Source of the DNA: Allomyces macrogynus ATCC 38327
Taxonomy: Eukaryota > Blastocladiomycota > Blastocladiomycetes > Blastocladiales > Blastocladiaceae
DNA: 64,000 nucleotides
Direction of reading: 5' to 3'
Assembly: GCA_000151295.1 (NCBI GenBank)
Contig: GG745345.1
Location: forward strand, 832,453-896,452
Part shown: in pieces, positions 1 through 64,000 of the stretch
Numbering within the stretch: the first letter of the stretch is position 1
How the letters are laid out: each line of letters starts with the position of its first letter
The notes under the pieces: generated by a model
Seen by the model: the letters and a program-made list of their open reading frames with translations, nothing else
Databases searched by the model: none
Told to the model about the DNA's origin: nothing
Program-made: the position numbers and the translations under genes

Positions 1-1713
1 AAGGGCGTCGGCCACAGCAGGCGCGGCATTGCAAGGTCGAAACGAGACAAACGCGACACACAACAACCATCGAACACGACACGCGTTGCGCCAGCGGACG
101 GGGAGCGGCGGCCGCAGCGTGAATGAGCGAATCCGCGCCTCGCTGCCTATGCGCTGCTGCACGACGGCCCGGCCTGGCGAGACTGTGCTACGTGAGTTGC
201 GACCGCGCGTCGGTGCACCGCGCCGATTCAATGTCCACATCATCGGCTGCGCTGAGCAGTGACATGAAAAGAACTCACGCCGGGCGCCCGCCCGGGCAAA
301 TGTTAGAATCGCTTGCTGTTGCTGCGTGAAAATCGTCAGCCGCAATCAGCCTCTCTGGTTCGCGTCAAAACGTTCCTTTCCCATGCGCATTTCAACCACT
401 ACAAACAGTAAAGTTTGATCAGGCGGGTATAGCGCGCGTGCGTCCTCTCTCTATCCGCTTGTGGACACATAGTTCGCGCGTTGTCACGGCCCCCGGTCGG
501 GGGCTTCATCTTGGGCGCTCTGACTCGCCAGAGCGGGAATGGTGCACATGTAAATGGGAGTGGCCCTTGCATGATGGTTTTTGCGCAAGGGGGCAACCAA
601 CACTCTCTGATAGCGCCCAGCACGCGCATGCGAGTGTTGGCGGGATAGATTGTGCGCTCTGCTTGGTTCGACCAAGAGCAAAGAGAAGACTAGTTTCGGC
701 GAAATAATTGGCCGACGTGGTCGTCGTCGTCGCTGTCGATGTCGTCGATGTCGTCGATGTCATCGATGTCGTCGATGTCGTCGATGTCATCGCTGTCGTC
801 GATGTCATCGCTGTCGTCGATGTCGTCGATGTCATCGCTGTCGGTCGATGGGACGATGGGCAATATCGTCGGAAGAACAAGCCTCTGGCGCGACTATGGC
901 GAGGAACATGAGGGCAAGCGTACCAGTGCACGTATTTATTGAAGTGGCGTAAATTTTGAGTAAAGGCAACGAGAACAGGCGCGGTTTCATGTCGTTCATG
1001 TCGTCAGCCCGTTGTTTCATGTAATGCGAGGCGGCAGAGCGTGTAAAAATGGCATTCTTCGAACAACCACCATGCATTTGCACAGCATCTCGCCTCGTTT
1101 TCGGTGATCCTCCGTACGCCCCTCTGTTTGCCGTTGCTCGCTCGTGCTCCTTGTCGTTGCCCTTGCTTTCGTGCTCTCGCTTCGATCCGTGCGTCGTTGC
1201 GCGCCACCACGGAACGCACGCGCGCGCGCCTGTTCCTCAACAGCCTGAAGTCGACACCAACGCTGCTGCCCGCCGCCTCCGCCGCCCCCGCGCACGGCAC
1301 CCACAGTCCTGGTCGTGCCCTGCCGACGTTTATCAGTCGGGTGAGACCCACTGACCCCAACTTGTATCGACCCACTTTCGTGCGAGCTGCCACCCTTGAT
1401 CTTTGGAACAACCAGTGCGCAACCATCCACACCCCCCACGAACATTCCTGCAACTCGACGCTGCACATCGTATCGATTCGCCAAGTTTGTCCGGCACCGC
1501 CGCACACGGGCCGAACTCTCTTTCCTCCTCCACCTACGCTCGCGTGCCGTATTGCCTTTCTTTGCGCCGCGAGCGCAAGAGGATTGACCGGATCCGCACC
1601 CACCGTATGTACCAACCGGCCCACGGCCACCCTGCGAGCACTTTGGGGACCGTCCACAACAGCAGGACGAGGTGGAGAGAGTTGCGCTGCTGCAGCTCAA
1701 AGCTCATTTTGAA
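1..1713. other. Intergenic stretch upstream of the forkhead gene
   Basis: I see no credible gene here. Open frames in this stretch are short, overlap on both strands and show no recognisable domain. It contains a simple-sequence tract (see 707-843) and pyrimidine-rich sequence between about 1400 and 1560 that could be the 5' leader or promoter of the forkhead gene. No TATA box is obvious. Confidence 0.5.
707..843. repeat. GTCGTCGAT/GTCATCGAT microsatellite
   Basis: A tract of about 135 bp is built from imperfect 9-bp units (GTCGTCGAT, GTCATCGAT, GTCATCGCT). All six frames stay open through it, which explains the low-complexity open frames that overlap here. It is best treated as a microsatellite, not coding sequence. 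Confidence 0.85.
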
Positions 1714-4262
1714 ATGATGCGGTCATCCCGTGCATGTAGCTCGCCCGACGTGCAGCAACTTGTGCCCATGAACAGCCGAAGTGACGACTGCGGCGACCCG
1801 CGCTCGGGCACATCGGGCCACCCGGGGCTCGACCAGACCATGGCACGATTACCCACGACCGCCGCATCAGCCTTGCTCGAAATGGCTGGTGGCAGTGCTG
1901 GTGCTGGTGCTGGTGCTCGGTCCAGTAACCACGGGAGCGGGTCGGATCACACGCTGACGCCGGCGGCCGCCACGTGGCACGGCCAGTCGCAGCCGCTGTC
2001 GGTCTTGCTTCATTCTATTGATCCGAGCCCGGCAACGTCGACCTATAACGCGAGCTCGGCACGACCGGACCTCTCGGCGATCCAGACGATGCTCGGCCCC
2101 ATGTCGCCGTCGATCCCGAGCGCAGGCGACGAACCGCAGTCTTTGGACGCGGCATTAGCTGCTGCTGCTGCAGCGACGACTGCTGCCGCGACGCCCTCTG
2201 CAACTACCGCCGCTGTCTCGCCCATCGTGCTGATGCCCTCTTTCGACGGCAGCTCGAGCACGTCCACCTCGTACCCGCTCCCGCCGTTCCCCAACGCCGC
2301 ATCGCTCGCGACGAGCACGTATCTCGCACCGCTCCCGCCACCCCCACCGCCACCACCATCGCATGTCCTCGCCGTGGCACCCGTTGACGCGACGGCCTCG
2401 TTTGGCAATCAACTGGGCGTGCCGATGCCCTTGTTCCCGGTGGACGTACCTGGCAACAGCGCAGTGCCCTTGGCACCGAAACCCGCGCAGCCGAGCGAGT
2501 CGACTGAGCGCCCGCCGTTCCCGCTGGCGACAGTGATTGCTCAGGCAGTCGTGTCGACGCCGGCCAAGCGCGCGACGCTCGCTGAAATTTACGCGTGGAT
2601 GGTGGAGACGTATCCGTACTACCGTACGTGCACGACCAACTGGAAGGCACGTTAGCGTTGTGCTTTGTTGCGTTGTGCTGTGTTGAAATTGCAGCGCGCT
2701 GCGTGGTTCTTTGCGGTGTTGTGTTGCGCCGTTGTGTTGCGCCGATGCGTTGTTGCGCTGGATTTGCGTTGTGCACTGCGTGGTCGCGTTGCTTGCTTGC
2801 TTGCTTGCTTGCCTGTGATCCTCACTGACACTGATCGTCTCTGCGCGCGCGCGCACGATTCCGCATATAGAACACGGTCCGCCACACCCTGTCGGTGAAC
2901 AAAGGCTTTGTGCGGCTCGACAAGACGATCCACCATCTTGGCAAGGGCTGCTACTGGACGCTCGACTCGGTCAATGGTCCACCGCTCCTTGACCGTCCCT
3001 CGCAACGACGGTCCGGGTGGGACGACTCGCGCCGCTCGCGCGCACGCAAGAGCAGCAAGGGCGTGACGCGCGTCTCAACCGACGTGGCCGCTGTTGCCGC
3101 AGCCGCCGCCGCGGTGGGCGCGTACCCGAGCCCGGCATCGGCCAATTCCTCAGGCACGACGGGTGCCGCTGGTGGCGTGCCGTTCATGCCCGGTATGGTC
3201 CCCGCGACGCGGTCCGACACGGGATCTGTTGCACCCGCAAGCCAGCCGGCCTCGCCGGCGGTCGCGAACGTACTGGGCGTCGAACCCGGATGGACGCAAG
3301 CGGATTTCTCGCGGTTGCTCGAGACGGTCGCGACGGCACCGCCGCCATCGACTGTGTCGACTACGCGGCCCGCCGCCGCGGTCACTTTGGGTGGACAAGC
3401 TGCGGCGAAAATGGCTCAACGCGCTGGATCGCAACAAGCCCTGACTTTCGCGCTCCCGCCGACGGCTTCCTATGCGCACGGTACTGGCGGCACATACGCG
3501 TCGCAGCACCACGGGCACGCCGTCCCCTTGCAGCAGCAGCAGTCGCCGCAACATCTCCAGGTGCACCAGCCGCTGATGCAGCACCAGGCAATGCAACACC
3601 AGCAGTCGCATCAGACGCACGCGCTGATGCAGCAGCAGCGCCAGTACGCGGCCTCGGCACTCGTGCAATCCGATTCGGCCAACGTGCAGCAACTGTACGG
3701 CGCTCCGATCGCGCATTATACGCCAAACCACGAGCATGCAGCGCGGCCAGCGCAGGCGGGCCATGTGCATGCGGCGACCGCGTATGTTCCGCAGCAACCG
3801 AACCAAGGACCTGCCGCGCAGTACTATCCATCAACCCCGCATGCGACTGCGACCGGATCGGCGGCAACGCATGCGCGATCGGCGGGCACGGCACCCGTGT
3901 ATGCGGCCGCCACGAGTTATCAAGCTCCAGCACACCAGCAGTTCTACGGCCAGCGGCAGCAGCAGCAACATCACCACGTCGCCGCACCGCCACAGCAGTC
4001 TACGTCCCACGCTACGCAACCGGCGTTTCTGCAGCCGACGCCGCAGCATGCGTACCAAGCGCATGCGCACGTGCATCCGCACGCGCACCACCATCAGCAA
4101 CCACCACCGCCGCCGCATCCGCACGTGTCGTATATGAGCCAAGGCGCCGTGGTTGTGACGGCGCCCACAACGGCGCCCGCGTACGTTGGGGCGGTATATG
4201 CACCTGCTCCGGCGCCGAGGCATGGCGGCGCGCATCAGCAGCAGCTGTTGCCAGATCAATAA
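1714..4262 (+). CDS. Forkhead (winged-helix) transcription factor, 2 exons
   Basis: This is a nuclear DNA-binding regulator of the forkhead family. Exon 1 (1714-2646) encodes a Ser/Ala/Pro-rich N-terminus and the first half of the domain (PPFPLATVIAQAVVSTP, then helix 2 ending YPYYRTCTTNWK). Exon 2 (2871-4262) continues with NTVRHTLSVNKGFVRL and GKGCYWTLDS, the recognition helix and wing 1, matching the family pattern. The start is the first ATG (Met-Met) in frame; upstream frame has no other ATG. The C-terminus is about 380 residues of Gln/His/Pro/Ala-rich sequence, typical of a disordered activation region. The intron appears to use a GC donor. The viral element begins about 170 bp after the stop codon. 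Which forkhead subgroup (FKH1/2, FHL1, HCM1-like) it belongs to cannot be told by eye. Confidence 0.88.
2647..2870 (+). other. GC-AG intron splitting the forkhead domain
   Basis: The domain reads through only if exon 1 ends at TGGAAG (2646) and exon 2 starts at AACACG (2871) in phase 0. The resulting donor is AAG/GCACGT and the acceptor CATATAG/AAC, a GC-AG intron of 224 bp. The nearest GT donor, a few bases downstream, would break the frame. The intron holds a short TTGC tetranucleotide run near 2790-2810. Confidence 0.7.
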
Positions 4263-4432
4263 TTTGTCTTTCTTCTCGTTCTTTCTTGTTGTCTCGATCA
4301 TTATTTTTCACTTGTTGGTTTTGGTTGGCGTGTGTTGTGAATCATTTTGATTCCGGTAGAATATTGTCACAGGGGAGTGCATGCTTTTGATACTTGCGTT
4401 GTGCCATTCTTTTCTGTGAGGCATCTGGTCTG

Positions 4433-4437
4433 TCATT
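4433..4437. repeat. Left target-site duplication TCATT
   Basis: TCATT sits immediately outside the left terminal inverted repeat and is repeated exactly at 19447-19451 outside the right one. A 5-6 bp duplication is what retroviral-type integrases of Polinton-like elements leave. Confidence 0.85.
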
Positions 4438-5112
4438 TGGCGCCGACCTTTGAGGTCGGCGCCACATGTGCCCTAGGACCCTGCCCTAGGTCCAACCCTA
4501 AGTAAAAATGCTGTCCTAGGTCCACGCCGCTCCAGGACCACCACCTCGATGAACCCCCACCGCGGCCACTTCGATTAATGGTTCTCGACATGCCCCTGTA
4601 AGCCTGAGGACCTGGACAGGAATTCTGGGACCTAGGTCCACGCCAGTCGGGGAATGGAATTTGGGGATATGTACCGCAAGCAAGTCTCAGAAAGGGTACT
4701 GGGGATGGTTTGACTGGGAATTGGGACCTAGGAACTTCTGTCTGGGACCTAGGTCCATGCGCGGGCAGCGCAGCTGCCCTTGGGGCCAGGGGGTTCGGGG
4801 AATGCTTGGAGATGGGTTGGGAAGGTTTGTGGACACACTTGGGCGAACTATGTCCAGGGTGTGTCCACTCCAAATGGCCTCCCAGATAGGTTTTGACACA
4901 CTGGACACACTGGACAGGGTTGAAAAAATAGATGGCTATAGAAAAAGGGGGGAGAAGATGTGCACAATCTGCACACATCCCCCTTTTTTTTTATTTTCTG
5001 AACATCAATTGAAGTGTGTCCAGTGTGTCCAGTGTGTCCATGGGTCTGGGCGGCCATTTAGAGTGGACACACCTGGACATAGTTTACCCAACTATGTCCA
5101 CTGGACCTATTT
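4438..5112. repeat. Left terminal inverted repeat (675 bp)
   Basis: The sequence is the inverted match of 18782-19446. Homology stops at AAATAGGTCC on the inner side, just before the helicase stop codon. The repeat holds several CCTAGG(TCC) motifs, tandem GTGTCCAGT units near 5015-5041, and a homopolymer of eight T where the right copy has six A. One internal patch (about 4755-4822) differs from the right copy. Open frames inside are read-through artefacts shared by both copies. Confidence 0.93.
4439..4463. repeat. Terminal palindrome, left end
   Basis: A perfect 10-bp inverted repeat (GGCGCCGACC / GGTCGGCGCC) with a 5-base spacer TTTGA begins one base inside the left end of the element. It could fold into a hairpin, and is the likely recognition feature for integrase or end replication (inference). 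Confidence 0.85.
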
Positions 5113-5120
5113 ACAAAGCT

Positions 5121-7442
5121 CTACTCACTGTCATCGTCTGAGAGGTCCATTGCCGCTGGACCACAATACTCGTACGAGGTAACCTTCCGCCCATCCACCA
5201 CCTTGCGCTTCCGAATGAAAAGCTTGTCATCACCCCGCTTGGTCGTGTCCACGGCTTGAGTCAAGGATACCCCGAGGTGAGTGCTTGACACCACTTGGTG
5301 GCCTGGGAAACGTCTCTCGACATACTTCTGGTACATGGCGTAGATGTCCCTGCTGTCCATGACCTTCTCCACCTCCACGGCCCGGCCAGGCTCCATGAGG
5401 TTCCGCGGGAAGCCCCCATAGTCCACAAACTCCTTGATAAGCGCAGCAACAGGGTCAATGCAAGCTGCCGCCATGGCATCACGGTCCTCATTCCGTGGGA
5501 ACTTGGACAGACGAATGCCCTTCAGGTCCAGGTTCATGATGTACGTGAAAATCTTGTTTGTGTTTGCCTTGACAAACTCGGCAAGCTGTTCAAAGTAATC
5601 CTCATCACAGTGGTGAATGTTTGAAACCTTGAGGCAAAACACTCGGTGACTGGTTGCTGTAAGCGGCAGAATCGCTTCGTTGTTCGAGTTAATCATGAAA
5701 TTGTTCATGTTCTTGGCCACGTAGCGGCGCATGGACTTTTCGTTGATGAGAATCTTGTCATCCGTGGTCATGTTCTTGAGCTTATCAAACATGGACCTGT
5801 GCTGCTTGAACCCCACTGCTGGCATCTCATCAAACAACACCAACGACTTGTTCTCGAGCTCTGAGTTGAACGTCTGCGCAAGGAACTGGTCTGCATTGTT
5901 CAGGGTCAGGCACAGCTCCTTTCCAAGCAGATGCTCAGACAACGTCTGGTAGAAGAACCCCTTGCCAGTCCCCTCGAGACCAGTGATGCAGAGGACCACC
6001 CCATTGGCTTTGCTCGACGTGAACAGTTCCTGCATCCATTTCAGGACATACATGTACTCTGTCTCACGGTTGCTGCAAATGACTTGCAGAATGTAGTCGA
6101 GGTATGGTGCGACCTCATCCCGCTCCACATGGCAACCCAGATTGGTTGCAGCAAACCCCGGGAAGGCATTGAAATGCTCAATGAAGCATTTCCCAGACTG
6201 CTCTCCCCACGTTGGCTTGTGGAAATCGAAAATCCGGGTCTTGACCTGTGGCATGTACCGGCCAAGGAGGTGATGGATGGTCATACCAACCGTCTCGCCA
6301 GGAACATTGAGCAGCCAGGGGTCATGAATCGACGTGCGGAAATAGTACTTGCCCACATACAAATCCTTTCGACAGAATTCGCCCATGTAGCACTTGAGCA
6401 CCTCCTTGTAGCTTTCCTGGTCATCCTTGTCATTAAGACGACCAATGTGGTGTTCCACCTTGAATGCCCACTCCTGGTCGTACGATGGTTCCCTTTTCAA
6501 AACCTCTGCAACAAATGCCTTGGGGTCATCACAGTGGTCGGGAAAGTCCTTTTCCTGCAGCTTCGTTTGGTTATGCACAATCGGCTTCTCTGCCCACTTG
6601 ACATCAAACCCAGTTTGCTGAACCGTGTGTTGATGCAGTTCCTCGAGAAGCTGCTCATTGACGCGTTCGCTTTTGACCAGCATCACGCCATCAAAGCAAA
6701 GGACACTTGGTGCAATGTCACGCTCACGGAAGAACTCAATCGCCTCCATCAGAATGATGCTCTCCACTGCTTGGAACACATTTGCCATGACTGAGCCCTT
6801 GTTCACAACCGAGACAGAGCGTTCCTTTGAGAATTGAACAATGACCGGGTAATCGGCGGCAATCTGCGGGTACGCAACATTGTACAGCATCTTGTGCATC
6901 TCCATGAGCTCTGGGTGAAGGCCTCGGGGTGGATGTTCACTAAAAATGACGCGCAGGAAATCGGACTTTTCCTTGAGCTTGTACTTGGACAGCGCCTCAT
7001 CGCGATTCTCGAGGTACAGGTCCAGAGCCTTGCTGTTGAGGTTGTAAACCGACAAGATGGTCTTGAAAATGGATGGAGCGGCTGCCACCATGTCAATGTC
7101 CTGCAGCACACCCGCCGCCAGGGCACCCCGAAAGTCCTTCTTCATCCCCTGCAGAGAAGTACTGGTTGCATAGAGACGTCCAAAGCGCTTCTCTTGGTTC
7201 CGCTTCTTGTTTGTGAACGAGTAGACAGTCTCCTTGCCATCCCCATAGGACAGGTTGAATAGGCTGTGGTAGACCTTAAGCTGCTTCTTGATGTCCTGGG
7301 GAACACCCGAGTGCTTCTTGGTGAGGTCCTTGAGCACGTCCATGTTGACAAATTCACGGAGAACGACTTGGCGACTGTCATTCAGGAGCTTGTCAAGGCG
7401 GGTCATGGTTTCCTTGAGCTGGGGCGAGATTGTGTTCTGCAT
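5121..7442 (-). CDS. TV-Pol-like DNA polymerase / superfamily 3 helicase replication protein
   Basis: This 773-residue protein is the viral replication enzyme. The N-terminal half has two motifs that fit the transposon-viral family A-like polymerase (TV-Pol): DIDMVAAAPSIF near residue 112 (motif A type) and CFDGVML near residue 247 (motif C type). The C-terminal half is a D5/superfamily 3 helicase: Walker A GLEGTGKG near residue 486, Walker B LVLFDE near residue 532, and an SF3-style MINSNNEA (motif C) near 588. The tail is acidic (LSDDDSE). The fusion of a TV-Pol module to an S3 helicase is known from PLVs and virophages. It reads outward from the shared promoter region at 7443-7571 and ends 9 bp from the left TIR. 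The frame is fully intact. Assignment of the helicase part is secure; the polymerase part rests on two motifs. Confidence 0.85.
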   Translation of the reverse strand: MQNTISPQLKETMTRLDKLLNDSRQVVLREFVNMDVLKDLTKKHSGVPQDIKKQLKVYHSLFNLSYGDGKETVYSFTNKKRNQEKRFGRLYATSTSLQGMKKDFRGALAAGVLQDIDMVAAAPSIFKTILSVYNLNSKALDLYLENRDEALSKYKLKEKSDFLRVIFSEHPPRGLHPELMEMHKMLYNVAYPQIAADYPVIVQFSKERSVSVVNKGSVMANVFQAVESIILMEAIEFFRERDIAPSVLCFDGVMLVKSERVNEQLLEELHQHTVQQTGFDVKWAEKPIVHNQTKLQEKDFPDHCDDPKAFVAEVLKREPSYDQEWAFKVEHHIGRLNDKDDQESYKEVLKCYMGEFCRKDLYVGKYYFRTSIHDPWLLNVPGETVGMTIHHLLGRYMPQVKTRIFDFHKPTWGEQSGKCFIEHFNAFPGFAATNLGCHVERDEVAPYLDYILQVICSNRETEYMYVLKWMQELFTSSKANGVVLCITGLEGTGKGFFYQTLSEHLLGKELCLTLNNADQFLAQTFNSELENKSLVLFDEMPAVGFKQHRSMFDKLKNMTTDDKILINEKSMRRYVAKNMNNFMINSNNEAILPLTATSHRVFCLKVSNIHHCDEDYFEQLAEFVKANTNKIFTYIMNLDLKGIRLSKFPRNEDRDAMAAACIDPVAALIKEFVDYGGFPRNLMEPGRAVEVEKVMDSRDIYAMYQKYVERRFPGHQVVSSTHLGVSLTQAVDTTKRGDDKLFIRKRKVVDGRKVTSYEYCGPAAMDLSDDDSE

Positions 7443-7571
7443 TGTTCCTTACTTTTGGAATGAGAAAAAAAAAGAGGGGATATGCACGAGATTATATGCG
7501 TTTGAACGCATCGATAATCCAGTCGTGTTGCAAATTAAGTCCTGAAGTTTACAAATTGGTACCAAGCAAAG
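7443..7571. promoter_or_regulatory. Divergent promoter region, helicase / zinc-binding gene
   Basis: The 129-bp gap between the two divergent start codons is AT-rich compared with its surroundings and contains an A-run at about 7467-7475. It must carry the promoters of both genes; it lacks the TTTTCTTGT-type box found before capsid genes, which would fit early expression (inference). Confidence 0.45.
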
Positions 7572-8288
7572 ATGGACGAAATCCGCCAATATACCAAGGA
7601 ACTATTCTGGTGTGCAAAGCCTGGAAAGCAAAATCCACCCAAGTCACCAGAATGGCTTGTAGACCGGCTCTCTGCCTTGTTGGAGATGCCAGTGAGAGAG
7701 GTTGAGCTGAAAATACAGCTTCGAATCCTACTTCAAGGTTTTGAACACGTCGGGCACCACAAAAAACAGCCAGATGAGGATTTGACATGTCTTTGTGGAA
7801 TTCATGTCAATGACGTGTGGATTGTGGGGAATGGCCCAGTGAAAATTGGGATTGGGACAACATGCATTAACCGAATTGATGAAGCCATGGGTAAAAAGAT
7901 TAACAAACTAATCAAAATACGTGAGCGGAAGACATTTGACTGTGTGCCATGTGGAAGGCGTCATCTGAAAACACAAGGATGTCCACTCGACAAGAAGCCT
8001 GTCCAGATTCAAACGCGAATCCCGAGTCCACCGCCAGCCTACTCTCCAATGCCTCCAGTGAAAACGTGTGTCAAATGCTCAAAACCAAATTCGACAAAGT
8101 ACGCCACATGTCAGCCATGCATGCAGAAAGCAAAGCATTGCGCGACAAAAGGATGCTCCAAACTCGTGTTCAAGGAGGGTCACCAGATTTGCTATCACTG
8201 CCACATTCAGGCGTCAGGTCCCACAAAACAGTGTCGCTGTGGCAAAATCATCAAGGCAACCTACAACAGTTGCTTCCTTTGTAAGTGA
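7572..8288 (+). CDS. Cys-rich zinc-binding viral protein
   Basis: This 238-residue protein has three Cys clusters. The first (about residues 74-100) is CLCG followed by GIGTTCINRI. The second is CVPCGRRH near 130. The third, after a Pro-rich linker, is a run of CxxC pairs (CVKCSKP, CQPC, CATKGC, CYHC, CRCG, CFLCK) up to the C-terminus, consistent with two or three zinc ribbons. The N-terminus is predicted helical. I do not recognise the family. Position next to the replication gene and absence of the late motif suggest a DNA-binding or transcription role, but that is inference. It ends in TGA, evidence that this virus uses TGA as a stop. Confidence 0.75.
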   Translation: MDEIRQYTKELFWCAKPGKQNPPKSPEWLVDRLSALLEMPVREVELKIQLRILLQGFEHVGHHKKQPDEDLTCLCGIHVNDVWIVGNGPVKIGIGTTCINRIDEAMGKKINKLIKIRERKTFDCVPCGRRHLKTQGCPLDKKPVQIQTRIPSPPPAYSPMPPVKTCVKCSKPNSTKYATCQPCMQKAKHCATKGCSKLVFKEGHQICYHCHIQASGPTKQCRCGKIIKATYNSCFLCK

Positions 8289-8308
8289 TTCTCAAACGCG
8301 TTTTGGAC

Positions 8309-8347
8309 CTAGGGTTTTTTTTCTTGTCCTAGGATAAACAAAAAAAC
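8309..8347 (+). promoter_or_regulatory. Late-type promoter box before the coiled-coil gene
   Basis: A CCTAGG motif is followed by TTTTTTCTTGT, a second CCTAGG and TAAAC, ending just before the ATG at 8348. The TTTTCTTGT ... TAAAC arrangement recurs before the major capsid gene and the 84-residue gene. Confidence 0.55.
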
Positions 8348-8919
8348 ATGGAACAAATTCTTCAGCAGCTTCTCGAGGGTCAGGCTGTCATGCTGAACCG
8401 CATTGCCCAGCTTGAACGTGGTGTTACAGTCATGACACAATTCGTTGAACGATTCCAGACAGCCATGGGTGTGAAGGCCGAGGAACCACTTGAGGAACCA
8501 CTTGAGGACCAGCCCGAGGAAGTTATCGAGCTGCCTGTTGCCGATTCGGAATCAGAGATTGTGATTCAGGAACACGAACCACTTGAGGAATTTGTGTTTG
8601 AACCGCTCCTCAAGGAGTACGTCCATGATGCCAATGACAAGCCGTGCGAAAAAGCCACCAAGAAGCGCCGTGAAAATTTGCTGACGTGGTTCAAGGGCAA
8701 TGTGTCACAGATGAAGGGGAGTGAGGGGCTCGACATTGTCGCCGAATGGTCACGACTATTCAACCTGATGAACGTGCGTCAGCTCAAGGACACGGCCGCT
8801 GCCTTGAACAGCATCAAGCTGTCGGGCAAGCGTTTCTCGAACGTGGACATTGAGGACCTCCACCACCAGTGCCATGAGTGCAGAAACCAAGGACAAGATG
8901 ACAGGTTGCTCAATGCAAG
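8348..8919 (+). CDS. Unknown viral protein, N-terminal part (runs into gap)
   Basis: About 190 residues are readable before the N gap. Residues 1-40 are a probable coiled coil (MEQILQQLLEGQAVMLNRIA). A strongly acidic stretch with EEPLEEPLED repeats follows, then a basic/helical segment (KKRRENLLTWFKGNVSQMKG). The end of the gene is lost in the gap, so length and function are unknown. A virion core or scaffold role is possible but not shown. Confidence 0.6.
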
Positions 8920-9019
8920 NNNNNNNNNNNNNNNNNNNNNNNNNNNNNNNNNNNNNNNNNNNNNNNNNNNNNNNNNNNNNNNNNNNNNNNNNNNNNNNNN
9001 NNNNNNNNNNNNNNNNNNN
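8920..9019. other. Assembly gap (100 N)
   Basis: Exactly 100 N, commonly a gap of unknown size. Frames on the two sides do not join convincingly, so one or more viral genes or gene parts may be missing here. Confidence 0.95.
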
Positions 9020-9064
9020 TCTCCTGGCCATTTTCATTTCAGCTGCTGTGGGCCTGCGTTGTGA

Positions 9065-9517
9065 CCAGTGTACCTGACGTGTGCCAAGACCAATGACTAC
9101 CCCTACCTCGAAGTCGAGGGTGAGCACCTCTGGATGCGCGGTCCGATTATGAGCGCCAAGGCCAAGGACAAGGGGTACAGCATCAATGTGCTCATCGACC
9201 CAGCATTCGCCAGCCACATCACCGCCAGCGTCCAAGAGCGTGCCAAAATGGGCCAGAAATTTGTTTTCACCGATTTGGTGGACGAGGACAAGGACAAGAG
9301 CTTTGACCGCTATTCCAGACTCATCCGCACAGCATCTCAGAGCATTCCGGAGTTGAATGGCGCAAGTACTGTCGATTTCCGCAAGGCTCACGTGACCCAC
9401 GACCTGGGCCTGTACAAGCGCAACGCCATGACCTATGAGGAGCTCAACGCCCAGTTCTCTGCACGCGGGCACAGTCTGGCCGTGCTGGACCATTACTACC
9501 GCCCGGACGCGGAATAG
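9065..9517 (+). CDS. Unknown viral protein, C-terminal part (after gap)
   Basis: About 150 residues ending in RPDAE and a TAG stop. The segment is rich in charged residues and includes LWMRGPIMSAKAKDKG and KFVFTDLVDEDKDKS. In the same frame a TGA lies at 9062-9064, just after the gap, so the true beginning is either lost in the gap with an in-frame stop, or reached by a frameshift from the frame reading LLAIFISAAVGLRCDQ. I do not recognise the family. It ends 22 bp before the integrase start. Confidence 0.5.
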   Translation, partial: PVYLTCAKTNDYPYLEVEGEHLWMRGPIMSAKAKDKGYSINVLIDPAFASHITASVQERAKMGQKFVFTDLVDEDKDKSFDRYSRLIRTASQSIPELNGASTVDFRKAHVTHDLGLYKRNAMTYEELNAQFSARGHSLAVLDHYYRPDAE

Positions 9518-9539
9518 ATTTTGTTGAGTACTTGTAAAG

Positions 9540-10826
9540 ATGGCCAAGAAGCAGTCCAAGGAACAAGACCATAGCAACGACCCAAATCGCCAGCCGCTGA
9601 GCGGACCCCAGGAGCTATTCTTGAAACGGTTGTATTATGAATGGTTTCCAGGCGCAGGGTACCACGCTCTGTATGAGGCAGTTGTGCGTGAGGCGCCATC
9701 GACTCTCCCCCACATTTACCGCAACCAGGTTCGGGAATGGCTGAACACACAGGAGCTGTACCAGCGCAACAAGCAGCCCCCTCCCAAGCGTGACATTTGG
9801 CGCATCCAGGCCACCTCTGTTTCGCGCGTCTACCAGCTGGACCTCATCGACATGGGCGAAGAGCGTATGTGGAAGGGCTTTCGCTATATTTTGAACGTGG
9901 TGGACGTGGCCAGTCGCAAGCTGTTCCTGGAGCCACTCAAGAAAAAGACACAGGGAACAGTGTACCTCGCATTCAAGAAAATCGCCAAGCATGAGCACTT
10001 TGGCAACAACCTGACCATCCACATGGACAATGGCGGTGAATTCGCTGCGTTGAAACGTGACCTGAGCATTTGATGTGTGCTGGGCAAGCCCCATGTACCC
10101 ATGGGCCAGGGAATGGTCGAGTCGCTGAATAAACAGGTGCGGCGTTATGTCAACATGTATCTGCAGCAAGGCTACAATGACTGGCCCATGGCTATCCCTC
10201 GATTCCAGGATTCGCTGAACTCTTTGTCGCGGAGAGGCACTGGCGGTCTGTCGGCCAATGAGGCTCACGAGATGCCCAAGGAAGAGTCCAAGGTATATTT
10301 TGAGGAACTGAAAGCAAAACAAACGCGCAATGATGACCCGCTCAATGACAATTTGCTGCCACTCGGTGCCACTGTGCGCTACCGATTGCCATACAAGAGT
10401 CAGCTGGAGAAAAAGAACATGCCCACGTACAGTGCCACGCTGCATACCATCGTTCAGCGTCGAAAAGGCACGGGCATCAGCAGTCCTTCGTATACAATTT
10501 CAGACATGCCTCGCTGGTACAATGCCAGCGATTTGCAGGTCATCAAAAAGGTCGAGGCGTATGAACGTGAGAAGCGGCCTGTGGTGCAGCGCGTCAAGAA
10601 CACTTCGAATGTGGTCATGGTCCCAGCTGAGCAAGTGCTGAGGCGCTCAGAGCGTCTTCGCAACAAGCAGGCGCCAGAAGCAGTGCCAGTGGAGCCTGTC
10701 CCTGAGCCCACCCCAGAGCCAGAGCCAGTAGAAGAGGAGCCGTTTGTGCCACGTCGCTCAAAGCGTATCCAGAATAGGTTAGCGCAACAGGTAGAGACTC
10801 AGGGTAACATGAACGCCAACCGCTGA
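9540..10826 (+). CDS. Retroviral-type (rve) integrase, interrupted by one in-frame TGA
   Basis: This is the enzyme expected to insert the element. The DDE triad is visible: first Asp in YQLDLIDM (about residue 100), second in IHMDNGGEF (163), Glu in GQGMVES (194). The D2-E spacing is 4-5 residues shorter than the usual 35. A TGA at 10071-10073 (codon 178) separates the second Asp from the Glu, yet the same frame continues intact for 249 more codons. The C-terminus has two basic RRSxR motifs (RRSERLRNK and RRSKRIQNR) on either side of a Pro/Glu linker. Without read-through the product lacks the catalytic Glu. The last 48 bp overlap the convergent fibre gene. Confidence 0.85.
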
Positions 10827-12794
10827 CAGAGTGACATCACTCATCCAGTTGAAGCAGTAGGTGTGGGTCGAGTCAAGATACACTGGGGCTGATGCACTCA
10901 TCCATGTATTGCCAGACTTGACGCTCTGGGCAGAGACCAGGGTGAGTGAACCGGGGAAATTCCCTGCTGTGCTGCTCGTGTAATCGTAGAGATATACAGT
11001 GGCATTGTGCTCAGCAGACGGATTGCTTGTGTACCAGCACAATGTGTTTGTCATGTACCATCCACTGGTTGAGACAGTGAAACACCCACCAGTGCCAGAC
11101 GCGTTAAACGCACCTGCAGGAACTGAGCTGTTGATGATGGCTGTCTGCATGTTTGTGCCAGCGAGTTTCACAAATGAGGTGGCTGTGAACGCAATGGGCG
11201 CCGAAGAGTTGAACATAATCTGGCCGTAGCGGAGGGTTGGAAGCATGCTCGCCTGCACCTGTCCCCATGTTGCCGCGTGGTTGTTTGCCGTGGCATCTGA
11301 GCACTGAACCGTCCTGTTTACCTGCAGCTTCGAGGTCCCACTGGGAGCCGCTCCAATCGACATGTTCCCCCCAGCACACACTTGGATACTGTTGCTGCTG
11401 CTCGTGTTCAATTCACTGTAACCATATGCGCGGTTGAAGGCCAAATTCATGAGCTTGGAGCCCGTGAGTGTCGTGAAATCAATATAACACACGCCATTAC
11501 TGCCCCCACCATCGTTGCAGCGCATTTCAAAGCCTGCATTCCCGCTGTTGTAGAGGTACAACCCTCGGGTGGTTGCCCAGTTGGCCCCGATGCCACCAGA
11601 GACAACGAGTGCACCTGTTGTTGCACTGGTCGTGGCAGTGGTATCAGTGATGCGTGTCTGGCCGCCAACCCACAGACTCTTCCCTACACCCAACCCACCC
11701 GATACGACCAGGGCACCAGTCGACGAACTGGTACTGTCAGTGGTGTTGGTGAAAGTGTTTTGGTTTGCTGTGCTGACCATTCCAGCGGTCCCAGTGGCAA
11801 TCAGCGAGTTGACTTGGGACAGGGGTGTCAGGTGAGTGCCCACGGTAGCCGTTGCACCACTGACATTCCCAGTTGCAACCACATTGCCGCCCACATACAG
11901 ATTCTTTGCAACGCCTGCCCCACCAGCCACTGTCAGTGCACCACTGCCAGAAGACACGCTGTCAGTCGTCAGAGTCAGTGCCACGGCAGACGATGGGGTG
12001 AGAAAGCCCGTGGTGCCTGCTGAAATCAAACCCTGAACCTGTGTGAGGGTCGGCACATGGGAGCCGGCGACAGCTGTGGCAGCTGTAAGGTTCCCCGTGA
12101 CGGTGGCATTGCCGCCAATGTTGACGCTCTTTGCCACCCCCAGCCCACCCTGAATGACAACACCGCCCGTTGACATTGTGGTGCTCTCTGTCGTGTTGCC
12201 AAATGTGAATTGCTGGCCCAACCCAAGTGTTGACTGCGATAGTGTCCCGCTCACAATGGACCCATTCACAGACGACACCTTGGTGCTCACGTCTGGCAGA
12301 TTGGCCAGCGGGACGGTCCCAGTCAGTTTTGTTGAGTCGAGACCTGAGATTTGCGTGTTGGAAACCTGGCCAATGAGCTTGGTGGCGCTCAGACCATTGA
12401 GACTTGTGTCGCCAAAGGTGCCTGTGACCTGCGATGAGGGGATGCTCGGGAGGACACTCAGAGGCAGCACGCCTGAAGTAATTTTGGCCGCGTCCAGTGA
12501 CACGACCTTTGCATTTGTAACCGAGGCGTCAGTCAGCCGTGAGCCATTTACAGTGGACAGCTTGGCGTCTGAAATACCACCATCTTTCACAGACAGCTGG
12601 TTGTTGGCATTCACGGAAAAGGTGGCCGTGTCATAAGCCAGACTCACATTGCCACCAGTGACTGTCAGGGGAGGGGTTGCCACTGTGGATGCTGTGCCTG
12701 CCACTACATTGGTGATTGCTGTGGCCAATTCGGCGTCTGTGGCATACGAGCTATCATCCGCAATGAGCCCAAATACGTTTAGTGGAGTGTTCAT
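10779..12794 (-). CDS. Repeat-rich fibre/adhesin-like virion protein
   Basis: This 671-residue protein is rich in Ser, Thr, Gly and Val. Residues 1-200 have short repeats of the LSTVNGSRLTDASVTN / LSQSTLGLG type found in trimeric phage and giant-virus fibres. From about residue 215 to 420 come four repeats built on TGALVVSGGLGVGKSLWVGG (variants GGVVIQGGLGVAKSVNIGG, GALTVAGGAGVAKNLYVGG). The last 150 residues, with YLYDYTSS and a final TLSLYLLR, resemble a jelly-roll tip of the C1q type (inference). It lies antisense to the neighbouring structural genes and overlaps the integrase end. A host-attachment fibre is the most economical reading. The frame is intact. Confidence 0.75.
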   Translation of the reverse strand: MNTPLNVFGLIADDSSYATDAELATAITNVVAGTASTVATPPLTVTGGNVSLAYDTATFSVNANNQLSVKDGGISDAKLSTVNGSRLTDASVTNAKVVSLDAAKITSGVLPLSVLPSIPSSQVTGTFGDTSLNGLSATKLIGQVSNTQISGLDSTKLTGTVPLANLPDVSTKVSSVNGSIVSGTLSQSTLGLGQQFTFGNTTESTTMSTGGVVIQGGLGVAKSVNIGGNATVTGNLTAATAVAGSHVPTLTQVQGLISAGTTGFLTPSSAVALTLTTDSVSSGSGALTVAGGAGVAKNLYVGGNVVATGNVSGATATVGTHLTPLSQVNSLIATGTAGMVSTANQNTFTNTTDSTSSSTGALVVSGGLGVGKSLWVGGQTRITDTTATTSATTGALVVSGGIGANWATTRGLYLYNSGNAGFEMRCNDGGGSNGVCYIDFTTLTGSKLMNLAFNRAYGYSELNTSSSNSIQVCAGGNMSIGAAPSGTSKLQVNRTVQCSDATANNHAATWGQVQASMLPTLRYGQIMFNSSAPIAFTATSFVKLAGTNMQTAIINSSVPAGAFNASGTGGCFTVSTSGWYMTNTLCWYTSNPSAEHNATVYLYDYTSSTAGNFPGSLTLVSAQSVKSGNTWMSASAPVYLDSTHTYCFNWMSDVTLSAVGVHVTLSLYLLR

Positions 12795-12826
12795 GTGGAT
12801 TATTATATTCTATGCACAAAATTAAA

Positions 12827-13081
12827 ATGAACAGCTTTGAAGAACAGTTTGAGACGCTGGACGAGGTCGGCGAGTACCTTGGTCTGCCCAAAGCCTTCTA
12901 CGACCTCGATGATGGGGCCAAGGAAGCCTACATTGACCGCTACATGAAGGAGAAGCAAAAGAAGCTGCGCCGGTACCGGTTTGTCAAGGACACCACAGAC
13001 CAGGACCGTGCCTTGGCAGTCCGTGACCGAATGCGTCTCAAACTGAAAAACCGTGAATGGAGCGGGAGAAGGCCCAATTGA
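12827..13081 (+). CDS. Small basic unknown viral protein (84 aa)
   Basis: I start it at ATG 12827 (MNSFEEQFETLDEVGEYLGL) and not at the in-frame upstream ATG, because the upstream codons overlap the divergent fibre start and read as leader sequence. The N-half is acidic and helical; the C-half is basic (KEKQKKLRRYRF, ending NREWSGRRPN). Function unknown. It ends in TGA. Confidence 0.6.
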   Translation: MNSFEEQFETLDEVGEYLGLPKAFYDLDDGAKEAYIDRYMKEKQKKLRRYRFVKDTTDQDRALAVRDRMRLKLKNREWSGRRPN

Positions 13082-13096
13082 AACTACTTCTTGGAT

Positions 13097-13161
13097 TATA
13101 AAGTTGAAAACGTGCTAGTTTGTAGCATCTATAAAGTTGAAAACGTGCTAGTTTGTAGCAT
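13097..13161. repeat. Tandem 32-bp direct repeat
   Basis: Two identical 32-bp copies (13097-13128 and 13130-13161), starting TATAAAGTTGAAAACG, are separated by one C. They fill the space between the 84-residue gene and the 79-residue gene. Each begins with a TATAAA-like box, so they may be a duplicated promoter. Confidence 0.85.
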
Positions 13162-13245
13162 TCCAAAATTGTAAAATGTGGAACTTGCACAGTGCAATTC
13201 AGACAATTTAATTTTGTTGCTGAAAGATAAACATTCATTTTCAAC

Positions 13246-13485
13246 ATGGCACGCCAACGTGGCACCAGAGGGCCACGCAAAGATTCCGAGCCTCACAAGG
13301 AACTCATCAGAACAATCTTTCAACAGAACTCAGATGTCATTGTCCCTTACAACAACCCTGACAGGAAACTTGGTGCCGGTTACCGCATTATTAAGACAGG
13401 TAGGCACAGGTATCATGACTCGCTGTCCAGGGTCATCAAAGAACTTGTCGAGTACTTCAACTCAATTGACCGCAAACCACTTTGA
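13246..13485 (+). CDS. Small basic unknown viral protein (79 aa)
   Basis: A 79-residue Arg/Lys-rich protein (MARQRGTRGPRKDSEPHKEL at the N-terminus), ending in TGA 12 bp before the next gene. Basic charge suggests nucleic acid binding. No family recognised. It follows the tandem 32-bp repeat. Confidence 0.6.
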   Translation: MARQRGTRGPRKDSEPHKELIRTIFQQNSDVIVPYNNPDRKLGAGYRIIKTGRHRYHDSLSRVIKELVEYFNSIDRKPL

Positions 13486-13497
13486 AGCCAAGAGGAC

Positions 13498-14874
13498 ATG
13501 GAGTTGCTCGACTCTGTGATGCGGGGCATAAACAAAATCAAACAACGCAAGCAGAAAACTGTCGAGGATGGCGGGGAAATTTCGGATTCGGATGAAGATG
13601 AAATGGATGTGGACAACAGGGCAAACGATGTTGAGCGGTCAGACGTTGAATTGTCAAGTGATGAGGAAGCGGGACCGTCTGGCACAAACCCCAACAGAGA
13701 CATACAGTATCCTCCGCCAGATAACATGCGGGTGACGCGTGGACGTGCACAGCCTGAGATTGTCATTGAAGTGCCCCGTCCAGATATGCAAATGGTGCCC
13801 GCTAACCGCTCTCTCCCTCCCGTCGTTGCTCCAGGTGGGCAAATGGTACCTGTAGACCCCTCTCTCCCTCCCATCCTTGCTCGCCAAATGGCAGAGGAAC
13901 CGCCCACTGCTCTTGTGCCTGTGCCGGACGATTATGAGCGAGCAGTATCAACCGCACAAAACAACAATGGTGTCGCCGGCCCAGTGGGTGGCAATCACCA
14001 GGCAGTCATGCTCGCACAGCAGAACAACACCCTGAACCAGCAGAACATCCAGAACAACCTTACGCAGAACAATCTCACGCAGAACACACTCAACCAGCAG
14101 AACATCCAGAATATCCAGAACATCATTCAAACATACCCAGGCATCGAACCAGCACTCGCCACACTGTTCCAGGGCATCCAAGCCACATTCCTCAATGTCA
14201 GTGAGCGCAACGATGCACTCCTGCAAGCCCTGAATGGCCTGGAGATGGAACTCAAGGCAGAGGGTGGGAACACTGCCCAGCTTGCAAGCCAGTACGTCCA
14301 AGAGCAGCTTGACCACTTTACAAGTGAGCAAACAGCGCAAAACTTTGAAAACAATCGCGAGATTAAGGACAACAAGGCGCGAATCAACAAGATTGGGCTC
14401 ATTACAGAAGCACTCGCAGATGGGCAATCTTCAATGCAGGCAACGCTCGAGCAAGTCCCTGAGCAGCTCTTGAGCCTCCCTGGTCGTGTCATTGACGCTC
14501 TCAACCAGTCAGCCAATAACCCCCTCAACAAGCTATCAGGCATCCTCGAACAGGCGCAGAACACGGTGGAGGTCATTGGCGCCAATGGTGGGAGCCGTGG
14601 TGGTGAAGGAGATGGCGGTCCAGGTCTCCAGGAGCAGAAGATGATGAACGACATGCTCAAGCAAATTGCCAGTGCACTTAATAAGACCCCTCGCATGCCA
14701 TGGGACGACAAGCCACGCACTGTCGACAACTACTTTGCCACAGTGCCCCGTTTCCGCAAGAACCCACGTGCACCTTTCACAGTGCCAGCAAAGGTTGGGG
14801 CGCGTGTCATCAAACCACAGGGACCAAAGGTCTACTATGTCCCACAAGGCTTTGGTGGTGTCCAGGACAAATAA
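13498..14874 (+). CDS. Asn/Gln-rich coiled-coil viral protein (458 aa)
   Basis: Residues 20-60 are very acidic (SDSDEDEMDVDN). A Pro-rich linker follows, then a stretch near residues 175-210 made of repeated LNQQNIQN / NNLTQN units. The centre has heptad-like helices (VSERNDALLQALNGLEMELK). The C-terminus is basic and aromatic (PQGPKVYYVPQGFGG). The layout of acidic head, coiled coil and basic tail would suit a virion core or internal scaffolding protein. That is inference; the family is not recognised. It ends 21 bp before the packaging ATPase, as in a structural gene cluster. Confidence 0.65.
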   Translation: MELLDSVMRGINKIKQRKQKTVEDGGEISDSDEDEMDVDNRANDVERSDVELSSDEEAGPSGTNPNRDIQYPPPDNMRVTRGRAQPEIVIEVPRPDMQMVPANRSLPPVVAPGGQMVPVDPSLPPILARQMAEEPPTALVPVPDDYERAVSTAQNNNGVAGPVGGNHQAVMLAQQNNTLNQQNIQNNLTQNNLTQNTLNQQNIQNIQNIIQTYPGIEPALATLFQGIQATFLNVSERNDALLQALNGLEMELKAEGGNTAQLASQYVQEQLDHFTSEQTAQNFENNREIKDNKARINKIGLITEALADGQSSMQATLEQVPEQLLSLPGRVIDALNQSANNPLNKLSGILEQAQNTVEVIGANGGSRGGEGDGGPGLQEQKMMNDMLKQIASALNKTPRMPWDDKPRTVDNYFATVPRFRKNPRAPFTVPAKVGARVIKPQGPKVYYVPQGFGGVQDK

Positions 14875-14895
14875 TTTTCAGCGTAAAGAGTAACC

Positions 14896-15684
14896 ATGTT
14901 CACTGTGAAAGCACTTGACAACCAGGCCCATCGTGGGGGTCCCTATTTGGTCCCCAAGATACCAGCCACTGTGACCCTGCTTGGGCCCAAAGCAGCAGGG
15001 AAATCAACAGTCGCACTGAACATGATTTTGTCACCGCAGTGTTGGCGGCACTGTTTCTCTAAAATTTACGTGTTTTCGCCCACCTCACACCTTGACCCAA
15101 AGTGGCAGCAGCTTACTGAGACGCCTGTCCTCAAACACGACCCGAAAGCCCCCTACAACCCAGAGCTGCTCGCCGTGTCACGCGACTCCTTTATTCATGA
15201 AATTGATGAAATGGAGGCCAAATTAAAGGAAATCGCCATGCTCCAGGACCCGGAGAAGCGCGACTTCACCAAGCACCCTGGAAAAATTGACAACATGCTC
15301 ATTGTGCTGGACGATATTGCAGGCACAAAGTTTGCCCGCTCACGCTTCCTGGACAGCTTCATTGCACTGTCACGCCATTGACACATCTCCATGATTATCT
15401 CAGTGCAGCTTTTCAAAGCCATTACCCCCCTGGCTCGAAACAACATGTCATATTACGTGCTATTCGAGACTTACAACAGAAGTGAACTGAGAACCATCTA
15501 TGAAGCAATTGGAGGTTCCTTTCCATGGGAAGAGTTCATTGAAGTGTGCAACCAAATTTTTGAGAAACCGCATGCCACATTCAACTTCAACATGCAGAAC
15601 GCAGGTCTCAGGTATCGTTACATCAATTCATTCCACTCCTTTATCATGCGAAAACAGCATCTGGATGAGGACGAATACTCGTAA
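14896..15684 (+). CDS. FtsK/HerA-type genome-packaging ATPase, interrupted by one in-frame TGA
   Basis: The protein would pump viral DNA into the capsid. Walker A is GPKAAGKST (residues 30-38) and Walker B MLIVLDDI (about 134-141). The conserved arm after Walker B reads ALSRH, then the TGA at 15379-15381 (codon 162), then HISMIISVQ. This matches the RHxxIS...Q signature of A32-like ATPases with the TGA standing for one of the variable positions. Downstream the frame is open to TAA at 15684 (about 260 residues in total). Either the codon is a single recent nonsense mutation or it is read through. The gene is directly followed by the major capsid gene. Confidence 0.87.
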
Positions 15685-15719
15685 TTTTTTTTCTTGTGTC
15701 TTTTCTAAACCCCCTCAAC
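15685..15719 (+). promoter_or_regulatory. Late-type promoter of the major capsid gene
   Basis: The 35-bp gap before the major capsid ATG reads TTTTTTTTCTTGT, then TAAACCCCCTC. The same pair of words, TTTTCTTGT and TAAACCCCCTC, occurs before the gene at 17064 and, in part, before 8348. Confidence 0.6.
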
Positions 15720-17033
15720 ATGACTTCACCCGTGACTAACTTTGCCAATGTCCTCCTGACGTCACTCGGCAAGGAGATGATTTACACTTCCCCCAAGCAG
15801 GCGCCAGTTGCTGACCGCACGACCATCAAATTCCCGTGCACACAGGGTTCTGCATTCTCTGCATCTGGCAATGGTCTTGGTTCGACCATCCGTTTCCAGA
15901 TTCCGGCTGTGAACAAGATTGTGGACTTGTCAGCTGGTGTGCATTTTTCGTTCAAGGCCTCGACGTACAAGGACGCAGTGTGCACTCAGCCCACGACTGC
16001 TGGTGCCCCAGAGACGTACTTTACCGAAGATTCCACTCGTGTGTTCAACGCCTTCGTGTGCTTAGTTCCTCTGACCAGTTGCTTGAAGACATTGACGGGT
16101 ATGGCTTACTTTCATGGATGTTGAGTGACGCCACTGTCCCATCCGCGCTCAAGACCACAGTGCTGTCAATTGGCCAGGGCTATGGCGACCCTGTGCACCG
16201 CTCGGGCTCAAACCGCCAGTTCATGTTCCCACTGCACTCTGCTCTCCTGACCCAGGACCGCTGGCTCAACCTCAAGCACACTTTGGGCCTCATCATTGAA
16301 ATTACGCTCGCTGAGCCCAAGGCTTGCATGATTAACACCACGGGCACAGTTGGTGGCTACATTGTCAGTGAGCCATACCTTATGGTCGACACAGTGACCC
16401 CCCACGCTGCCCAGCTTGCTCAACTTGATGCTGCATGGGCCTCAGCTGGTGGCGTCATGTTCACTGGTACCACGTGGGCACGCAAGACTCCTGCCTTTGT
16501 CACCCCCACAGGCTCGATTGTCGTGTCGGACCGTCACAGCATGCAGAAATGCATCCCTTGCAGCATTCCGCACGCCCCAGTACCATGGCAAGGCCAACGT
16601 GGACCCCCTGGCTCGCGGACTGCCCATCACGAGTTACCAAATCAAGAACGCCGATGAGATGGTCCAGCTGCGTCCCATTGACTGCACAGGCTATGCCCCA
16701 GAGGCCCTGCATGAGCTTGAGGTCTTTGCAAAGGGCCACACCGTTGGTGAACTGACACCTGCCAAGTGGATTGACCGTGGCTATGTCTCAGGCGGCGCGT
16801 TTGTGCCACCTCAGGGTCAGTTCATCCTTGCACGCACCTTTGAGACCTCCTCGCTCATCTCAGGTTCAGACAAGGCCAAGAAGTCGGGTGTCGACCTTGA
16901 GATTCTCACGACTGGTGACCCCTTCCCAGTTGACAACACCCTTGGCACTGTTGCCTATCGCTGCGATGTCTTTGTTGGCTACGTGACCTCGATTTCCTTC
17001 AATGCTGACGGCTCAGTGGATGTCTTCAATTAA
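15720..17033 (+). CDS. Major capsid protein, two compensating frameshifts
   Basis: About 437 residues. The frame starting at ATG 15720 (MTSPVTNFANVLLTSLGKEM) runs to about 16058, where a one-base loss moves reading to the next frame (SSSDQLLEDIDGYGLLSWML onward). Near 16550 a one-base gain restores the first frame (DPLARGLPITSYQIKN to the end, DGSVDVFN). Residue composition, length and position between packaging ATPase and minor capsid fit a PLV double jelly-roll major capsid; this is mainly context plus general similarity, as I cannot run a structure search. No long homopolymer lies at either break, so simple homopolymer miscalls are not the obvious cause. As written, translation would stop at 16124. 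Confidence 0.8.
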
Positions 17034-17063
17034 TTTTCTTGTTAGATAGTTAAACCCCCTCCC
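17034..17063 (+). promoter_or_regulatory. Late-type promoter box before the 84-residue gene
   Basis: The gap contains TTTTCTTGT, TAGATAG and TTAAACCCCCTC ending directly before ATG 17064, nearly repeating the major capsid promoter. Confidence 0.55.
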
Positions 17064-17318
17064 ATGAACATCCGCTCAATTTGGACCTCATTCAAGCTTG
17101 CCCTTGCAGCTTATGGGCATCACCTCATGAACAACTTCAAGAACATTACTTATGGTATTCGTGAGGTAGCCCGTTTTGCAGCTGTCATTCCTCCACTGGC
17201 TGGTCCTGCTGCATTCGTGACCAGTGCCACCAACATTGCGGATGACATTTATGACCTCTTTGACGCATGGTCAGGTACAAGCCCCTCGGACAGTGGTGGA
17301 ACAGCAGGAGGCGTGTAA
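17064..17318 (+). CDS. Small hydrophobic virion-type protein (84 aa)
   Basis: The 84 residues include a central hydrophobic/amphipathic segment (RFAAVIPPLAGPAAFVTSA) and a Gly/Ser-rich tail (GTAGGV). Its place between the two capsid genes suggests a minor virion component, perhaps membrane-active like adenoviral protein VI. That comparison is by position only; no sequence match is claimed. Intact frame ending in TAA. Confidence 0.6.
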   Translation: MNIRSIWTSFKLALAAYGHHLMNNFKNITYGIREVARFAAVIPPLAGPAAFVTSATNIADDIYDLFDAWSGTSPSDSGGTAGGV

Positions 17319-17340
17319 ATTTTTTCTCAGATAGCTTTAA

Positions 17341-18129
17341 ATGTCAGTCCCTCGCATCAAATATATCACCGTGTGCTCCAAGGACCTGGAGAATGGGGTC
17401 TCATGGCGCCTCCCCACGTGCCATCCAGAACCCGGGGCATTCGAGTGGGCCGTGCCATGATTCCCCAACACATGGTACAACATCACTGAGACCAACAATA
17501 TACTCTATATTCGTGCCAACTATAACTATAACTATTATGAGGGTGGTGTTATGGTGCCTGCTGCATATTACACTCCACAATCACTCTGCGACAAGCTCAC
17601 AGAACTGCTCAACAACAACAATGCCGAATTTAACTGGAGGGGGACGTGGTCCGTGACCTGGAACTCGTCCACCGGTCGTGTCACCATCGCCAACAGTGAC
17701 ATGCACTTCCGTATTTGGCGCAACAAGCCAAATAGCATCCATCGAAATCTCGGATTTGGCACTGAGCCTTGGTTGGACGATAGCGTGAATATTACTGGTA
17801 TTGCCGGCTATTCAATAACTGGTGATTACGCCATCGGCCTCGCCCGCATTGAGACGATTCACCTCAAGTCCAACCTCGGAACCATGTTGGCAGACTACAC
17901 CCACTCGTCCTTTCCCAATGTTGGCTCACTCGTGGCGTCTTTCCATGTGCAGGGCGGTTGGGGTCAATCATTCGTATACCAGAACTCGTCCAGTGAATTC
18001 TTCAACTTTGATTCGAAAGCCATCACTGAGGAAGTCACGGAAATTGAGCTTGAACTGTGTGATGACAAGCTGCGACCCATCAACTTCAATGGCCACAACT
18101 GGACCATCCAGCTCGCGTTCCTGACCTAA
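17341..18129 (+). CDS. Minor (penton-like) capsid protein, interrupted by one in-frame TGA
   Basis: Reading from ATG 17341 (MSVPRIKYITVCSKDLENG) gives 262 residues with a single TGA at 17458-17460 (codon 40), after which the same frame continues (FPNTWYNITETNN) to TAA at 18129. The composition, rich in Asn, Thr and aromatic residues with beta-type patterning, and the position after the major capsid fit the single jelly-roll penton of PLVs. The first 70 codons are real because protein-like sequence continues across the TGA. A start at ATG 17551 would give a 192-residue truncated product. Confidence 0.75.
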
Positions 18130-18159
18130 TGAAAATTTATTTTTGATTGTATATAGTAA

Positions 18160-18276
18160 ATGCTCGGCTTTGAAGTTGCGATTCTGTGCGTGAACATCGC
18201 CATCCTCCTGTCGCAGTTTGCCATCATTGGCTACAATGCCCGCCACAACAAGGGCCACAAATTTAATCGCGACTAA
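18160..18276 (+). CDS. 38-residue single-membrane-span viral protein
   Basis: A short frame from ATG 18160 to TAA 18276. Residues 4-25 form one membrane helix (FEVAILCVNIAILLSQFAII), followed by a short basic tail (ARHNKGHKFNRD). It is preceded by an AT-rich gap (TTTTTGATTGTATATAGTAA) like other late genes. Size and layout suggest a small membrane or lysis/entry-related protein; function unknown. Confidence 0.6.
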   Translation: MLGFEVAILCVNIAILLSQFAIIGYNARHNKGHKFNRD

Positions 18277-18334
18277 GTCTAAATGCAAACGCACATGTGC
18301 CTCGTTTTTTTATTCAGACTCAAAGACAAAGGCA

Positions 18335-18496
18335 ATGAAGGTTCTCGGGGCGTCAACTCAAAACCTCCATGGGCAGGAGCCAAAGACAGTGGAGCAACCA
18401 CCCAGAACAACCAACCAGAGAACCCGGCCAGTCTTCCCTACAGCAGTCCGCGTTCAGCTCAAGCCCGGCGAAGTCTACCGCCTATCCTTTAACTAA
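18335..18496 (+). CDS. Possible 53-residue viral protein
   Basis: ATG 18335 opens a frame ending VQLKPGEVYRLSFN at TAA 18496. It overlaps another frame of similar size from 18283, and I prefer this one because its end looks more protein-like. No family recognised. The gap to the right TIR (18497-18781) has two more short overlapping frames (18533-18694 and 18615-18749) that I do not call. Confidence 0.35.
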   Translation: MKVLGASTQNLHGQEPKTVEQPPRTTNQRTRPVFPTAVRVQLKPGEVYRLSFN

Positions 18497-18781
18497 CCGT
18501 GTCTCGCACACTGCACGTAAACCATTCGTGCAATGTGTATTCATTCATTCATATCGTGGAGGTGGTGGAGGGTCATTTTCCTGGCGTGTCCAGTTGGAGC
18601 GGGCTACTACGACAATGGTCCCACAAACGTTGCAGAGGTACTCGACGTATATCACAAAGTTGGGCACGCGTGTGCACCACTTGGGTGGCACTGAACAGAC
18701 ACAGCTGACTGGCGTCTGGTTTATGGAGTTCATGGTGTTCATGGTTTAGCACATGGCAAGAAAACTTTGGTGGCTGTCCGA

Positions 18782-19446
18782 AAATAGGTCCAGTGGACAT
18801 AGTTGGGTAAACTATGTCCAGGTGTGTCCACTCTAAATGGCCGCCCAGACCCATGGACACACTGGACACACTGGACACACTTCAATTGATGTTCAGAAAA
18901 TAAAAAAGGGGGATGTGTGCAGATTGTGCACATCTTCTCCCCCCTTTTTCTATAGCCATCTATTTTTTCAACCCTGTCCAGTGTGTCCAGTGTGTCAAAA
19001 CCTATCTGGGAGGCCATTTGGAGTGGACACACCCTGGACATAGTTCGCCCAAGTGTGTCCACAAACCTTCCATCTCAGATTTCCGAAACCCCTTGGCCCA
19101 GAGAAGCGTGCGCGGCCGCGCAATGAACCTAGGTCCCAGAAAAGAAAGTTCCCTAGGTCCCAATTCCCAGTCAAACCATCCCCAGTACCCTTTCTGAGAC
19201 TTGCTCGCGGTACATATCCCCAAATTCCATTCCCCGACTGGCGTGGACCTAGGTCCCAGAATTTCTGTCCAGGTCCTCAGGCTTACAGGGGCATGTCGAG
19301 AACCATTAATCGAAGTGGCCGCGGTGGGGGTTCATCGAGGTGGTGGTCCTGGAGCGGCGTGGACCTAGGACAGCATTTTTACTTAGGGTTGGACCTAGGG
19401 CAGGGTCCTAGGGCACATGTGGCGCCGACCTTTGAGGTCGGCGCCA
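18782..19446. repeat. Right terminal inverted repeat (665 bp)
   Basis: The inverted counterpart of 4438-5112. It is nearly identical apart from small length changes in homopolymers, a few C/T differences and one divergent patch (about 19068-19126) that contains GCGCGGCCGCGC. It carries the same CCTAGG motifs and tandem GGACACACT units. Confidence 0.93.
19421..19445. repeat. Terminal palindrome, right end
   Basis: The same 10-bp-stem, 5-base-loop palindrome as at the left end, again one base from the element boundary and in the same orientation, apart from the TTTGA loop, because it is self-complementary. Confidence 0.85.
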
Positions 19447-19451
19447 TCATT
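19447..19451. repeat. Right target-site duplication TCATT
   Basis: Exact copy of 4433-4437, directly outside the right TIR. The following 19452-19790 hold no gene that I can support. Confidence 0.85.
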
Positions 19452-19790
19452 GGTTCCTTCCATGCGCGGCCGCGCTCGAACTGGCTGCTGGTTGCGCGCT
19501 CTCGGTCACCACAGCGGCAATCAACTAAGCAGTCTCCATGACATTGGCCAGTCTCCATCGCCAAACTTAAGGACACGAGCAGCGCACGGCGAATAACTTC
19601 CCTACTTTCCTGACCCATGATCACCACTAACACCTGCTCAAAACTGGGTCCCGCGCGTGTATATATCGTGGTTGTACGGCGAAATCAAATCAGAAACGAA
19701 GGGGTGCGCGGGACGCCGCGGTGGTATACAACAAAAATCGAAACCGAAAAACAGCAAAAACAAAAGCACTACCAGGATCCTACTCCTTTC

Positions 19791-22700
19791 TCAATCCCAC
19801 TCAATGTGCTTCCCCAACGGACTCGGCAACGGCGCCGTCCCTGTGCGCACGCGATCACCTGCCGACACCGTCGTCATCGCCTCCGACGCCTCATCAACTG
19901 AATCGGGGCCCGCATACAAGACGACTGGCGACATGGCCGAGTCCGGGACGATCGCGAGCGGCCTTGGCGTACCTCGCGACTGCAACTGCGGCGGGCGCAG
20001 GCTCGCCGCCGAGACATCCGCATCCGCATCGGCCGTTTCCGGGAACGACGACGCCGACACCGACGCGGCGACCTGCTGCATCGACGCTGTGAAATTATGC
20101 GGATACGCTGACGCCGACGACGACGATGCCGTGGGCGGTGGGACCAGGACGGGCACTGGTGGAACCGGCGCCGTCAAACTCGGCGACACCGGAATCGACG
20201 CCGACCTTCGCTGCGTGAGAGCGTTCCGGTTCTCGGACGGCCGCACGGTCAGATCGTCGACCGTGAAATCCTTGCGCACGTCGCGGTCCCGTGGCGCAAA
20301 CGCCGGTGCGTCGTTCGAGACGGCGTACCGGTCGTAGTGGTGGCACTGGGTCAAGTCGAACCGGCCCGGGCGGACCGGGTTCGCCGGCAACCACATGGCC
20401 GACGGTAACGGCGTCCACAGACTCGGCGGGTAATACGTCTGCGGGTTCGCGTCACGTACTTCGTTGAACGCAGCACGCTGACTCGCGTTCGATTCCACCG
20501 ACGTGGACGCGGCCACGCTCACGTCGGACTCGCTCCCGTCGTCGGTCGCGGCAGACGTCCGCGACTCGCCGCCGCCGCCGATGCCGCCCGTCATGGCGGA
20601 CGCGAACAGTTGCGACCGGCGGTTCCGAACCCGTGGGCGGGTTTGCGACGCCTGGCTGTGTGTCGACGCCATATCGAGCGCGATCTTGCCGATCCCGACA
20701 CTCTCGTCCTCGTTGGCGAGTGCGGGGGACGTCGCCTTGACGAGGTCGACCGATCCGGTCGTGCGCGTGCGGAACGGTGACGTGATCGCGGGCGCCGACA
20801 GCATGTGCCCGATATTGCCGAGCCGCGGGCGCGCACCGGCCTCGGGACTACTCCCCGCCGCGTTACTCGGCGCACCGCCACCGCCACCACCTTCTTGTTC
20901 CGACGACTGCCCCGCCGCGAGCTCGTGGGCCTCGTCCAACAACACTTGCCGCTGCAGGACTTCCACGGGCGCGTGCATCGCGCGCGGCTTGACGTAATGC
21001 GAGATGTAGAACCGGAACCAAAGTGTGACGCCAAACAGCGGGAACATGAGCGCGGCGCCCACATAAATCTGGTTCGTGGCGAGCAATCCGGCCATACAAA
21101 TTTGGAACAGGAAGACGCCGTAGAGGACCCACGTGCACACGTCGTGCCAAACCCGGCCTCGCGTCTCGTACTGCGGCACCGAGCAGAACAGTAGCTGGTG
21201 CTTGTAGACGACGTAGCCGAGGGCAAAGTAGAGCAGCGCCGCCGGCAGGATCAGCGGGTGGATGACCGAGTAGACGATGGCGATCACGAGAATCAGCGCC
21301 GACGAGCACCAATAATAAAAGTACTGAAACATCCACGGTTGCCGCGCGCGTTGTAGGTCGCGTGGGGTTTCGGCGACCCACCGGCTCGTTTGGTACCAGG
21401 CGACAAACAGACCCCAGTTGATTTGCAGCAGCTCACACCCGTGCAAATTGGCCTGGAAGATCGCGTAGCCAATGTAGAAGTTCGCGCCTTTTGGGATGGC
21501 TTTGGCCACGAGCAGGACCACATTCGACAGCGTCGTGGATGCGTCGTTCGACATGGTGAGCCCTGGGATCTCGAGCGGTAAAAAGAAGAACAAGTTGAGG
21601 AGCGTCGAGATGAGGGTTTGGCCGATCGTGAACCTACAAGGTCGGCGTGTTCCAGACATCAGGATCCAGCATCACCGCGCTGCGCGCCGTCGGCAAGAAC
21701 AAAGGCAATCGTACGTGAGCAGAATGTTGAACAGCAAAAAGTGAAAGTAGGCGCGCGTTAGCCGGTCGTTGAAGTCGCTCTTGGCATAGTACCCCTGCAT
21801 CGCGAGCAAGCCCATGAACAAGTAGGGCAAGATAATGTTGAACACAGTCGCCGTGAATGTCGGCAGCACCGACGAGATGAACGACTTCATCCAGAGACTG
21901 CTTTCGGCAATCGGCCGCAAAAACTTGACGACCTGCACGATCTGGTCAAAGTTGGCGAGCGCGACCACGAGCGAAATCGGAATAATCCAGATAAACGTCG
22001 TGAACCCAATCACAATGTTGATGACGAGTCGCACAATCCACCGTCTTGACGAGTCCGACAGGGCAAACGACGACCAGATAATGTCGCGCGGTTCTGGCGC
22101 CATCTTGATCCGCGTGCCGGGCGCCTGCATGATATACGTCTGCGCGCAAATCGCGGCGTCAACGGGACTGTTGAACGTGACAAATGCCGTCGACGTGACC
22201 TTGAACTTGTCCTGCACGTGCCCGAAATCGCGGTAGACGCGGACTTTGGCGTCGTGCTTGAGCAGCTTTTGCAGACTGTAGTCGATCGTGTAGACGTAGT
22301 GGTCGAGCTGCGACAGGTGCCGCGGCTGGTACTTGTGCAACAGCTCGCGGTTCGCCGGATGCAGCAGGAAATCCCACGTCAGGTCCTTGACGTCCTTGGG
22401 CGGTGGTGGGCCGGGTGGTTCGATGCCGTGGAACGACAGGTTCGTGAAACTGAAGAGCGACGGCTGCCGCGACTGCGCGAGCGTGGCAATGCCCGACTCG
22501 CGGCTGATTTCGCCGCTCCCACCAAGCGGACCCGGGCTCACGACGCCGATGCTCGCCGAGTTGTTGGCGGTCGTGCCCGCCGCCGACGATCCAAAAAGCG
22601 TCGACAAATAGTGCGGCACGGACCCGGGCATGGCGACCGACGACCCGCTCGACAGCCGCGTTTCGTACGCTCTTGGCGCGTTTCGTTTTCGGCACGGCGG

Positions 22701-24079
22701 GCGGCGACGGCGTCCGGTTCCGTTTAGGCGTGTCCGAACTCGACGGCGCCGTTCCGCGCATCTCGGCAATCTGGCGCTGCAAACGGAAACTCGTCATCCC
22801 CATCCGAATCAGTCGAGTCGCCGTCGTCCGGCGTAGTTCTGGCGCTACGAAACAGCGTCATTTGGCGCATCAGTTTCCCCGGCCTTTGCCGCGGTCGGTC
22901 CGGCACGTCGTTACTGCGCGCGAGCGACGGGAACCATTTGCACAGCGTGAGCCGTGCGGACCGAATCAGCGGCGTCCCAAACCACGACGATAGTTCGCCA
23001 TCGCAGTAATTCTTGGCGAGCTTCATGTGCGCAATCTCAAGTGCGCGCAGGTAGGCGTTGCGCTTGTCGATCCGGTGCTCGAGTTTCCCAAACTGGCGGC
23101 AAAACACGACCGTTTCAATTTCACCGAGCCGCAGGTGCTGGAAGTAGGCGCGCAGGCGTTCCTCGGACTGCAAGTCTTCGGGAATGCCCTTGATCAGGAC
23201 CGACCGCACGTGGACCGCGTCCTGCGCGACTTCAAGCACGATCGCCTGGTGTAGCCGTTCCGTGAACCACAGGTAGTTGTGGTAGAGCAGCAGCATGATC
23301 ATGCCGGAGACGAGGTAGGTAAAGAGCGCGTGGAAGTAGAAGACGGAGCTGCCGGGCGGCACGTTCAGCATCGAGTAGGTGTCGAGCGCGCCAATCAGCG
23401 ACAGCGGGATCTTGCCGTCTGCGTCGGTCGCGTTGGCCTGTTGCGGCGTGACCGTGGCGTTGAAATCGATAGCTCGCGGGCGAAGCGTGGGCGGGTCAAC
23501 GAGCCACTCGGCTGCCCACGTCGGCAGAGTCGGTGGCGACCACGTCGGCGAATCCGTCGGCGGCAGCGTTGCATCGACGAGGTGCGCCGCGGATGAGCCG
23601 GCCGGCGTGGCGTGTGCAGCGTTATCGGCGCGCGTAAACGACGCGTGAATCGGCACGAGCGTAATGGCGACAGTAAAGCAGAGAATGAGGCAGATTTGCA
23701 TGCACATGCGGTTGAATCGCAAGAAAACGGTCGCGTCGAGCCCGAGCCGCTCAATGATTTCCTCTTCGCTCGTGGCTATTACGCGGCGAAAGAGCGCCCA
23801 TAGCCCGGGCGGCGGTGGCGGTTCGGTCGAACTGGAAATTCGGGGAAACGAGCACCTCCCAGGTTAGCCGCGTCAGGAGCAACGAGGAGCCAGAACAGAC
23901 GAGCCAACATACTCGCTGGCAATGCATCTGCCCTCGTAGAGATGGCGAAACGTTGGCGAGCGCCGGAAGTAGGCAAACCCACCGACGCAGAGTACGGTAA
24001 TGGTAGTCGTCAGGACGATTTGGAGGCCGACACCGGTCAGACTGGTGCCGTAATTCTTGGCCTGGTCCAGGGTCGCCAT
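19791..24079 (-). CDS. CSC1/OSCA-type osmosensitive calcium-permeable channel, multi-exon
   Basis: A large multi-pass membrane protein of the DUF221/CSC1 family, which opens on osmotic or mechanical stress. Exon 1 (24079-23913) gives TM0 (GVGLQIVLTTTITVLCVGGF). An 81-bp intron (23832-23912) leads to an exon from 23831 with PPPPPGLWALFRR, EEEIIERLGLDATVFLRF and two further helices plus the cytosolic RNA-recognition-like region. The core of helices includes IWIIPISLVVALANFDQIV and FNIILPYLFMGLLAMQGYY. A further 81-bp intron (21634-21714) joins NILLT to FTIGQTLISTLLN in phase. The last exon ends in a long Ser/Ala-rich cytosolic tail, stop at 19791. One junction near 22700-22780 is unresolved. 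Start ATG 24079. Confidence 0.87.
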
Positions 24080-24862
24080 AACGAGCGCCGGGGCCGCACC
24101 GATGGGCGGAGCGTCGACGAGCGCGCCGAGGTCGCGGCAAGAATGGGATCAGAGAGCCGTGGTCGTTGGAGCAGGAGTGCGGCCGGGAGCCAGAGGATGA
24201 GGAGCACGTGCGTGCGAGTGCGTGTCGTGTCGTGTCGTGTCGTGTCGTGTCCTGTCGTGCCGTGTTGCCGGGGATCTTGAGCGCCAAGAATCGTTGCTCG
24301 CTTGTGGCGGGCCTAGTCCAGACCAGTCCGACCAAGCGCAGTCGTCGCCCCAAGTCCACAGCTGGCCGTTGCTGCTCGTCCAAAGAATAATTTCGAGCAG
24401 GACCGTTGCAGGTAACGTTGGTGAGCAGACGGGACAGATTGCAGCGTGCTGGTGGTAGTCTTGGCGGCGCGTGACCGAACGGGCCGCGGTCACTTTGATC
24501 ACACAGCGCGAGGGCCGGCAGAAGCGCACGAGGGTCGCCGTAGATTGCAGGCACTTGTTGCGCGCGAGGTCCAAGGGCGTGGTTGTCGTGACAACGTGCT
24601 CGAGGTCGTCGACGCGGTCGTGATTATCGCGGACGAGGTCTGCAGCGATGAAGTTCGCGGCCAAATGCAGTTTGCTCGGGTTGGCGTGGTGCGGCGGTGC
24701 CCGTGTTTGCGGTAGAGGCGACACGTGCGTTGTTTTGGCCATGCCGACTTGTGTGACATACAGCGCCAGTTCCAAGTCCACCGCACGCCTGCCCACAGAC
24801 TGTGTCGAATCTGGCCAGCCGCTTCCTGACGCAATCCCCCTCTCGCCTAAGGACATATCAAC
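24080..24862. other. Unassigned region between CSC1-type and S27 genes
   Basis: No gene is called. A minus-strand frame near 24560-24720 reads weakly like ankyrin repeats (LHLAANFIAADLV and TTTPLDLARNKC), but I could not extend it through plausible exons. A run of CGTGT pentamers lies at about 24221-24262. The region should hold the promoter of the CSC1-type gene. Confidence 0.35.
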
Positions 24863-25702
24863 ATGGTGGTCCGTAACCACCCGCTGCAACACCGCCGAGT
24901 GCACATCGTTCGCCCAGCACCGCCACCATGACCGATTCCCGACCACCATCGCCCGCGGCCGCTGTCGTCGCCACGAACCCGCTCAGCAGCGACCGAACGC
25001 TGCACTCGAGTGGCTGAACTGCTGCACCCCCTCAACCCCCCCTGCTCGCTCGCCATTCTGGCTCGGAGCGGCACGCCGTCACGACGGCGCAAACGACGAT
25101 TTCCACAACGGCGGCGACATTTGCGGACGGAATCGGTCGTTTGGCGGTTCTGGGCGGTTTTCCAACGGCCAATTTTGACGCGACGCCAACGGATGGATAC
25201 TCACGTCAACCCCACCCGCGACCCCACTATCTCGCCCCCACGACCCGCAACTCTTCGTAAACTCCGTCACTCCCTTCGTTTCCACCATGACGGCCCTCGC
25301 TCGCTGAAAAACCGCCGATTTTGTGATTTTCCGCTCGTTCGGGGTCACTCTGCTCGTCGTCAACAGTTGGCCGTCGATCTCCTGAACCCCTCGCTCGAGT
25401 CGCAGAAGCGCAAGCACAAGCTCAAGCGCCTTGTGCAGGCCCCGAACTCGTACTTCATGGACGTTCGTTGCGGCGGTACGTCATTTTCGCATTTGGACGA
25501 GTTCGCAAATTTTGGACAATATGAACTCATTTCCGTTGCTTTCCGCAAAAATCTAGGCTCGGGCTGCGCGGCCATCAACACGGTCTTCTCGCACGCGCAG
25601 ACGGTCGTCCTGTGCCAGTCGTGCCAGACTGTCCTGGCCACCCCGACCGGTGGTAAGGCTCGCCTGACCGAGGGCTCGTCGTACCGCGCCAAGGCCAACT
25701 AA
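24863..25702 (+). CDS. RPS27: 40S ribosomal protein S27 (eS27)
   Basis: A small-subunit ribosomal protein with a C4 zinc finger. The second exon (25367-25475) encodes [20 protein letters not shown] and ANPSYF-type sequence ([11 protein letters not shown]). An 81-bp intron (25476-25556, GTACGT...CTAG) leads to the last exon (25557-25702): [20 protein letters not shown], then [15 protein letters not shown] and stop. Zinc ligands are the Cys in DVRC, GC and CQSC. At the splice junction the finger has two extra residues (GGSGC against PGC). The first exon is uncertain. I choose ATG-GTG at 24863-24868 with donor GTCCGT, giving [10 protein letters not shown] like fungal homologues, but this needs a 498-bp intron, longer than its neighbours. 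Confidence 0.83.
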
Positions 25703-26281
25703 AATTGCATTTTAATTGGTGTTGGTTGAGGGTGGATTCCATGGTTCTGTGAATAATACAGAATTCATCCAAACCATTCATGAACCCGTCTTGCTTTCGG
25801 TCGCTTTGCTCCCTCAATGACTCGATTCTTGATTGTGATCTCGCTCCGATTTGTCGGTTGCTCGATCCTTCTCATCTTCGTGTTGCTGCTGCTGCTGCGC
25901 TGCTGCCGACTTCGCTGCCGATTCTTGTCGCTGTGAACTGCGAACGGCAAGAGCTGGTTTGTGGATCGCGATTACTTGGCTGTGTTGGATCCGCGCGACG
26001 CAACTGTCAGCTGCTGATCGGCCTCAGCGGACTTGGGCATCGCACTCCTCACCCCTCCTCACCGACCGGACCGTGCTGCAGGTTCGGGCAACCAACGCGG
26101 TGCCGCGCTTCCTCGCGAGCGCAAACCTTCGAGACAAACCCGGTGAAAAACGAAGGTCGATTCCCGCAGCATCCGGACAATCTTCAACACCGCACGAGCG
26201 CGCGGGCACGCTCCTCCCCCAAGACCCAGAACGAGGAGCCGCATGCTGCACCGCATACCCGATGTCGCACGCACATGCTCG

Positions 26282-27169
26282 CTAGATGAGCTTCTTGGCC
26301 TGGAAAAACTTGCGCAGGTAAAAGATTTGCCATGCGCCGACGATCAAGAGCGTCGCAATCGAAATGAACGAGAACCACATGACGCGCGAGTTGGTCGATT
26401 CTGTTCGGTGGAGAACAACGTGGAACCAAGTCGAACGGGTGAGGTTAGTTCCGTTCCGTCACGTCAGGTCGCGCTCCACTGAGCATTCTTCAAGTCGTGC
26501 ACGCGCACACAGTGGCTAACATACCGTTCGTGTCGCGCATGCGTGCTTCGCGCGCCTTGAGGTACTCCATTTCGTCCACAATCTCCTCCATGACCGACTC
26601 GAGCCGGCGCATTTCAATTTCGACGGGCAAAAGGTGGTTGGTCTTGTCGTCGAACGCGTCGTCACTGACGGCCTCGGCGCCCGTGTCGAGCGTCAACGCA
26701 ATGTTACGCGTGAGCGTTGGTGACGGTTGGAACCCTGGTGGTCGCGATCTCCGCGCGTCAGTCGTTGCGTGCGTCGCCCGTCACCAACCAAGTGCGCTAG
26801 CGTACCGTCGGTCAAAGTGTTGGTAAAGCACACCGACACCTCGGCATGGTCCTGCGTCGTAAACGCAAACTTGCCCTTGCCTGTCGCCGCATTCTGCCGC
26901 TTGTAGTACTGGTTCTGGTGCATGCCGGCGTCGGAAACGTGCACGTCGATTTGCTGGTGCTCGCCGGGGCCAATCTCGTACTCGCCGCGCACAAAGACGT
27001 TGCGGCCAATGTACATGGACAGACACCGCTGGTTCTTGTCGACCGTGCCAGGCTGCAGCGCGGGGAGCTCAAACTTGACGGCAGAGGCAGTCGATGCGGC
27101 GAGCGCAAGAATGGCCAGGACAGCCAAGGCCGCAGCAGCGGTCCAGGAAAGGCGCGATCGCGGTGCCAT
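26282..27169 (-). CDS. p24/TMED-family (Emp24/Erv25-like) cargo receptor, 3 exons
   Basis: A 230-residue type I membrane protein of early secretory vesicles. Exon 1 (27169-26806) has a signal peptide (AALAVLAILALAASTASA) and the start of the GOLD domain, with Cys in NQRCLSMYIG and VSVCFTN. Exon 2 (26734-26525) completes GOLD and the coiled coil (EIEMRRLESVMEEIVDEMEY). Exon 3 (26400-26282) has the membrane helix (MWFSFISIATLLIVGAW) and the tail RKFFQAKKLI, in which FF and KK are COPII/COPI sorting signals. Introns are 71 and 124 bp and all phases agree. The tail and domain order fit the p24 family; delta-type (Erv25/TMED10) is my guess. Confidence 0.88.
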
Positions 27170-27696
27170 GGTCGGTCGGGTATTCACGGGCGGGGAGCGT
27201 ATGGCGGCGCAAAGGTCCAGCAAACAGGACAAGTTGGGTCGGTTGGTTGCAGGCGTCGGGCTGGCTGCTGCAGTCGACGAGGATGGGGCCACGGGATCCA
27301 GCCCGCGGGGTTGGCAGCGACCGTGGCAAAGGTCGCAGCGTGCGTGCGCGCGTCGGTTGCGCACGGTCCAAAACGGGTTCAGGGCGGCGCTAGAGGAATG
27401 GAGGTCGACCAGAATGGTTGCAGCAAACAGACTTGACAGTGATCATTTTTTGCTCGGCCACACTTCCACGTTGAACCGTGCCATGCCTGTCATGATCCAA
27501 CAGATCGCTCTACCGCACCCCACCGCAAGCTGGCAATGTCCATGCCCATCTAAAATGTCGTTCCGGCGTCGACGTCAAAACCAATCCGATATAATCTTCA
27601 CGACGTTCAAAGCGGCGACTTGACGCAACTAATTGATTGTGAACCGACCGACCCGCGGCCACTCCGACTCGTTGAACAGCCAAAAGATCAGCAACC

Positions 27697-28613
27697 ATGA
27701 CGACCTTGCGCCGATTCCGGACCGATGACCTGTTCACGCTCAACAACATGTCCGTTACCGCCAGATCAAATCAGAAGAAGCGCCATGGCGGTTTGGATCA
27801 ACGGGACTCATGCTCAACTGTCTGTTGCTGTGTAGCAACCTGGACCCGTTAACGGAAAATGTGCGCCAAATATCATCGACAAGTCTGCATGGCTCGGCAA
27901 TCATCGAAAAATAACGCTGCGCGATCGTGATTGACAGTACAACATCTCGTTTTACCTGACCTACCTCGCGCGGTGGCCCGACTACTTTTCCGTGGCCGAG
28001 TCGGCGTCGGGTCAGGCAATGGGTTACGGTACGTGCTTGCCCGGTGTGCCCTAACACGTCAAGCACCTCGCAGAAAACTGACGTCTCTCTTTTCGCACTT
28101 TCAGTCATGGGAAAGGCCGAAGGTCGCGGCAAGGAATGGCACGGCCACGTCACGGCTCTGACCGTCGGTCCCGCGTTCCGTCGCTTGGGGCTCGGCAAGC
28201 AGCTGATGCAGGTCCTCGAAGACGTGTCCGAAAAGATGTGCGTTTTCCGCATCTTCTCCACCCGAGAGCGACAGGCACTGACGTTCCGGCCCATTCTACA
28301 GCTACAACGGCTACTTTGTCGACCTGTTTGTGCGAGCGTCGAACGCCGTGGCGATCAGCATGTACGAGCAGCTAGGGTACACGACGTATCGCCGTGTGCT
28401 CGAGTACTATTCTGGCACGCGACCCGAGGATTCCGAGGATGCGTTGGGTTCGCTTTCTTCGGCTGCCCGCTGTCGACCCAGATCGCGATGGCGAATCTAA
28501 CTCTCACGATCCGGCTCCCAGATATGCGAAAAGCGCTGCCGCGAGACGTGAACAAGGAATCGGTCATTCCGCTCAAGCATCCAGTGCGACCCGAGGATAT
28601 CAATTTTGACTAG
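27697..28613 (+). CDS. NAA20: NatB catalytic subunit, N-alpha-acetyltransferase Naa20, 6 exons
   Basis: The enzyme acetylates N-terminal Met-Asp/Glu/Asn/Gln of nascent chains at the ribosome. Six exons join in phase: 27697-27749, 27836-27860, 27938-28028, 28105-28237, 28302-28447 and 28522-28613, giving 179 residues, about the family length. Exon 1 MTTLRRFRTDDLFTLNN, a 25-bp exon for NLDPLTEN, exon 3 FYLTYLARWPDYF, exon 4 EWHGHVTALTVGPAFRRLGL with the acetyl-CoA-binding RRLGLG (Q/RxxGxG), exon 5 YFVDLFVRASNAVAISMYEQ, exon 6 DMRKALPRD and VRPEDINFD. Every block aligns with the conserved family. Introns are 64-86 bp and several donors are GTGCG, GTCCG or GTTCG. Confidence 0.93.
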
Positions 28614-28852
28614 AGCATTGTCGCAATCCTCGTTGTGTTGTCTCTCTTTTTTCTTTCTTTCAATGGTTATTGCTTTGCAACGGAGCAGTTTCGTGGAATT
28701 CGCTCGCTCGGATCCGCTCGGGTCGCAAAAAGTCTTCTTCAGTTGGCGCCAAGTGCATCCGAATTGTTATCAATATGAACCGCACAAAGACCCAACAAAA
28801 ACACCAAACCCGAACAAGAACAAAAAAGACCACCCAAGCAACCCGTGCCGAT

Positions 28853-30529
28853 CTAATACCGCGGGTAGTGCTTGAGCTTGTAGAGCAACACGCGGCCCTT
28901 GTCGTTGCCAATCGCGACCATGGCCGAATGCGGCGAGAAATCAAAGGACTCGACGTACGACAGCGGTGTATGCTGCGTGGGCCAATTCGCAAACACTTGG
29001 CACGTCGGCAAGTGCACGAGCTTGAACTGATCCTTTTTGGACCGCGACGACATGGCGAGGATCTGTGCGTCGTGGTTGAACCCGACCTGGCAGATCGGGG
29101 TCGTCAAGTTAGACACGGCCTTGATATGCCGCATGCTCTCGAGCGGCAGCGTCGACCGTGATGGCGCCTCTTTTTGCTGCCATTGCCAGTCGAGGTCCGA
29201 GTGTGTCGGCTGGTAGACGTTGACGATGCCCGAGTAGGCGCCCGTCGCGAGGTACTGTCCGTCCCGCGCGACGGCGAGCGCCGCGTTCTTGAACCCACCG
29301 TCGTCGGCCCACTTGGTGATGCACTTGCGCATGCCCACGTCCCAGACATAGACGACGCCGTCACCGCCAATTGTCGTCAGCACGTTATCGCCCATCCATG
29401 CCGCGGCCTTGACGGTGCCGTTCATTTTCACGTTCGCGACCCATTTCTTCGTGTGCCCGTCGACGAGCGCCACGTTGCCGTTGGCGCCAATATACGACAG
29501 GTACTTGCCCGACTGCGACTGCGCGACCTGTTCGAGCGACGGCAGGACCGCGTCCGACATGTGCGCCATCGGCGGCAACTTGGTGATCGCGCCCGTCTCG
29601 AGCTGGTACTCGTAGGCGTACTTGCGGCGGCCCGTCAGGATCGCGTGCGTGCCTGACGGATGGATCACGGCATTGTGAATCGGCAAGTCCTCGAGGTAGA
29701 CGCGCGCGAGGACCGGGTTGTCGCGGCCGTTCACCTGCGACAGTCGCACCGTCTTGTCGAGACCTGCGGTCAAGAGCACATTCGCGGTCGGGTGGAACCG
29801 CACAACCGACGTGACCGAGGCGTGCGTGTACTGCAAATTCGGGAGTCGCGCGACCGACAACGACTCTTTCGGCAGTTGCGTGCGCGACGTGTGCACGAGC
29901 GACGCCGTCGATGCCATGAGCCCCGCAGCCTCGTCCTCGTCGAGCATTTCCAGCAACCCTTCGTCATCGTCGTCGTCCTCGTCCATTGGGTCGTCATTGA
30001 AGAGCGCGGCTGTCGGCGCAAGCACGTCCTTGACTTTACTCGCCTTCTTTCTACTGCCCTCGCTCAAGAGCGCAGCGACGGCCTGGTCGGCTTTACGCTT
30101 GCGCTTGCGTTCGAGCCGCTCCTTGACCAACTCGCGCTTGACCGACGGCGCGAGCGCCCACGTCGGTGTTTGGCCCGCGGTCTTGCTGAAATGGTCGGCC
30201 ATGCGCCGCTGCAATTCGGCGCCCGAAACAGTCGTCTCGTCCTCGTCCTTGCGCAGCTTGCGCAGTCGGTTGACGGAGGTCAGGTCGACCTCGGTCTCGT
30301 CGTCATCGTTGTCGTGCCATTTTGCGCGCTTGGCGGCGGGTGGGCGCGCGGATGCCGGTGCAGATGCGTCGTCACCGCTGCCGTCGGCATCGTCGTCGGA
30401 ATAGGTCGGGAGCGCTTCGCCGGCCGTGTCAGTGAAGAAGAGGCCGTCGTCGTCGGAATCGCCGGCGTCGCTGATCGCGTCGTGCGGCGCGTGCTCCGTC
30501 GTCGAGAGCAGGGCGAAGAGGTCGGACAT
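28853..30529 (-). CDS. UTP18: U3 snoRNP-associated WD40 protein Utp18
   Basis: A nucleolar component of the small-subunit processome needed for 18S rRNA maturation. The intact 558-residue frame has an acidic N-terminus, a Lys/Arg-rich stretch (ERKRKRKADQAV), then a seven-bladed WD-repeat domain from about residue 220 (SVVRFHPTANVLLTAGLDKT, HAILTGRRKYAYEYQLETG, VVYVWDVGMRKCITKWADDG). GRRKYAYEYQ is characteristic of Utp18. It ends HYPRY. Single exon; the start is the first ATG. Confidence 0.88.
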   Translation of the reverse strand: MSDLFALLSTTEHAPHDAISDAGDSDDDGLFFTDTAGEALPTYSDDDADGSGDDASAPASARPPAAKRAKWHDNDDDETEVDLTSVNRLRKLRKDEDETTVSGAELQRRMADHFSKTAGQTPTWALAPSVKRELVKERLERKRKRKADQAVAALLSEGSRKKASKVKDVLAPTAALFNDDPMDEDDDDDEGLLEMLDEDEAAGLMASTASLVHTSRTQLPKESLSVARLPNLQYTHASVTSVVRFHPTANVLLTAGLDKTVRLSQVNGRDNPVLARVYLEDLPIHNAVIHPSGTHAILTGRRKYAYEYQLETGAITKLPPMAHMSDAVLPSLEQVAQSQSGKYLSYIGANGNVALVDGHTKKWVANVKMNGTVKAAAWMGDNVLTTIGGDGVVYVWDVGMRKCITKWADDGGFKNAALAVARDGQYLATGAYSGIVNVYQPTHSDLDWQWQQKEAPSRSTLPLESMRHIKAVSNLTTPICQVGFNHDAQILAMSSRSKKDQFKLVHLPTCQVFANWPTQHTPLSYVESFDFSPHSAMVAIGNDKGRVLLYKLKHYPRY

Positions 30530-31348
30530 GGGTGGTCGGTGAGGATGTGCTTGGCAGTTATTTGTGCTGGATCCTTGTGCTGCTCGCCATGGACTGGCCG
30601 GCCATCAGCGAGGGAGCCAACGAGAGGTGCACAGGTGTGGATCGTGTCACATGGCTGCACATGCGCCGTTGCACAGGTGCCACACATTGATTGACGTGGT
30701 CGATTTTGAGCACCTCAAGCCGAAGAGCGGGCCAGGTGCAACTCGCCACAATGCAGGCCACAATGCAGGCCGCAATGCGATTTGATCGACTTTGATCAAC
30801 CACGGCATACTTCACTGCATCTCTCCCTCTCTCTCCTCTCTCCGACCGCTTACCGGCCAGGTTGGAGAACCGCGCGCACCTGCACTCAGCGCCCAGCTCT
30901 CCCTGCATCGCCGTCGACCAGGTGGCCGATGTCGCCAGGGCATGGCGCGTCATGGAAGGCGACGCACCAAGTTGGAAAAGTCATCGACCAAGACATGTCA
31001 GTCGCATGCTCAATGTAACCATGCGCGGCCGACCAAACACCTCGTCAAAATCGAATAATCGTAAGGGCGTGACGAAGGGTAGCGGATGCGCGTGGACGCG
31101 TTGGACGCCTCCACTTTCCAGTCATGCGATTGGGGGGCTGCCTCCAAGGCGCCGCGCACATCAGGTCGGGATCACTTTGACCTGCGAGACGTGCACGGTG
31201 TCAACGCCCCCCTCTCTAACCATCTTTCTCTGCTCCCGAATTGGCTCGATCCACTGTCTTAGTGCCAGGGCGATGAAACGCGTCGGATCGCACGAGAAAC
31301 TGCTCCTGGAGACAGTGCTTGCCAGCGTCTGCCCGCTGAGATAAAAAT
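30530..31348. other. Intergenic stretch
   Basis: No supported gene. Open frames are short with no domain. The right end has ATAAAAATATGG just before the pseudogene start, comparable with the TATAAATATGC promoter of the intact paralogue. Confidence 0.5.
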
Positions 31349-32395
31349 ATGGACGAGGGCAGCAACCATCTCAAGTCAGCGTCCTCCACCATCCTCCTCG
31401 CCCTTGGCAAGTACACGCGCCATTACCACCTCGGCACTCGATACTCGCCCTCCCTGCGGGCCGCTGCTGCCTCGCACGGTATCCAGGTGCGCCCGCTCGC
31501 CGCCGGCGTGCTGCCACGCGCACATTGTCAACGAGACGGACGAGGACGTGGACGTACTGGTCGCCAAGAAGAGCGCCGACGGTCACAACCGCAACGAGTG
31601 CCAGAAGCTGGCCAACCGTGCGTCCTTTATTCTCGAGCCGGCCAAAGACCGCTGGGAAACCATTTTTGTGCGCGATGCTGCGCGCCGCTCGGCTGCGATC
31701 CATGTGCCCGCCGTCGCCGAAATCACGTTGCGCGGTCCGCTGTCGACGCGGCATTTTGCGCCGGAGTCGTTTGTGGTCAAGCCCAAGGACGAGCGCTTTG
31801 GCACGATTGCCGCCACCTCCGTCTACGTGATGTACGTGATGCCATTTATGGCCGCCGGCATGGACAACGGCGAGGGCGCGTGGTATCAAGTCGCACCCAA
31901 GATGGTGCACCGCTGGTAACACACGAACCTGCAAATGGTGATTGTGCAATAGCAGGGCGGCCCTTCGCGACGCGATCATTGCCGACACAGGCACCAAGCG
32001 TCTGTTTGGCGGCCCGGAGCCGCTCGCCTTCAAGCCGCTCGACGACGCGATCAAGATCAAGGTGACGAACGAGAACAAAACCTTGACTGAGGCTCTGGTG
32101 TCCAACGCCTTGGACAACGCCAAGGAGTGGGTGAGGCTTCCGCCGAGCATGTCCGGACGTTTTCGCTTGGCAATAAGCAGTAGGAGGCCGCCTTGGCGCG
32201 CCATGGCGACCGAGGTGTAGGCACGTACGTGCATGCTGGCACGCAAGTGTCGGTGCGGCACTTTGACAGTGATCATGCTGATGGGTCGCGCGTCGGCGTG
32301 CTAGTCACACTGGGATGAAGGTTGTGCTCCACGACGGGCTGCTGCATCCCATGTGGGCCTACCCTGAGGGCTACGTTCCGGAAGAGTTCCAGTAG
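31349..32395 (+). pseudogene. Broken paralogue of the gene at 33693-34970
   Basis: Blocks in several frames match the intact gene in order: HIVNETDEDVDVLVAKK, RWETIFVRDAARRSAAIHVP, then a stop after MVHRW, LRDAIIADTGTKRLFGGPEP and IKIKVTNENKTL, another frame for GTYVHAGTQVSVRHF, and the C-terminal WAYPEGYVPEEFQ with TAG at 32393-32395. At least three frame changes and two stops are visible and the third repeat has a deletion. This is a decayed tandem copy, not an intron-containing gene, because the breaks lack splice sites and the paralogue has no introns. Confidence 0.85.
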
Positions 32396-33616
32396 TAATT
32401 TTGTCACACATGGGCTTCTGGTTGGTCTTATCCATGATGGCAGCTTCCATGCTCACTTGAACGACCAGTGAGCTGTCTGGTTGTTTCTGATCTTTCCCAC
32501 ACGCACAACGTGCATCGTCCTCATGTCCACCATGTTTTGCCTGTTCATATAATGAGGTTTCAACTCAATTATTCTGAAAATGTGTCCCTTGTTTGTGCTT
32601 CGTGAGGACTTCAAATTTCAGCCGGACGTGGATGTCACGGCCTTGTGGCAGTCTCGCCATGATTAGGCCAGACTTGACATGCGATCAACACTTGTACTAA
32701 CGATCACGCCAAGACTCAGGATGCTTTTCTCTGTCGTTGGTTTCTCATGTGGTGGATGCCATCAAGACGCTTCGCTTTGGCCACTCCCTCCGTACTCCTC
32801 ACTCGACCCGCATACCTGCCACCCCCCGCATTGAAAACAAATTGATGGACCATACATGGTGCGAGGGTGTTCAAATCGGTTCGGTAGTCGGACCATAACA
32901 AGTGTCTGCCTGCGTTACACCATGTAGATCGAGTGCAGCCCCAAATTTATCTCCTTGCTCAGACCACCTCCGATGCTTCTCAAACAAAACGCATTCGAAT
33001 CCTCTTATTGGCTTGCTTCGGTTCCACATCTCTCCTCGGTGGAGCCTACCCAGGCAGCATGGACTCGGTTTGGCAGTGGCCAGATGTTAGCAACCGCTGA
33101 ACCGATGTGCAAGAAAACTTGCATACATATAGATTGCATCTTTTTAGTATCAAAGAAGGGATGAAAGGCATGGGGTGTGAATGGAGAGTACGGGCGGAGG
33201 CCCTATCTTAGTCGCTCGATGTCTGTCATCAAGTTGCGGTCGGTCTCTTGGTCTTGCTCCTGCGCCGCTGCTTTCCCGTTTTCGGATGATGTTTAGCCAG
33301 TTTCCATACCCGTCAACATCCCCATTGCCATGGCGCACTCTGCCGTCTTCCACTGGAACATCACACTCTGCTCAGCTCCCTGCGCATCGCGTTTCTGTGT
33401 CGGACCCATGGTGGTGTTAGCCCGACACCACACGCACATATGCAACACCTTCACCAACGCGAAGCGTTCCTTGACGGAACGAGAAGAACGTTCCGACCAC
33501 AGCGACGAGTAAGGGGGAGCGGCGGTGTCCACGCGACACGCACACAATGCCTCCACCAACGAAACGTTCTTTGGTGGATTGTTCTGCACAGCGCTGTGGA
33601 TCGGCTCTCGCAGTTG
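32396..33616. other. Intergenic stretch between paralogues
   Basis: No supported gene. Composition is less GC-rich than in flanking genes. Short frames on both strands lack domain features. Confidence 0.45.
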
Positions 33617-33624
33617 TATAAATA
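33617..33624 (+). promoter_or_regulatory. TATA box of the 425-residue repeat protein
   Basis: TATAAATA lies 69 bp upstream of the ATG at 33693, followed by a run of 15 C at about 33632-33647. Confidence 0.6.
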
Positions 33625-33692
33625 TGCCCTCCCCCCCCCCCCCCCACGTCGCTCCTCACTATAGTAAGATCAAGACGCGCTGTCAGTTCACC

Positions 33693-34970
33693 ATGACGAC
33701 CACCGGCGACACCAGCAAGGCGCAAACAACCTACCAGCAGTCGCTGAACCTGCAAGCGGCCGCCGTCTCGCAAGGCATTCAAGTTCGCGCGCTCGCCGAG
33801 ACCGAGCTCCCGCGCACGTTGCGCGTCGTCAACATGGCGGGCGAGGACGTAGAAGTTCTGATCGCCAAGAAGCATATGAACCGCGGCGAGTGGACGGCCA
33901 TGGCCCACAACGACGCGGGTGCGGTCGCGTCCATGAACGACGACTGGGACACGATTTTCGTTCGTGACGCGGCTGGCCGGAGCGCGGCTGTGCATGTCCC
34001 GTCGGCGTCGGAAGTCATGGTGCGCGCTCTGTCGACGGCGCCGTTTGTGTCCGAATCGTTCCGCGTCGTGCGCAATGACCAGGCCGAGGACGTGATCGCA
34101 GTTGAGAACCGCACGCCACGGCCGATCTTGGTGCAGGTCACGCCGAGCGTGAGCAACAGTGGTCGCGGCGTGGTGGGTCAGTGGTTCGAGATCCAGCCCG
34201 GTGCGCTCAAGCAGTGGACGCGCACGGACGCGCAAATGGTGATTGTGCAGTACGACGGCGGTGTGCGCGACGCGGTCCTCGCCGACCCGGCATCCAAGAT
34301 CGAGTTTGGCGGCCCTGAGCCGCTCGTCATCATGCCGATCGAAGACACGACCAAGGTTCAAGTGACCAACCAGACCAAGGACCCGATCGAGGTGCAGGTC
34401 TCCAACTACTCGGGCGGCTCCAAGGCCTGGTTCACGCTCGCGCCCGGCGCGTCCGACACGTGGTCGCGCGGCAGCAAGCGGTGGGAGGCCGTCTTGGCGC
34501 GCCATGCTGGCCGCGTCGTGGGCACGTACGTGGAGGCCGGCACGCAGGTCGTTGTGCGGCACCTCGACCGCGGCTTGTCGGTCGCGACGCTCGAGCAGAT
34601 TCCCAAGCAGGCGGACGCCGGGTCGGTGCTGTTCCACAACGCGACTGACGCGGCTGTCGACGTGTTTGTCACCAAGCTTGCCGCGGACAAGGGCGACGAT
34701 GCGTGGTTTACCGTGGCTGCGGGCGCGACGGAGCGGTGGTCGCGTTTTGGGACCGAGGTCATGGCCGTGCGGCGCGCGGACGGGTCACGCTTGGGCGCTC
34801 CCGTCGAGCTTGGCATGAAATTCGTGCTGCACTCTGCGCAGCCCAAGCGCAACTCTCGGACTCGCACCTGCTACATGCCCCCCGAGATGTGGAGCAAGCT
34901 GCCGTATCCCGCTTACACCTACCCGGACGACTACGTCCCGCGGCCGTGGATGCAGTTCTACTGTGATTAG
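33693..34970 (+). CDS. Unknown protein with four related beta-type repeats (425 aa)
   Basis: I do not recognise the family. The intact 425-residue protein has four repeats of about 85 residues, each opening with a strand-turn such as LRVVNMAGEDVEVLI, VIAVENRTPRPILVQV, KVQVTNQTKDPIEVQV or SVLFHNATDAAVDVFV. Each then carries an aromatic WFTLAPGAS.TWSR-like loop and ends with a VLARHAG/VRRADGS strand. The C-terminus is Pro/Tyr/Trp-rich (WSKLPYPAYTYPDDYVPRPW). There is no signal peptide or membrane helix, so it should be cytosolic. The start is ATG 33693, downstream of a TATA box. It sits between a broken copy and a C-terminal remnant, so it belongs to a small tandem family. Beta-sandwich repeats are my inference from pattern only. 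Confidence 0.75.
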   Translation: MTTTGDTSKAQTTYQQSLNLQAAAVSQGIQVRALAETELPRTLRVVNMAGEDVEVLIAKKHMNRGEWTAMAHNDAGAVASMNDDWDTIFVRDAAGRSAAVHVPSASEVMVRALSTAPFVSESFRVVRNDQAEDVIAVENRTPRPILVQVTPSVSNSGRGVVGQWFEIQPGALKQWTRTDAQMVIVQYDGGVRDAVLADPASKIEFGGPEPLVIMPIEDTTKVQVTNQTKDPIEVQVSNYSGGSKAWFTLAPGASDTWSRGSKRWEAVLARHAGRVVGTYVEAGTQVVVRHLDRGLSVATLEQIPKQADAGSVLFHNATDAAVDVFVTKLAADKGDDAWFTVAAGATERWSRFGTEVMAVRRADGSRLGAPVELGMKFVLHSAQPKRNSRTRTCYMPPEMWSKLPYPAYTYPDDYVPRPWMQFYCD

Positions 34971-35346
34971 GCTGATGGTAGGCCTCGCCCGTTGATGGGT
35001 GCTTCCGGCTGCTTTGGATGCTCAGCTCCCTGGCTGATTTTGATCATTTTTCCATACGCACCTCGTGCATGTTTATCCCCCTGTCCATTATACCTTGTCC
35101 GCTCCAATATCAATTCTTTCATCCTGAAGTGCCCCTTGATGGATCGTAGCGTTAGCGTGAGGAATTCAAAGTTCAGCCGAATAATATTGCTGTCAGCTCT
35201 GTGACAACCACGTCTTGATTTTCTTGGCCAAACTTGAATCACAAGCGACACTTCTGGGTGGAGAGAAGAGATATCTTTGAGGGAATTATGAAAGCGTTGT
35301 TGCGGACGAGTACAACAACGTTCATTGATCTGACTGTGGCCGCATC

Positions 35347-35486
35347 ATGACCACTCAGGCTGCGCTTTACACTTTCGCAGACTCCAACGGCCCCACCTGG
35401 AATTGGAGCAAGCTGCTGCCGTATCCTAGCTTTGTCTACCCGGCGGCTACGCCCCGAAGCAGTACAAGGAGTGGTACTGGCAATAA
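35347..35486 (+). pseudogene. C-terminal remnant of the repeat-protein family
   Basis: WNWSKLLPYPSFVYP is followed, after a one-base shift, by GYAPKQYKEWYWQ and TAA. This is the C-terminal Pro/Tyr/Trp tail of the gene at 33693-34970. Nothing of the repeat region remains upstream. Confidence 0.7.
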
Positions 35487-35783
35487 GTTCCCAGTTGGTC
35501 ACACTCATCTCTAGTGGCGTTGGTCTCAATGGTGATACCCGCTTCTTGGCTCTCCTCTCTCCCCAGAAGGTGTCTGGCCATTCTTGTTCGTTAGTCTCCA
35601 TGGATGGATGGCGCGTCGTCCTTTGTGTACTGTCCATTTGACTCTCAATGTACTCGTTTGTTTGTAACTTGACGATACATGTGTGTGTGGGGTGGCAGCA
35701 TGCCCACATGTAGCTTTGCTCAGAATAAATATCGGCAAGCGAAAACAATCGTTTCAATCTCTGGCCGCGAAACGATGTTGCGA

Positions 35784-37133
35784 CTACCCCTCGACCATCG
35801 ACGGCCGCGCGCTTCTGGACCCCAACTGCGTTCGTAACTGCGCGAGCGCCTGCAGGTCCATGGCAAACGTGAGCTGGCTCGCCGCGACCGCGCAAATCAC
35901 ATTGGCCGCGTCCGGGACCGTGCGCAGGAGCATCTACACGCGCGAGACGTCGAGCCGTGAACCATAACATCCTCTCCACCCGACAGAATACGAGCAGCGT
36001 ACCTCGATCGCGACAACCTTGGACGCATCAAAATCAAACGAGCTCAAAAACTCGCCGACATTCACGCGCTGGTCGGCTTCCGTCGCACCCAACAACCGTG
36101 CCGCATCGACTAGTGGCGCCGAGTCCTCGGTTACATCTCGCGGCAGCGGCGGCGGAACCATCCCTTCTACCTCCTCCTCTCGTGGCCCACCTTCACCCTC
36201 GGCGGCCGGCGCCATCGCCGCTTCTTCCTCGCCGTCGACTCCAAACCCCGGATCCTTGACCTCTGCGTCCTCGCCTGCCGTGACCACGTCTACTCCGAGT
36301 CCCATCATCGATGCGCGAAGTGCGCGCACTACCGTTGACGACACCCCGAGTGCCGCCGCCAACGCTTCCAACCGCTCCCGATCAAGCCGTGGTCCTGCGA
36401 TCGACCGCGTGTGTCGCCCGACCGCACGGAGCAACAGGTTTCCTGGCGGTCCGTCCTCCACGGTGATGGCGGCGCGGGTCACAACCACTGGTGGGGACCG
36501 GGAGGGCAGTTGCGGCGCCCTCGTCGGCAGGACGGGTGGAGAGGTGAGCGCAGCGAGCCCGGCACCCGGTGACGCGGGCCGCGGTTTCCGCAGTCGCACC
36601 CATCGGCGGCGGCGCACGTACGAGGTCAACCCGCATGCTGCGGACCACGGGAACGTGCCAAAGTTGAACGCGTATTGCCACCCTTCCGGGTCGACGTCGC
36701 CGGACATGTCGATCATCCATTCGCTACGGATGGAGAGGTCAGTTGTGTGGCCGACCCAGTCGTCGAGCAAGCGCGCAGTGGGACGTACCCGTCCCACTCC
36801 CACTTGGCCGGGTCCGGCAGCTGCAGTCGGTCTTTCGGCATGCGGAAATTACCGCGCTCGTCGGACCACGGTCCACGGTCGGTCGGGAGCAGCGACTTGG
36901 CCGAGAATTTCGGGCGGCCGAAGATCGCCGTTCTATACCACACGTTCGTCAGCCACGGTCATCACTTCGGCGATCATCCGTTCTTCGAAGCAAGTAAATC
37001 CCTACCCGCGCTGGTTTTCCCAGACCTCCTCGTACTCGACGTGCGGCGGCACGCGCGGCGGCGGCCGCGGCGCAAGCCGTATAGACGCGGTGCTCGACGA
37101 GCTCGACCGCCGCGAGAGTGGCGTACGGTGCAT
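35784..37133 (-). CDS. DysF-domain (dysferlin/peroxin-like) protein, 4 exons
   Basis: The protein carries the two-part DysF fold found in dysferlins, TECPR1, fungal Spo73 and Pex30-type peroxins. Exon 1 ends HVEYEEVWENQRG (37006). Exon 2 (36932-36789) gives SLLPTDRGPWSDERGNFR and DPAKWEWDG. Exon 3 (36723-36003) gives EWMIDMSGDVDPEGWQYAFN and SYVRRRRWVRLRK, then a disordered acidic linker. The last exon (35933-35784) gives a hydrophobic helix-rich end (NVICAVAASQLTFAMDLQAL). Introns are 73, 65 and 69 bp and phases agree at each junction. The start is uncertain: ATG 37133 is the nearest in-frame Met, but an upstream exon is possible. No clear membrane helix is seen, which favours a Spo73/TECPR-like protein over a peroxin. 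Confidence 0.8.
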
Positions 37134-37682
37134 GACGGCGTCGCTAACGCGCCGCGGCAGGCGGCGGAGCGAGGAGGGCACGGTGGGCAAGACAAGTCGG
37201 GCGTGGCGGGGTCGCAGCGAGAGTTCGCGCGGACAGCGGTGGGTGGCGACGTGGCGGGGCGACCTGTCGGGCGGGTTGCGAGGCGGCCGGCACTGCGAAT
37301 GCTGCCAGTGCCGTTGCTGCGAGCTGTCGTCGTCGCGGTCGGGCGGTGTGCGCGCGTTGCCGTGGCCGCTGGGCGGGAGGAGAGCCGACGGTGACGGAGG
37401 ATGCGCGCCCGCACCACGTCACTCGTCGCGCGCAGCACAGAAGAGAAATCCAATGTTCACCACATCAGGCTTGAACCAAGCATGAACACCTTCTCACACT
37501 CACACACAACGGACAACTAACAGCATGTCAAGCCCCATCATTTATGGTATAACGACCTTGTTCCCATGCGAGCGCCTCTCCCGCATGCGAAACATTCCAA
37601 TAACTAGAGAGCACGAACAGCGTCTTCGCCCATCGCGCACGCACCCATCTCCCCCGCTCTCCTCGAGTACCCGTCCCCTAAT
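37134..37682. other. Intergenic stretch
   Basis: No supported gene. It should contain the promoter of the DysF gene and the 3' end of the next minus-strand gene. Confidence 0.4.
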
Positions 37683-38430
37683 CTACAGCTCCGACCGGCG
37701 CACGTTCCCATCACTCGCCGGCTTCTTGCCGCACAAGTAGAGCTTGTTGCCATTCACGTCGTCGGGCACGGCCACGGACCCGACCCCCCTCGGCTGACCC
37801 AGTCGCAAGTACGAGCGCCTGGCCCGCCGGCTCTTCCCACCCGCCTATCCACACCTGCTGGTTGGCGCCGGCCGTGTTGAATACGAGCGTCGACGCCGTC
37901 TTGAACTCGTCGGCGCGCCCCCCGTTCAGAATCGCCGGCGCAAAGTCGGCGCTGAGCGTCGTCGCACACGCGGTCCCGGCGTACGGGGCCTTGCCCGCGG
38001 GGCCGACGACGGCCACGTCGCCGCTGCGCTGCACGACCGCGGGCACGGCCACGACAGGGGAAGACGCGACGGGCTTGGGCGGCGCGCACAGCGAGTACCG
38101 TGGCGCCATGAGCAGCGAAATCCCGGCGCTCGTGACGACGCCCGTCGCTGCCTCCTTGCGCACGCCCCGCTGCAGTTTCGCATCGCCATACAAGTCGCCG
38201 TTCCAAGATCCAATAATCACGGCATCGGTCGGGGTCAGCAACAGCGCCGTGCTCGCGCGCAGGACGTCGGCGATCTTGTCCCAGTTGGCCGTCGAAACGT
38301 CGGCGAGCGCCATACCGTGCTGCGCGGCATACGCGGCCACGGCGTCGGCGCGCGTCGCGACCTTACCCTTGGCCGTGGCCACCTTGGGCCCGCCCAGCGC
38401 AACCAACCCCGGGCAACGCGTCTCGTGGGC
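37683..38430 (-). CDS. Unknown protein with duplicated Trp/Cys motif, frameshifted near the end
   Basis: Two similar halves are visible. The first runs from RCPGLVALGG to VIIGSWNGDLYGD and SLCAPP; the second from GTACATTLSADFAPAI to QVWIGGWEEPAG and KLYLCGKKPA. The pattern Cys...IG(S/G)W...LC recalls extracellular lectin-like folds, but I would not name a family. The last part is reached only after a shift at a run of six G (about 37780-37790 on the minus strand), which could be a homopolymer error. A minus-strand TATA box lies at 38467-38474. The 5' end is unresolved: the first in-frame ATG is at 38313, inside the first half, so a short upstream exon or an error is likely. Confidence 0.45.
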
Positions 38431-38466
38431 GTGCGCGGACCCGGCCGGGTGGGGGCTGGTCGGCAA

Positions 38467-38474
38467 TTTATACT
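38467..38474 (-). promoter_or_regulatory. TATA box on the minus strand
   Basis: GTATAAAT reads on the minus strand about 40 bp before the first conserved residues of the duplicated-motif protein. Confidence 0.45.
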
Positions 38475-38841
38475 TCCCCCGCGTTCGCGCTGGTCCCTGC
38501 ACGCGGCGGTCTTGACGAGCGTGCTCAGGGCGGCGCAGAGCGGCGCGCCATGTCGAGACCAGTCGCGGTGCGGGCCGAGCGTGGAAAGAGGACTGCACGA
38601 GGCGACTGGAGGCAGCTGGTGCAACTGCCGGCAATGGCCCTCACCTATTAATGTGTCGGTGGCCATTGAGACGAGGCCATGTTCGAGAACGACACCAACC
38701 ATTTGCGACAACCACCAATCCCATCCTCTATTTGCACCAAAACCCTCCCTCCCAGCTCCTCTCCTCCCTCCATCAAAAAAACGCACTTTCAAAACTCTCT
38801 TCATCTCTGGGGCCACACCGCCCCCCTCCTCCTCTTTCAGC

Positions 38842-41011
38842 TTACAACAACAGCAAAAAATCATCCTTCGCCGGCACTGCAGGCGCCGCCGCTCCCACAG
38901 TCCCTGCCGCGGGCGCCGGCACAAGCGGTGCACTCCCCAACCCGACCCCGACCGCCTGCGCGGCCTGCTGCGTCGCATGCGTCTGCATGAGCGCGTTCAT
39001 TGAAGGTCCTGCTGCGGCCGTCGGGACACCGCTGCCGAGACTCAGGCCGTCGAGGTTGACCAGGCCCGTCGTGAAGAGCGCGCGGAGGGGCGCGGCGGTG
39101 ACGGACGGACTGGCCGCGGCACTGCCGGTGGTAGCGATGAGGGAGGTGCGGTTCGCGGGCGCGATCGTAGGAGTGGGGGCGAGCGACGGCATCGAAATCG
39201 ACGAGAGCGTTGGAGTCGCCGTGACCGGTGCGAGCGTGGGCGTCGACAGCGACAAACCCGCGAGCGATGCCGTCAAAGACCCCGCTGCCGGCGTCGCTGC
39301 CGCTGAAGCTGCCGGGGCCGGCACGAGCGACGCGAATGCGGGCGACGGTGCGATCGCACCCGTCGTCGACGGCGCCGGCACGAGCGCGCCGAAATCGTCA
39401 TCAAACAACGACGCCGTTGGTGCTGCCGACTTGGCGGCATTGGCCGCGGGCGCCGCCGACGGGACCGCGCCAAACACGTCAAACTCGGCCGCGGGCGCGG
39501 CCTGGAACCCGGAAAACTCGTCCTCGTCATCGTTGGTCGCAGACAGTGGGTCCGCGACGGGGCGTGCGCCAGTGACGGTCGCGGCGGGCGCGTTCGCCGA
39601 TGCAAAGTCGCCCCACTCGTCGTCTCCCGCCACTGCCGACGCAGCTGCAGGTGCAGCCGCGGGCGCGTCATCAAACCCAAGCAAATCGACCACCGGAGCC
39701 TGCACTTTCGGTTTCGGCGGTTGGAACGACCCGAAATCGTCGCGCGCAGTGAGTCCCGACGACAGTGCCGCCGACGGGTTCATCGACGTGACCGTGGGCG
39801 CCGACGCCGACCGTGCCGCGGCCACGGCTGAAATCCCCGACCGGTAGGCCTCAGACCCGAACCCGCCGTACCGCTGCGTGCTGCTGGTGGCAGTCGGCGT
39901 GGCGCCCGTGTAATTCGACGACGACGAAGAGGCGTAACCCCCGACGCGCGCAGCGCCACCAAACCCGCCAGACCGTTCGCCATTGGATCCGACACCGCCG
40001 TACTTGTTGCGGTTCTCCTGCGCTTTTTGCCGCTCGGCCTTGATCAGGTCGTGGTTTTGCAAGAGGTCGATGATGAGTTTGGCGCGGTGCCGGACTACAT
40101 TGCAGAGAAAGGGTGAGGCGCGGATTCGTTTTGGAGAGTCCAGATAAAGAGAAAGAGAGAAAAAAAACGCACCGTTGACGCCTTGGTCCTTGCCCTTGTC
40201 GTCGACATGGTGGAACCGCAGACAGGCCTTGATTTCGTAGGTGTGCGTGCGAATGTAGTCGACGCACCGGTCCGACCCGTTCTTGATCAAAAACTCGATG
40301 AGCGTCAAGGCCTGGATATAAAAACAGCGTCAGTTTTGGTCTCGTCGAGCAGAAACACCGACATCGCTCCAAGCGGTACCTTGTAGATATTGCGCCATGT
40401 GTGCCCGTCCTGCGAGAACCGGCGATACACGGCCGGCATGATTTCGTTGAACCCTTGGCTACAATCATTGGATTTCTCGGTCAGCCACACGCGGGGGAGG
40501 GTGCAATGCCGGCCGTTGCGCGAAAGCGGGGGAACGTACTAGTCGTAGGTGCCCTGTCTGGAAAGCATCAATGAGGCGGTGGTCAGGACCCATGCATCGG
40601 CAAACGACGCGGTCATCAAATATGAACGAGCATGAGACGTACGCAATCTCGTTCATTAGGCTCGTACTGGCACCCCACGCGTCGTTGCTTGTGGCCTCGC
40701 GCACTTTTTGCTCGAGCTCGGTCAAGTCTGGCGGAGGAGAGGGCGGCGCGTCAGCTTGTCTGTCGTCGCAGTGGAGCGGAGAGCGCGCGGAGGCAACGCA
40801 CTCAGCACGGCGGCCTTGCTGTTCGGGTCGAGAACCAAGACAGGGCCGAGACAAGGGAGCAAATTGCGAGACGAGCAGAACGCGAGCGTTAGCCACAGGT
40901 CCATACTCAATAGCAGCAACAGCACAATGACCGGGACACGAACACTTTGTTGAAGGCCGACTTGATGTCGTGCACGTCGAGCGACGTGAGCGCGCTGAGA
41001 TTGAGATTCAT
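38842..41011 (-). CDS. Ent3/CLINT1-type epsin (ENTH domain), multi-exon
   Basis: An adaptor for clathrin-coated vesicles at the trans-Golgi/endosome. Exon 1 starts MNLNLSALTSLDVHDIKSAF (ATG 41011). Then come the ENTH blocks KVREATSNDAWGASTSLMNE, GFNEIMPAVYRRFSQDGHTW with RNIYK, ALTLIEFLIKNGSDRCVDY, FHHVDDKGKDQGVN, and RHRAKLIIDLLQNHDLIKAE with NRNKYGGVGS. The long tail has clathrin/adaptor-type motifs (DDFGSFQPP, VVDLLGFDD, DDEWGDFASA, FGALVP). Introns of 68 bp (40312-40379) and 78 bp (40095-40172) are supported by phase; a donor follows NEIA near 40645. The exon 1/exon 2 junction is not resolved. RKKAKxNRxKYxGV-like sequence after the domain favours the Ent3/epsinR group over Ent1/2. Confidence 0.87.
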
Positions 41012-41794
41012 GGTGGCGGCAGGGCAGGGAGCAGGTGCAGACAGCAAGGAAACAGTTGGCGGTCGCGATGCAGCTCGTCGGCAACTTGGTCGAGCTGGCG
41101 ACGTGGGCGTTCGTCACAAGGCCGGCGAAAGCAGTCGATTGCGTCGGTCCAAGTCCTCGCTGGCTCGGCTTGCTTGGGCAGGGTTGTTGGTGCCCGACTG
41201 CAACTTGTCAGGTCAATCAATGGTCGCTTGCGGGGCTCGCTGGTGCTCGCGTTGGTCGTCGAGCAGGTGCTGCAGCAAGTTTCCCGGGTTCCGCAGCGAG
41301 CAGACGGCGCGGGCGAGCAAGAGGGCGCGGTGGGGGCGGATTGAGAGCGAGGAGAGAGAGTCGGAGAGTCGATGCCTCGAGGAGGAGGGGGTGGAGGTTC
41401 TCCGGCTGTGTCGCGGTGCCCGCCAACACCCGGCGCGTTGGAGGCCCAACGTGGCGCAGCCATCTTGTGCGCCAATGTGTGCCGAAACCGCCTCGAAACG
41501 GTGATGGGTGCGCCGCGCAAACCCCCACGCGCTTGCTGCTTTTTCCTGGGGACAAGTCCAGACAAAAACCACATCAGACGTCCAGCATCAGGTCAGGGGA
41601 ACTGGCCAGCACCCCGTTTGCGACTCGAATCACAGCCAAAAATCCTCGTCTATGAACCCCAAACCCGCGTACACACACTGCAATATAAACCGGTGGAGAA
41701 CACCGCGCGCGCCCACCTCTACGCAACTTGCCAGCGACCACCCCTCGAGTCCGCCGGGGCGCCCGCTCCCGCCCCGACCCACGGCCCCGTCGAA

Positions 41795-44700
41795 TCACGA
41801 CGGCTTCCACCCGTACCCGCTGCCACCGCGCGGGACTGATCCCGACCTGGACCCGCTGCGGTCGCGGTCGTACGCGCCGGCACCACCGCCTGGCCTTGGT
41901 TGCGGAAGCCGCGACGCGTATCCATACGGCTGCTGCTGCTGGAGCGGCGCGCCGTACCCGAGCCGTGGCGATGCGTCGTAGCTCGGCCGCGACGTCTCGT
42001 ATCCCCTTGCCGAGGTCTCGGACGGCCGCCGTGTCTCGTAGGGCGACGACCGTGGCGCGTCGTACATTCGAGGCGACGTCCCGGACGGCCTTGGCGCGTC
42101 AAACGGCCTCGTTGCGTTCTCGTAAGGCCGTGTCGGAGACGCGGACGGTCGCGGCGCGTCGTACTGCGGCCGCGGCACGTCGTACAGCCGTGTCGGAATC
42201 TCATACGGCCTTGTCGTTGAGCTCTCGTGCGGCCGTGGCGCATCGTACGGCGGCCTCGGCGCATTCTCATATGGCCTCCCCGTCGGCCGCGACGCGCTAT
42301 ACCCGCTCGACGCATCCGACATGTCCGCAGTGACCGGCACCGGCGCGACGGGCGGCGGCTGCGGGTACCCCGGCGGCGCTGGTGGTGCCGATGCCATGGA
42401 TGGCGGTTGCGGGTATCCTGGCGGTCCTTGCGGTGCGGTCGGTGACGGCCGTGACCACCCTGGACTCGGCGCGCCGTTGGCCATTGGCCGCGCATCCGCC
42501 GCCGTTGCTGGCTCGGTACTCGCCGCGACCGCAGCCACGGGCGCGACGGGCGCCGCCGCCGTATCACTCGGCCTTGCTGGCGGCGGGATCGGCACCTTCT
42601 TCTTCCCCGCGCGGCGACAACACTTATCCGCGGCCGGCCGCAGGACGCACGACCATGCGCACATCAGCACGGCCAGCCCGATCGCGGCGGCAACGACGTA
42701 CGCGAGCGTCGGGTTCCCCTTGATCCACCCGGATACGGAATTCAAGATGGACGATCCGGAACACTGCCCCGCCTGGCACCGCCCACCGAGCCCACAGTCG
42801 GTCCCGTCGAGGAACACAGCGTTGAATTCCGAGCACTGGTTGGTCGCGTTCCCAACCTGGCAGGTGATTTGGCACTCGCCCTGTCGCGGCGCGCAGGCGG
42901 TGCGGAAGACGGTGGCCTGGCCCTTGGACGCGAGGAAACATTGTGCGTCGCGGTTCGTGCAGAGGCTATGTGAGAGGGGGACATGCGTGAGCGGACGTTG
43001 TCGACTCGTGAATCAAACGAAAGAAACGGACCCCGACGCGCAATACGAATTCGCCGCCGACTCGGCGGGCACCGTGCCGTTCAAAGTACACGTGGTGCCA
43101 TCCGGCAAGTACGTATCCTTTGGGCATTCGGCCGACGTCCCCGAACAAGTCTCGGCCACATCGCAAAACTCGTGCGCGGGGCGACACACCGACCCCGCCG
43201 GCTTGAACTTACACTGCGCGCAACACCCCGGCGAATTGCGATCCGAGCACTGCGCGTTGGGTTTCAGCGTGCACTGTGCCGTACAGCACGCGTCCTGCGC
43301 GCACCGGTCGCCGCAATCGCACTGTTCGCCCTCCTCGAGCACGCCGTTCCCGCAGACGTTCCCCTGCAACAGTTTCCGCGCACCGGGTTTCAGCAGGCAC
43401 GACTTGGCCCCCATCGACTTGGCGACTTTGGTCACGTGGCGGCAAATATCGTCAACGGACCCGGGAGAAAACTGGTTCGTCGCAGAATTATCCGTCGGGT
43501 TCATCAAGAACCGGCCGGCGCAATCGCACGATCCACTTGACGTCCCGTTGCCCGCGGCACTGGTGCACGGCGAGCAATCCTGCGCGCCGGCCGAGCACTG
43601 CGACGCGATACAATCGTGAATCGCGCCGAAATTATGGCCAATCTCGTGCGCGACCACCTTCCACTGGTCGCGCGTGATCGTTGAGACGCCTGCGCCCGTC
43701 ACGTACTCGCGGTCGCCGCCGGTGCCGCTCGATATGGCCGACAGTTGCGATGACCCAGAGCCGGGAGTCGCGGATTTCGGCTGGTCCCGCGTCGACGTCT
43801 CGCAAAGCGTCCCCGTCCACGCAATCCCCAACGTGGCCCCCGTATTGCACTTGGACAACAAGTGCCACAGTCCCTCGTCGGTCTTCTGGTCCCCACGCCA
43901 TTTCGAGAAATCCGATAACCTGTCGGAGATCTGGTACGCCGTGGTCGCACAATCGCGGTTCCACGGTTCGGCACCACCACAGTCCATGCGCAGCACGGTG
44001 CGCACGATCCCGACGCCCACATTGAACGTGTCCTGGTACTTGCTCGACACGGTGCCCCAGACAGTAATCAACTCGTTGATGATGTCCTTTTCGCTGCCCT
44101 TGAAGGTCGCCGTGTACGAACAGTCGGCCGCCACGCCCATGTAGACGAACGACGGGTCCGTCGGGCAGTTGGATGACGGCGCGCGGGACCGGAGTCGGGT
44201 GGAGGCGCGGTCGGCGCGGTCGGCCGCCCACTGTGCGCGGAACGCGCGGTTCCATTCGCCGAATTGCATGTTGCCGCACTCGCCCGCCGCCACCGGTTCG
44301 TCGCGTCTCGACAGCAAATGCTGCTGGTGGGACCGCGCACCGACCGTGTCCGAGTCGCGGTAGAGCACCATCGTCGCGTCCGCGAGCCGCGGGTCGCGCG
44401 CGCGCAAGTGCCGCGACGCCGGGAGAAGTGGGTCGTGCGGCCGTTTGTGCCGCAAGTACGCGTGGATCGGGTCGGCGCGGTAAGTCTCGCCGAACGCGGT
44501 CCATTCGGCCGCGAAAATGGGGACGCGCGTGGACGTGTAGTGGTGCCCGTAGTCGGGGTCGTCGGTGAGGCTACCGGGGCGGTCGCGTCAGCAGGCGACA
44601 ATCGAATCCAGAATGGGGACGAAAGGGTACCCGTCGTGGTACAGCACCATCCGCGCGCGTCCGTGCCCCTTGCCCGTCGTTGTCCAGACCATCTCCTCCT

Positions 44701-45097
44701 CTTCCTGCGCGCCTTGCGCGACGACATGGCCCGCGTAGACCCGCGCGCGTAACGGTTTTGTCACCGTCTTTCCGTCCTTGACTACCTCGACCACCGCGTC
44801 CGGATGCACCAAGTGCGTGTCCGGCGCCAAGTGAAGCACAAACGTGGCATTATACGCATCTAGCGTCACGCGCAAATGGTCGTCGGCGTGGACCGCGCGC
44901 GTCGCGCGCTTGTGCAGCGGCGTATAAGCTGATGCCACGCCGGGGCGCACGACAGCGAGCCGCGCGGGGGTCGCGAGAATGGAGAGGGAGGCGAGGTCGT
45001 CGGCGGGCGTGTCGACCGAGTGCGCGCAAGTCGGATGCGCGCAGATGGCGAGGAAAGTCGCCAGGAGCGTGAACAGGAGCGTGGCGAGTTGGAACAT
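41795..45097 (-). CDS. ADAM-type membrane metalloprotease, 3 exons
   Basis: A type I membrane zinc protease of the adamalysin family, likely shedding surface proteins. Three exons (45097-44631, 44570-43032, 42965-41795) join in phase through introns of 60 and 66 bp, giving 1058 residues. A signal peptide (MFQLATLLFTLLATFLAICA) is followed by a prodomain, a metalloprotease domain with HEIGHNFGAIHD (zinc His, catalytic Glu), a Cys-rich disintegrin-like domain (CGNGVLEEGEQCDCG), an ADAM Cys-rich part, a membrane helix (AYVVAAAIGLAVLMCAWSC) and a 290-residue Pro/Arg/Tyr-rich tail with many RPYE/DAPRP repeats. The tail offers several potential SH3-type sites. Fungal ADAMs are known from some early-diverging lineages. 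Confidence 0.9.
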
Positions 45098-45897
45098 CGT
45101 GATGGTAGTGCGCGGCCATGGCGGCCGCGGTGGGGCCGCGTTGCCGCGGCGAGGTATCATTCTTGCTGGTGCGAGTCGAGTGCGGGCAGTCGCGCTGGCA
45201 TCGGGCGCGTGCGTGGAGAGAACGGGCATGGGCCGCTTGTGGAGGAGCGTGGAGGCGCGCGGGGCAGGTGTGGTTCGAACCCACCGCGCCGCTGCTGCGA
45301 TTGCTGTTGAGCGCCCACGCCGGGTCCTTTCTCGGTCGCGCAGGCACTTGGCACACGCTCAGCAGCGCACGGTGCGGCCGGCCGTGGTCGGCCATGGTGG
45401 CAGCCCAGCGCGCGCAGCGGCGCATCAGCGCTGCCAGGGTGCATTTCTCTTGGGAGCGCCATGCCGGTTCATCCTTGCTCAGCGCCGCCTGCTGCGGGCC
45501 GGTCAGCAGGATTGTCCCTGGCTTGGCGGCAACGGCACCATTCCCGCCAGCGTACGCGCAACAGCTGTGTCGTGAGCGTGCCAGAGCACCTGTCTCGCGT
45601 CGTGGTCGCAGAAAGCAAGGGACGGGCCGCTCGGCGATATCAGAATCGCCATCAGAAAGCGCGACGCGTTTGCCCGAGTCTATCGAGGGAGCGATCGTGG
45701 CAACCTCGACAAGCAGCGCGTCTTAGACATCCGCGTGCCAGACCCACCCCTGACCAGATAAATACCTCTCGCGAGCCGTCAGCACCGACGAATGCAAACG
45801 GCGCAACCAGTCGCAAAAAGAACGAGGATCCAGATCCGTTGATCAAAACTACACGCTCCACCAACGGCCCCCGACGGGCCGACCACCAAGCTTCGCC

Positions 45898-47229
45898 TTA
45901 CATGTACTTGTCGGCAATAAACTTGGACAGAATCACGCGCTGAATCTGCGACGTGCCCTCGTAAATCTGGAAGATCTTGGCGTCACGCATCAGCTTCTCC
46001 ACGGGGTACTCAGTATTGAAGCCGTTGCCACCGAAAATCTGCACCGCGTCGGCCGCACACTTGTTGGCCACGTCGGCCGCCATGCACTTGGCCGCCGACG
46101 CATAGTACGTGTTGCGGAGACCTTGGTCGCGGTCGGCCGCCGCCCGCCACACGAGAAGGCGCGAGGCTTCAATGCCCATGGCCATATCGGCCAACATGAA
46201 CGAGACCGCCTGGTGCGCGAGAATCGGCTTCCCCATGGTCTTGCGCTGCGCGGCGTACGTGGCCGCCTCGTGCATGCACCGGTTCGCCAACCCAACCGCG
46301 GCCGCGGCCACGAGCGGGCGCGTGATATCGAACGCGCCCATGGCGATCTTGAACCCAGCCCCAACTTCACCAAGCACGTTCTCCTCAGGCACGACCACGT
46401 CCTCGAACGTGATCCCGCGCGTGTCCGACGCGCGCTGGCCCATGTTGATTTCCTTGCGGCCGACGGTAATGCCGGGGGTATCGGCCTCGACAATGAAGCC
46501 CGTGAACGCCTTGCCCGCGGGGGCTTTCGGGTCCGGGTTGGTACGCGCGAGGACAAAGAACCAGTTGGCGTGGCCCGCGTTCGTGATCCACATTTTTTGC
46601 CCGTTGATCACCCACTTGTCGCCCTGCTTCTCGGCCTTGGTCTTGATGCCCGCCACGTCCGACCCGGCACCGGGTTCCGTCACGCCGTAGGCGGCCATGA
46701 GCGGTTCCTCGGTCATGCGGCCGAGGTACTTTTTCTTTTGGAAGTCGTTGCCGGCAAGGATCACGGGCGCTTCCTGTCAATCCAAATCAGCACGCGCATC
46801 GTCAGTCAACGAGTCCTGAACGCTCTCTCCACCTCGGCTCGCATCGAATCGTCGACGTACCGCGAGCCCGTTGGCCTCAATCGCCGTCTGAATCCCCGTG
46901 CACCCAAACGCGAGTTCCTCGGTAATAATCGCGCCGTCGAGCACACCGAGCCCAAGCCCGCCGTAGGCCTGCGGCACGTGCGTGTTGACGAGCCCGAGCT
47001 CCCAGGCCTTCTTGATAATCTCCTTGGGGTACTCGCCCGTCTTGTCGTGGTGCGCGGCCTTGGGGATGATTTCCTCGGCCGTGAACTTGCGCGCCAGGTC
47101 CTGGAACTCGCGCTGCTCGTCGGTCAGGGCAAACGAGACGTTGCGGCGCGCGGCCGCGGTGGCGACGGTCGGGGTTGTGGACGCAGTGGCGAGACGGCGC
47201 GCGGCGGTCGTGGCAGCGGGACGGAACAT
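45898..47229 (-). CDS. ACADM: Medium-chain acyl-CoA dehydrogenase, mitochondrial, 2 exons
   Basis: A flavoenzyme catalysing the first oxidation of mitochondrial beta-oxidation. Exon 1 (47229-46861) has a basic/Ala-rich mitochondrial presequence ([17 protein letters not shown]) and [21 protein letters not shown]. An 87-bp intron follows. Exon 2 (46773-45898) has [75 protein letters not shown] and [11 protein letters not shown], whose Glu is the catalytic base of the MCAD type. Length 414 residues, close to the human enzyme. The sequence is nearer to MCAD than to short- or long-chain enzymes ([14 protein letters not shown]). Such animal-type beta-oxidation is retained in many chytrid-grade fungi. 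Confidence 0.92.
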
Positions 47230-47943
47230 TCTTGGTGCTGGTGGGTGGTCGGTGCAAAGGCGGAGTCGAGATGGCAGCGGCAACGGGAGCGAGAAAGAGG
47301 GCGGCAGCGCGCTTTATACGGGGACGGGAGCGATGTTCTCCAGGGAGGATCGCCGAGGCCAAGTCGTCGAACCGGCTGGAGAAAAGTGACCATTTCAGGA
47401 CGCGTTCTTCGCTGGCAACCCTTCGGTCCGCGGCACGTGCGCCGACGTCACACGCGCCGCTTTCCGGCCGGTCAGCCCACGGCGCTCTGGCAACGTGGAG
47501 GCCGCGCGATCGAACCTCGGTCCCGTCGCACGTGTCAACTCGAACAAAACTCGACGTGCACCACACAACTTCACTTCCCATTTTCGCTTCGTCCAAGGTT
47601 CATCCAAATCATCCAAGAACCAAACCTCTCTCGTTTGTTCTTGGCCTCGTCGCGGACCTCCCACGCATCCCTCGACAGGCAACTCGGCACCAAATTAGGG
47701 GTGGGGGGTGGGTCGGGTGGGGTAGAGAAAATGCGGCACGCCGACGTCCAAACCGAAACCAACGGCAACCAATCAACACAAAACGGACTAAAATTAGGGC
47801 GGTGGGGGGGGGGGGATGGGGGGCGCGCGGCCCCATGATGGAACGAAAAAAAAAAAAAAAGAGCAACAGCACGGCACACAAAATTGCGTCAACGAACGGA
47901 ACGGAACGGCTTGGGACTGCGCGGCCAACGACGGCCGCTTCCA

Positions 47944-50256
47944 CTACATGATCACGCACAGGTCCGGCGGCGCTGTCGGACAGGTTGTCGACGACGATGA
48001 TGCTGGCGCGGGAGCGGTGGGCGCTGCGGGCGCGGAGGGAGCGGCGGGTGTTGCGGGGGCGGCGGGACTTGCGGGCGTACCGCTCAAGCAGGCGGTACTT
48101 GCGGTACTCGCGGCATCGCTCGACTCCATGCCCTCGTCCTCGTCGACATCCACGTAGTCATCGTCCACCATCTCGTCGTCCTCGTCCTCACCGACATAGC
48201 TGCCGCTCGTCGCCGTCGTCGTCATGCTCCGCCGGCGACTACTGCTCGCGGAACTGCGCGGACTCGGGACCACCGTCGCCGGCTGTGCCGACGGCGCCGG
48301 CTGCGCAACCGGGACCGGTGCCGCCGCCCGTCCCGACGCGCACGGCGCGACACACGGCACCGCACTCGGCGGCGCGTTCGCGAGCGCCATGACCTTCGCC
48401 ACCTGCGGACACCGCGCCTTGACTTCCCTTGCCCACTGCCACACGAGCGCCAACCGGTCGCGCGCCGACCGCATCCCCAACAGTTTCGACTTGTCCTTGA
48501 TTTCCACCGGCAGGACCGACGCGAGCCAGTACGTGAACAGTGCCGGATCACACGGCATGCACCCGTACTGCGCGAGGAACCCTTGCCGCGACGGCACCGG
48601 CAACGTCGACAAAAATGCCTCGAGCGTGCGCGACGCCTGGCAGACCAAGTCGCGCACGGTCGGCGCGTTCGGGCCCAACGGCGCGGGTGGGGGTAACGTA
48701 TCGGTCAATCGCAAAAAGTCGCAGTCGTCGAGTTTCTTGACGGTCGCGGTGCAGTACCCGTCGGTGCACGTCTTGGCCAGAATTTGAAACGGGTAAATGC
48801 CCACGGCTTCGACCAGGAACCGGCCGTCGTCGAGTAACTGGAACGACTGCACCTTCAGCATCGTGCCTCTTGACGCGGGCCCGGGCCCGCAACTCGCCGG
48901 CGCGCACATGCCGAACATCTTGGGCGCGCCCTCGGCGGTCACACGGCGCATCATCAGCCTATACCGCGGCTCAAACACGTGCAGTCGCGCAGGCGACCCG
49001 GGCAAGACCAAACTGCACGTGAAAATCGGCACCTGATCATGCTGCGCCTGCACTTCCGCGGCCAACGCCAGCGCCCTCGCCTGCGCGTGCCGCGGGAACG
49101 CCGACTCGATGAATTGCCGCAATGTCCGATTCGGCGCGTGGTGGTGGTAGACGAGGTACCCGTAGGGAAGCGGCGCGCGGCACAGAAAGCACGTATCCGC
49201 GCCGTGGTCGAGCGTGCGCAGAAAGCACGCACGGCACGCGGTGTGACCGCAGGGGTACAGCGTGATCGCGTCGTGCAGGAGGTTGTAGCACAGCTGGCAT
49301 TCGAGACCGTATTCGGCGATGCGGCGGTCGTCGGCTTCGTCGCGGGCCCGCGCGGCGTCAGCGACCGTTTGGGCGGCGGCGGCGTCGGCGATTTGCGCGG
49401 CGCGGCGTTTCGGGCAGATGGCGTTGAAGAACCGCTGGATGGGGCAGAGTGGAGCGGTCGCGGTCGAGGTGGAGGCGGTGGAGAAGAGCGACGCCGTGTC
49501 GTCAACCGCGGAGGTGTTGATGAGCGTGCTCGCGTCGGTCACAAACGAGTCGGCGACGGATGCGGGCCGCGGGCGGGTGGCCGCCGCGTCGTCGACCGGA
49601 ACTGGCGGAACGGGTGAGGGTGCAGACGGCAATGCGTCGACAGAGAGGGCGCGCAGCTGGTCGGCGAGCGGCAGGTGGTTGCCGTCCGTTGGGCGGGAAT
49701 TACAGGGCCTCTTGTGCCCGGTCGCCGCAGGTACGGGTGCTGTGCCTGTCGGACCCGATTCCGCAGCAAGGACCGAGGTAGTCGTCGGCGATCCCGTGGG
49801 CGACCCGTGCATCGACCCGTCGGACCGCTTCCTCTTGCAGCACGACTGCGGCCGCAAGTTCTCGGCCGCCCACTTTTCCAAGACCGTCGTCAAGACCACG
49901 TCCACGCCCGCGGGAGCGGGCAGCGGGACCGTGTGCATCTTGACGCGGCAGCAGTTGAACGGGCAGTCAAAGTACTGGTTGGCGTGTTGCGGCTTGGACC
50001 GCGTCGAGGGGGCCGTTGGGATACAGCGGCGGTGCAGCGAGTTGCCGCACGGCAGCGTGATAATGGCCATGTCGGATGCCGACGGCGGGGCCGGCGCCAG
50101 CGGGTCGTGGCAGATGGGGCATCGCAACAGGTCGGCAATGGACGCGGGCGGCGCACAGCACTTGGGCACGGCCGGGACGGCCGGTGGGGCCGGCGGCGAG
50201 GTCGTGCGCGACGGGCACGACGGCAGGCGCGGCAGGAGGCGGCAGGTCGAGTTCAT
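47944..50256 (-). CDS. RING-LON ubiquitin ligase (LONRF-like)
   Basis: A cytosolic/nuclear E3 ligase type protein of about 770 residues. From ATG 50256 there is an atypical first RING-like cluster (LRCPICHDPL, GNSLHRRC, CPFNCC). A Pro/Ser/Ala linker leads to a canonical C3HC4 RING (LECQLCYNLLHDAITLYPCG, HTACRACFLR, CFLCRAPLPYG). Next comes the N-terminal Lon substrate-binding (PUA-like) domain (VPIFTCSLVLPGSPARLHVF with EPRYRLMM, GRFLVEAVGIYPFQI). The C-terminus is a Pro/Ala tail with an acidic stretch (DEDDEMVDDDYVDVDEDEG). RING followed by LON is the LONRF order. Single exon; a start at 50460 is open but the added residues look like leader. Confidence 0.85.
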   Translation of the reverse strand: MNSTCRLLPRLPSCPSRTTSPPAPPAVPAVPKCCAPPASIADLLRCPICHDPLAPAPPSASDMAIITLPCGNSLHRRCIPTAPSTRSKPQHANQYFDCPFNCCRVKMHTVPLPAPAGVDVVLTTVLEKWAAENLRPQSCCKRKRSDGSMHGSPTGSPTTTSVLAAESGPTGTAPVPAATGHKRPCNSRPTDGNHLPLADQLRALSVDALPSAPSPVPPVPVDDAAATRPRPASVADSFVTDASTLINTSAVDDTASLFSTASTSTATAPLCPIQRFFNAICPKRRAAQIADAAAAQTVADAARARDEADDRRIAEYGLECQLCYNLLHDAITLYPCGHTACRACFLRTLDHGADTCFLCRAPLPYGYLVYHHHAPNRTLRQFIESAFPRHAQARALALAAEVQAQHDQVPIFTCSLVLPGSPARLHVFEPRYRLMMRRVTAEGAPKMFGMCAPASCGPGPASRGTMLKVQSFQLLDDGRFLVEAVGIYPFQILAKTCTDGYCTATVKKLDDCDFLRLTDTLPPPAPLGPNAPTVRDLVCQASRTLEAFLSTLPVPSRQGFLAQYGCMPCDPALFTYWLASVLPVEIKDKSKLLGMRSARDRLALVWQWAREVKARCPQVAKVMALANAPPSAVPCVAPCASGRAAAPVPVAQPAPSAQPATVVPSPRSSASSSRRRSMTTTATSGSYVGEDEDDEMVDDDYVDVDEDEGMESSDAASTASTACLSGTPASPAAPATPAAPSAPAAPTAPAPASSSSTTCPTAPPDLCVIM

Positions 50257-50786
50257 CGTCGAGGTGTGGAGGTGATGGTGGCGGGCGCCAACTAGGCATG
50301 GAGCTTGCGGGCGCGGGCGGTCGAGGCGATATAAAGGGATTGCAGCAAGTGGGAGCGGGATTCGAGCTCGACGTCGTCGTGGAAAGCTGTCGGCCAGGGG
50401 GAGTGGTCGCGTCAGCAACAGCGGCCGCCAACGGGGCGTGGAAGACATGGAAGCGACCATTTGTCAATGTCGCTGCTGAGGTCAGCACTCGCTGGTTCTT
50501 TGGCCCGCTCATCCGCACGCATCCCGTTGTCACAGCCTCCCTCCGTTCGCGTCCCTCCGCCGTGCGCTCGATCACGCACGTCCACCGTCCGATGTCCATC
50601 AGCACCGCAATGTCAAATCGTCAATGCGCACCAACGCGCCTGACACCGTGCCAAAAGGACAACCTTTGTGCATTGCATTGCATCCTGCCAGGTGCGGGCC
50701 AGGCTGGCCGCCCGTCTCCATGACCGGCTGACCTCAGGGATGCACCCCCGTCCCCATTTTTGATCGTGTCCGCGATCACTCACGCC

Positions 50787-52933
50787 TCAGCCATGCCCGC
50801 GTCCTCCACCGGGTCCGCCTGCGCTGCTGCCGCGGCCCCTGCCGCAGGGCTTGAACGCCATAAACGCCTCGCGCAACTCGGTCGCGTNNNNNNNNNNNNN
50901 NNNNNNNNNNNNNNNNNNNNNNNNNNNNNNNNNNNNNNNNNNNNNNNNNNNNNNNNNNNNNNNNNNNNNNNNNNNNNNNNNNNNNNNNNNNNNNNNNNNN
51001 NNNNNNNNNNNNNNNNNNNNNNNNNNNNNNNNNNNNNNNNNNNNNNNNNNNNNNNNNNNNNNNNNNNNNNNNNNNNNNNNCGCCTCCTCCGACGCCTCGG
51101 TGCCATCAATCAAGTTGAGCACCGTGAATGCGTACCCTTCCTTTTCGAGCGCCGCCTGGATCCCGTCCAGGACCGCCGACTCGCGCGCGACCGGCACGGG
51201 CACGATCTGGACGTGCGGGTGGTAGACGTGCAGTCCCGGTCGGGCAATTTGGAACACGACCGGCACCATATCCCGGGCCGCGAAAAACTTGCGCAGACCC
51301 GCCATGTACGCGCGCAAATCGTCGCGCGCATCGTGGGGCGAGTGCGGGTGCTCGACCGTGGCCACCAACACATGGTGCGGGACCAGCGGCCCGCGCGCGA
51401 CGGCCGCGTACGCCTTGTCGCCAATCGAGAAAATACAGTGCTGCGCGAGCCCGGGGGACTCGAGACAGAACCAGCAGTCGGCGGGCGGTGCGGCCTTGGT
51501 CTTGTTCGGGCACGCACGCACCCAGTGGCCGGGGACAGAGCAGATCTTGCACACGTACTCGGGCGGCGGCGGCTTCTGCACCGTCTCGCGCACCTTGTCG
51601 GCCAGCACGCCGGGCGCCGTGTCGGGCCGTTTCGGTAAAGCGGAGACGCCGTGCTTGCCCTTGTTCGCCATGGCGAAGGCGGCCTCGGCTTGGATACTGT
51701 CCGAAGCGGGTGCCGGCGCGAGCGCTTCGTCGCGCCCGCGCTTGGCCGCACGTGATTGGTCGACCCCTGTGTCGGCACCATTGTCGCCGTCGTCGCCTGC
51801 GGGCGCCCGCGCGCGCTTGGTCGCTGGCTTGAGCTGCTGCCGTTCCCGCAACGCCGCGAGTTCCCGTTCCACGGCCTCGGCGGCTGCGACGATCGGGTTG
51901 GCCGTCACGTCCTTGGGCTGCACGTTCAGTTTCGCCGGCGCGTTATGCTTGATCGGAATGATATTCACGCCATAAAACGCGCGCTGTTTCGGGTCTGCGC
52001 CACCCAACGGCGCCAGCGCGACAAACTTGGTCGGGTGCACGGCGTTCCCGCGCGCGTCGGCGTTACGGAACGGCGCACGCTCGTAGTACACCCGCGCGCC
52101 GCCGGCCAGGTGGTACCGCGGCTGCCTTGAGAGAACCACGTCCGCGATCACGGGCGATTCGCCATCGAGTGCGTGCGCGGCCATGTATTGTGGCACGTCG
52201 TACGTGACGAGCACGTCGACGGGCGCGTTCTTGACCTTGGTCAATGCAGCGAGCTGCGACGCGTGGTAGATGTGCGGCTCGTTGGCGTTGGGCGCAGCCT
52301 CGTACCGGGTCGGGTCGAAGGTGCCGCCGACAAACGCAACGCGGAGGCCCTCGGGCGAGACCCATTCGCCGGCGGTGCCTACATGAGAATGGGGGAGGTG
52401 ATGAGCGATCGGAAGCGTGATCGTGGTGGACGATGCGGAGAGCGAGGCGCACCGAGAACGTAAATGTTGTGCGCGATCTTGACGGGGCCCTTGGCGAGCG
52501 TGCCGTCGGTGCTGGCCTCCACGAGCGCGCTCTGCACTCTCGGCGGAAAGGGCGTCTCGGTCGGGAGAAGGTAGACGGGGATCGGGACTATTTGATTGGC
52601 CAGTCAGGTCGTCAGTTGCCGGCCAACAAAGCACGTTGACGCGTCGGTAAAGCACGAATGGTTCGGACAGTTGAGGTTCGGGCTCTGGTCGAGCAGCTTG
52701 TTGGTGGCCTCTGCGTCGGTCCCGAAAAACTGGCCCGTGACAAAGACGTAGTTGAAGCGGTTGGCGCCAAACAGCTTGCGGAACCGGTCGCGGAACTTGT
52801 CGTAGTCGCCGTTGACGGGGCCGACAAAGAGGCTAAAGAGATTGGGATCGCGGAATCAGTCTCCCGTTCCTTCCTGTCGAGGCGGCGAGGCTGATCGCAA
52901 GTACAGCTTGAGGAACGGCACGTCAGCGGACAT
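50787..52933 (-). CDS. CWF19L1/Drn1-like splicing-associated protein, multi-exon, broken by gap
   Basis: A nuclear protein related to lariat-debranching factor Drn1. Exon 1 (52933-52905) and a 72-bp intron lead to an exon from 52832: LFVGPVNGDYDKFRDRFRKL, VFVTGQFFGTDAEA (metallophosphatase-like N-domain). Further exons give IPVYLLPTETPFPPRV and SPEGLRVAFVGGTFDP. The C-half has a CCHC-like knuckle (CKICSVPGHWVRACPN), then the CwfJ domains: CWFCLESPGLAQHCIFSIGD, HHVLVATVEHPHSPHD, and GLHVYHPHVQIVPVPV with the HxH-type pair. The 193-N gap removes part of the CwfJ C-terminal domain; the end (ATELREAFMAFKPCGRGRG) is readable. The junction near 52600-52660 is unresolved. Confidence 0.83.
50888..51080. 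other. Assembly gap (193 N)
   Basis: 193 N inside the last exon of the CWF19L1-like gene. The frames on both sides agree only if the true length is compatible with the N count. Confidence 0.95.
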
Positions 52934-53687
52934 AATGAACGAGGAGCAGATACGGGAACTTGGCGGCAATAAGGTTGGATCAGGGAAGAAGACTGGATCA
53001 TGCGCGCACCGCGTCGAATTCGCGGCGGCGGCGGGTCAAGGGGCCGTGGTGCAATGTGGAAGCTAGGGACACTGATCAGGCAGTGCAGCAGGTCGAAACG
53101 CGCGATTGCGGGTGGTCCGACACGTCGAGGTCGGGCGGATGGTGCGTTGTCGTCGTCGTCGGCGGTGGCAGTGTTGGCTGCAGTGATGTCGACAATGGTG
53201 CGATCGGGTCGATGGTAAGTAACAAGATCGTTCGTGCTTGACGCGGTGGTGTGGGCCCACGTGTTCCGTTGACGTCTGCCCTCGATCGCTTGCGCTCGTG
53301 GGCCACCATGCGGCATGACTCACGCCCGCACCGGATCGGCGTCGCACAACGATTAAGGTCGCGCGCAACACGTCAGCCGATGGTGCGTGACCACGACGCC
53401 AACGCGCTCTCCAACACACCCATCGGCGCAAAGTCCCTTCCCACCACCACCACCACCATCACCACCACTACCAACCGCCGATCCAGCACTCCCATCGCGA
53501 CCCCCGCACCCGCTGCAACCTCCCGCACTCGGTGTGCAACCACCAACGCAACCGACCGACCGACCGAGCGACTTGACCCGAACCGCGCGCACGCGAGGCC
53601 AGCCGAACGACCCCGCGCACCTCCACCCTCCGCACCCTCCGCATCCGCTCCACACCAACCCCCAACCCCCAACCGTTACCCGTCACC

Positions 53688-54384
53688 ATGGTCCGGCAAC
53701 TCAAGCACCACGAGCAAAAGCTGCTCAAGAAGGTCGACTTTCTGCAATGGAAGAACGAAAACAACCTGCGCGAGATCCAAGTGATGCGCCGCTACCACAT
53801 TCAAAAGCGCGAAGACTACACCAAGTACAACCGCCTGTGCGGCCAGATTCGCCAGCTCGCGCACCGCATCTCGCTGCTCGACGCGCGCGACCCCTTCAAG
53901 GCCCACAAGACCGACGCGCTCCTCACCAAGCTCTACAACATGGGCTTTTTGCCAACGAAAAAGGCGCTGAGCCAGTGCGAAAAGATGACCGTGTCGGCCG
54001 TGTGTCGGTACGTGTCTTCTCCAAGTTGGGGTGATTGTGCTGGGTACGGTGTGTTGACGCAAGCGATTTGCTTGATCGTAGACGGCGCTTGCCCATTGTC
54101 ATGGTGCGGCTTAAGATGGCGGAGACGGTCAGGGAAGCCGTCACGTTTGTCGAGCAAGGACGTACGTCTCGCACCGTCTCTTCCTGCATTCCGCACGATT
54201 CACGGAACTCACCGCTGCCGTGGCCACTTCTCCAGACATTCGCGTCGGCCCGCAAGTTGTGACCGACCCGGCCTTCCTCGTCACGCGCAACTTTGAAGAC
54301 TTCATCACCTGGGTCGACACGTCCAAGATCAAGCGCAAGATCATGAAGTACAACGACAAGCTCGACGACTTTGACCTGTTGTAG
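53688..54384 (+). CDS. IMP3: U3 snoRNP protein Imp3, 3 exons
   Basis: Imp3 helps pair U3 snoRNA with pre-rRNA in the small-subunit processome. Exons 53688-54007, 54082-54161 and 54236-54384 (introns 74 bp each) join in phase to 182 residues, the family length. Landmarks are [54 protein letters not shown], then the S4-like RNA-binding part ([20 protein letters not shown] with [15 protein letters not shown]) and the conserved end [20 protein letters not shown]. Two processome genes (this and Utp18) occur in the window but far apart. Confidence 0.92.
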
Positions 54385-55392
54385 CTGGCCTTGAAAAAGT
54401 CGGGTCGGCCGGTTGGGCGGGTTGCGGGGCACGGCGCGTCGAGGCGAGCAGTTGGGAGTGTCATTTCGTTTTATTCTGTTTTGTTTCTTCGTCTCGACGC
54501 GCGCTCTTGGAAATCTTTTTTGCTTCTGTTGTTCTGCCCACGCCACGGCCTCCCCGCAACCGTCTCCACTCCTTGGATGCCGTCGCGCACACGTGCCTCG
54601 CGCCCTCCTTTCCCTCCCCCCCCCCCCCTCGTCTTGGTTCCGCTGCCGCGCGCAATCCAGTGCGCCGGCAGCGTCTTGTACAGTCACGTCCTCGTCCGTC
54701 AAACAAAGAACCCACTTGTCTCGTGAGTGCATTTATTTCTAGTTCTCAAGCACGGTAAGTTCGGCTCCCTACCGCAAGGAGAACTGGCGACGCGACCTGC
54801 GTGCTAAGCACGTGTGGCGAAAATGTGTCTCGCGTCCAGCAGCAAGCCAACGATAAGCGCGCCGTGGCACTCTGATCAAAGCTCGACCCCACCTTTGTGA
54901 ATTTGCCGACCTGCACGCACGTCTCCCAACCCGGCGCAAAGCGCGTCCCACAGACACCAGCGATTTGCGCCATGGACGCCGGATAACCCTGATCTTGTCC
55001 TGCGTGCGGCCCGCCGCTGCGCGAGCGCGCGTCAACGTGCGTCAACGTGCAGCTCACCCTCCCCCGCACGCTTTGGTCGTGCGCCATGAGAACCATACTT
55101 TCGTGAGCGGATTAGCACGGCGATTAACGCTGACGTGCGGCCCAGAACAACACAGCTCGTGGGGAGACGGATGCGCCGATACGCGCGGGGCCGCACGTTG
55201 GAGGGAAAGCGAACAAGCACGTTGCTCCCGTCCCCCGTAATCTTGCCGCATGTCTGCCGCGATGGGCGCGCCCCCGGCCGCTGGCCTCCGGAACACGCCT
55301 GTCTGCCCGCTCGCAAGTCGTCGTACGCGCGCGCGCGTCTTCCCCACCTTGTGCTCGTCTCGAAACGCGCGCTCCTGGCTCGTCGTGCACGG
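54385..55392. other. Intergenic stretch
   Basis: No gene that I can support. A minus-strand frame near 54770-54990 (MAQIAGVCGTRFAPGWETCV) has scattered Cys but no recognisable domain and no clear exon structure, so it is not called. Confidence 0.4.
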
Positions 55393-55400
55393 GTATAAAT
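55393..55400 (+). promoter_or_regulatory. TATA box of the D-lactate dehydrogenase fusion gene
   Basis: GTATAAAT lies about 210 bp upstream of the ATG at 55611, with CT-rich leader sequence between. Confidence 0.55.
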
Positions 55401-55610
55401 GCCGGCCGCGCCCCGGCGCTCGCTCTACTCTCCATTGGTCTTCAATCTCCTCATCTTCACACGAAGCCTCGACGATCCTCTCTCTCTCGTCGATCCTCCG
55501 GCTCGTCTTCACGCATCATCCACCACCAAGCCGCCTGCTCGTTCCCGCGCGCCGGCACCACCTGCAACTGATCTCCACACACGCATCTCTCCTCATCTAC
55601 CACCTTCACC

Positions 55611-57227
55611 ATGACCCCCCCGCCCAACGTCATGACCGAGTCGTCGGCGCCCGCAACGGCCGACCCCAAGCAAGCCGCGCAGCTCGCGTCCGGCACGCCC
55701 GCAGCGATTGCGCAAGTGCTCGCGCGCAACCCCTACTTTTCGTCGCTCACGGACGCGCAGCGCATGCAGGTCGCTGGCGCGTTTGAACCCGTCAAGGTGG
55801 CCGAAGGCACGCGCGTGATCACCGAGGGCCAGACGCCCGAAGTGTTTATGATTTTGGTGCACGGCGACTTGGACGTGATTGCCGCGAACGGCAAGCGCGC
55901 GACGCTGCACCCCTACGACTATCTCGGGTTCAAGAACCTGTTTGGCGATGCGCGCGCCGCGCACTCGATTGTCGCTGCCAACCGCACGTGTTTGCTCTAC
56001 CAGCTGCACCGCGCCAAGTTCACGGCGGTCCTGCGCGAGCACCCGGACGTGATGATGGGCATGCTGCCGGCGCTCGCGACGCACGTGCCCGACTCGATGG
56101 ACGCGCTGTCGAGCAAACCGGGCAAGGCCGCGGCCGCCGCGGCCACGACTGCGGGCGACACGTCGACGTCGACGTCGCCCATCGACCGCGCTCTCCCGGC
56201 CGACCCGGCGCGGTTCGTGGTCAAGGTGTTTGACGCCAAGCACTACCAGATCAAGTACTTTGAAGAGCAGAACGCGGCGTTTGGGTACCATCTCGACTTT
56301 ATCGAGTCGAAGCTGACGCCCGAGACCGTGCACCTGTGCGAGGGCGCGCACGCCGTGTGCACGTTTGTGCACGACTCGGTCACGCGCGAGGTCGCCGACA
56401 CGCTCGCGCACAAGTATGGGATCCGGCTCGTCGCGTTCCGGTGTGCCGGTTTCGACGCGTGCGACGTCAAGGCGTGCGACGAAATGGGCGTTTCGGTCGT
56501 CCGCGTCCCGAGCTACTCGCCCGCCGCGATTGCCGAACACGCCGCGGCCATGATGCTCGCGCTCAACCGCAAGCTCAACTGGGCGTCGGCGCGCGTGCAC
56601 ACGGGCGATTTCTCGCTCGACGGGCTCGTCGGGTTTGATATCAAGGGCAAGACGATTGGTGTCATTGGGACCGGCAAGATTGGCGCGTGCTTTGTGCAGA
56701 TTGCGCTCGGGTTTGGGGCCAAGGTGCTGTGCCACGATGTCTACAAGAACCCGGCGCTGCTCGCCAACCCGCAAGTGCAGTATGTCGAAATGGATACGTT
56801 GCTCGCGCAGTCGGATATCATTTCGCTGCACGCGCCGCTGCTGCCCGATACGTTCCACTTGATCAATGCGACGACGCTGGCCAAGATGAAGCCCGGGGTC
56901 ATGATCCTGAACACGTCCCGCGGTCCGTTGGTCGATACTCCAGCGCTCATTGAGGCCCTGAAGACGGGGCAGGTCGGCGCGTGCGGCCTGGACGTTGTGG
57001 AGGGTGAGCAGACGTTATTCTACGAAAACCACTCGGACAAGGTCGTCACGAACGACAACATTGCCCGGCTGCTCGCGTTCCAGCAGAACGTGATCATCAC
57101 GGCGCACCAGGCCTACTTGACGCAAGAGGCGCTGCGCGAGATTGCCACGACGACCCTCCGCAACATCTCCGAGTTCCACCAGGGCAAGCGCATGAAGGCA
57201 CTCGGCAACTCGGTCAACTCGGTCTGA
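55611..57227 (+). CDS. Cyclic-nucleotide-binding domain fused to D-lactate dehydrogenase
   Basis: A single intact 538-residue frame. Residues 40-150 form a CNB (cAMP/cGMP-binding-type) beta barrel: NPYFSSLTDAQRMQVAGAFE, EGQTPEVFMILVHGDLDVI, GFKNLFGDARAAHSIVAANR. The phosphate-binding cassette is atypical, with no FGE and with ARAAHS in place of the usual RxAT. Residues 200-538 are a D-2-hydroxyacid dehydrogenase of the D-LDH class: NAD site GVIGTGKIG, Arg in NTSRGPLVDT, Glu in DVVEGEQTLF, and His in TAHQAYLT, all catalytic residues present. It converts pyruvate and D-lactate with NAD(H). The fusion suggests ligand or dimer control of the enzyme, but whether a nucleotide binds is unproven. ATG 55611 is used; MTES at 55632 is an alternative. 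Confidence 0.88.
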   Translation: MTPPPNVMTESSAPATADPKQAAQLASGTPAAIAQVLARNPYFSSLTDAQRMQVAGAFEPVKVAEGTRVITEGQTPEVFMILVHGDLDVIAANGKRATLHPYDYLGFKNLFGDARAAHSIVAANRTCLLYQLHRAKFTAVLREHPDVMMGMLPALATHVPDSMDALSSKPGKAAAAAATTAGDTSTSTSPIDRALPADPARFVVKVFDAKHYQIKYFEEQNAAFGYHLDFIESKLTPETVHLCEGAHAVCTFVHDSVTREVADTLAHKYGIRLVAFRCAGFDACDVKACDEMGVSVVRVPSYSPAAIAEHAAAMMLALNRKLNWASARVHTGDFSLDGLVGFDIKGKTIGVIGTGKIGACFVQIALGFGAKVLCHDVYKNPALLANPQVQYVEMDTLLAQSDIISLHAPLLPDTFHLINATTLAKMKPGVMILNTSRGPLVDTPALIEALKTGQVGACGLDVVEGEQTLFYENHSDKVVTNDNIARLLAFQQNVIITAHQAYLTQEALREIATTTLRNISEFHQGKRMKALGNSVNSV

Positions 57228-58327
57228 AGTGGCGACGCCGCTTCCCCGGCGGCGGCGGCAGCAGCGACCGGCGCGTCGTGCGTGCTCGTCGCGCACGCTG
57301 GCGGGCTTTATGATTTTTTTTTTCGGCTCCCCGGACAGGCGTTCGCGGGTCCCTCATTTGTCGGCTCGCGATGGCGTGGTTTCCGTCTGCGGTCTTGTAC
57401 ATAGTTTCGGTTGGTTCGGTTCGGTTCTTTCTTTCTCGTCCCAATTACATTCCATTTGGCTCGTGTCATCCGCGTTGGTGCTTGGTCTTGGACGCCGTTG
57501 GCGCTGTTCAGCCGGAGTTTAGTCCCTTGGTTGTTGGGCCACGTACGTTCGCTGAGCGGCTTTGGCGAAAACCAGGCCATTGATGCAATTCAAGTCTTTT
57601 CTACCCGCAAAAAAATAGAGGTTCGTCCAGTTTGCGGTCAGGATCAACTTGTCTCCAGAGCACTGCGACACCTTCGCCATTCGCTGACATCGGAGCCTCA
57701 AGCGCAAATGACCTACCGTGCCGAACAAATCAGCACCTTCAATTCACCTCAGATTCTCCTCGGCCATAGTGCACTCGATTCCTCTCACCGGCACGCATTG
57801 AATGATTTTAATAGCCAAGCGAAGGATTTGTGTGCGATTGACCGACGTCGCGGCCCGGAACAGCACCGCCATGAAGGACCGCGCCTTCAGGTGCCGCTCG
57901 CAGCCACGCGATGCCATCATCTGTTCGCTATAGCGCGAGTGTGCGTGGCCGCCCATGGTCGCAATCGAAAAACCGCGTTGGATGTTGAGCAGCTTGCCAA
58001 ACTGCTCGGGCGAGTCGGGCACGCGGCCGAAAAACAGCGATTACTTTCCATACAATTCCATGAACCGCTCGAGATCCGGGCAGAAAAGGTCCAAATCGAA
58101 ATCACGGCCGTAGCCGCGGCACGCCTCGTACAAGTGCACGGCCAACAAGACGGACCGCAACGGAGTCTTTGGGTGCAGAATCAAGTCCATGCCGTCCTGA
58201 AGAAGCATAAAGTGAAGCTGACCACACAGCCAAGGGTGCCAACAGAGCAGCAAGTCAAGGACGACTTAACTTTGCTCATGAGCCCAGTCGGCACCCGCAC
58301 GTCCATTTCTGAGAGCAGATCAAGTAT
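57228..58327. other. Unresolved stretch, possible minus-strand exons
   Basis: Minus-strand frames at 57744-58022 (GKLLNIQRGFSIATMGGHAH) and 58041-58253 (LLAVHLYEACRGYGRDFDLD) look protein-like and may be 3' exons or a decayed part of the unknown gene at 58328-59038. I could not find consistent splice sites. Confidence 0.35.
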
Positions 58328-59038
58328 TTACCACAGGTCTTGCATAAACGACAGCTCCTTTTTGTGGGGGTTCTGGGGGAGGTTGAGGTGGTGGTCTTTG
58401 GGGCAGTACATCATGTGCACTTGCATGAGAAACTGAGCGTGTACGTTACAGCCAAGAACCCAATGTGTATCGAGCAAAAACTGCAGCGCGACAACGAGCG
58501 TCAGGGTTAACTTGGCGGTTGACGGGTACGTCAGGAAGCTGCCCGTGAACAAGTTGGCAAAAAGTAGCTGCTTGATTGCAGGATGCATCGAGTTGGCTGT
58601 GCAGCAAGAGTGGGCCATGTTCAGCAGCAAGGCCGAGCCATACATGAACCCCTCCAGCAGTGATATCTTCTCAGGTGCACGAGTCTGATCGTACAAGCCA
58701 GACGAGTCCATGACATGAGCAACAGAATTGGCACCAATGCTGTGAGTGGCAAGTCTGTCCAACATGCACGGACCGTGAGTCGGGTGAAGAGGTGGTCGTG
58801 GATTGGGTGGCAGAGGTAGAAAGCGATGGGGCTGCGCGCCACGTTCGCGACGGGATGAGCGCGTGCAAGGACGGTCGTGTTGAGGAGAAGGGGGAATATA
58901 TTCAGGGCCCAATTGTGCAGCCCAATTCATTGGTGTGAGATTTCGAGTTCCCCTTTCTCTTAAGTTCTGTTCTTCCTCCGCGATCATGCTCAGATTGAGC
59001 TGGTGCACTTGCGCCGTCGCCGGCAGCTCAGCACGCAA
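58328..59038 (-). CDS. Unknown hydrophobic protein, gene structure uncertain
   Basis: The open frame ends HKKELSFMQDLW. Its second half is protein-like and hydrophobic (GFMYGSALLLNMAHSCC, KQLLFANLFTGSFLTYP, KLTLTLVVALQFLLDTHW), suggesting helices or membrane spans; the first third is basic/Pro-rich and may be non-coding or include an intron. Base composition is lower in GC than the neighbours. Family not recognised; it could be part of a larger minus-strand gene or a pseudogene together with the frames at 57744-58253. Confidence 0.35.
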   Translation of the reverse strand: MRAELPATAQVHQLNLSMIAEEEQNLRERGTRNLTPMNWAAQLGPEYIPPSPQHDRPCTRSSRRERGAQPHRFLPLPPNPRPPLHPTHGPCMLDRLATHSIGANSVAHVMDSSGLYDQTRAPEKISLLEGFMYGSALLLNMAHSCCTANSMHPAIKQLLFANLFTGSFLTYPSTAKLTLTLVVALQFLLDTHWVLGCNVHAQFLMQVHMMYCPKDHHLNLPQNPHKKELSFMQDLW

Positions 59039-59541
59039 GCAAGCGGCCTGGAACTGGTGTCAAAATCAATCACCAGCATGCAAGCCAGCTGGTCAAAAAG
59101 TGGGACCACAATCCCGGTTCTCGTGTCTTTTCCCAGTGGTAGGAGCTGAATCCGAAGCGGCGAGCCGCGAGCGGCCGGAGCGAGCGGCAACGTCGGCCTG
59201 CAGGACGGGCCGCTGGCGCTGGGACGCGACGGCTGCGTCGGGTTGGCAGATTGCGCGTCTCGCATGTCCTTCAGACGGTCCCGTGTGCTCAGGCCGATAC
59301 AGTGTGACCGCGCCCACCGTGACCGCATGCCCCACAATCGCTGCCGTCGACGTCGTACGTTCGGCCGGCACCACCACCGCCGTCGATTGACCGTGCAAAT
59401 CCCGCCCGTACTTGCTGCATCTGCGCCGCGCGGCTCCCCGCACCCGCTTTCTGCACCGCTGCTGCACTCTCGCCCCGCTTTTCCCGGCCACCACCTGAGC
59501 CCGCTTGCACCAATACATCCACTGCGACCCGTACGCCCACC

Positions 59542-60583
59542 ATGGCCGCCGCCACCTCCTCTCCTACGGCCCCGCTGCACTCGCTCGTCAAGTACGACAA
59601 CCCGACGCTCGTGGCCAAATCATCGTCGAACCACGACAAGACGCCGGGCAAGGCCGCGGTCGGCACGCACGACCGCCCGCAACTGGCACGGCCCGGGTCC
59701 GACAAGGCGCACAAGTTGCCGCCGGTCGACGATAAGGGCGCGCGCGCCAAGTCGCCGACGCCGACCGAGGATATCTTGAATAGTATTTTGCCGCCGCGGT
59801 ATGCGCACTTCCATGGGCCGACGCTGTGTGCGGCAGAGACTGATCGCCGACCGGGGCGTGGGACGGTAGAGAATGGGACGACCATGGCCAGCTGTGGGTG
59901 CAGCGCGTGTCGAGTACCCCGGCGACACGGCTCGACGTGATCAACTTGCAGGTCCGTCTGCACCGTATGCCGCCAATCGGTTGCGCGTAGGTGCTTGGCT
60001 CACGCATCGTGTGTACGGTCGTGTAGGAACAACTCGACCAAATGCTGCAAAAGCGGCAAGCGCGCGAGACTGGCATCTGCCCGGTCCGTCGCGAGCTCTA
60101 CAGCCAGTGCTTTGGTACCGTGTCCCTCGCCAGGCGTTTCCGCCCGCCCCTCCTCATGACCCCACACTCACCTCACCGGCCGCTCCCTCATCCTCGACAG
60201 ACGAACTCATCCGGCAAGTCACCATCTCGTGCCAAGAACGTGGCCTCCTCCTGCTCCGCGTGCGTGACGAAATCCGCATGTCGATCGCGGCCTACCAGAC
60301 GCTCTACGAATCTTCCGTCGCGTTTGGGATGCGTAAAGCCCTCATGGCCGAATGGGGTAAAGCCGATATGGAGGCGCGCACGAAAGCGCTCGAGGACGAC
60401 AAGCGCGCGCTCGAGACGCAAGTGGCTGAATTGAAGGCGAAATGTGAAGCAATTGAAAAGCGTGAGGCCGAGCGGCGCGCCATGGACGAGCGCAAACATG
60501 CCGAGGAATTGGCGTTTATGAAAAAGACGAATCTGCAGCTCAAGACGCAGCTCGAAGGGATTTTGGCGCCGCAGAAGAAGTGA
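59542..60583 (+). CDS. DNALI1: Axonemal dynein light chain p28 (DNALI1-like), 4 exons
   Basis: An inner-arm dynein light chain of motile cilia. Exons 59542-59798, 59870-59951, 60027-60114 and 60201-60583 join in phase to 269 residues. Conserved blocks are LVKYDNPTLV, EDILNSILPPRE, GQLWVQRVSSTPATRLDV, QLDQMLQKRQARETGICPVR with RELYSQCFDELIRQV, GLLLLRVRDEIRMSIAAYQT, ESSVAFGMRKAL, and a long C-terminal coiled coil ending LEGILAPQKK. Nearly all conserved p28 blocks are present. The gene is direct evidence that the host makes a flagellated stage. Introns are 71-86 bp. Confidence 0.94.
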
Positions 60584-61171
60584 GCGCGTGGGTGGAGGAG
60601 TCGGATGCGGACTGATGGTGGGGTGACTGCTGATTTGGATGGCACTTGAAGTACAGTCGGTTCACATGGCACGTTTGCTTCGATGACGGAGACCACGGTG
60701 GATGTTTGGTGGTGGACGAGGCCGTTGACCAAAGCGTCGTTCAGACGTCTTCGTCTCCGACGCGGCTCATGGCGGGCCGATCCATCATGAATGACGAATG
60801 CAGCTTGCACTGACCCGCTGATCGCGCCGTTGCCGTGCCGAATCGTCACAGCCGCTCGACACACACTCTCCACCAGTAAGGAAATCCAAGAAGCACGTGG
60901 CTCGCCATTCATTTCTTGCTCACCTGCCCGGCCACACGCTGAACGACGCATCACTACACAGGACGACGACACCAAAACCCGACCCGGTCCGGGCCTAAAA
61001 CACGAAACGACCAGTCAAAAACGAAACCAAACCAAGGCAAACCAAACGAAATCAAACCAAATCATCATCATCATCATCCGAAACCGCAATCCTAAAACAT
61101 CACATCCAATGACGCTCGCGTCCTCTCTCGGCACGCGGCGCACGCACAATTAAATACCTCTTCCACCAAGA
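60584..61171. other. Intergenic stretch between p28 and SKN7
   Basis: No supported gene. This is the shared 3' region of two convergent genes; it contains AAACCAAA-type A/C-rich runs near 61020-61100 and an ATCATC repeat near 61060. Confidence 0.5.
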
Positions 61172-62685
61172 TCACAGCGCGTGCGACACCCCCGCGGCAT
61201 CCGCCAACCGCATCCGTTTCGCCGGCCGCGGATCCCCACCGTCATGCGCCGCGGCTGCGGCCGCTGCCGCGTGCAGGAACGCCGGGTACCCTGAGGGCGG
61301 GGAGAACGGCCCGCCCGCAGCGGCCGCGGTCCATGCGTTCTGCGCGGCGCGCTGCTGCTGCTGTTGCTGTTGTGCCTGTTGCTGCGCTTGTTGCTGCGCC
61401 TGTTGCTGCGCTTGCTGCTGCGCTTGCTGTTGCTGCTGCGCAAACACCCCCGTCCGCCCAACCGCAGCCGCGGCCGCCGCGGCCGCCGCCGCATTCGAGA
61501 CGCTTGGGTAATACCCCTGCGCGGCCGCTTGCTGGTCGTCAAAGAACGGGTACCCGGCCGTCGGGTCCTGCGACGCGGCGGCCGCGGCAGCTGCCGCCGC
61601 GGCCAACCCCATCCCCATACTCAAACTCGACAGAGCCGGATCTGTCTGTGGCGCGAGTCCCGCGGCCATCAAGACCGCGGCGGCCGCCGCGGCCGACGAG
61701 GAGTCGAGCGCGCCGTGGTGTGCGGCGGCAGCGGCGTGGTGCGCGGCAGCCAGGTCCGGGTGCAGGAACGGCGCGGTCAGGTCGGCGAGTGGCGCCGTGG
61801 GAGCCGGGTTGGGTGGCGGCGCGGTGGCGGCGGTGGTGGTGAACCGCGCGAGGGAGGGCATCGAGGCCGACGCGGGCAGGAGCGCGTTGGTCGTGGCACC
61901 GGTCGTGGGTGGCGGGGCGAGAACGGGCATCGACGTGGAAGTTGGGAGACGCGAGGTGGCCGGCGGCGATGCGACGTGGATCGTGTTGCCGTTGGTCGCA
62001 TTGTTGTGGTTGTTGTTGTTGGCGTTGTTGTTGGCGTTGGCGTTGGCGGCGGCCGACGAGGTGGGCGGAATCACTTCGGCATTCGAGTCCAACTCGTCCA
62101 CAATCTCCGTCAACCGGCCCTGCGCATTCGCGATCGCGCGCGGAATCGGGTCCCCGTCCCCGGCCCGCCGCGCCAGTCCCAGTCCCAACCCCAACTTCAA
62201 ATGTGCGCAGTACCGCTCGACCACATCGCGCAACGCCGCCTTGGAGAACGGTTTCGGCAAGATATCGTTCATTCCGTGCGCGAGATACACCAAACAATCG
62301 GCCTCGGACGAATTCGACGTCATCGAGACAATTGGTGTGGTCTGATCAAACGCGCGGATCTGGCTGGCCGCGGAACACCCATCCAAGTTGGGCATCATAA
62401 TGTCCATGAGCACGATATCGTACTTGCCGGCATTCATGCGGTGCACGGCAGCCATCCCGTCGGTCACTTCGTCGATCTGGCACCCGAACCGCTGCAGGAA
62501 CCGGCCCGACAGCCGGCGACAGACGTCGTCGTCCTCGACGAGCAAAACGCGCGGGGGCATTGTCCAGTCGAGTGTGTTCGCATCGCCGCCGGGCTTGCCC
62601 GAGTCGGCGGGTGCGCCCGTATTCGGGTGCGCGCGCGCCGACGGGCCGTCGTTCGGGTTGGCCGGTGCGCGACGCTGTTGTTGCA

Positions 62686-62732
<47 letters not shown>

Positions 62733-64000
62733 GCCGACGGCGCCGGGGGCGGCGGCGCGACGCCAATCATCCCGGCCTCGTCGTCCTCATGCCGCCGGTC
62801 GCGCGTGCGTCCATCGCGCTCCCTTTCCCGGTCACGATCCCGGTCATCATACCGCGCCCCTCCACCGCGACGATCTCCATACTCGTCCCCCGGGGCCCAC
62901 CACGGCGCCAGGCGCCACTCGTCTCATCGTACCCCCGCGCTCCCGGTCCGCCGGTGCCGCGGTGCGATCCCGACGCCGGCGGTGGCGCCGAATAATCCGG
63001 CGGCGACCGGTGCGCTGAATTCCCGCGGTCGTGCGACGCGTGCGGCGCGTGCGGGGGAGGCGGGTACCGGTACCCGTCGTCCCAGGCGGGCCCGTGGTGG
63101 TGGTGGTACGGCTGGTGATGGTGGTACCCGTGATGGTTGTGGTGCGACGGCGGCGCCGGCGCGCCGCGCGGGCCGCCGTAGCCCGATGCGGACGCGGGTG
63201 GGCCGTGCGACGGTGGGGGTGGAGGTGGCGGCGGCGCATACCAGTCCGGGTCGTACCCGTAGGGCGGGGCGTCGTAGGTGTCGTCTAGCGAAGGCGGGTC
63301 GGATCACGTCAGCATGAGTGCGCCGGCTGGAATGGAAGAAGGCAAAGAAGGTCGGTGGACTGTACCGTGCTCGTAATGCGGCGCGCCCGCAAGGTACCGG
63401 CGCGACCCACTGCCACCACCGGCACCTGCACCGGCCCCAGGTCCAGAGGACGACGGCGGCGGCGGGAGGGGCGGTAGAGCTGGTCCGGGCAGGGCCAGCG
63501 GGTAGGCCGACCGCGACGGCGGTCCACCAGTATTCCCACCTGCCCCACCACGCCCAGCGTGTGTGCGTGCAGTCGCGGCCGCAGATCCGGGCGGATTGCG
63601 CTCGACCATATCCATGAGCCGCTGAATGAGCGATTCCTGCGACGCCGTCAAGTGGCGCAGCCGGCCGAGTTCGTCGGCGACGAGCAGGTAATTGTCGGCG
63701 AGCGACCGGAGCGACCGAGCCATATCGGCGTGTGCGCGCGCGAGATGGTCGATTTGCGCTTGCAGGTCGTGGTCGTCGGCGTTCGTATCATTGTTGGTGG
63801 TATTATTGTTGTTGTTGGACGTGGGCCCGCCGCCCGTCCCACCGGCAGCCGCAGCCGCGTCGTTGGCCGCGTTGGCCGCGGCCCCTTGCGGTTTCCGGCG
63901 AATCTTGTCGAGCAAGTCGGTGCGGCCATTGATGAAATGCGGGTGCTTAAACTCCCACGCCAAGTCGCCGTGCGCATTGTGCGCGCCGTCGGCCTTGACT
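61172..64000 (-). CDS. SKN7: SKN7-type HSF/response-regulator transcription factor, 5' end outside window
   Basis: A nuclear stress regulator at the end of a histidine phosphorelay. The N-terminal side, entering from the right edge, shows the end of an HSF-type DNA-binding domain (DLAWEFKHPHFINGRTDLLD, KIRRKP). A coiled coil follows (LQAQIDHLARAHADMARSLR). After an intron near 63310-63360 and Pro/His/Gly-rich disordered sequence comes the receiver domain: LLVEDDDVCRR (acidic pocket), YDIVLMDIMMPNLDG (phospho-acceptor Asp), SMTSNSSEAD, NDILPKPFSK (conserved Lys). The tail is rich in Ala and Gln with two polyglutamine-type tracts. HSF plus coiled coil plus receiver is the SKN7/Prr1 order. Incomplete at the 5' end. 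Confidence 0.9.
62687..62732. repeat. CTG/CAG trinucleotide run (polyGln in SKN7)
   Basis: An almost pure run of about 15 CTG units on the plus strand encodes polyglutamine just before the receiver domain. A second, interrupted Gln/Ala tract (QQQA units) lies at about 61353-61440 in the same gene. Confidence 0.85.

Follow-up and report, generated by a model that had tools for sequence, protein, structure and literature searches.

The window, the whole stretch of 64,000 nucleotides that we analysed, contains an integrated element of about 15 kb spanning positions 4438-19446. As the original prediction had proposed, direct reading of the sequence placed a 5-bp target-site duplication (TSD), TCATT, at 4433-4437 on the left and 19447-19451 on the right, and repeat comparison delimited terminal inverted repeats (TIRs) of about 670 bp each at 4438-5112 (plus strand, inner edge at about 5112) and 18782-19446 (minus strand, inner edge at about 18782), 95% identical to each other over 680 aligned columns. 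TIRs and integration marks, both features of polinton-like viruses (PLVs), are present. At its inner edge the left TIR carries a long imperfect palindrome (4829-5101, plus strand) with a DNA fold of −91 kcal/mol (z −15), and the right TIR carries another in its inner part (18793-19062, minus strand). Both flanks of the element matched a duplicated host locus on C61, with 76% and 82% identity, and there 63 bp separate the two matches, with no element between them, these 63 bp themselves being unread; since this locus lacks the element, we consider the window element to be a real insertion.

The host had been placed by two of its own genes. The p28-type axonemal dynein light chain was recovered at 59868-60556, and a response-regulator ORF at 61172-62770 fits SKN7, although no HSF-type domain was seen in it. 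The GC content of the flanks is 62-63%, which fits Allomyces macrogynus, given as 61.6% in the accessible text of PMC8371127, but not Catenaria, at 56%. A. macrogynus is the likely host. A rhodopsin-guanylyl cyclase fusion marks a zoosporic fungus according to the sections available of PMC9616733; as a mark of Blastocladiomycota it was dropped, since the same sections also report it in Chytridiomycota. That a polinton-like element has integrated into the genome of a zoosporic fungus is well supported.

The leftmost gene (5121-7442, minus strand) encodes a 773-aa replication protein that matched the helicase family DUF5906 in Pfam (4.6e-19) and, in the PDB profile search, chain 6k9c, named primase (1.1e-24). 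We take DUF5906 to be an SF3-type helicase, and the N-terminal part of the protein may, to judge by a motif, resemble a family-A-like polymerase. It is followed on the plus strand by an ORF for a 238-aa cysteine-rich protein with no Pfam match (7572-8288), by a gene with no assigned function whose ORFs are split by an assembly gap (8348-9517) and which is open across at least 355 codons in the copies L025 and L026, and by an rve-type integrase (9540-10826; PF00665 in Pfam, 2.5e-8), present as two ORFs in one frame separated by an in-frame stop. A 671-aa fibre-like protein (Av_adeno_fibre, E 4e-5) is encoded on the minus strand at 10779-12794. The remaining genes are on the plus strand, beginning with an ORF for a 458-aa protein with no assigned function (13498-14874), the C-terminal part of which also precedes the ATPase in other copies. 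The A32-like packaging ATPase (14896-15684), assigned from Pfam and the family copies, matched Pox_A32 weakly in the window (E 0.12), with a clear match in an open copy at another locus (6.6e-9), while the PDB profile search gave only values of E 0.31 and above, none usable.

The putative major capsid protein (MCP; 15720-17033) is a conserved gene of 437-441 codons adjoining the ATPase in the family copies, and its identity is proposed from gene order and conservation. The Pfam search gave no match for it and the PDB profile search only fragaceatoxins, at E 0.87 and above; AF2 runs without an alignment on the window's own sequences reached pLDDT values of 28.9 (C-terminal MCP piece) and 35.3. 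The 261-aa gene that follows (17347-18129) is a putative minor capsid protein (mCP), with a DUF5901 match in open copies just past the cut-off (3e-6). Its PDB profile match to ‘Lysozyme’ (3e-4) was rejected as spurious, being driven by a 24-residue repeat. No match to pPolB or to a maturation cysteine protease was obtained among the ORFs scanned.

The element had been described as complete and in one contiguous piece. It runs from end to end, but it is interrupted by an assembly gap of 100 N at 8920-9019 and is decayed. From the start of the gene at 8348 to the integrase the distance is 1171 bp in a gap-free copy versus 1192 bp in the window; this near-equal spacing indicates that the gap is close to its nominal length of about 100 bp, too short to hide a pPolB gene. 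The predicted replication, integration and packaging modules were found, but beyond the stop in the integrase the ATPase frame is cut short at 161 of 262 codons, the MCP frame is broken by two single-base indels relative to a close copy, and the N-terminal part of mCP is out of frame, the gene being open from 17461. Because of this decay, the window copy is not itself a source of a mobilisable virus, as had been suggested. The CpG o/e ratio is 0.67 inside the element versus 1.27-1.28 in the flanks, and in the closest pair of helicase copies all 18 differences are transitions, 17 of them of the CpG type.

The window element belongs, as a decayed copy, to a large family of proviruses in this zoosporic fungus. 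We counted 21 MCP-bearing loci in this one genome (29 rows merged by hand), and open MCP frames of 437-441 codons were present at 11 of the 19 MCP loci scanned (L041-L059). Where computable, dN/dS between copies was 0.05-0.15 for the ATPase and 0.06-0.23 for MCP. The TSD is exact in 12 of the 14 elements with both ends read and matches at four of five letters in one more, while C55 lacks a matching TSD; the borders are mostly TG...CA, with TA...TA in one element, and together with the 5-bp duplication these are integration marks of the rve type. Elements with 99.8-100% identical TIRs coexist with CpG-eroded ones, so that the family forms an age series within a single fungal genome. Relatives outside this genome were sought in IMG/VR only, where scans with MCP, the ATPase, the N-terminal integrase piece and mCP confirmed none; the helicase scan returned two loci at 25% identity (L086 and L087), and the ORFs of L086 look like those of a bacteriophage.

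The outermost 27 nt at either end of the window element form a palindrome. The left one (4438-4464, plus strand) is a putative hairpin end with 12-nt arms and a 3-nt loop, and the right one lies at 19420-19446 (minus strand). With a minimum arm of 11 and a maximum loop of 4, these two ends are the only perfect palindromes in the 64 kb, and 20 shuffles gave one in total. Across this genome we read 50 ends, 45 of which have a terminal palindrome; these fall into about six sequence groups that differ in their letters. Five elements flanked by a 5-bp TSD (C59, C60, C67, C66 and C41b) have palindromes with other letters at both ends; candidate single palindromic ends, whose partner ends are unread or N, were seen in two C65 elements and in C73. 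Six single terminal hairpins folded at −15 to −16.3 kcal/mol (z −6.6 to −8). The class is rare without being exclusive to ends, since L035 and L037 each hold one perfect palindrome that is not a demonstrated end. The five palindrome-less ends (L007, L008, L010, L015 and L078) all belong to the first group, and those of C57 and C64 both start TGCCCTAGG. No match was obtained with the exact 16- and 26-nt terminal patterns; L098 showed no palindrome within its 610 readable bases, and its end may fall in N, while L093 and L099 are all N and hence uninformative.

Covariation was evaluated in 31 of the 37 distinct first-group termini (40 rows, three places being read twice), omitting the five palindrome-less ends and L079, whose palindrome is present but unanchored. 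Across these termini 95.2% of cells pair, and sliding the register lowered pairing to 30-47%. Cells changed on both sides numbered 26, compared with 8.8 in shuffles (reached in 0 of 500), these cells counting related sequences rather than independent events. Two of the five measures stayed within the shuffles (double-change pairs, 3 vs 3.9; further pair types, 13 vs 11.6), and perfect 11-nt arms were present in 13 of the 31 termini as registered. Pairing in the first group is kept through compensatory change. As for orientation, the right palindrome of the window reads the same on the plus strand as the left one and so has the opposite sense relative to its TIR. Clear flip/flop is limited to few termini, namely both ends of the window element and a total of five 27-mers (2 with one sense, 3 with the other), because the commoner TG/CA difference in the loop is accounted for equally well by CpG decay and was set aside. 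In C41b and C66, which have asymmetric loops, the palindrome has the same sense at both ends.

Taken together, these results indicate that the window element is probably a decayed copy of an integrated PLV family with fold-back hairpin ends, the hairpins being deduced from integrated copies. That the palindrome is instead a site of binding or cleavage by the rve integrase, recognized as a dimer or cruciform, is unlikely. Its position exactly at the integrated end, where the borders are mostly TG...CA and the 5-bp TSDs precise, would suit such a site, but a sequence-specific site is expected to keep its letters rather than its pairing, whereas the arms vary between groups with pairing kept; moreover, the TSD is exact in C57 and matches at four of five letters in C64 despite their palindrome-less ends. 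We give little credence to an ordinary polinton or PLV with protein-primed ends, in which the palindromes would be a roleless by-product of TIR evolution through gene conversion between arms. An rve integrase and long TIRs are usual in polintons and many PLVs, as stated in the available part of PMC12220804, but pPolB was not matched among the ORFs scanned, the very ends carry about six different palindromes that are nearly equal in length, and complementary arms need fold-back copying anyway. It is also improbable that the family is a large transposon moving only within the genome with capsid genes as passengers: several window genes are broken and MCP-bearing loci are numerous, but the open MCP frames and the low dN/dS of MCP and the ATPase show that selection acted on the structural genes between integrations. 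An assembly artefact or chimera, which the gap within the element might suggest, is highly implausible given the matching TSD, the empty homeologous site and the 14 elements whose two ends can both be read within host sequence.

Terminal hairpins that stay paired while their letters vary suggest that hairpins are the means by which these small viruses copy the ends of their DNA. Under the hairpin reading, the free genome would be linear and double-stranded, each end folding back on itself as a 25-27-nt hairpin that would act as a telomere. A nick at the base would open the hairpin, and subsequent copying could invert it relative to the TIR; the opened and copied hairpin would give a blunt TG...CA end, which the integrase would join to the target, and loss of the hairpin before integration would leave palindrome-less junctions. 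After integration, CpG would change to TpG and CpA, most simply via cytosine methylation and deamination, and the genes would decay. No nickase or resolvase was identified. Only tentatively do we propose that hairpin telomeres, and not protein-primed ends, serve the replication of small PLVs of zoosporic fungi, as in giant viruses and poxviruses.

The suggested extension of host range is not new, because PLV genes for MCP, the ATPase and the helicase in A. macrogynus, and a PLV in Spizellomyces punctatus, are already reported in the accessible text of Bellas & Sommaruga 2021 (PMC7805220). Those PLVs share with the window element a flagellated-spore fungal host and the same three genes, and some of the fungal and oomycete elements described there have TIRs, three with TSDs of 5-7 bp; a terminal palindrome does not feature in that text, in contrast to the family described here. 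Relative to it, the element boundaries, the copy family and the decay are new; relative to the original prediction, the terminal palindromes, the multi-copy family and the assembly gap are. With Mavericks/Polintons and Mavirus-type virophages the element shares an rve integrase, TIRs, short TSDs and a packaging ATPase, but it differs from them in its helicase-type replication protein, its hairpin-like ends and the lack of a pPolB or cysteine protease match among the ORFs scanned. We know of no settled account of DNA end replication in PLVs that lack a protein-primed polymerase, and a compensated palindrome at many integrated ends offers a concrete, testable answer. Parvoviruses have hairpin-ended genomes, and to our knowledge neither they nor PBCV-1, poxviruses or African swine fever virus show rve-type integration. 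The latter three are likewise hairpin-ended, as described in the portions available of PMC11788076, PMC6260650 and PMC11814242. All four share with the present family a short terminal fold-back and kept pairing and, to judge from few termini here, may also share two inverted forms, but theirs are free genomes, whereas in this 15-kb element the hairpins are deduced from its integrated copies. If the hairpin reading is true, it would extend hairpin telomeres to small integrating capsid-encoding viruses, linking them to hairpin-ended giant viruses and providing an intermediate for the origin of hairpin telomeres in nucleocytoplasmic large DNA viruses.

The integrated polinton-like virus (PLV) occupies positions 4438-19446 of the window (C58:832453-896452) and carries inverted repeats of ~670 bp at both borders, the arms of which are 95% identical over 680 aligned columns. 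TCATT lies directly outside it on the left and on the right, GC content is 52% within the element versus 62-63% in the flanks, and the CpG observed/expected ratio is 0.67 versus 1.27-1.28. Both host flanks have a second, same-strand match on contig C61 (left 76%, right 82%), and since these matches are 63 bp apart, which fits the 61 bp to which the unmatched edges of the window flanks sum (the duplicated 5 bp counted twice), the C61 locus is, judged by this alignment, the empty site. Taken together, the TCATT target-site duplication (TSD), the terminal inverted repeats (TIRs) and the duplicated host locus without an insert bear out the original prediction of a genuine integrated element. The homeologous empty locus (C61:1060993-1062747) shares its contig with a second axonemal dynein light-chain gene (C61:1074876), and the two suggest a larger duplication in the genome. 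The dynein light-chain gene by which the host had been placed was recovered at 59868-60556, and the genome has further such genes; it also encodes a rhodopsin-guanylyl cyclase fusion. At 43013-44455, this fungal genome encodes an ADAM-like reprolysin metalloprotease with a disintegrin domain (Pfam, 7e-35 and 6e-17).

From left to right, the element encodes a helicase, a cysteine-rich protein (238 aa), a gene interrupted by a 100-N assembly gap, an rve-type integrase, a fibre-like protein (10779-12794, 671 aa), a 458-aa protein, an ATPase, and putative major and minor capsid proteins (MCP and mCP). The replication protein (773 aa) contains a DUF5906 helicase domain (4.6e-19), its family profile matched PDB chain 6k9c, named primase (1.1e-24), and its N-terminal half may be polymerase-like. 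The fibre-like protein matched Av_adeno_fibre (adenovirus fibre) at its N-terminus (4.1e-5), making a host-attachment spike possible; at least 68 matching pieces occur in the genome, several divergent element groups included. In one family copy whose frame is open, the ATPase matched Pox_A32 at 6.6e-9, and the mCP barely passed the threshold for DUF5901. The spacing from the helicase to the next gene is ~430 bp in the copy at C61:1233900-1239218 versus 906 bp in the window, so this copy may lack the cysteine-rich gene or have a shorter version of it. In another element (C41:184667-201137), the helicase matched at 63%, the integrase at only 35% and the mCP at only 29%; the genes for replication and those for structure apparently do not share one history.

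Searching the genome for copies (54.0 Mb, 75 contigs) returned at least 64 matching stretches for the TIR, 38 for the helicase, 29 for an N-terminal MCP piece, 27 for the mCP and 26 for an integrase piece; these counts are lower bounds, and one copy may yield several rows. Merging neighbouring rows of the N-terminal MCP search left 21 MCP loci. Some copies look young by their TIR identity: C41b (100% over 1469 bp), C60 (99.9% over 1236 bp) and C59 (99.8% over 1224 bp). Decay was scored against the C48 copy, which is 98-99% identical to the window element. The window ATPase differs by substitutions only, and 161 of its 262 codons are read before the frame ends. The MCP frame is split by a single-base deletion and a single-base insertion. 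The mCP has three single-base insertions, all in the first sixth of the gene (its alignment also opens with a 6-base gap, an edge effect). The window integrase is broken by an in-frame stop. Among other copies, dN/dS was 0.05-0.15 for the ATPase, 0.06-0.23 for the MCP (where computable) and 0.12-0.39 for the helicase, and of 19 MCP loci scanned, 11 had a frame open over 437-441 codons. Low dN/dS between other copies together with broken genes in the window argues that the structural genes are under selection between integrations and that copies drift once inserted. The helicase comparison with C48 (dN/dS 1.36) contained 18 differing sites, all transitions and 17 of them CpG-type, and the MCP genes of two young copies had a CpG observed/expected ratio of ~1.05 versus 0.67 for the window element. 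The CpG depletion, with nearly exclusive CpG transitions between the closest copies, is likely a methylation mark and a clock.

At either end of the window element, the outermost 27 nt form a perfect palindrome whose arms are 12 nt long. When the 64,000 bases were scanned for perfect palindromes (arms of at least 11, loop of at most 4), only these two ends matched, and 20 block shuffles together yielded a single match. In the largest group (the first group), tabulated from other copies, 32 of 37 distinct termini carried a palindrome or near-palindrome and five did not; it was followed by CATGTGCCCTAGGACC in most termini, and perfect 11-nt arms were present in 13 of the 31 registered termini. 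The same scan of 12 loci from other elements found one palindrome each in nine, two of which (L035 and L037) were not assigned to element ends. C59, C60 and C67 share one palindrome (six ends), C66 has one at two ends, with TA...TA borders at one of them, C41b has its own (two ends), two C65 elements have related palindromes differing by a switched pair (one candidate end each), and C73 has its own (one candidate end). By this reading, the other groups, which add 13 ends, repeat the palindromic design with different letters, so that a palindrome is present at 45 of the 50 ends read and absent at five.

Covariation was evaluated in 31 aligned first-group termini (28 distinct), a cell being one arm pair in one terminus. 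In the proper register 95.2% of cells pair, versus 30-47% in slid registers. Changes on both sides occurred in 26 cells versus 8.8 in shuffles, a value reached by none of 500 shuffles, although cells count related sequences and not independent events. These double changes sit in pairs 3/25, 6/22 and 7/21; across the 31 termini, two other measures, the pairs showing any double change (3 versus 3.9) and the further pair types (13 versus 11.6), were not above shuffles. Pair 6/22 was C-G in 18 rows and G-C in eight, with zero broken cells. Nearly all unpaired arm cells were C/T or G/A differences, the pattern expected from CpG decay, with the exception of the length-shifted termini L020 and L009 and of L077 and L080, which have a single transversion each.

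The two window palindromes are identical on the plus strand although the remaining TIR is inverted, and this opposite sense relative to the TIR is, as read from the integrated copy, a flip/flop relation. Five 27-nt termini divide into two in one sense and three in the other. In C41b and in C66, where the loop is an asymmetric single base, both ends show the same sense, which flip/flop also permits. The commoner TG/CA loops, found in both senses, were dropped as evidence, because CpG decay of a CG loop gives both.

The palindrome might serve only as the integrase site. Against this, it is absent from one end each of C57, C61:996247, C64, C61:1234416 and C75:53838, and in C57 and C64 the hairpin-less end begins at TGCCCTAGG while the opposite end keeps the palindrome. 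The 5-bp TSD was exact in 12 of the 14 elements with both ends read, C57 among them, matched at 4/5 letters in C64 and was lacking in C55. Since C57 and C64 integrated with one hairpin-less end, the palindrome seems dispensable for integration. The simplest explanation is that the free PLV genome is linear and that each of its ends folds back, to be copied through the fold. Such copying would preserve arm complementarity while the letters drift, occasionally invert the palindrome, and could also lose it. Because the ends were read from integrated DNA alone and no nicking enzyme was found, we infer the end-opening step, which would leave a blunt TG...CA end suited to the rve integrase.

A second, long imperfect palindrome lies at the inner TIR edge (4829-5101, with 273 nt, -91 kcal/mol and z -15, and 18793-19062), just beyond the helicase stop codon. 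C60 has a counterpart (L034:1147-1355; 209 nt, -67, z -13.7), C41b and C66 have shorter inverted arms, and the C65 stretch had no inverted arms of at least 25 nt. A terminator, an origin or a foldback element is possible.

In the parts consulted of the open-licence polinton and virophage literature, including PMC12220804 and PMC10120064, we found no description of hairpin ends in PLVs, and earlier publication is possible. As far as the portions consulted go, the protist survey left fungi out (PMC10120064), a D5-type helicase was reported from A. macrogynus (PMC5294986), and PLV MCP, ATPase and helicase genes have already been described in this species, with a PLV also in S. punctatus (PMC7805220).
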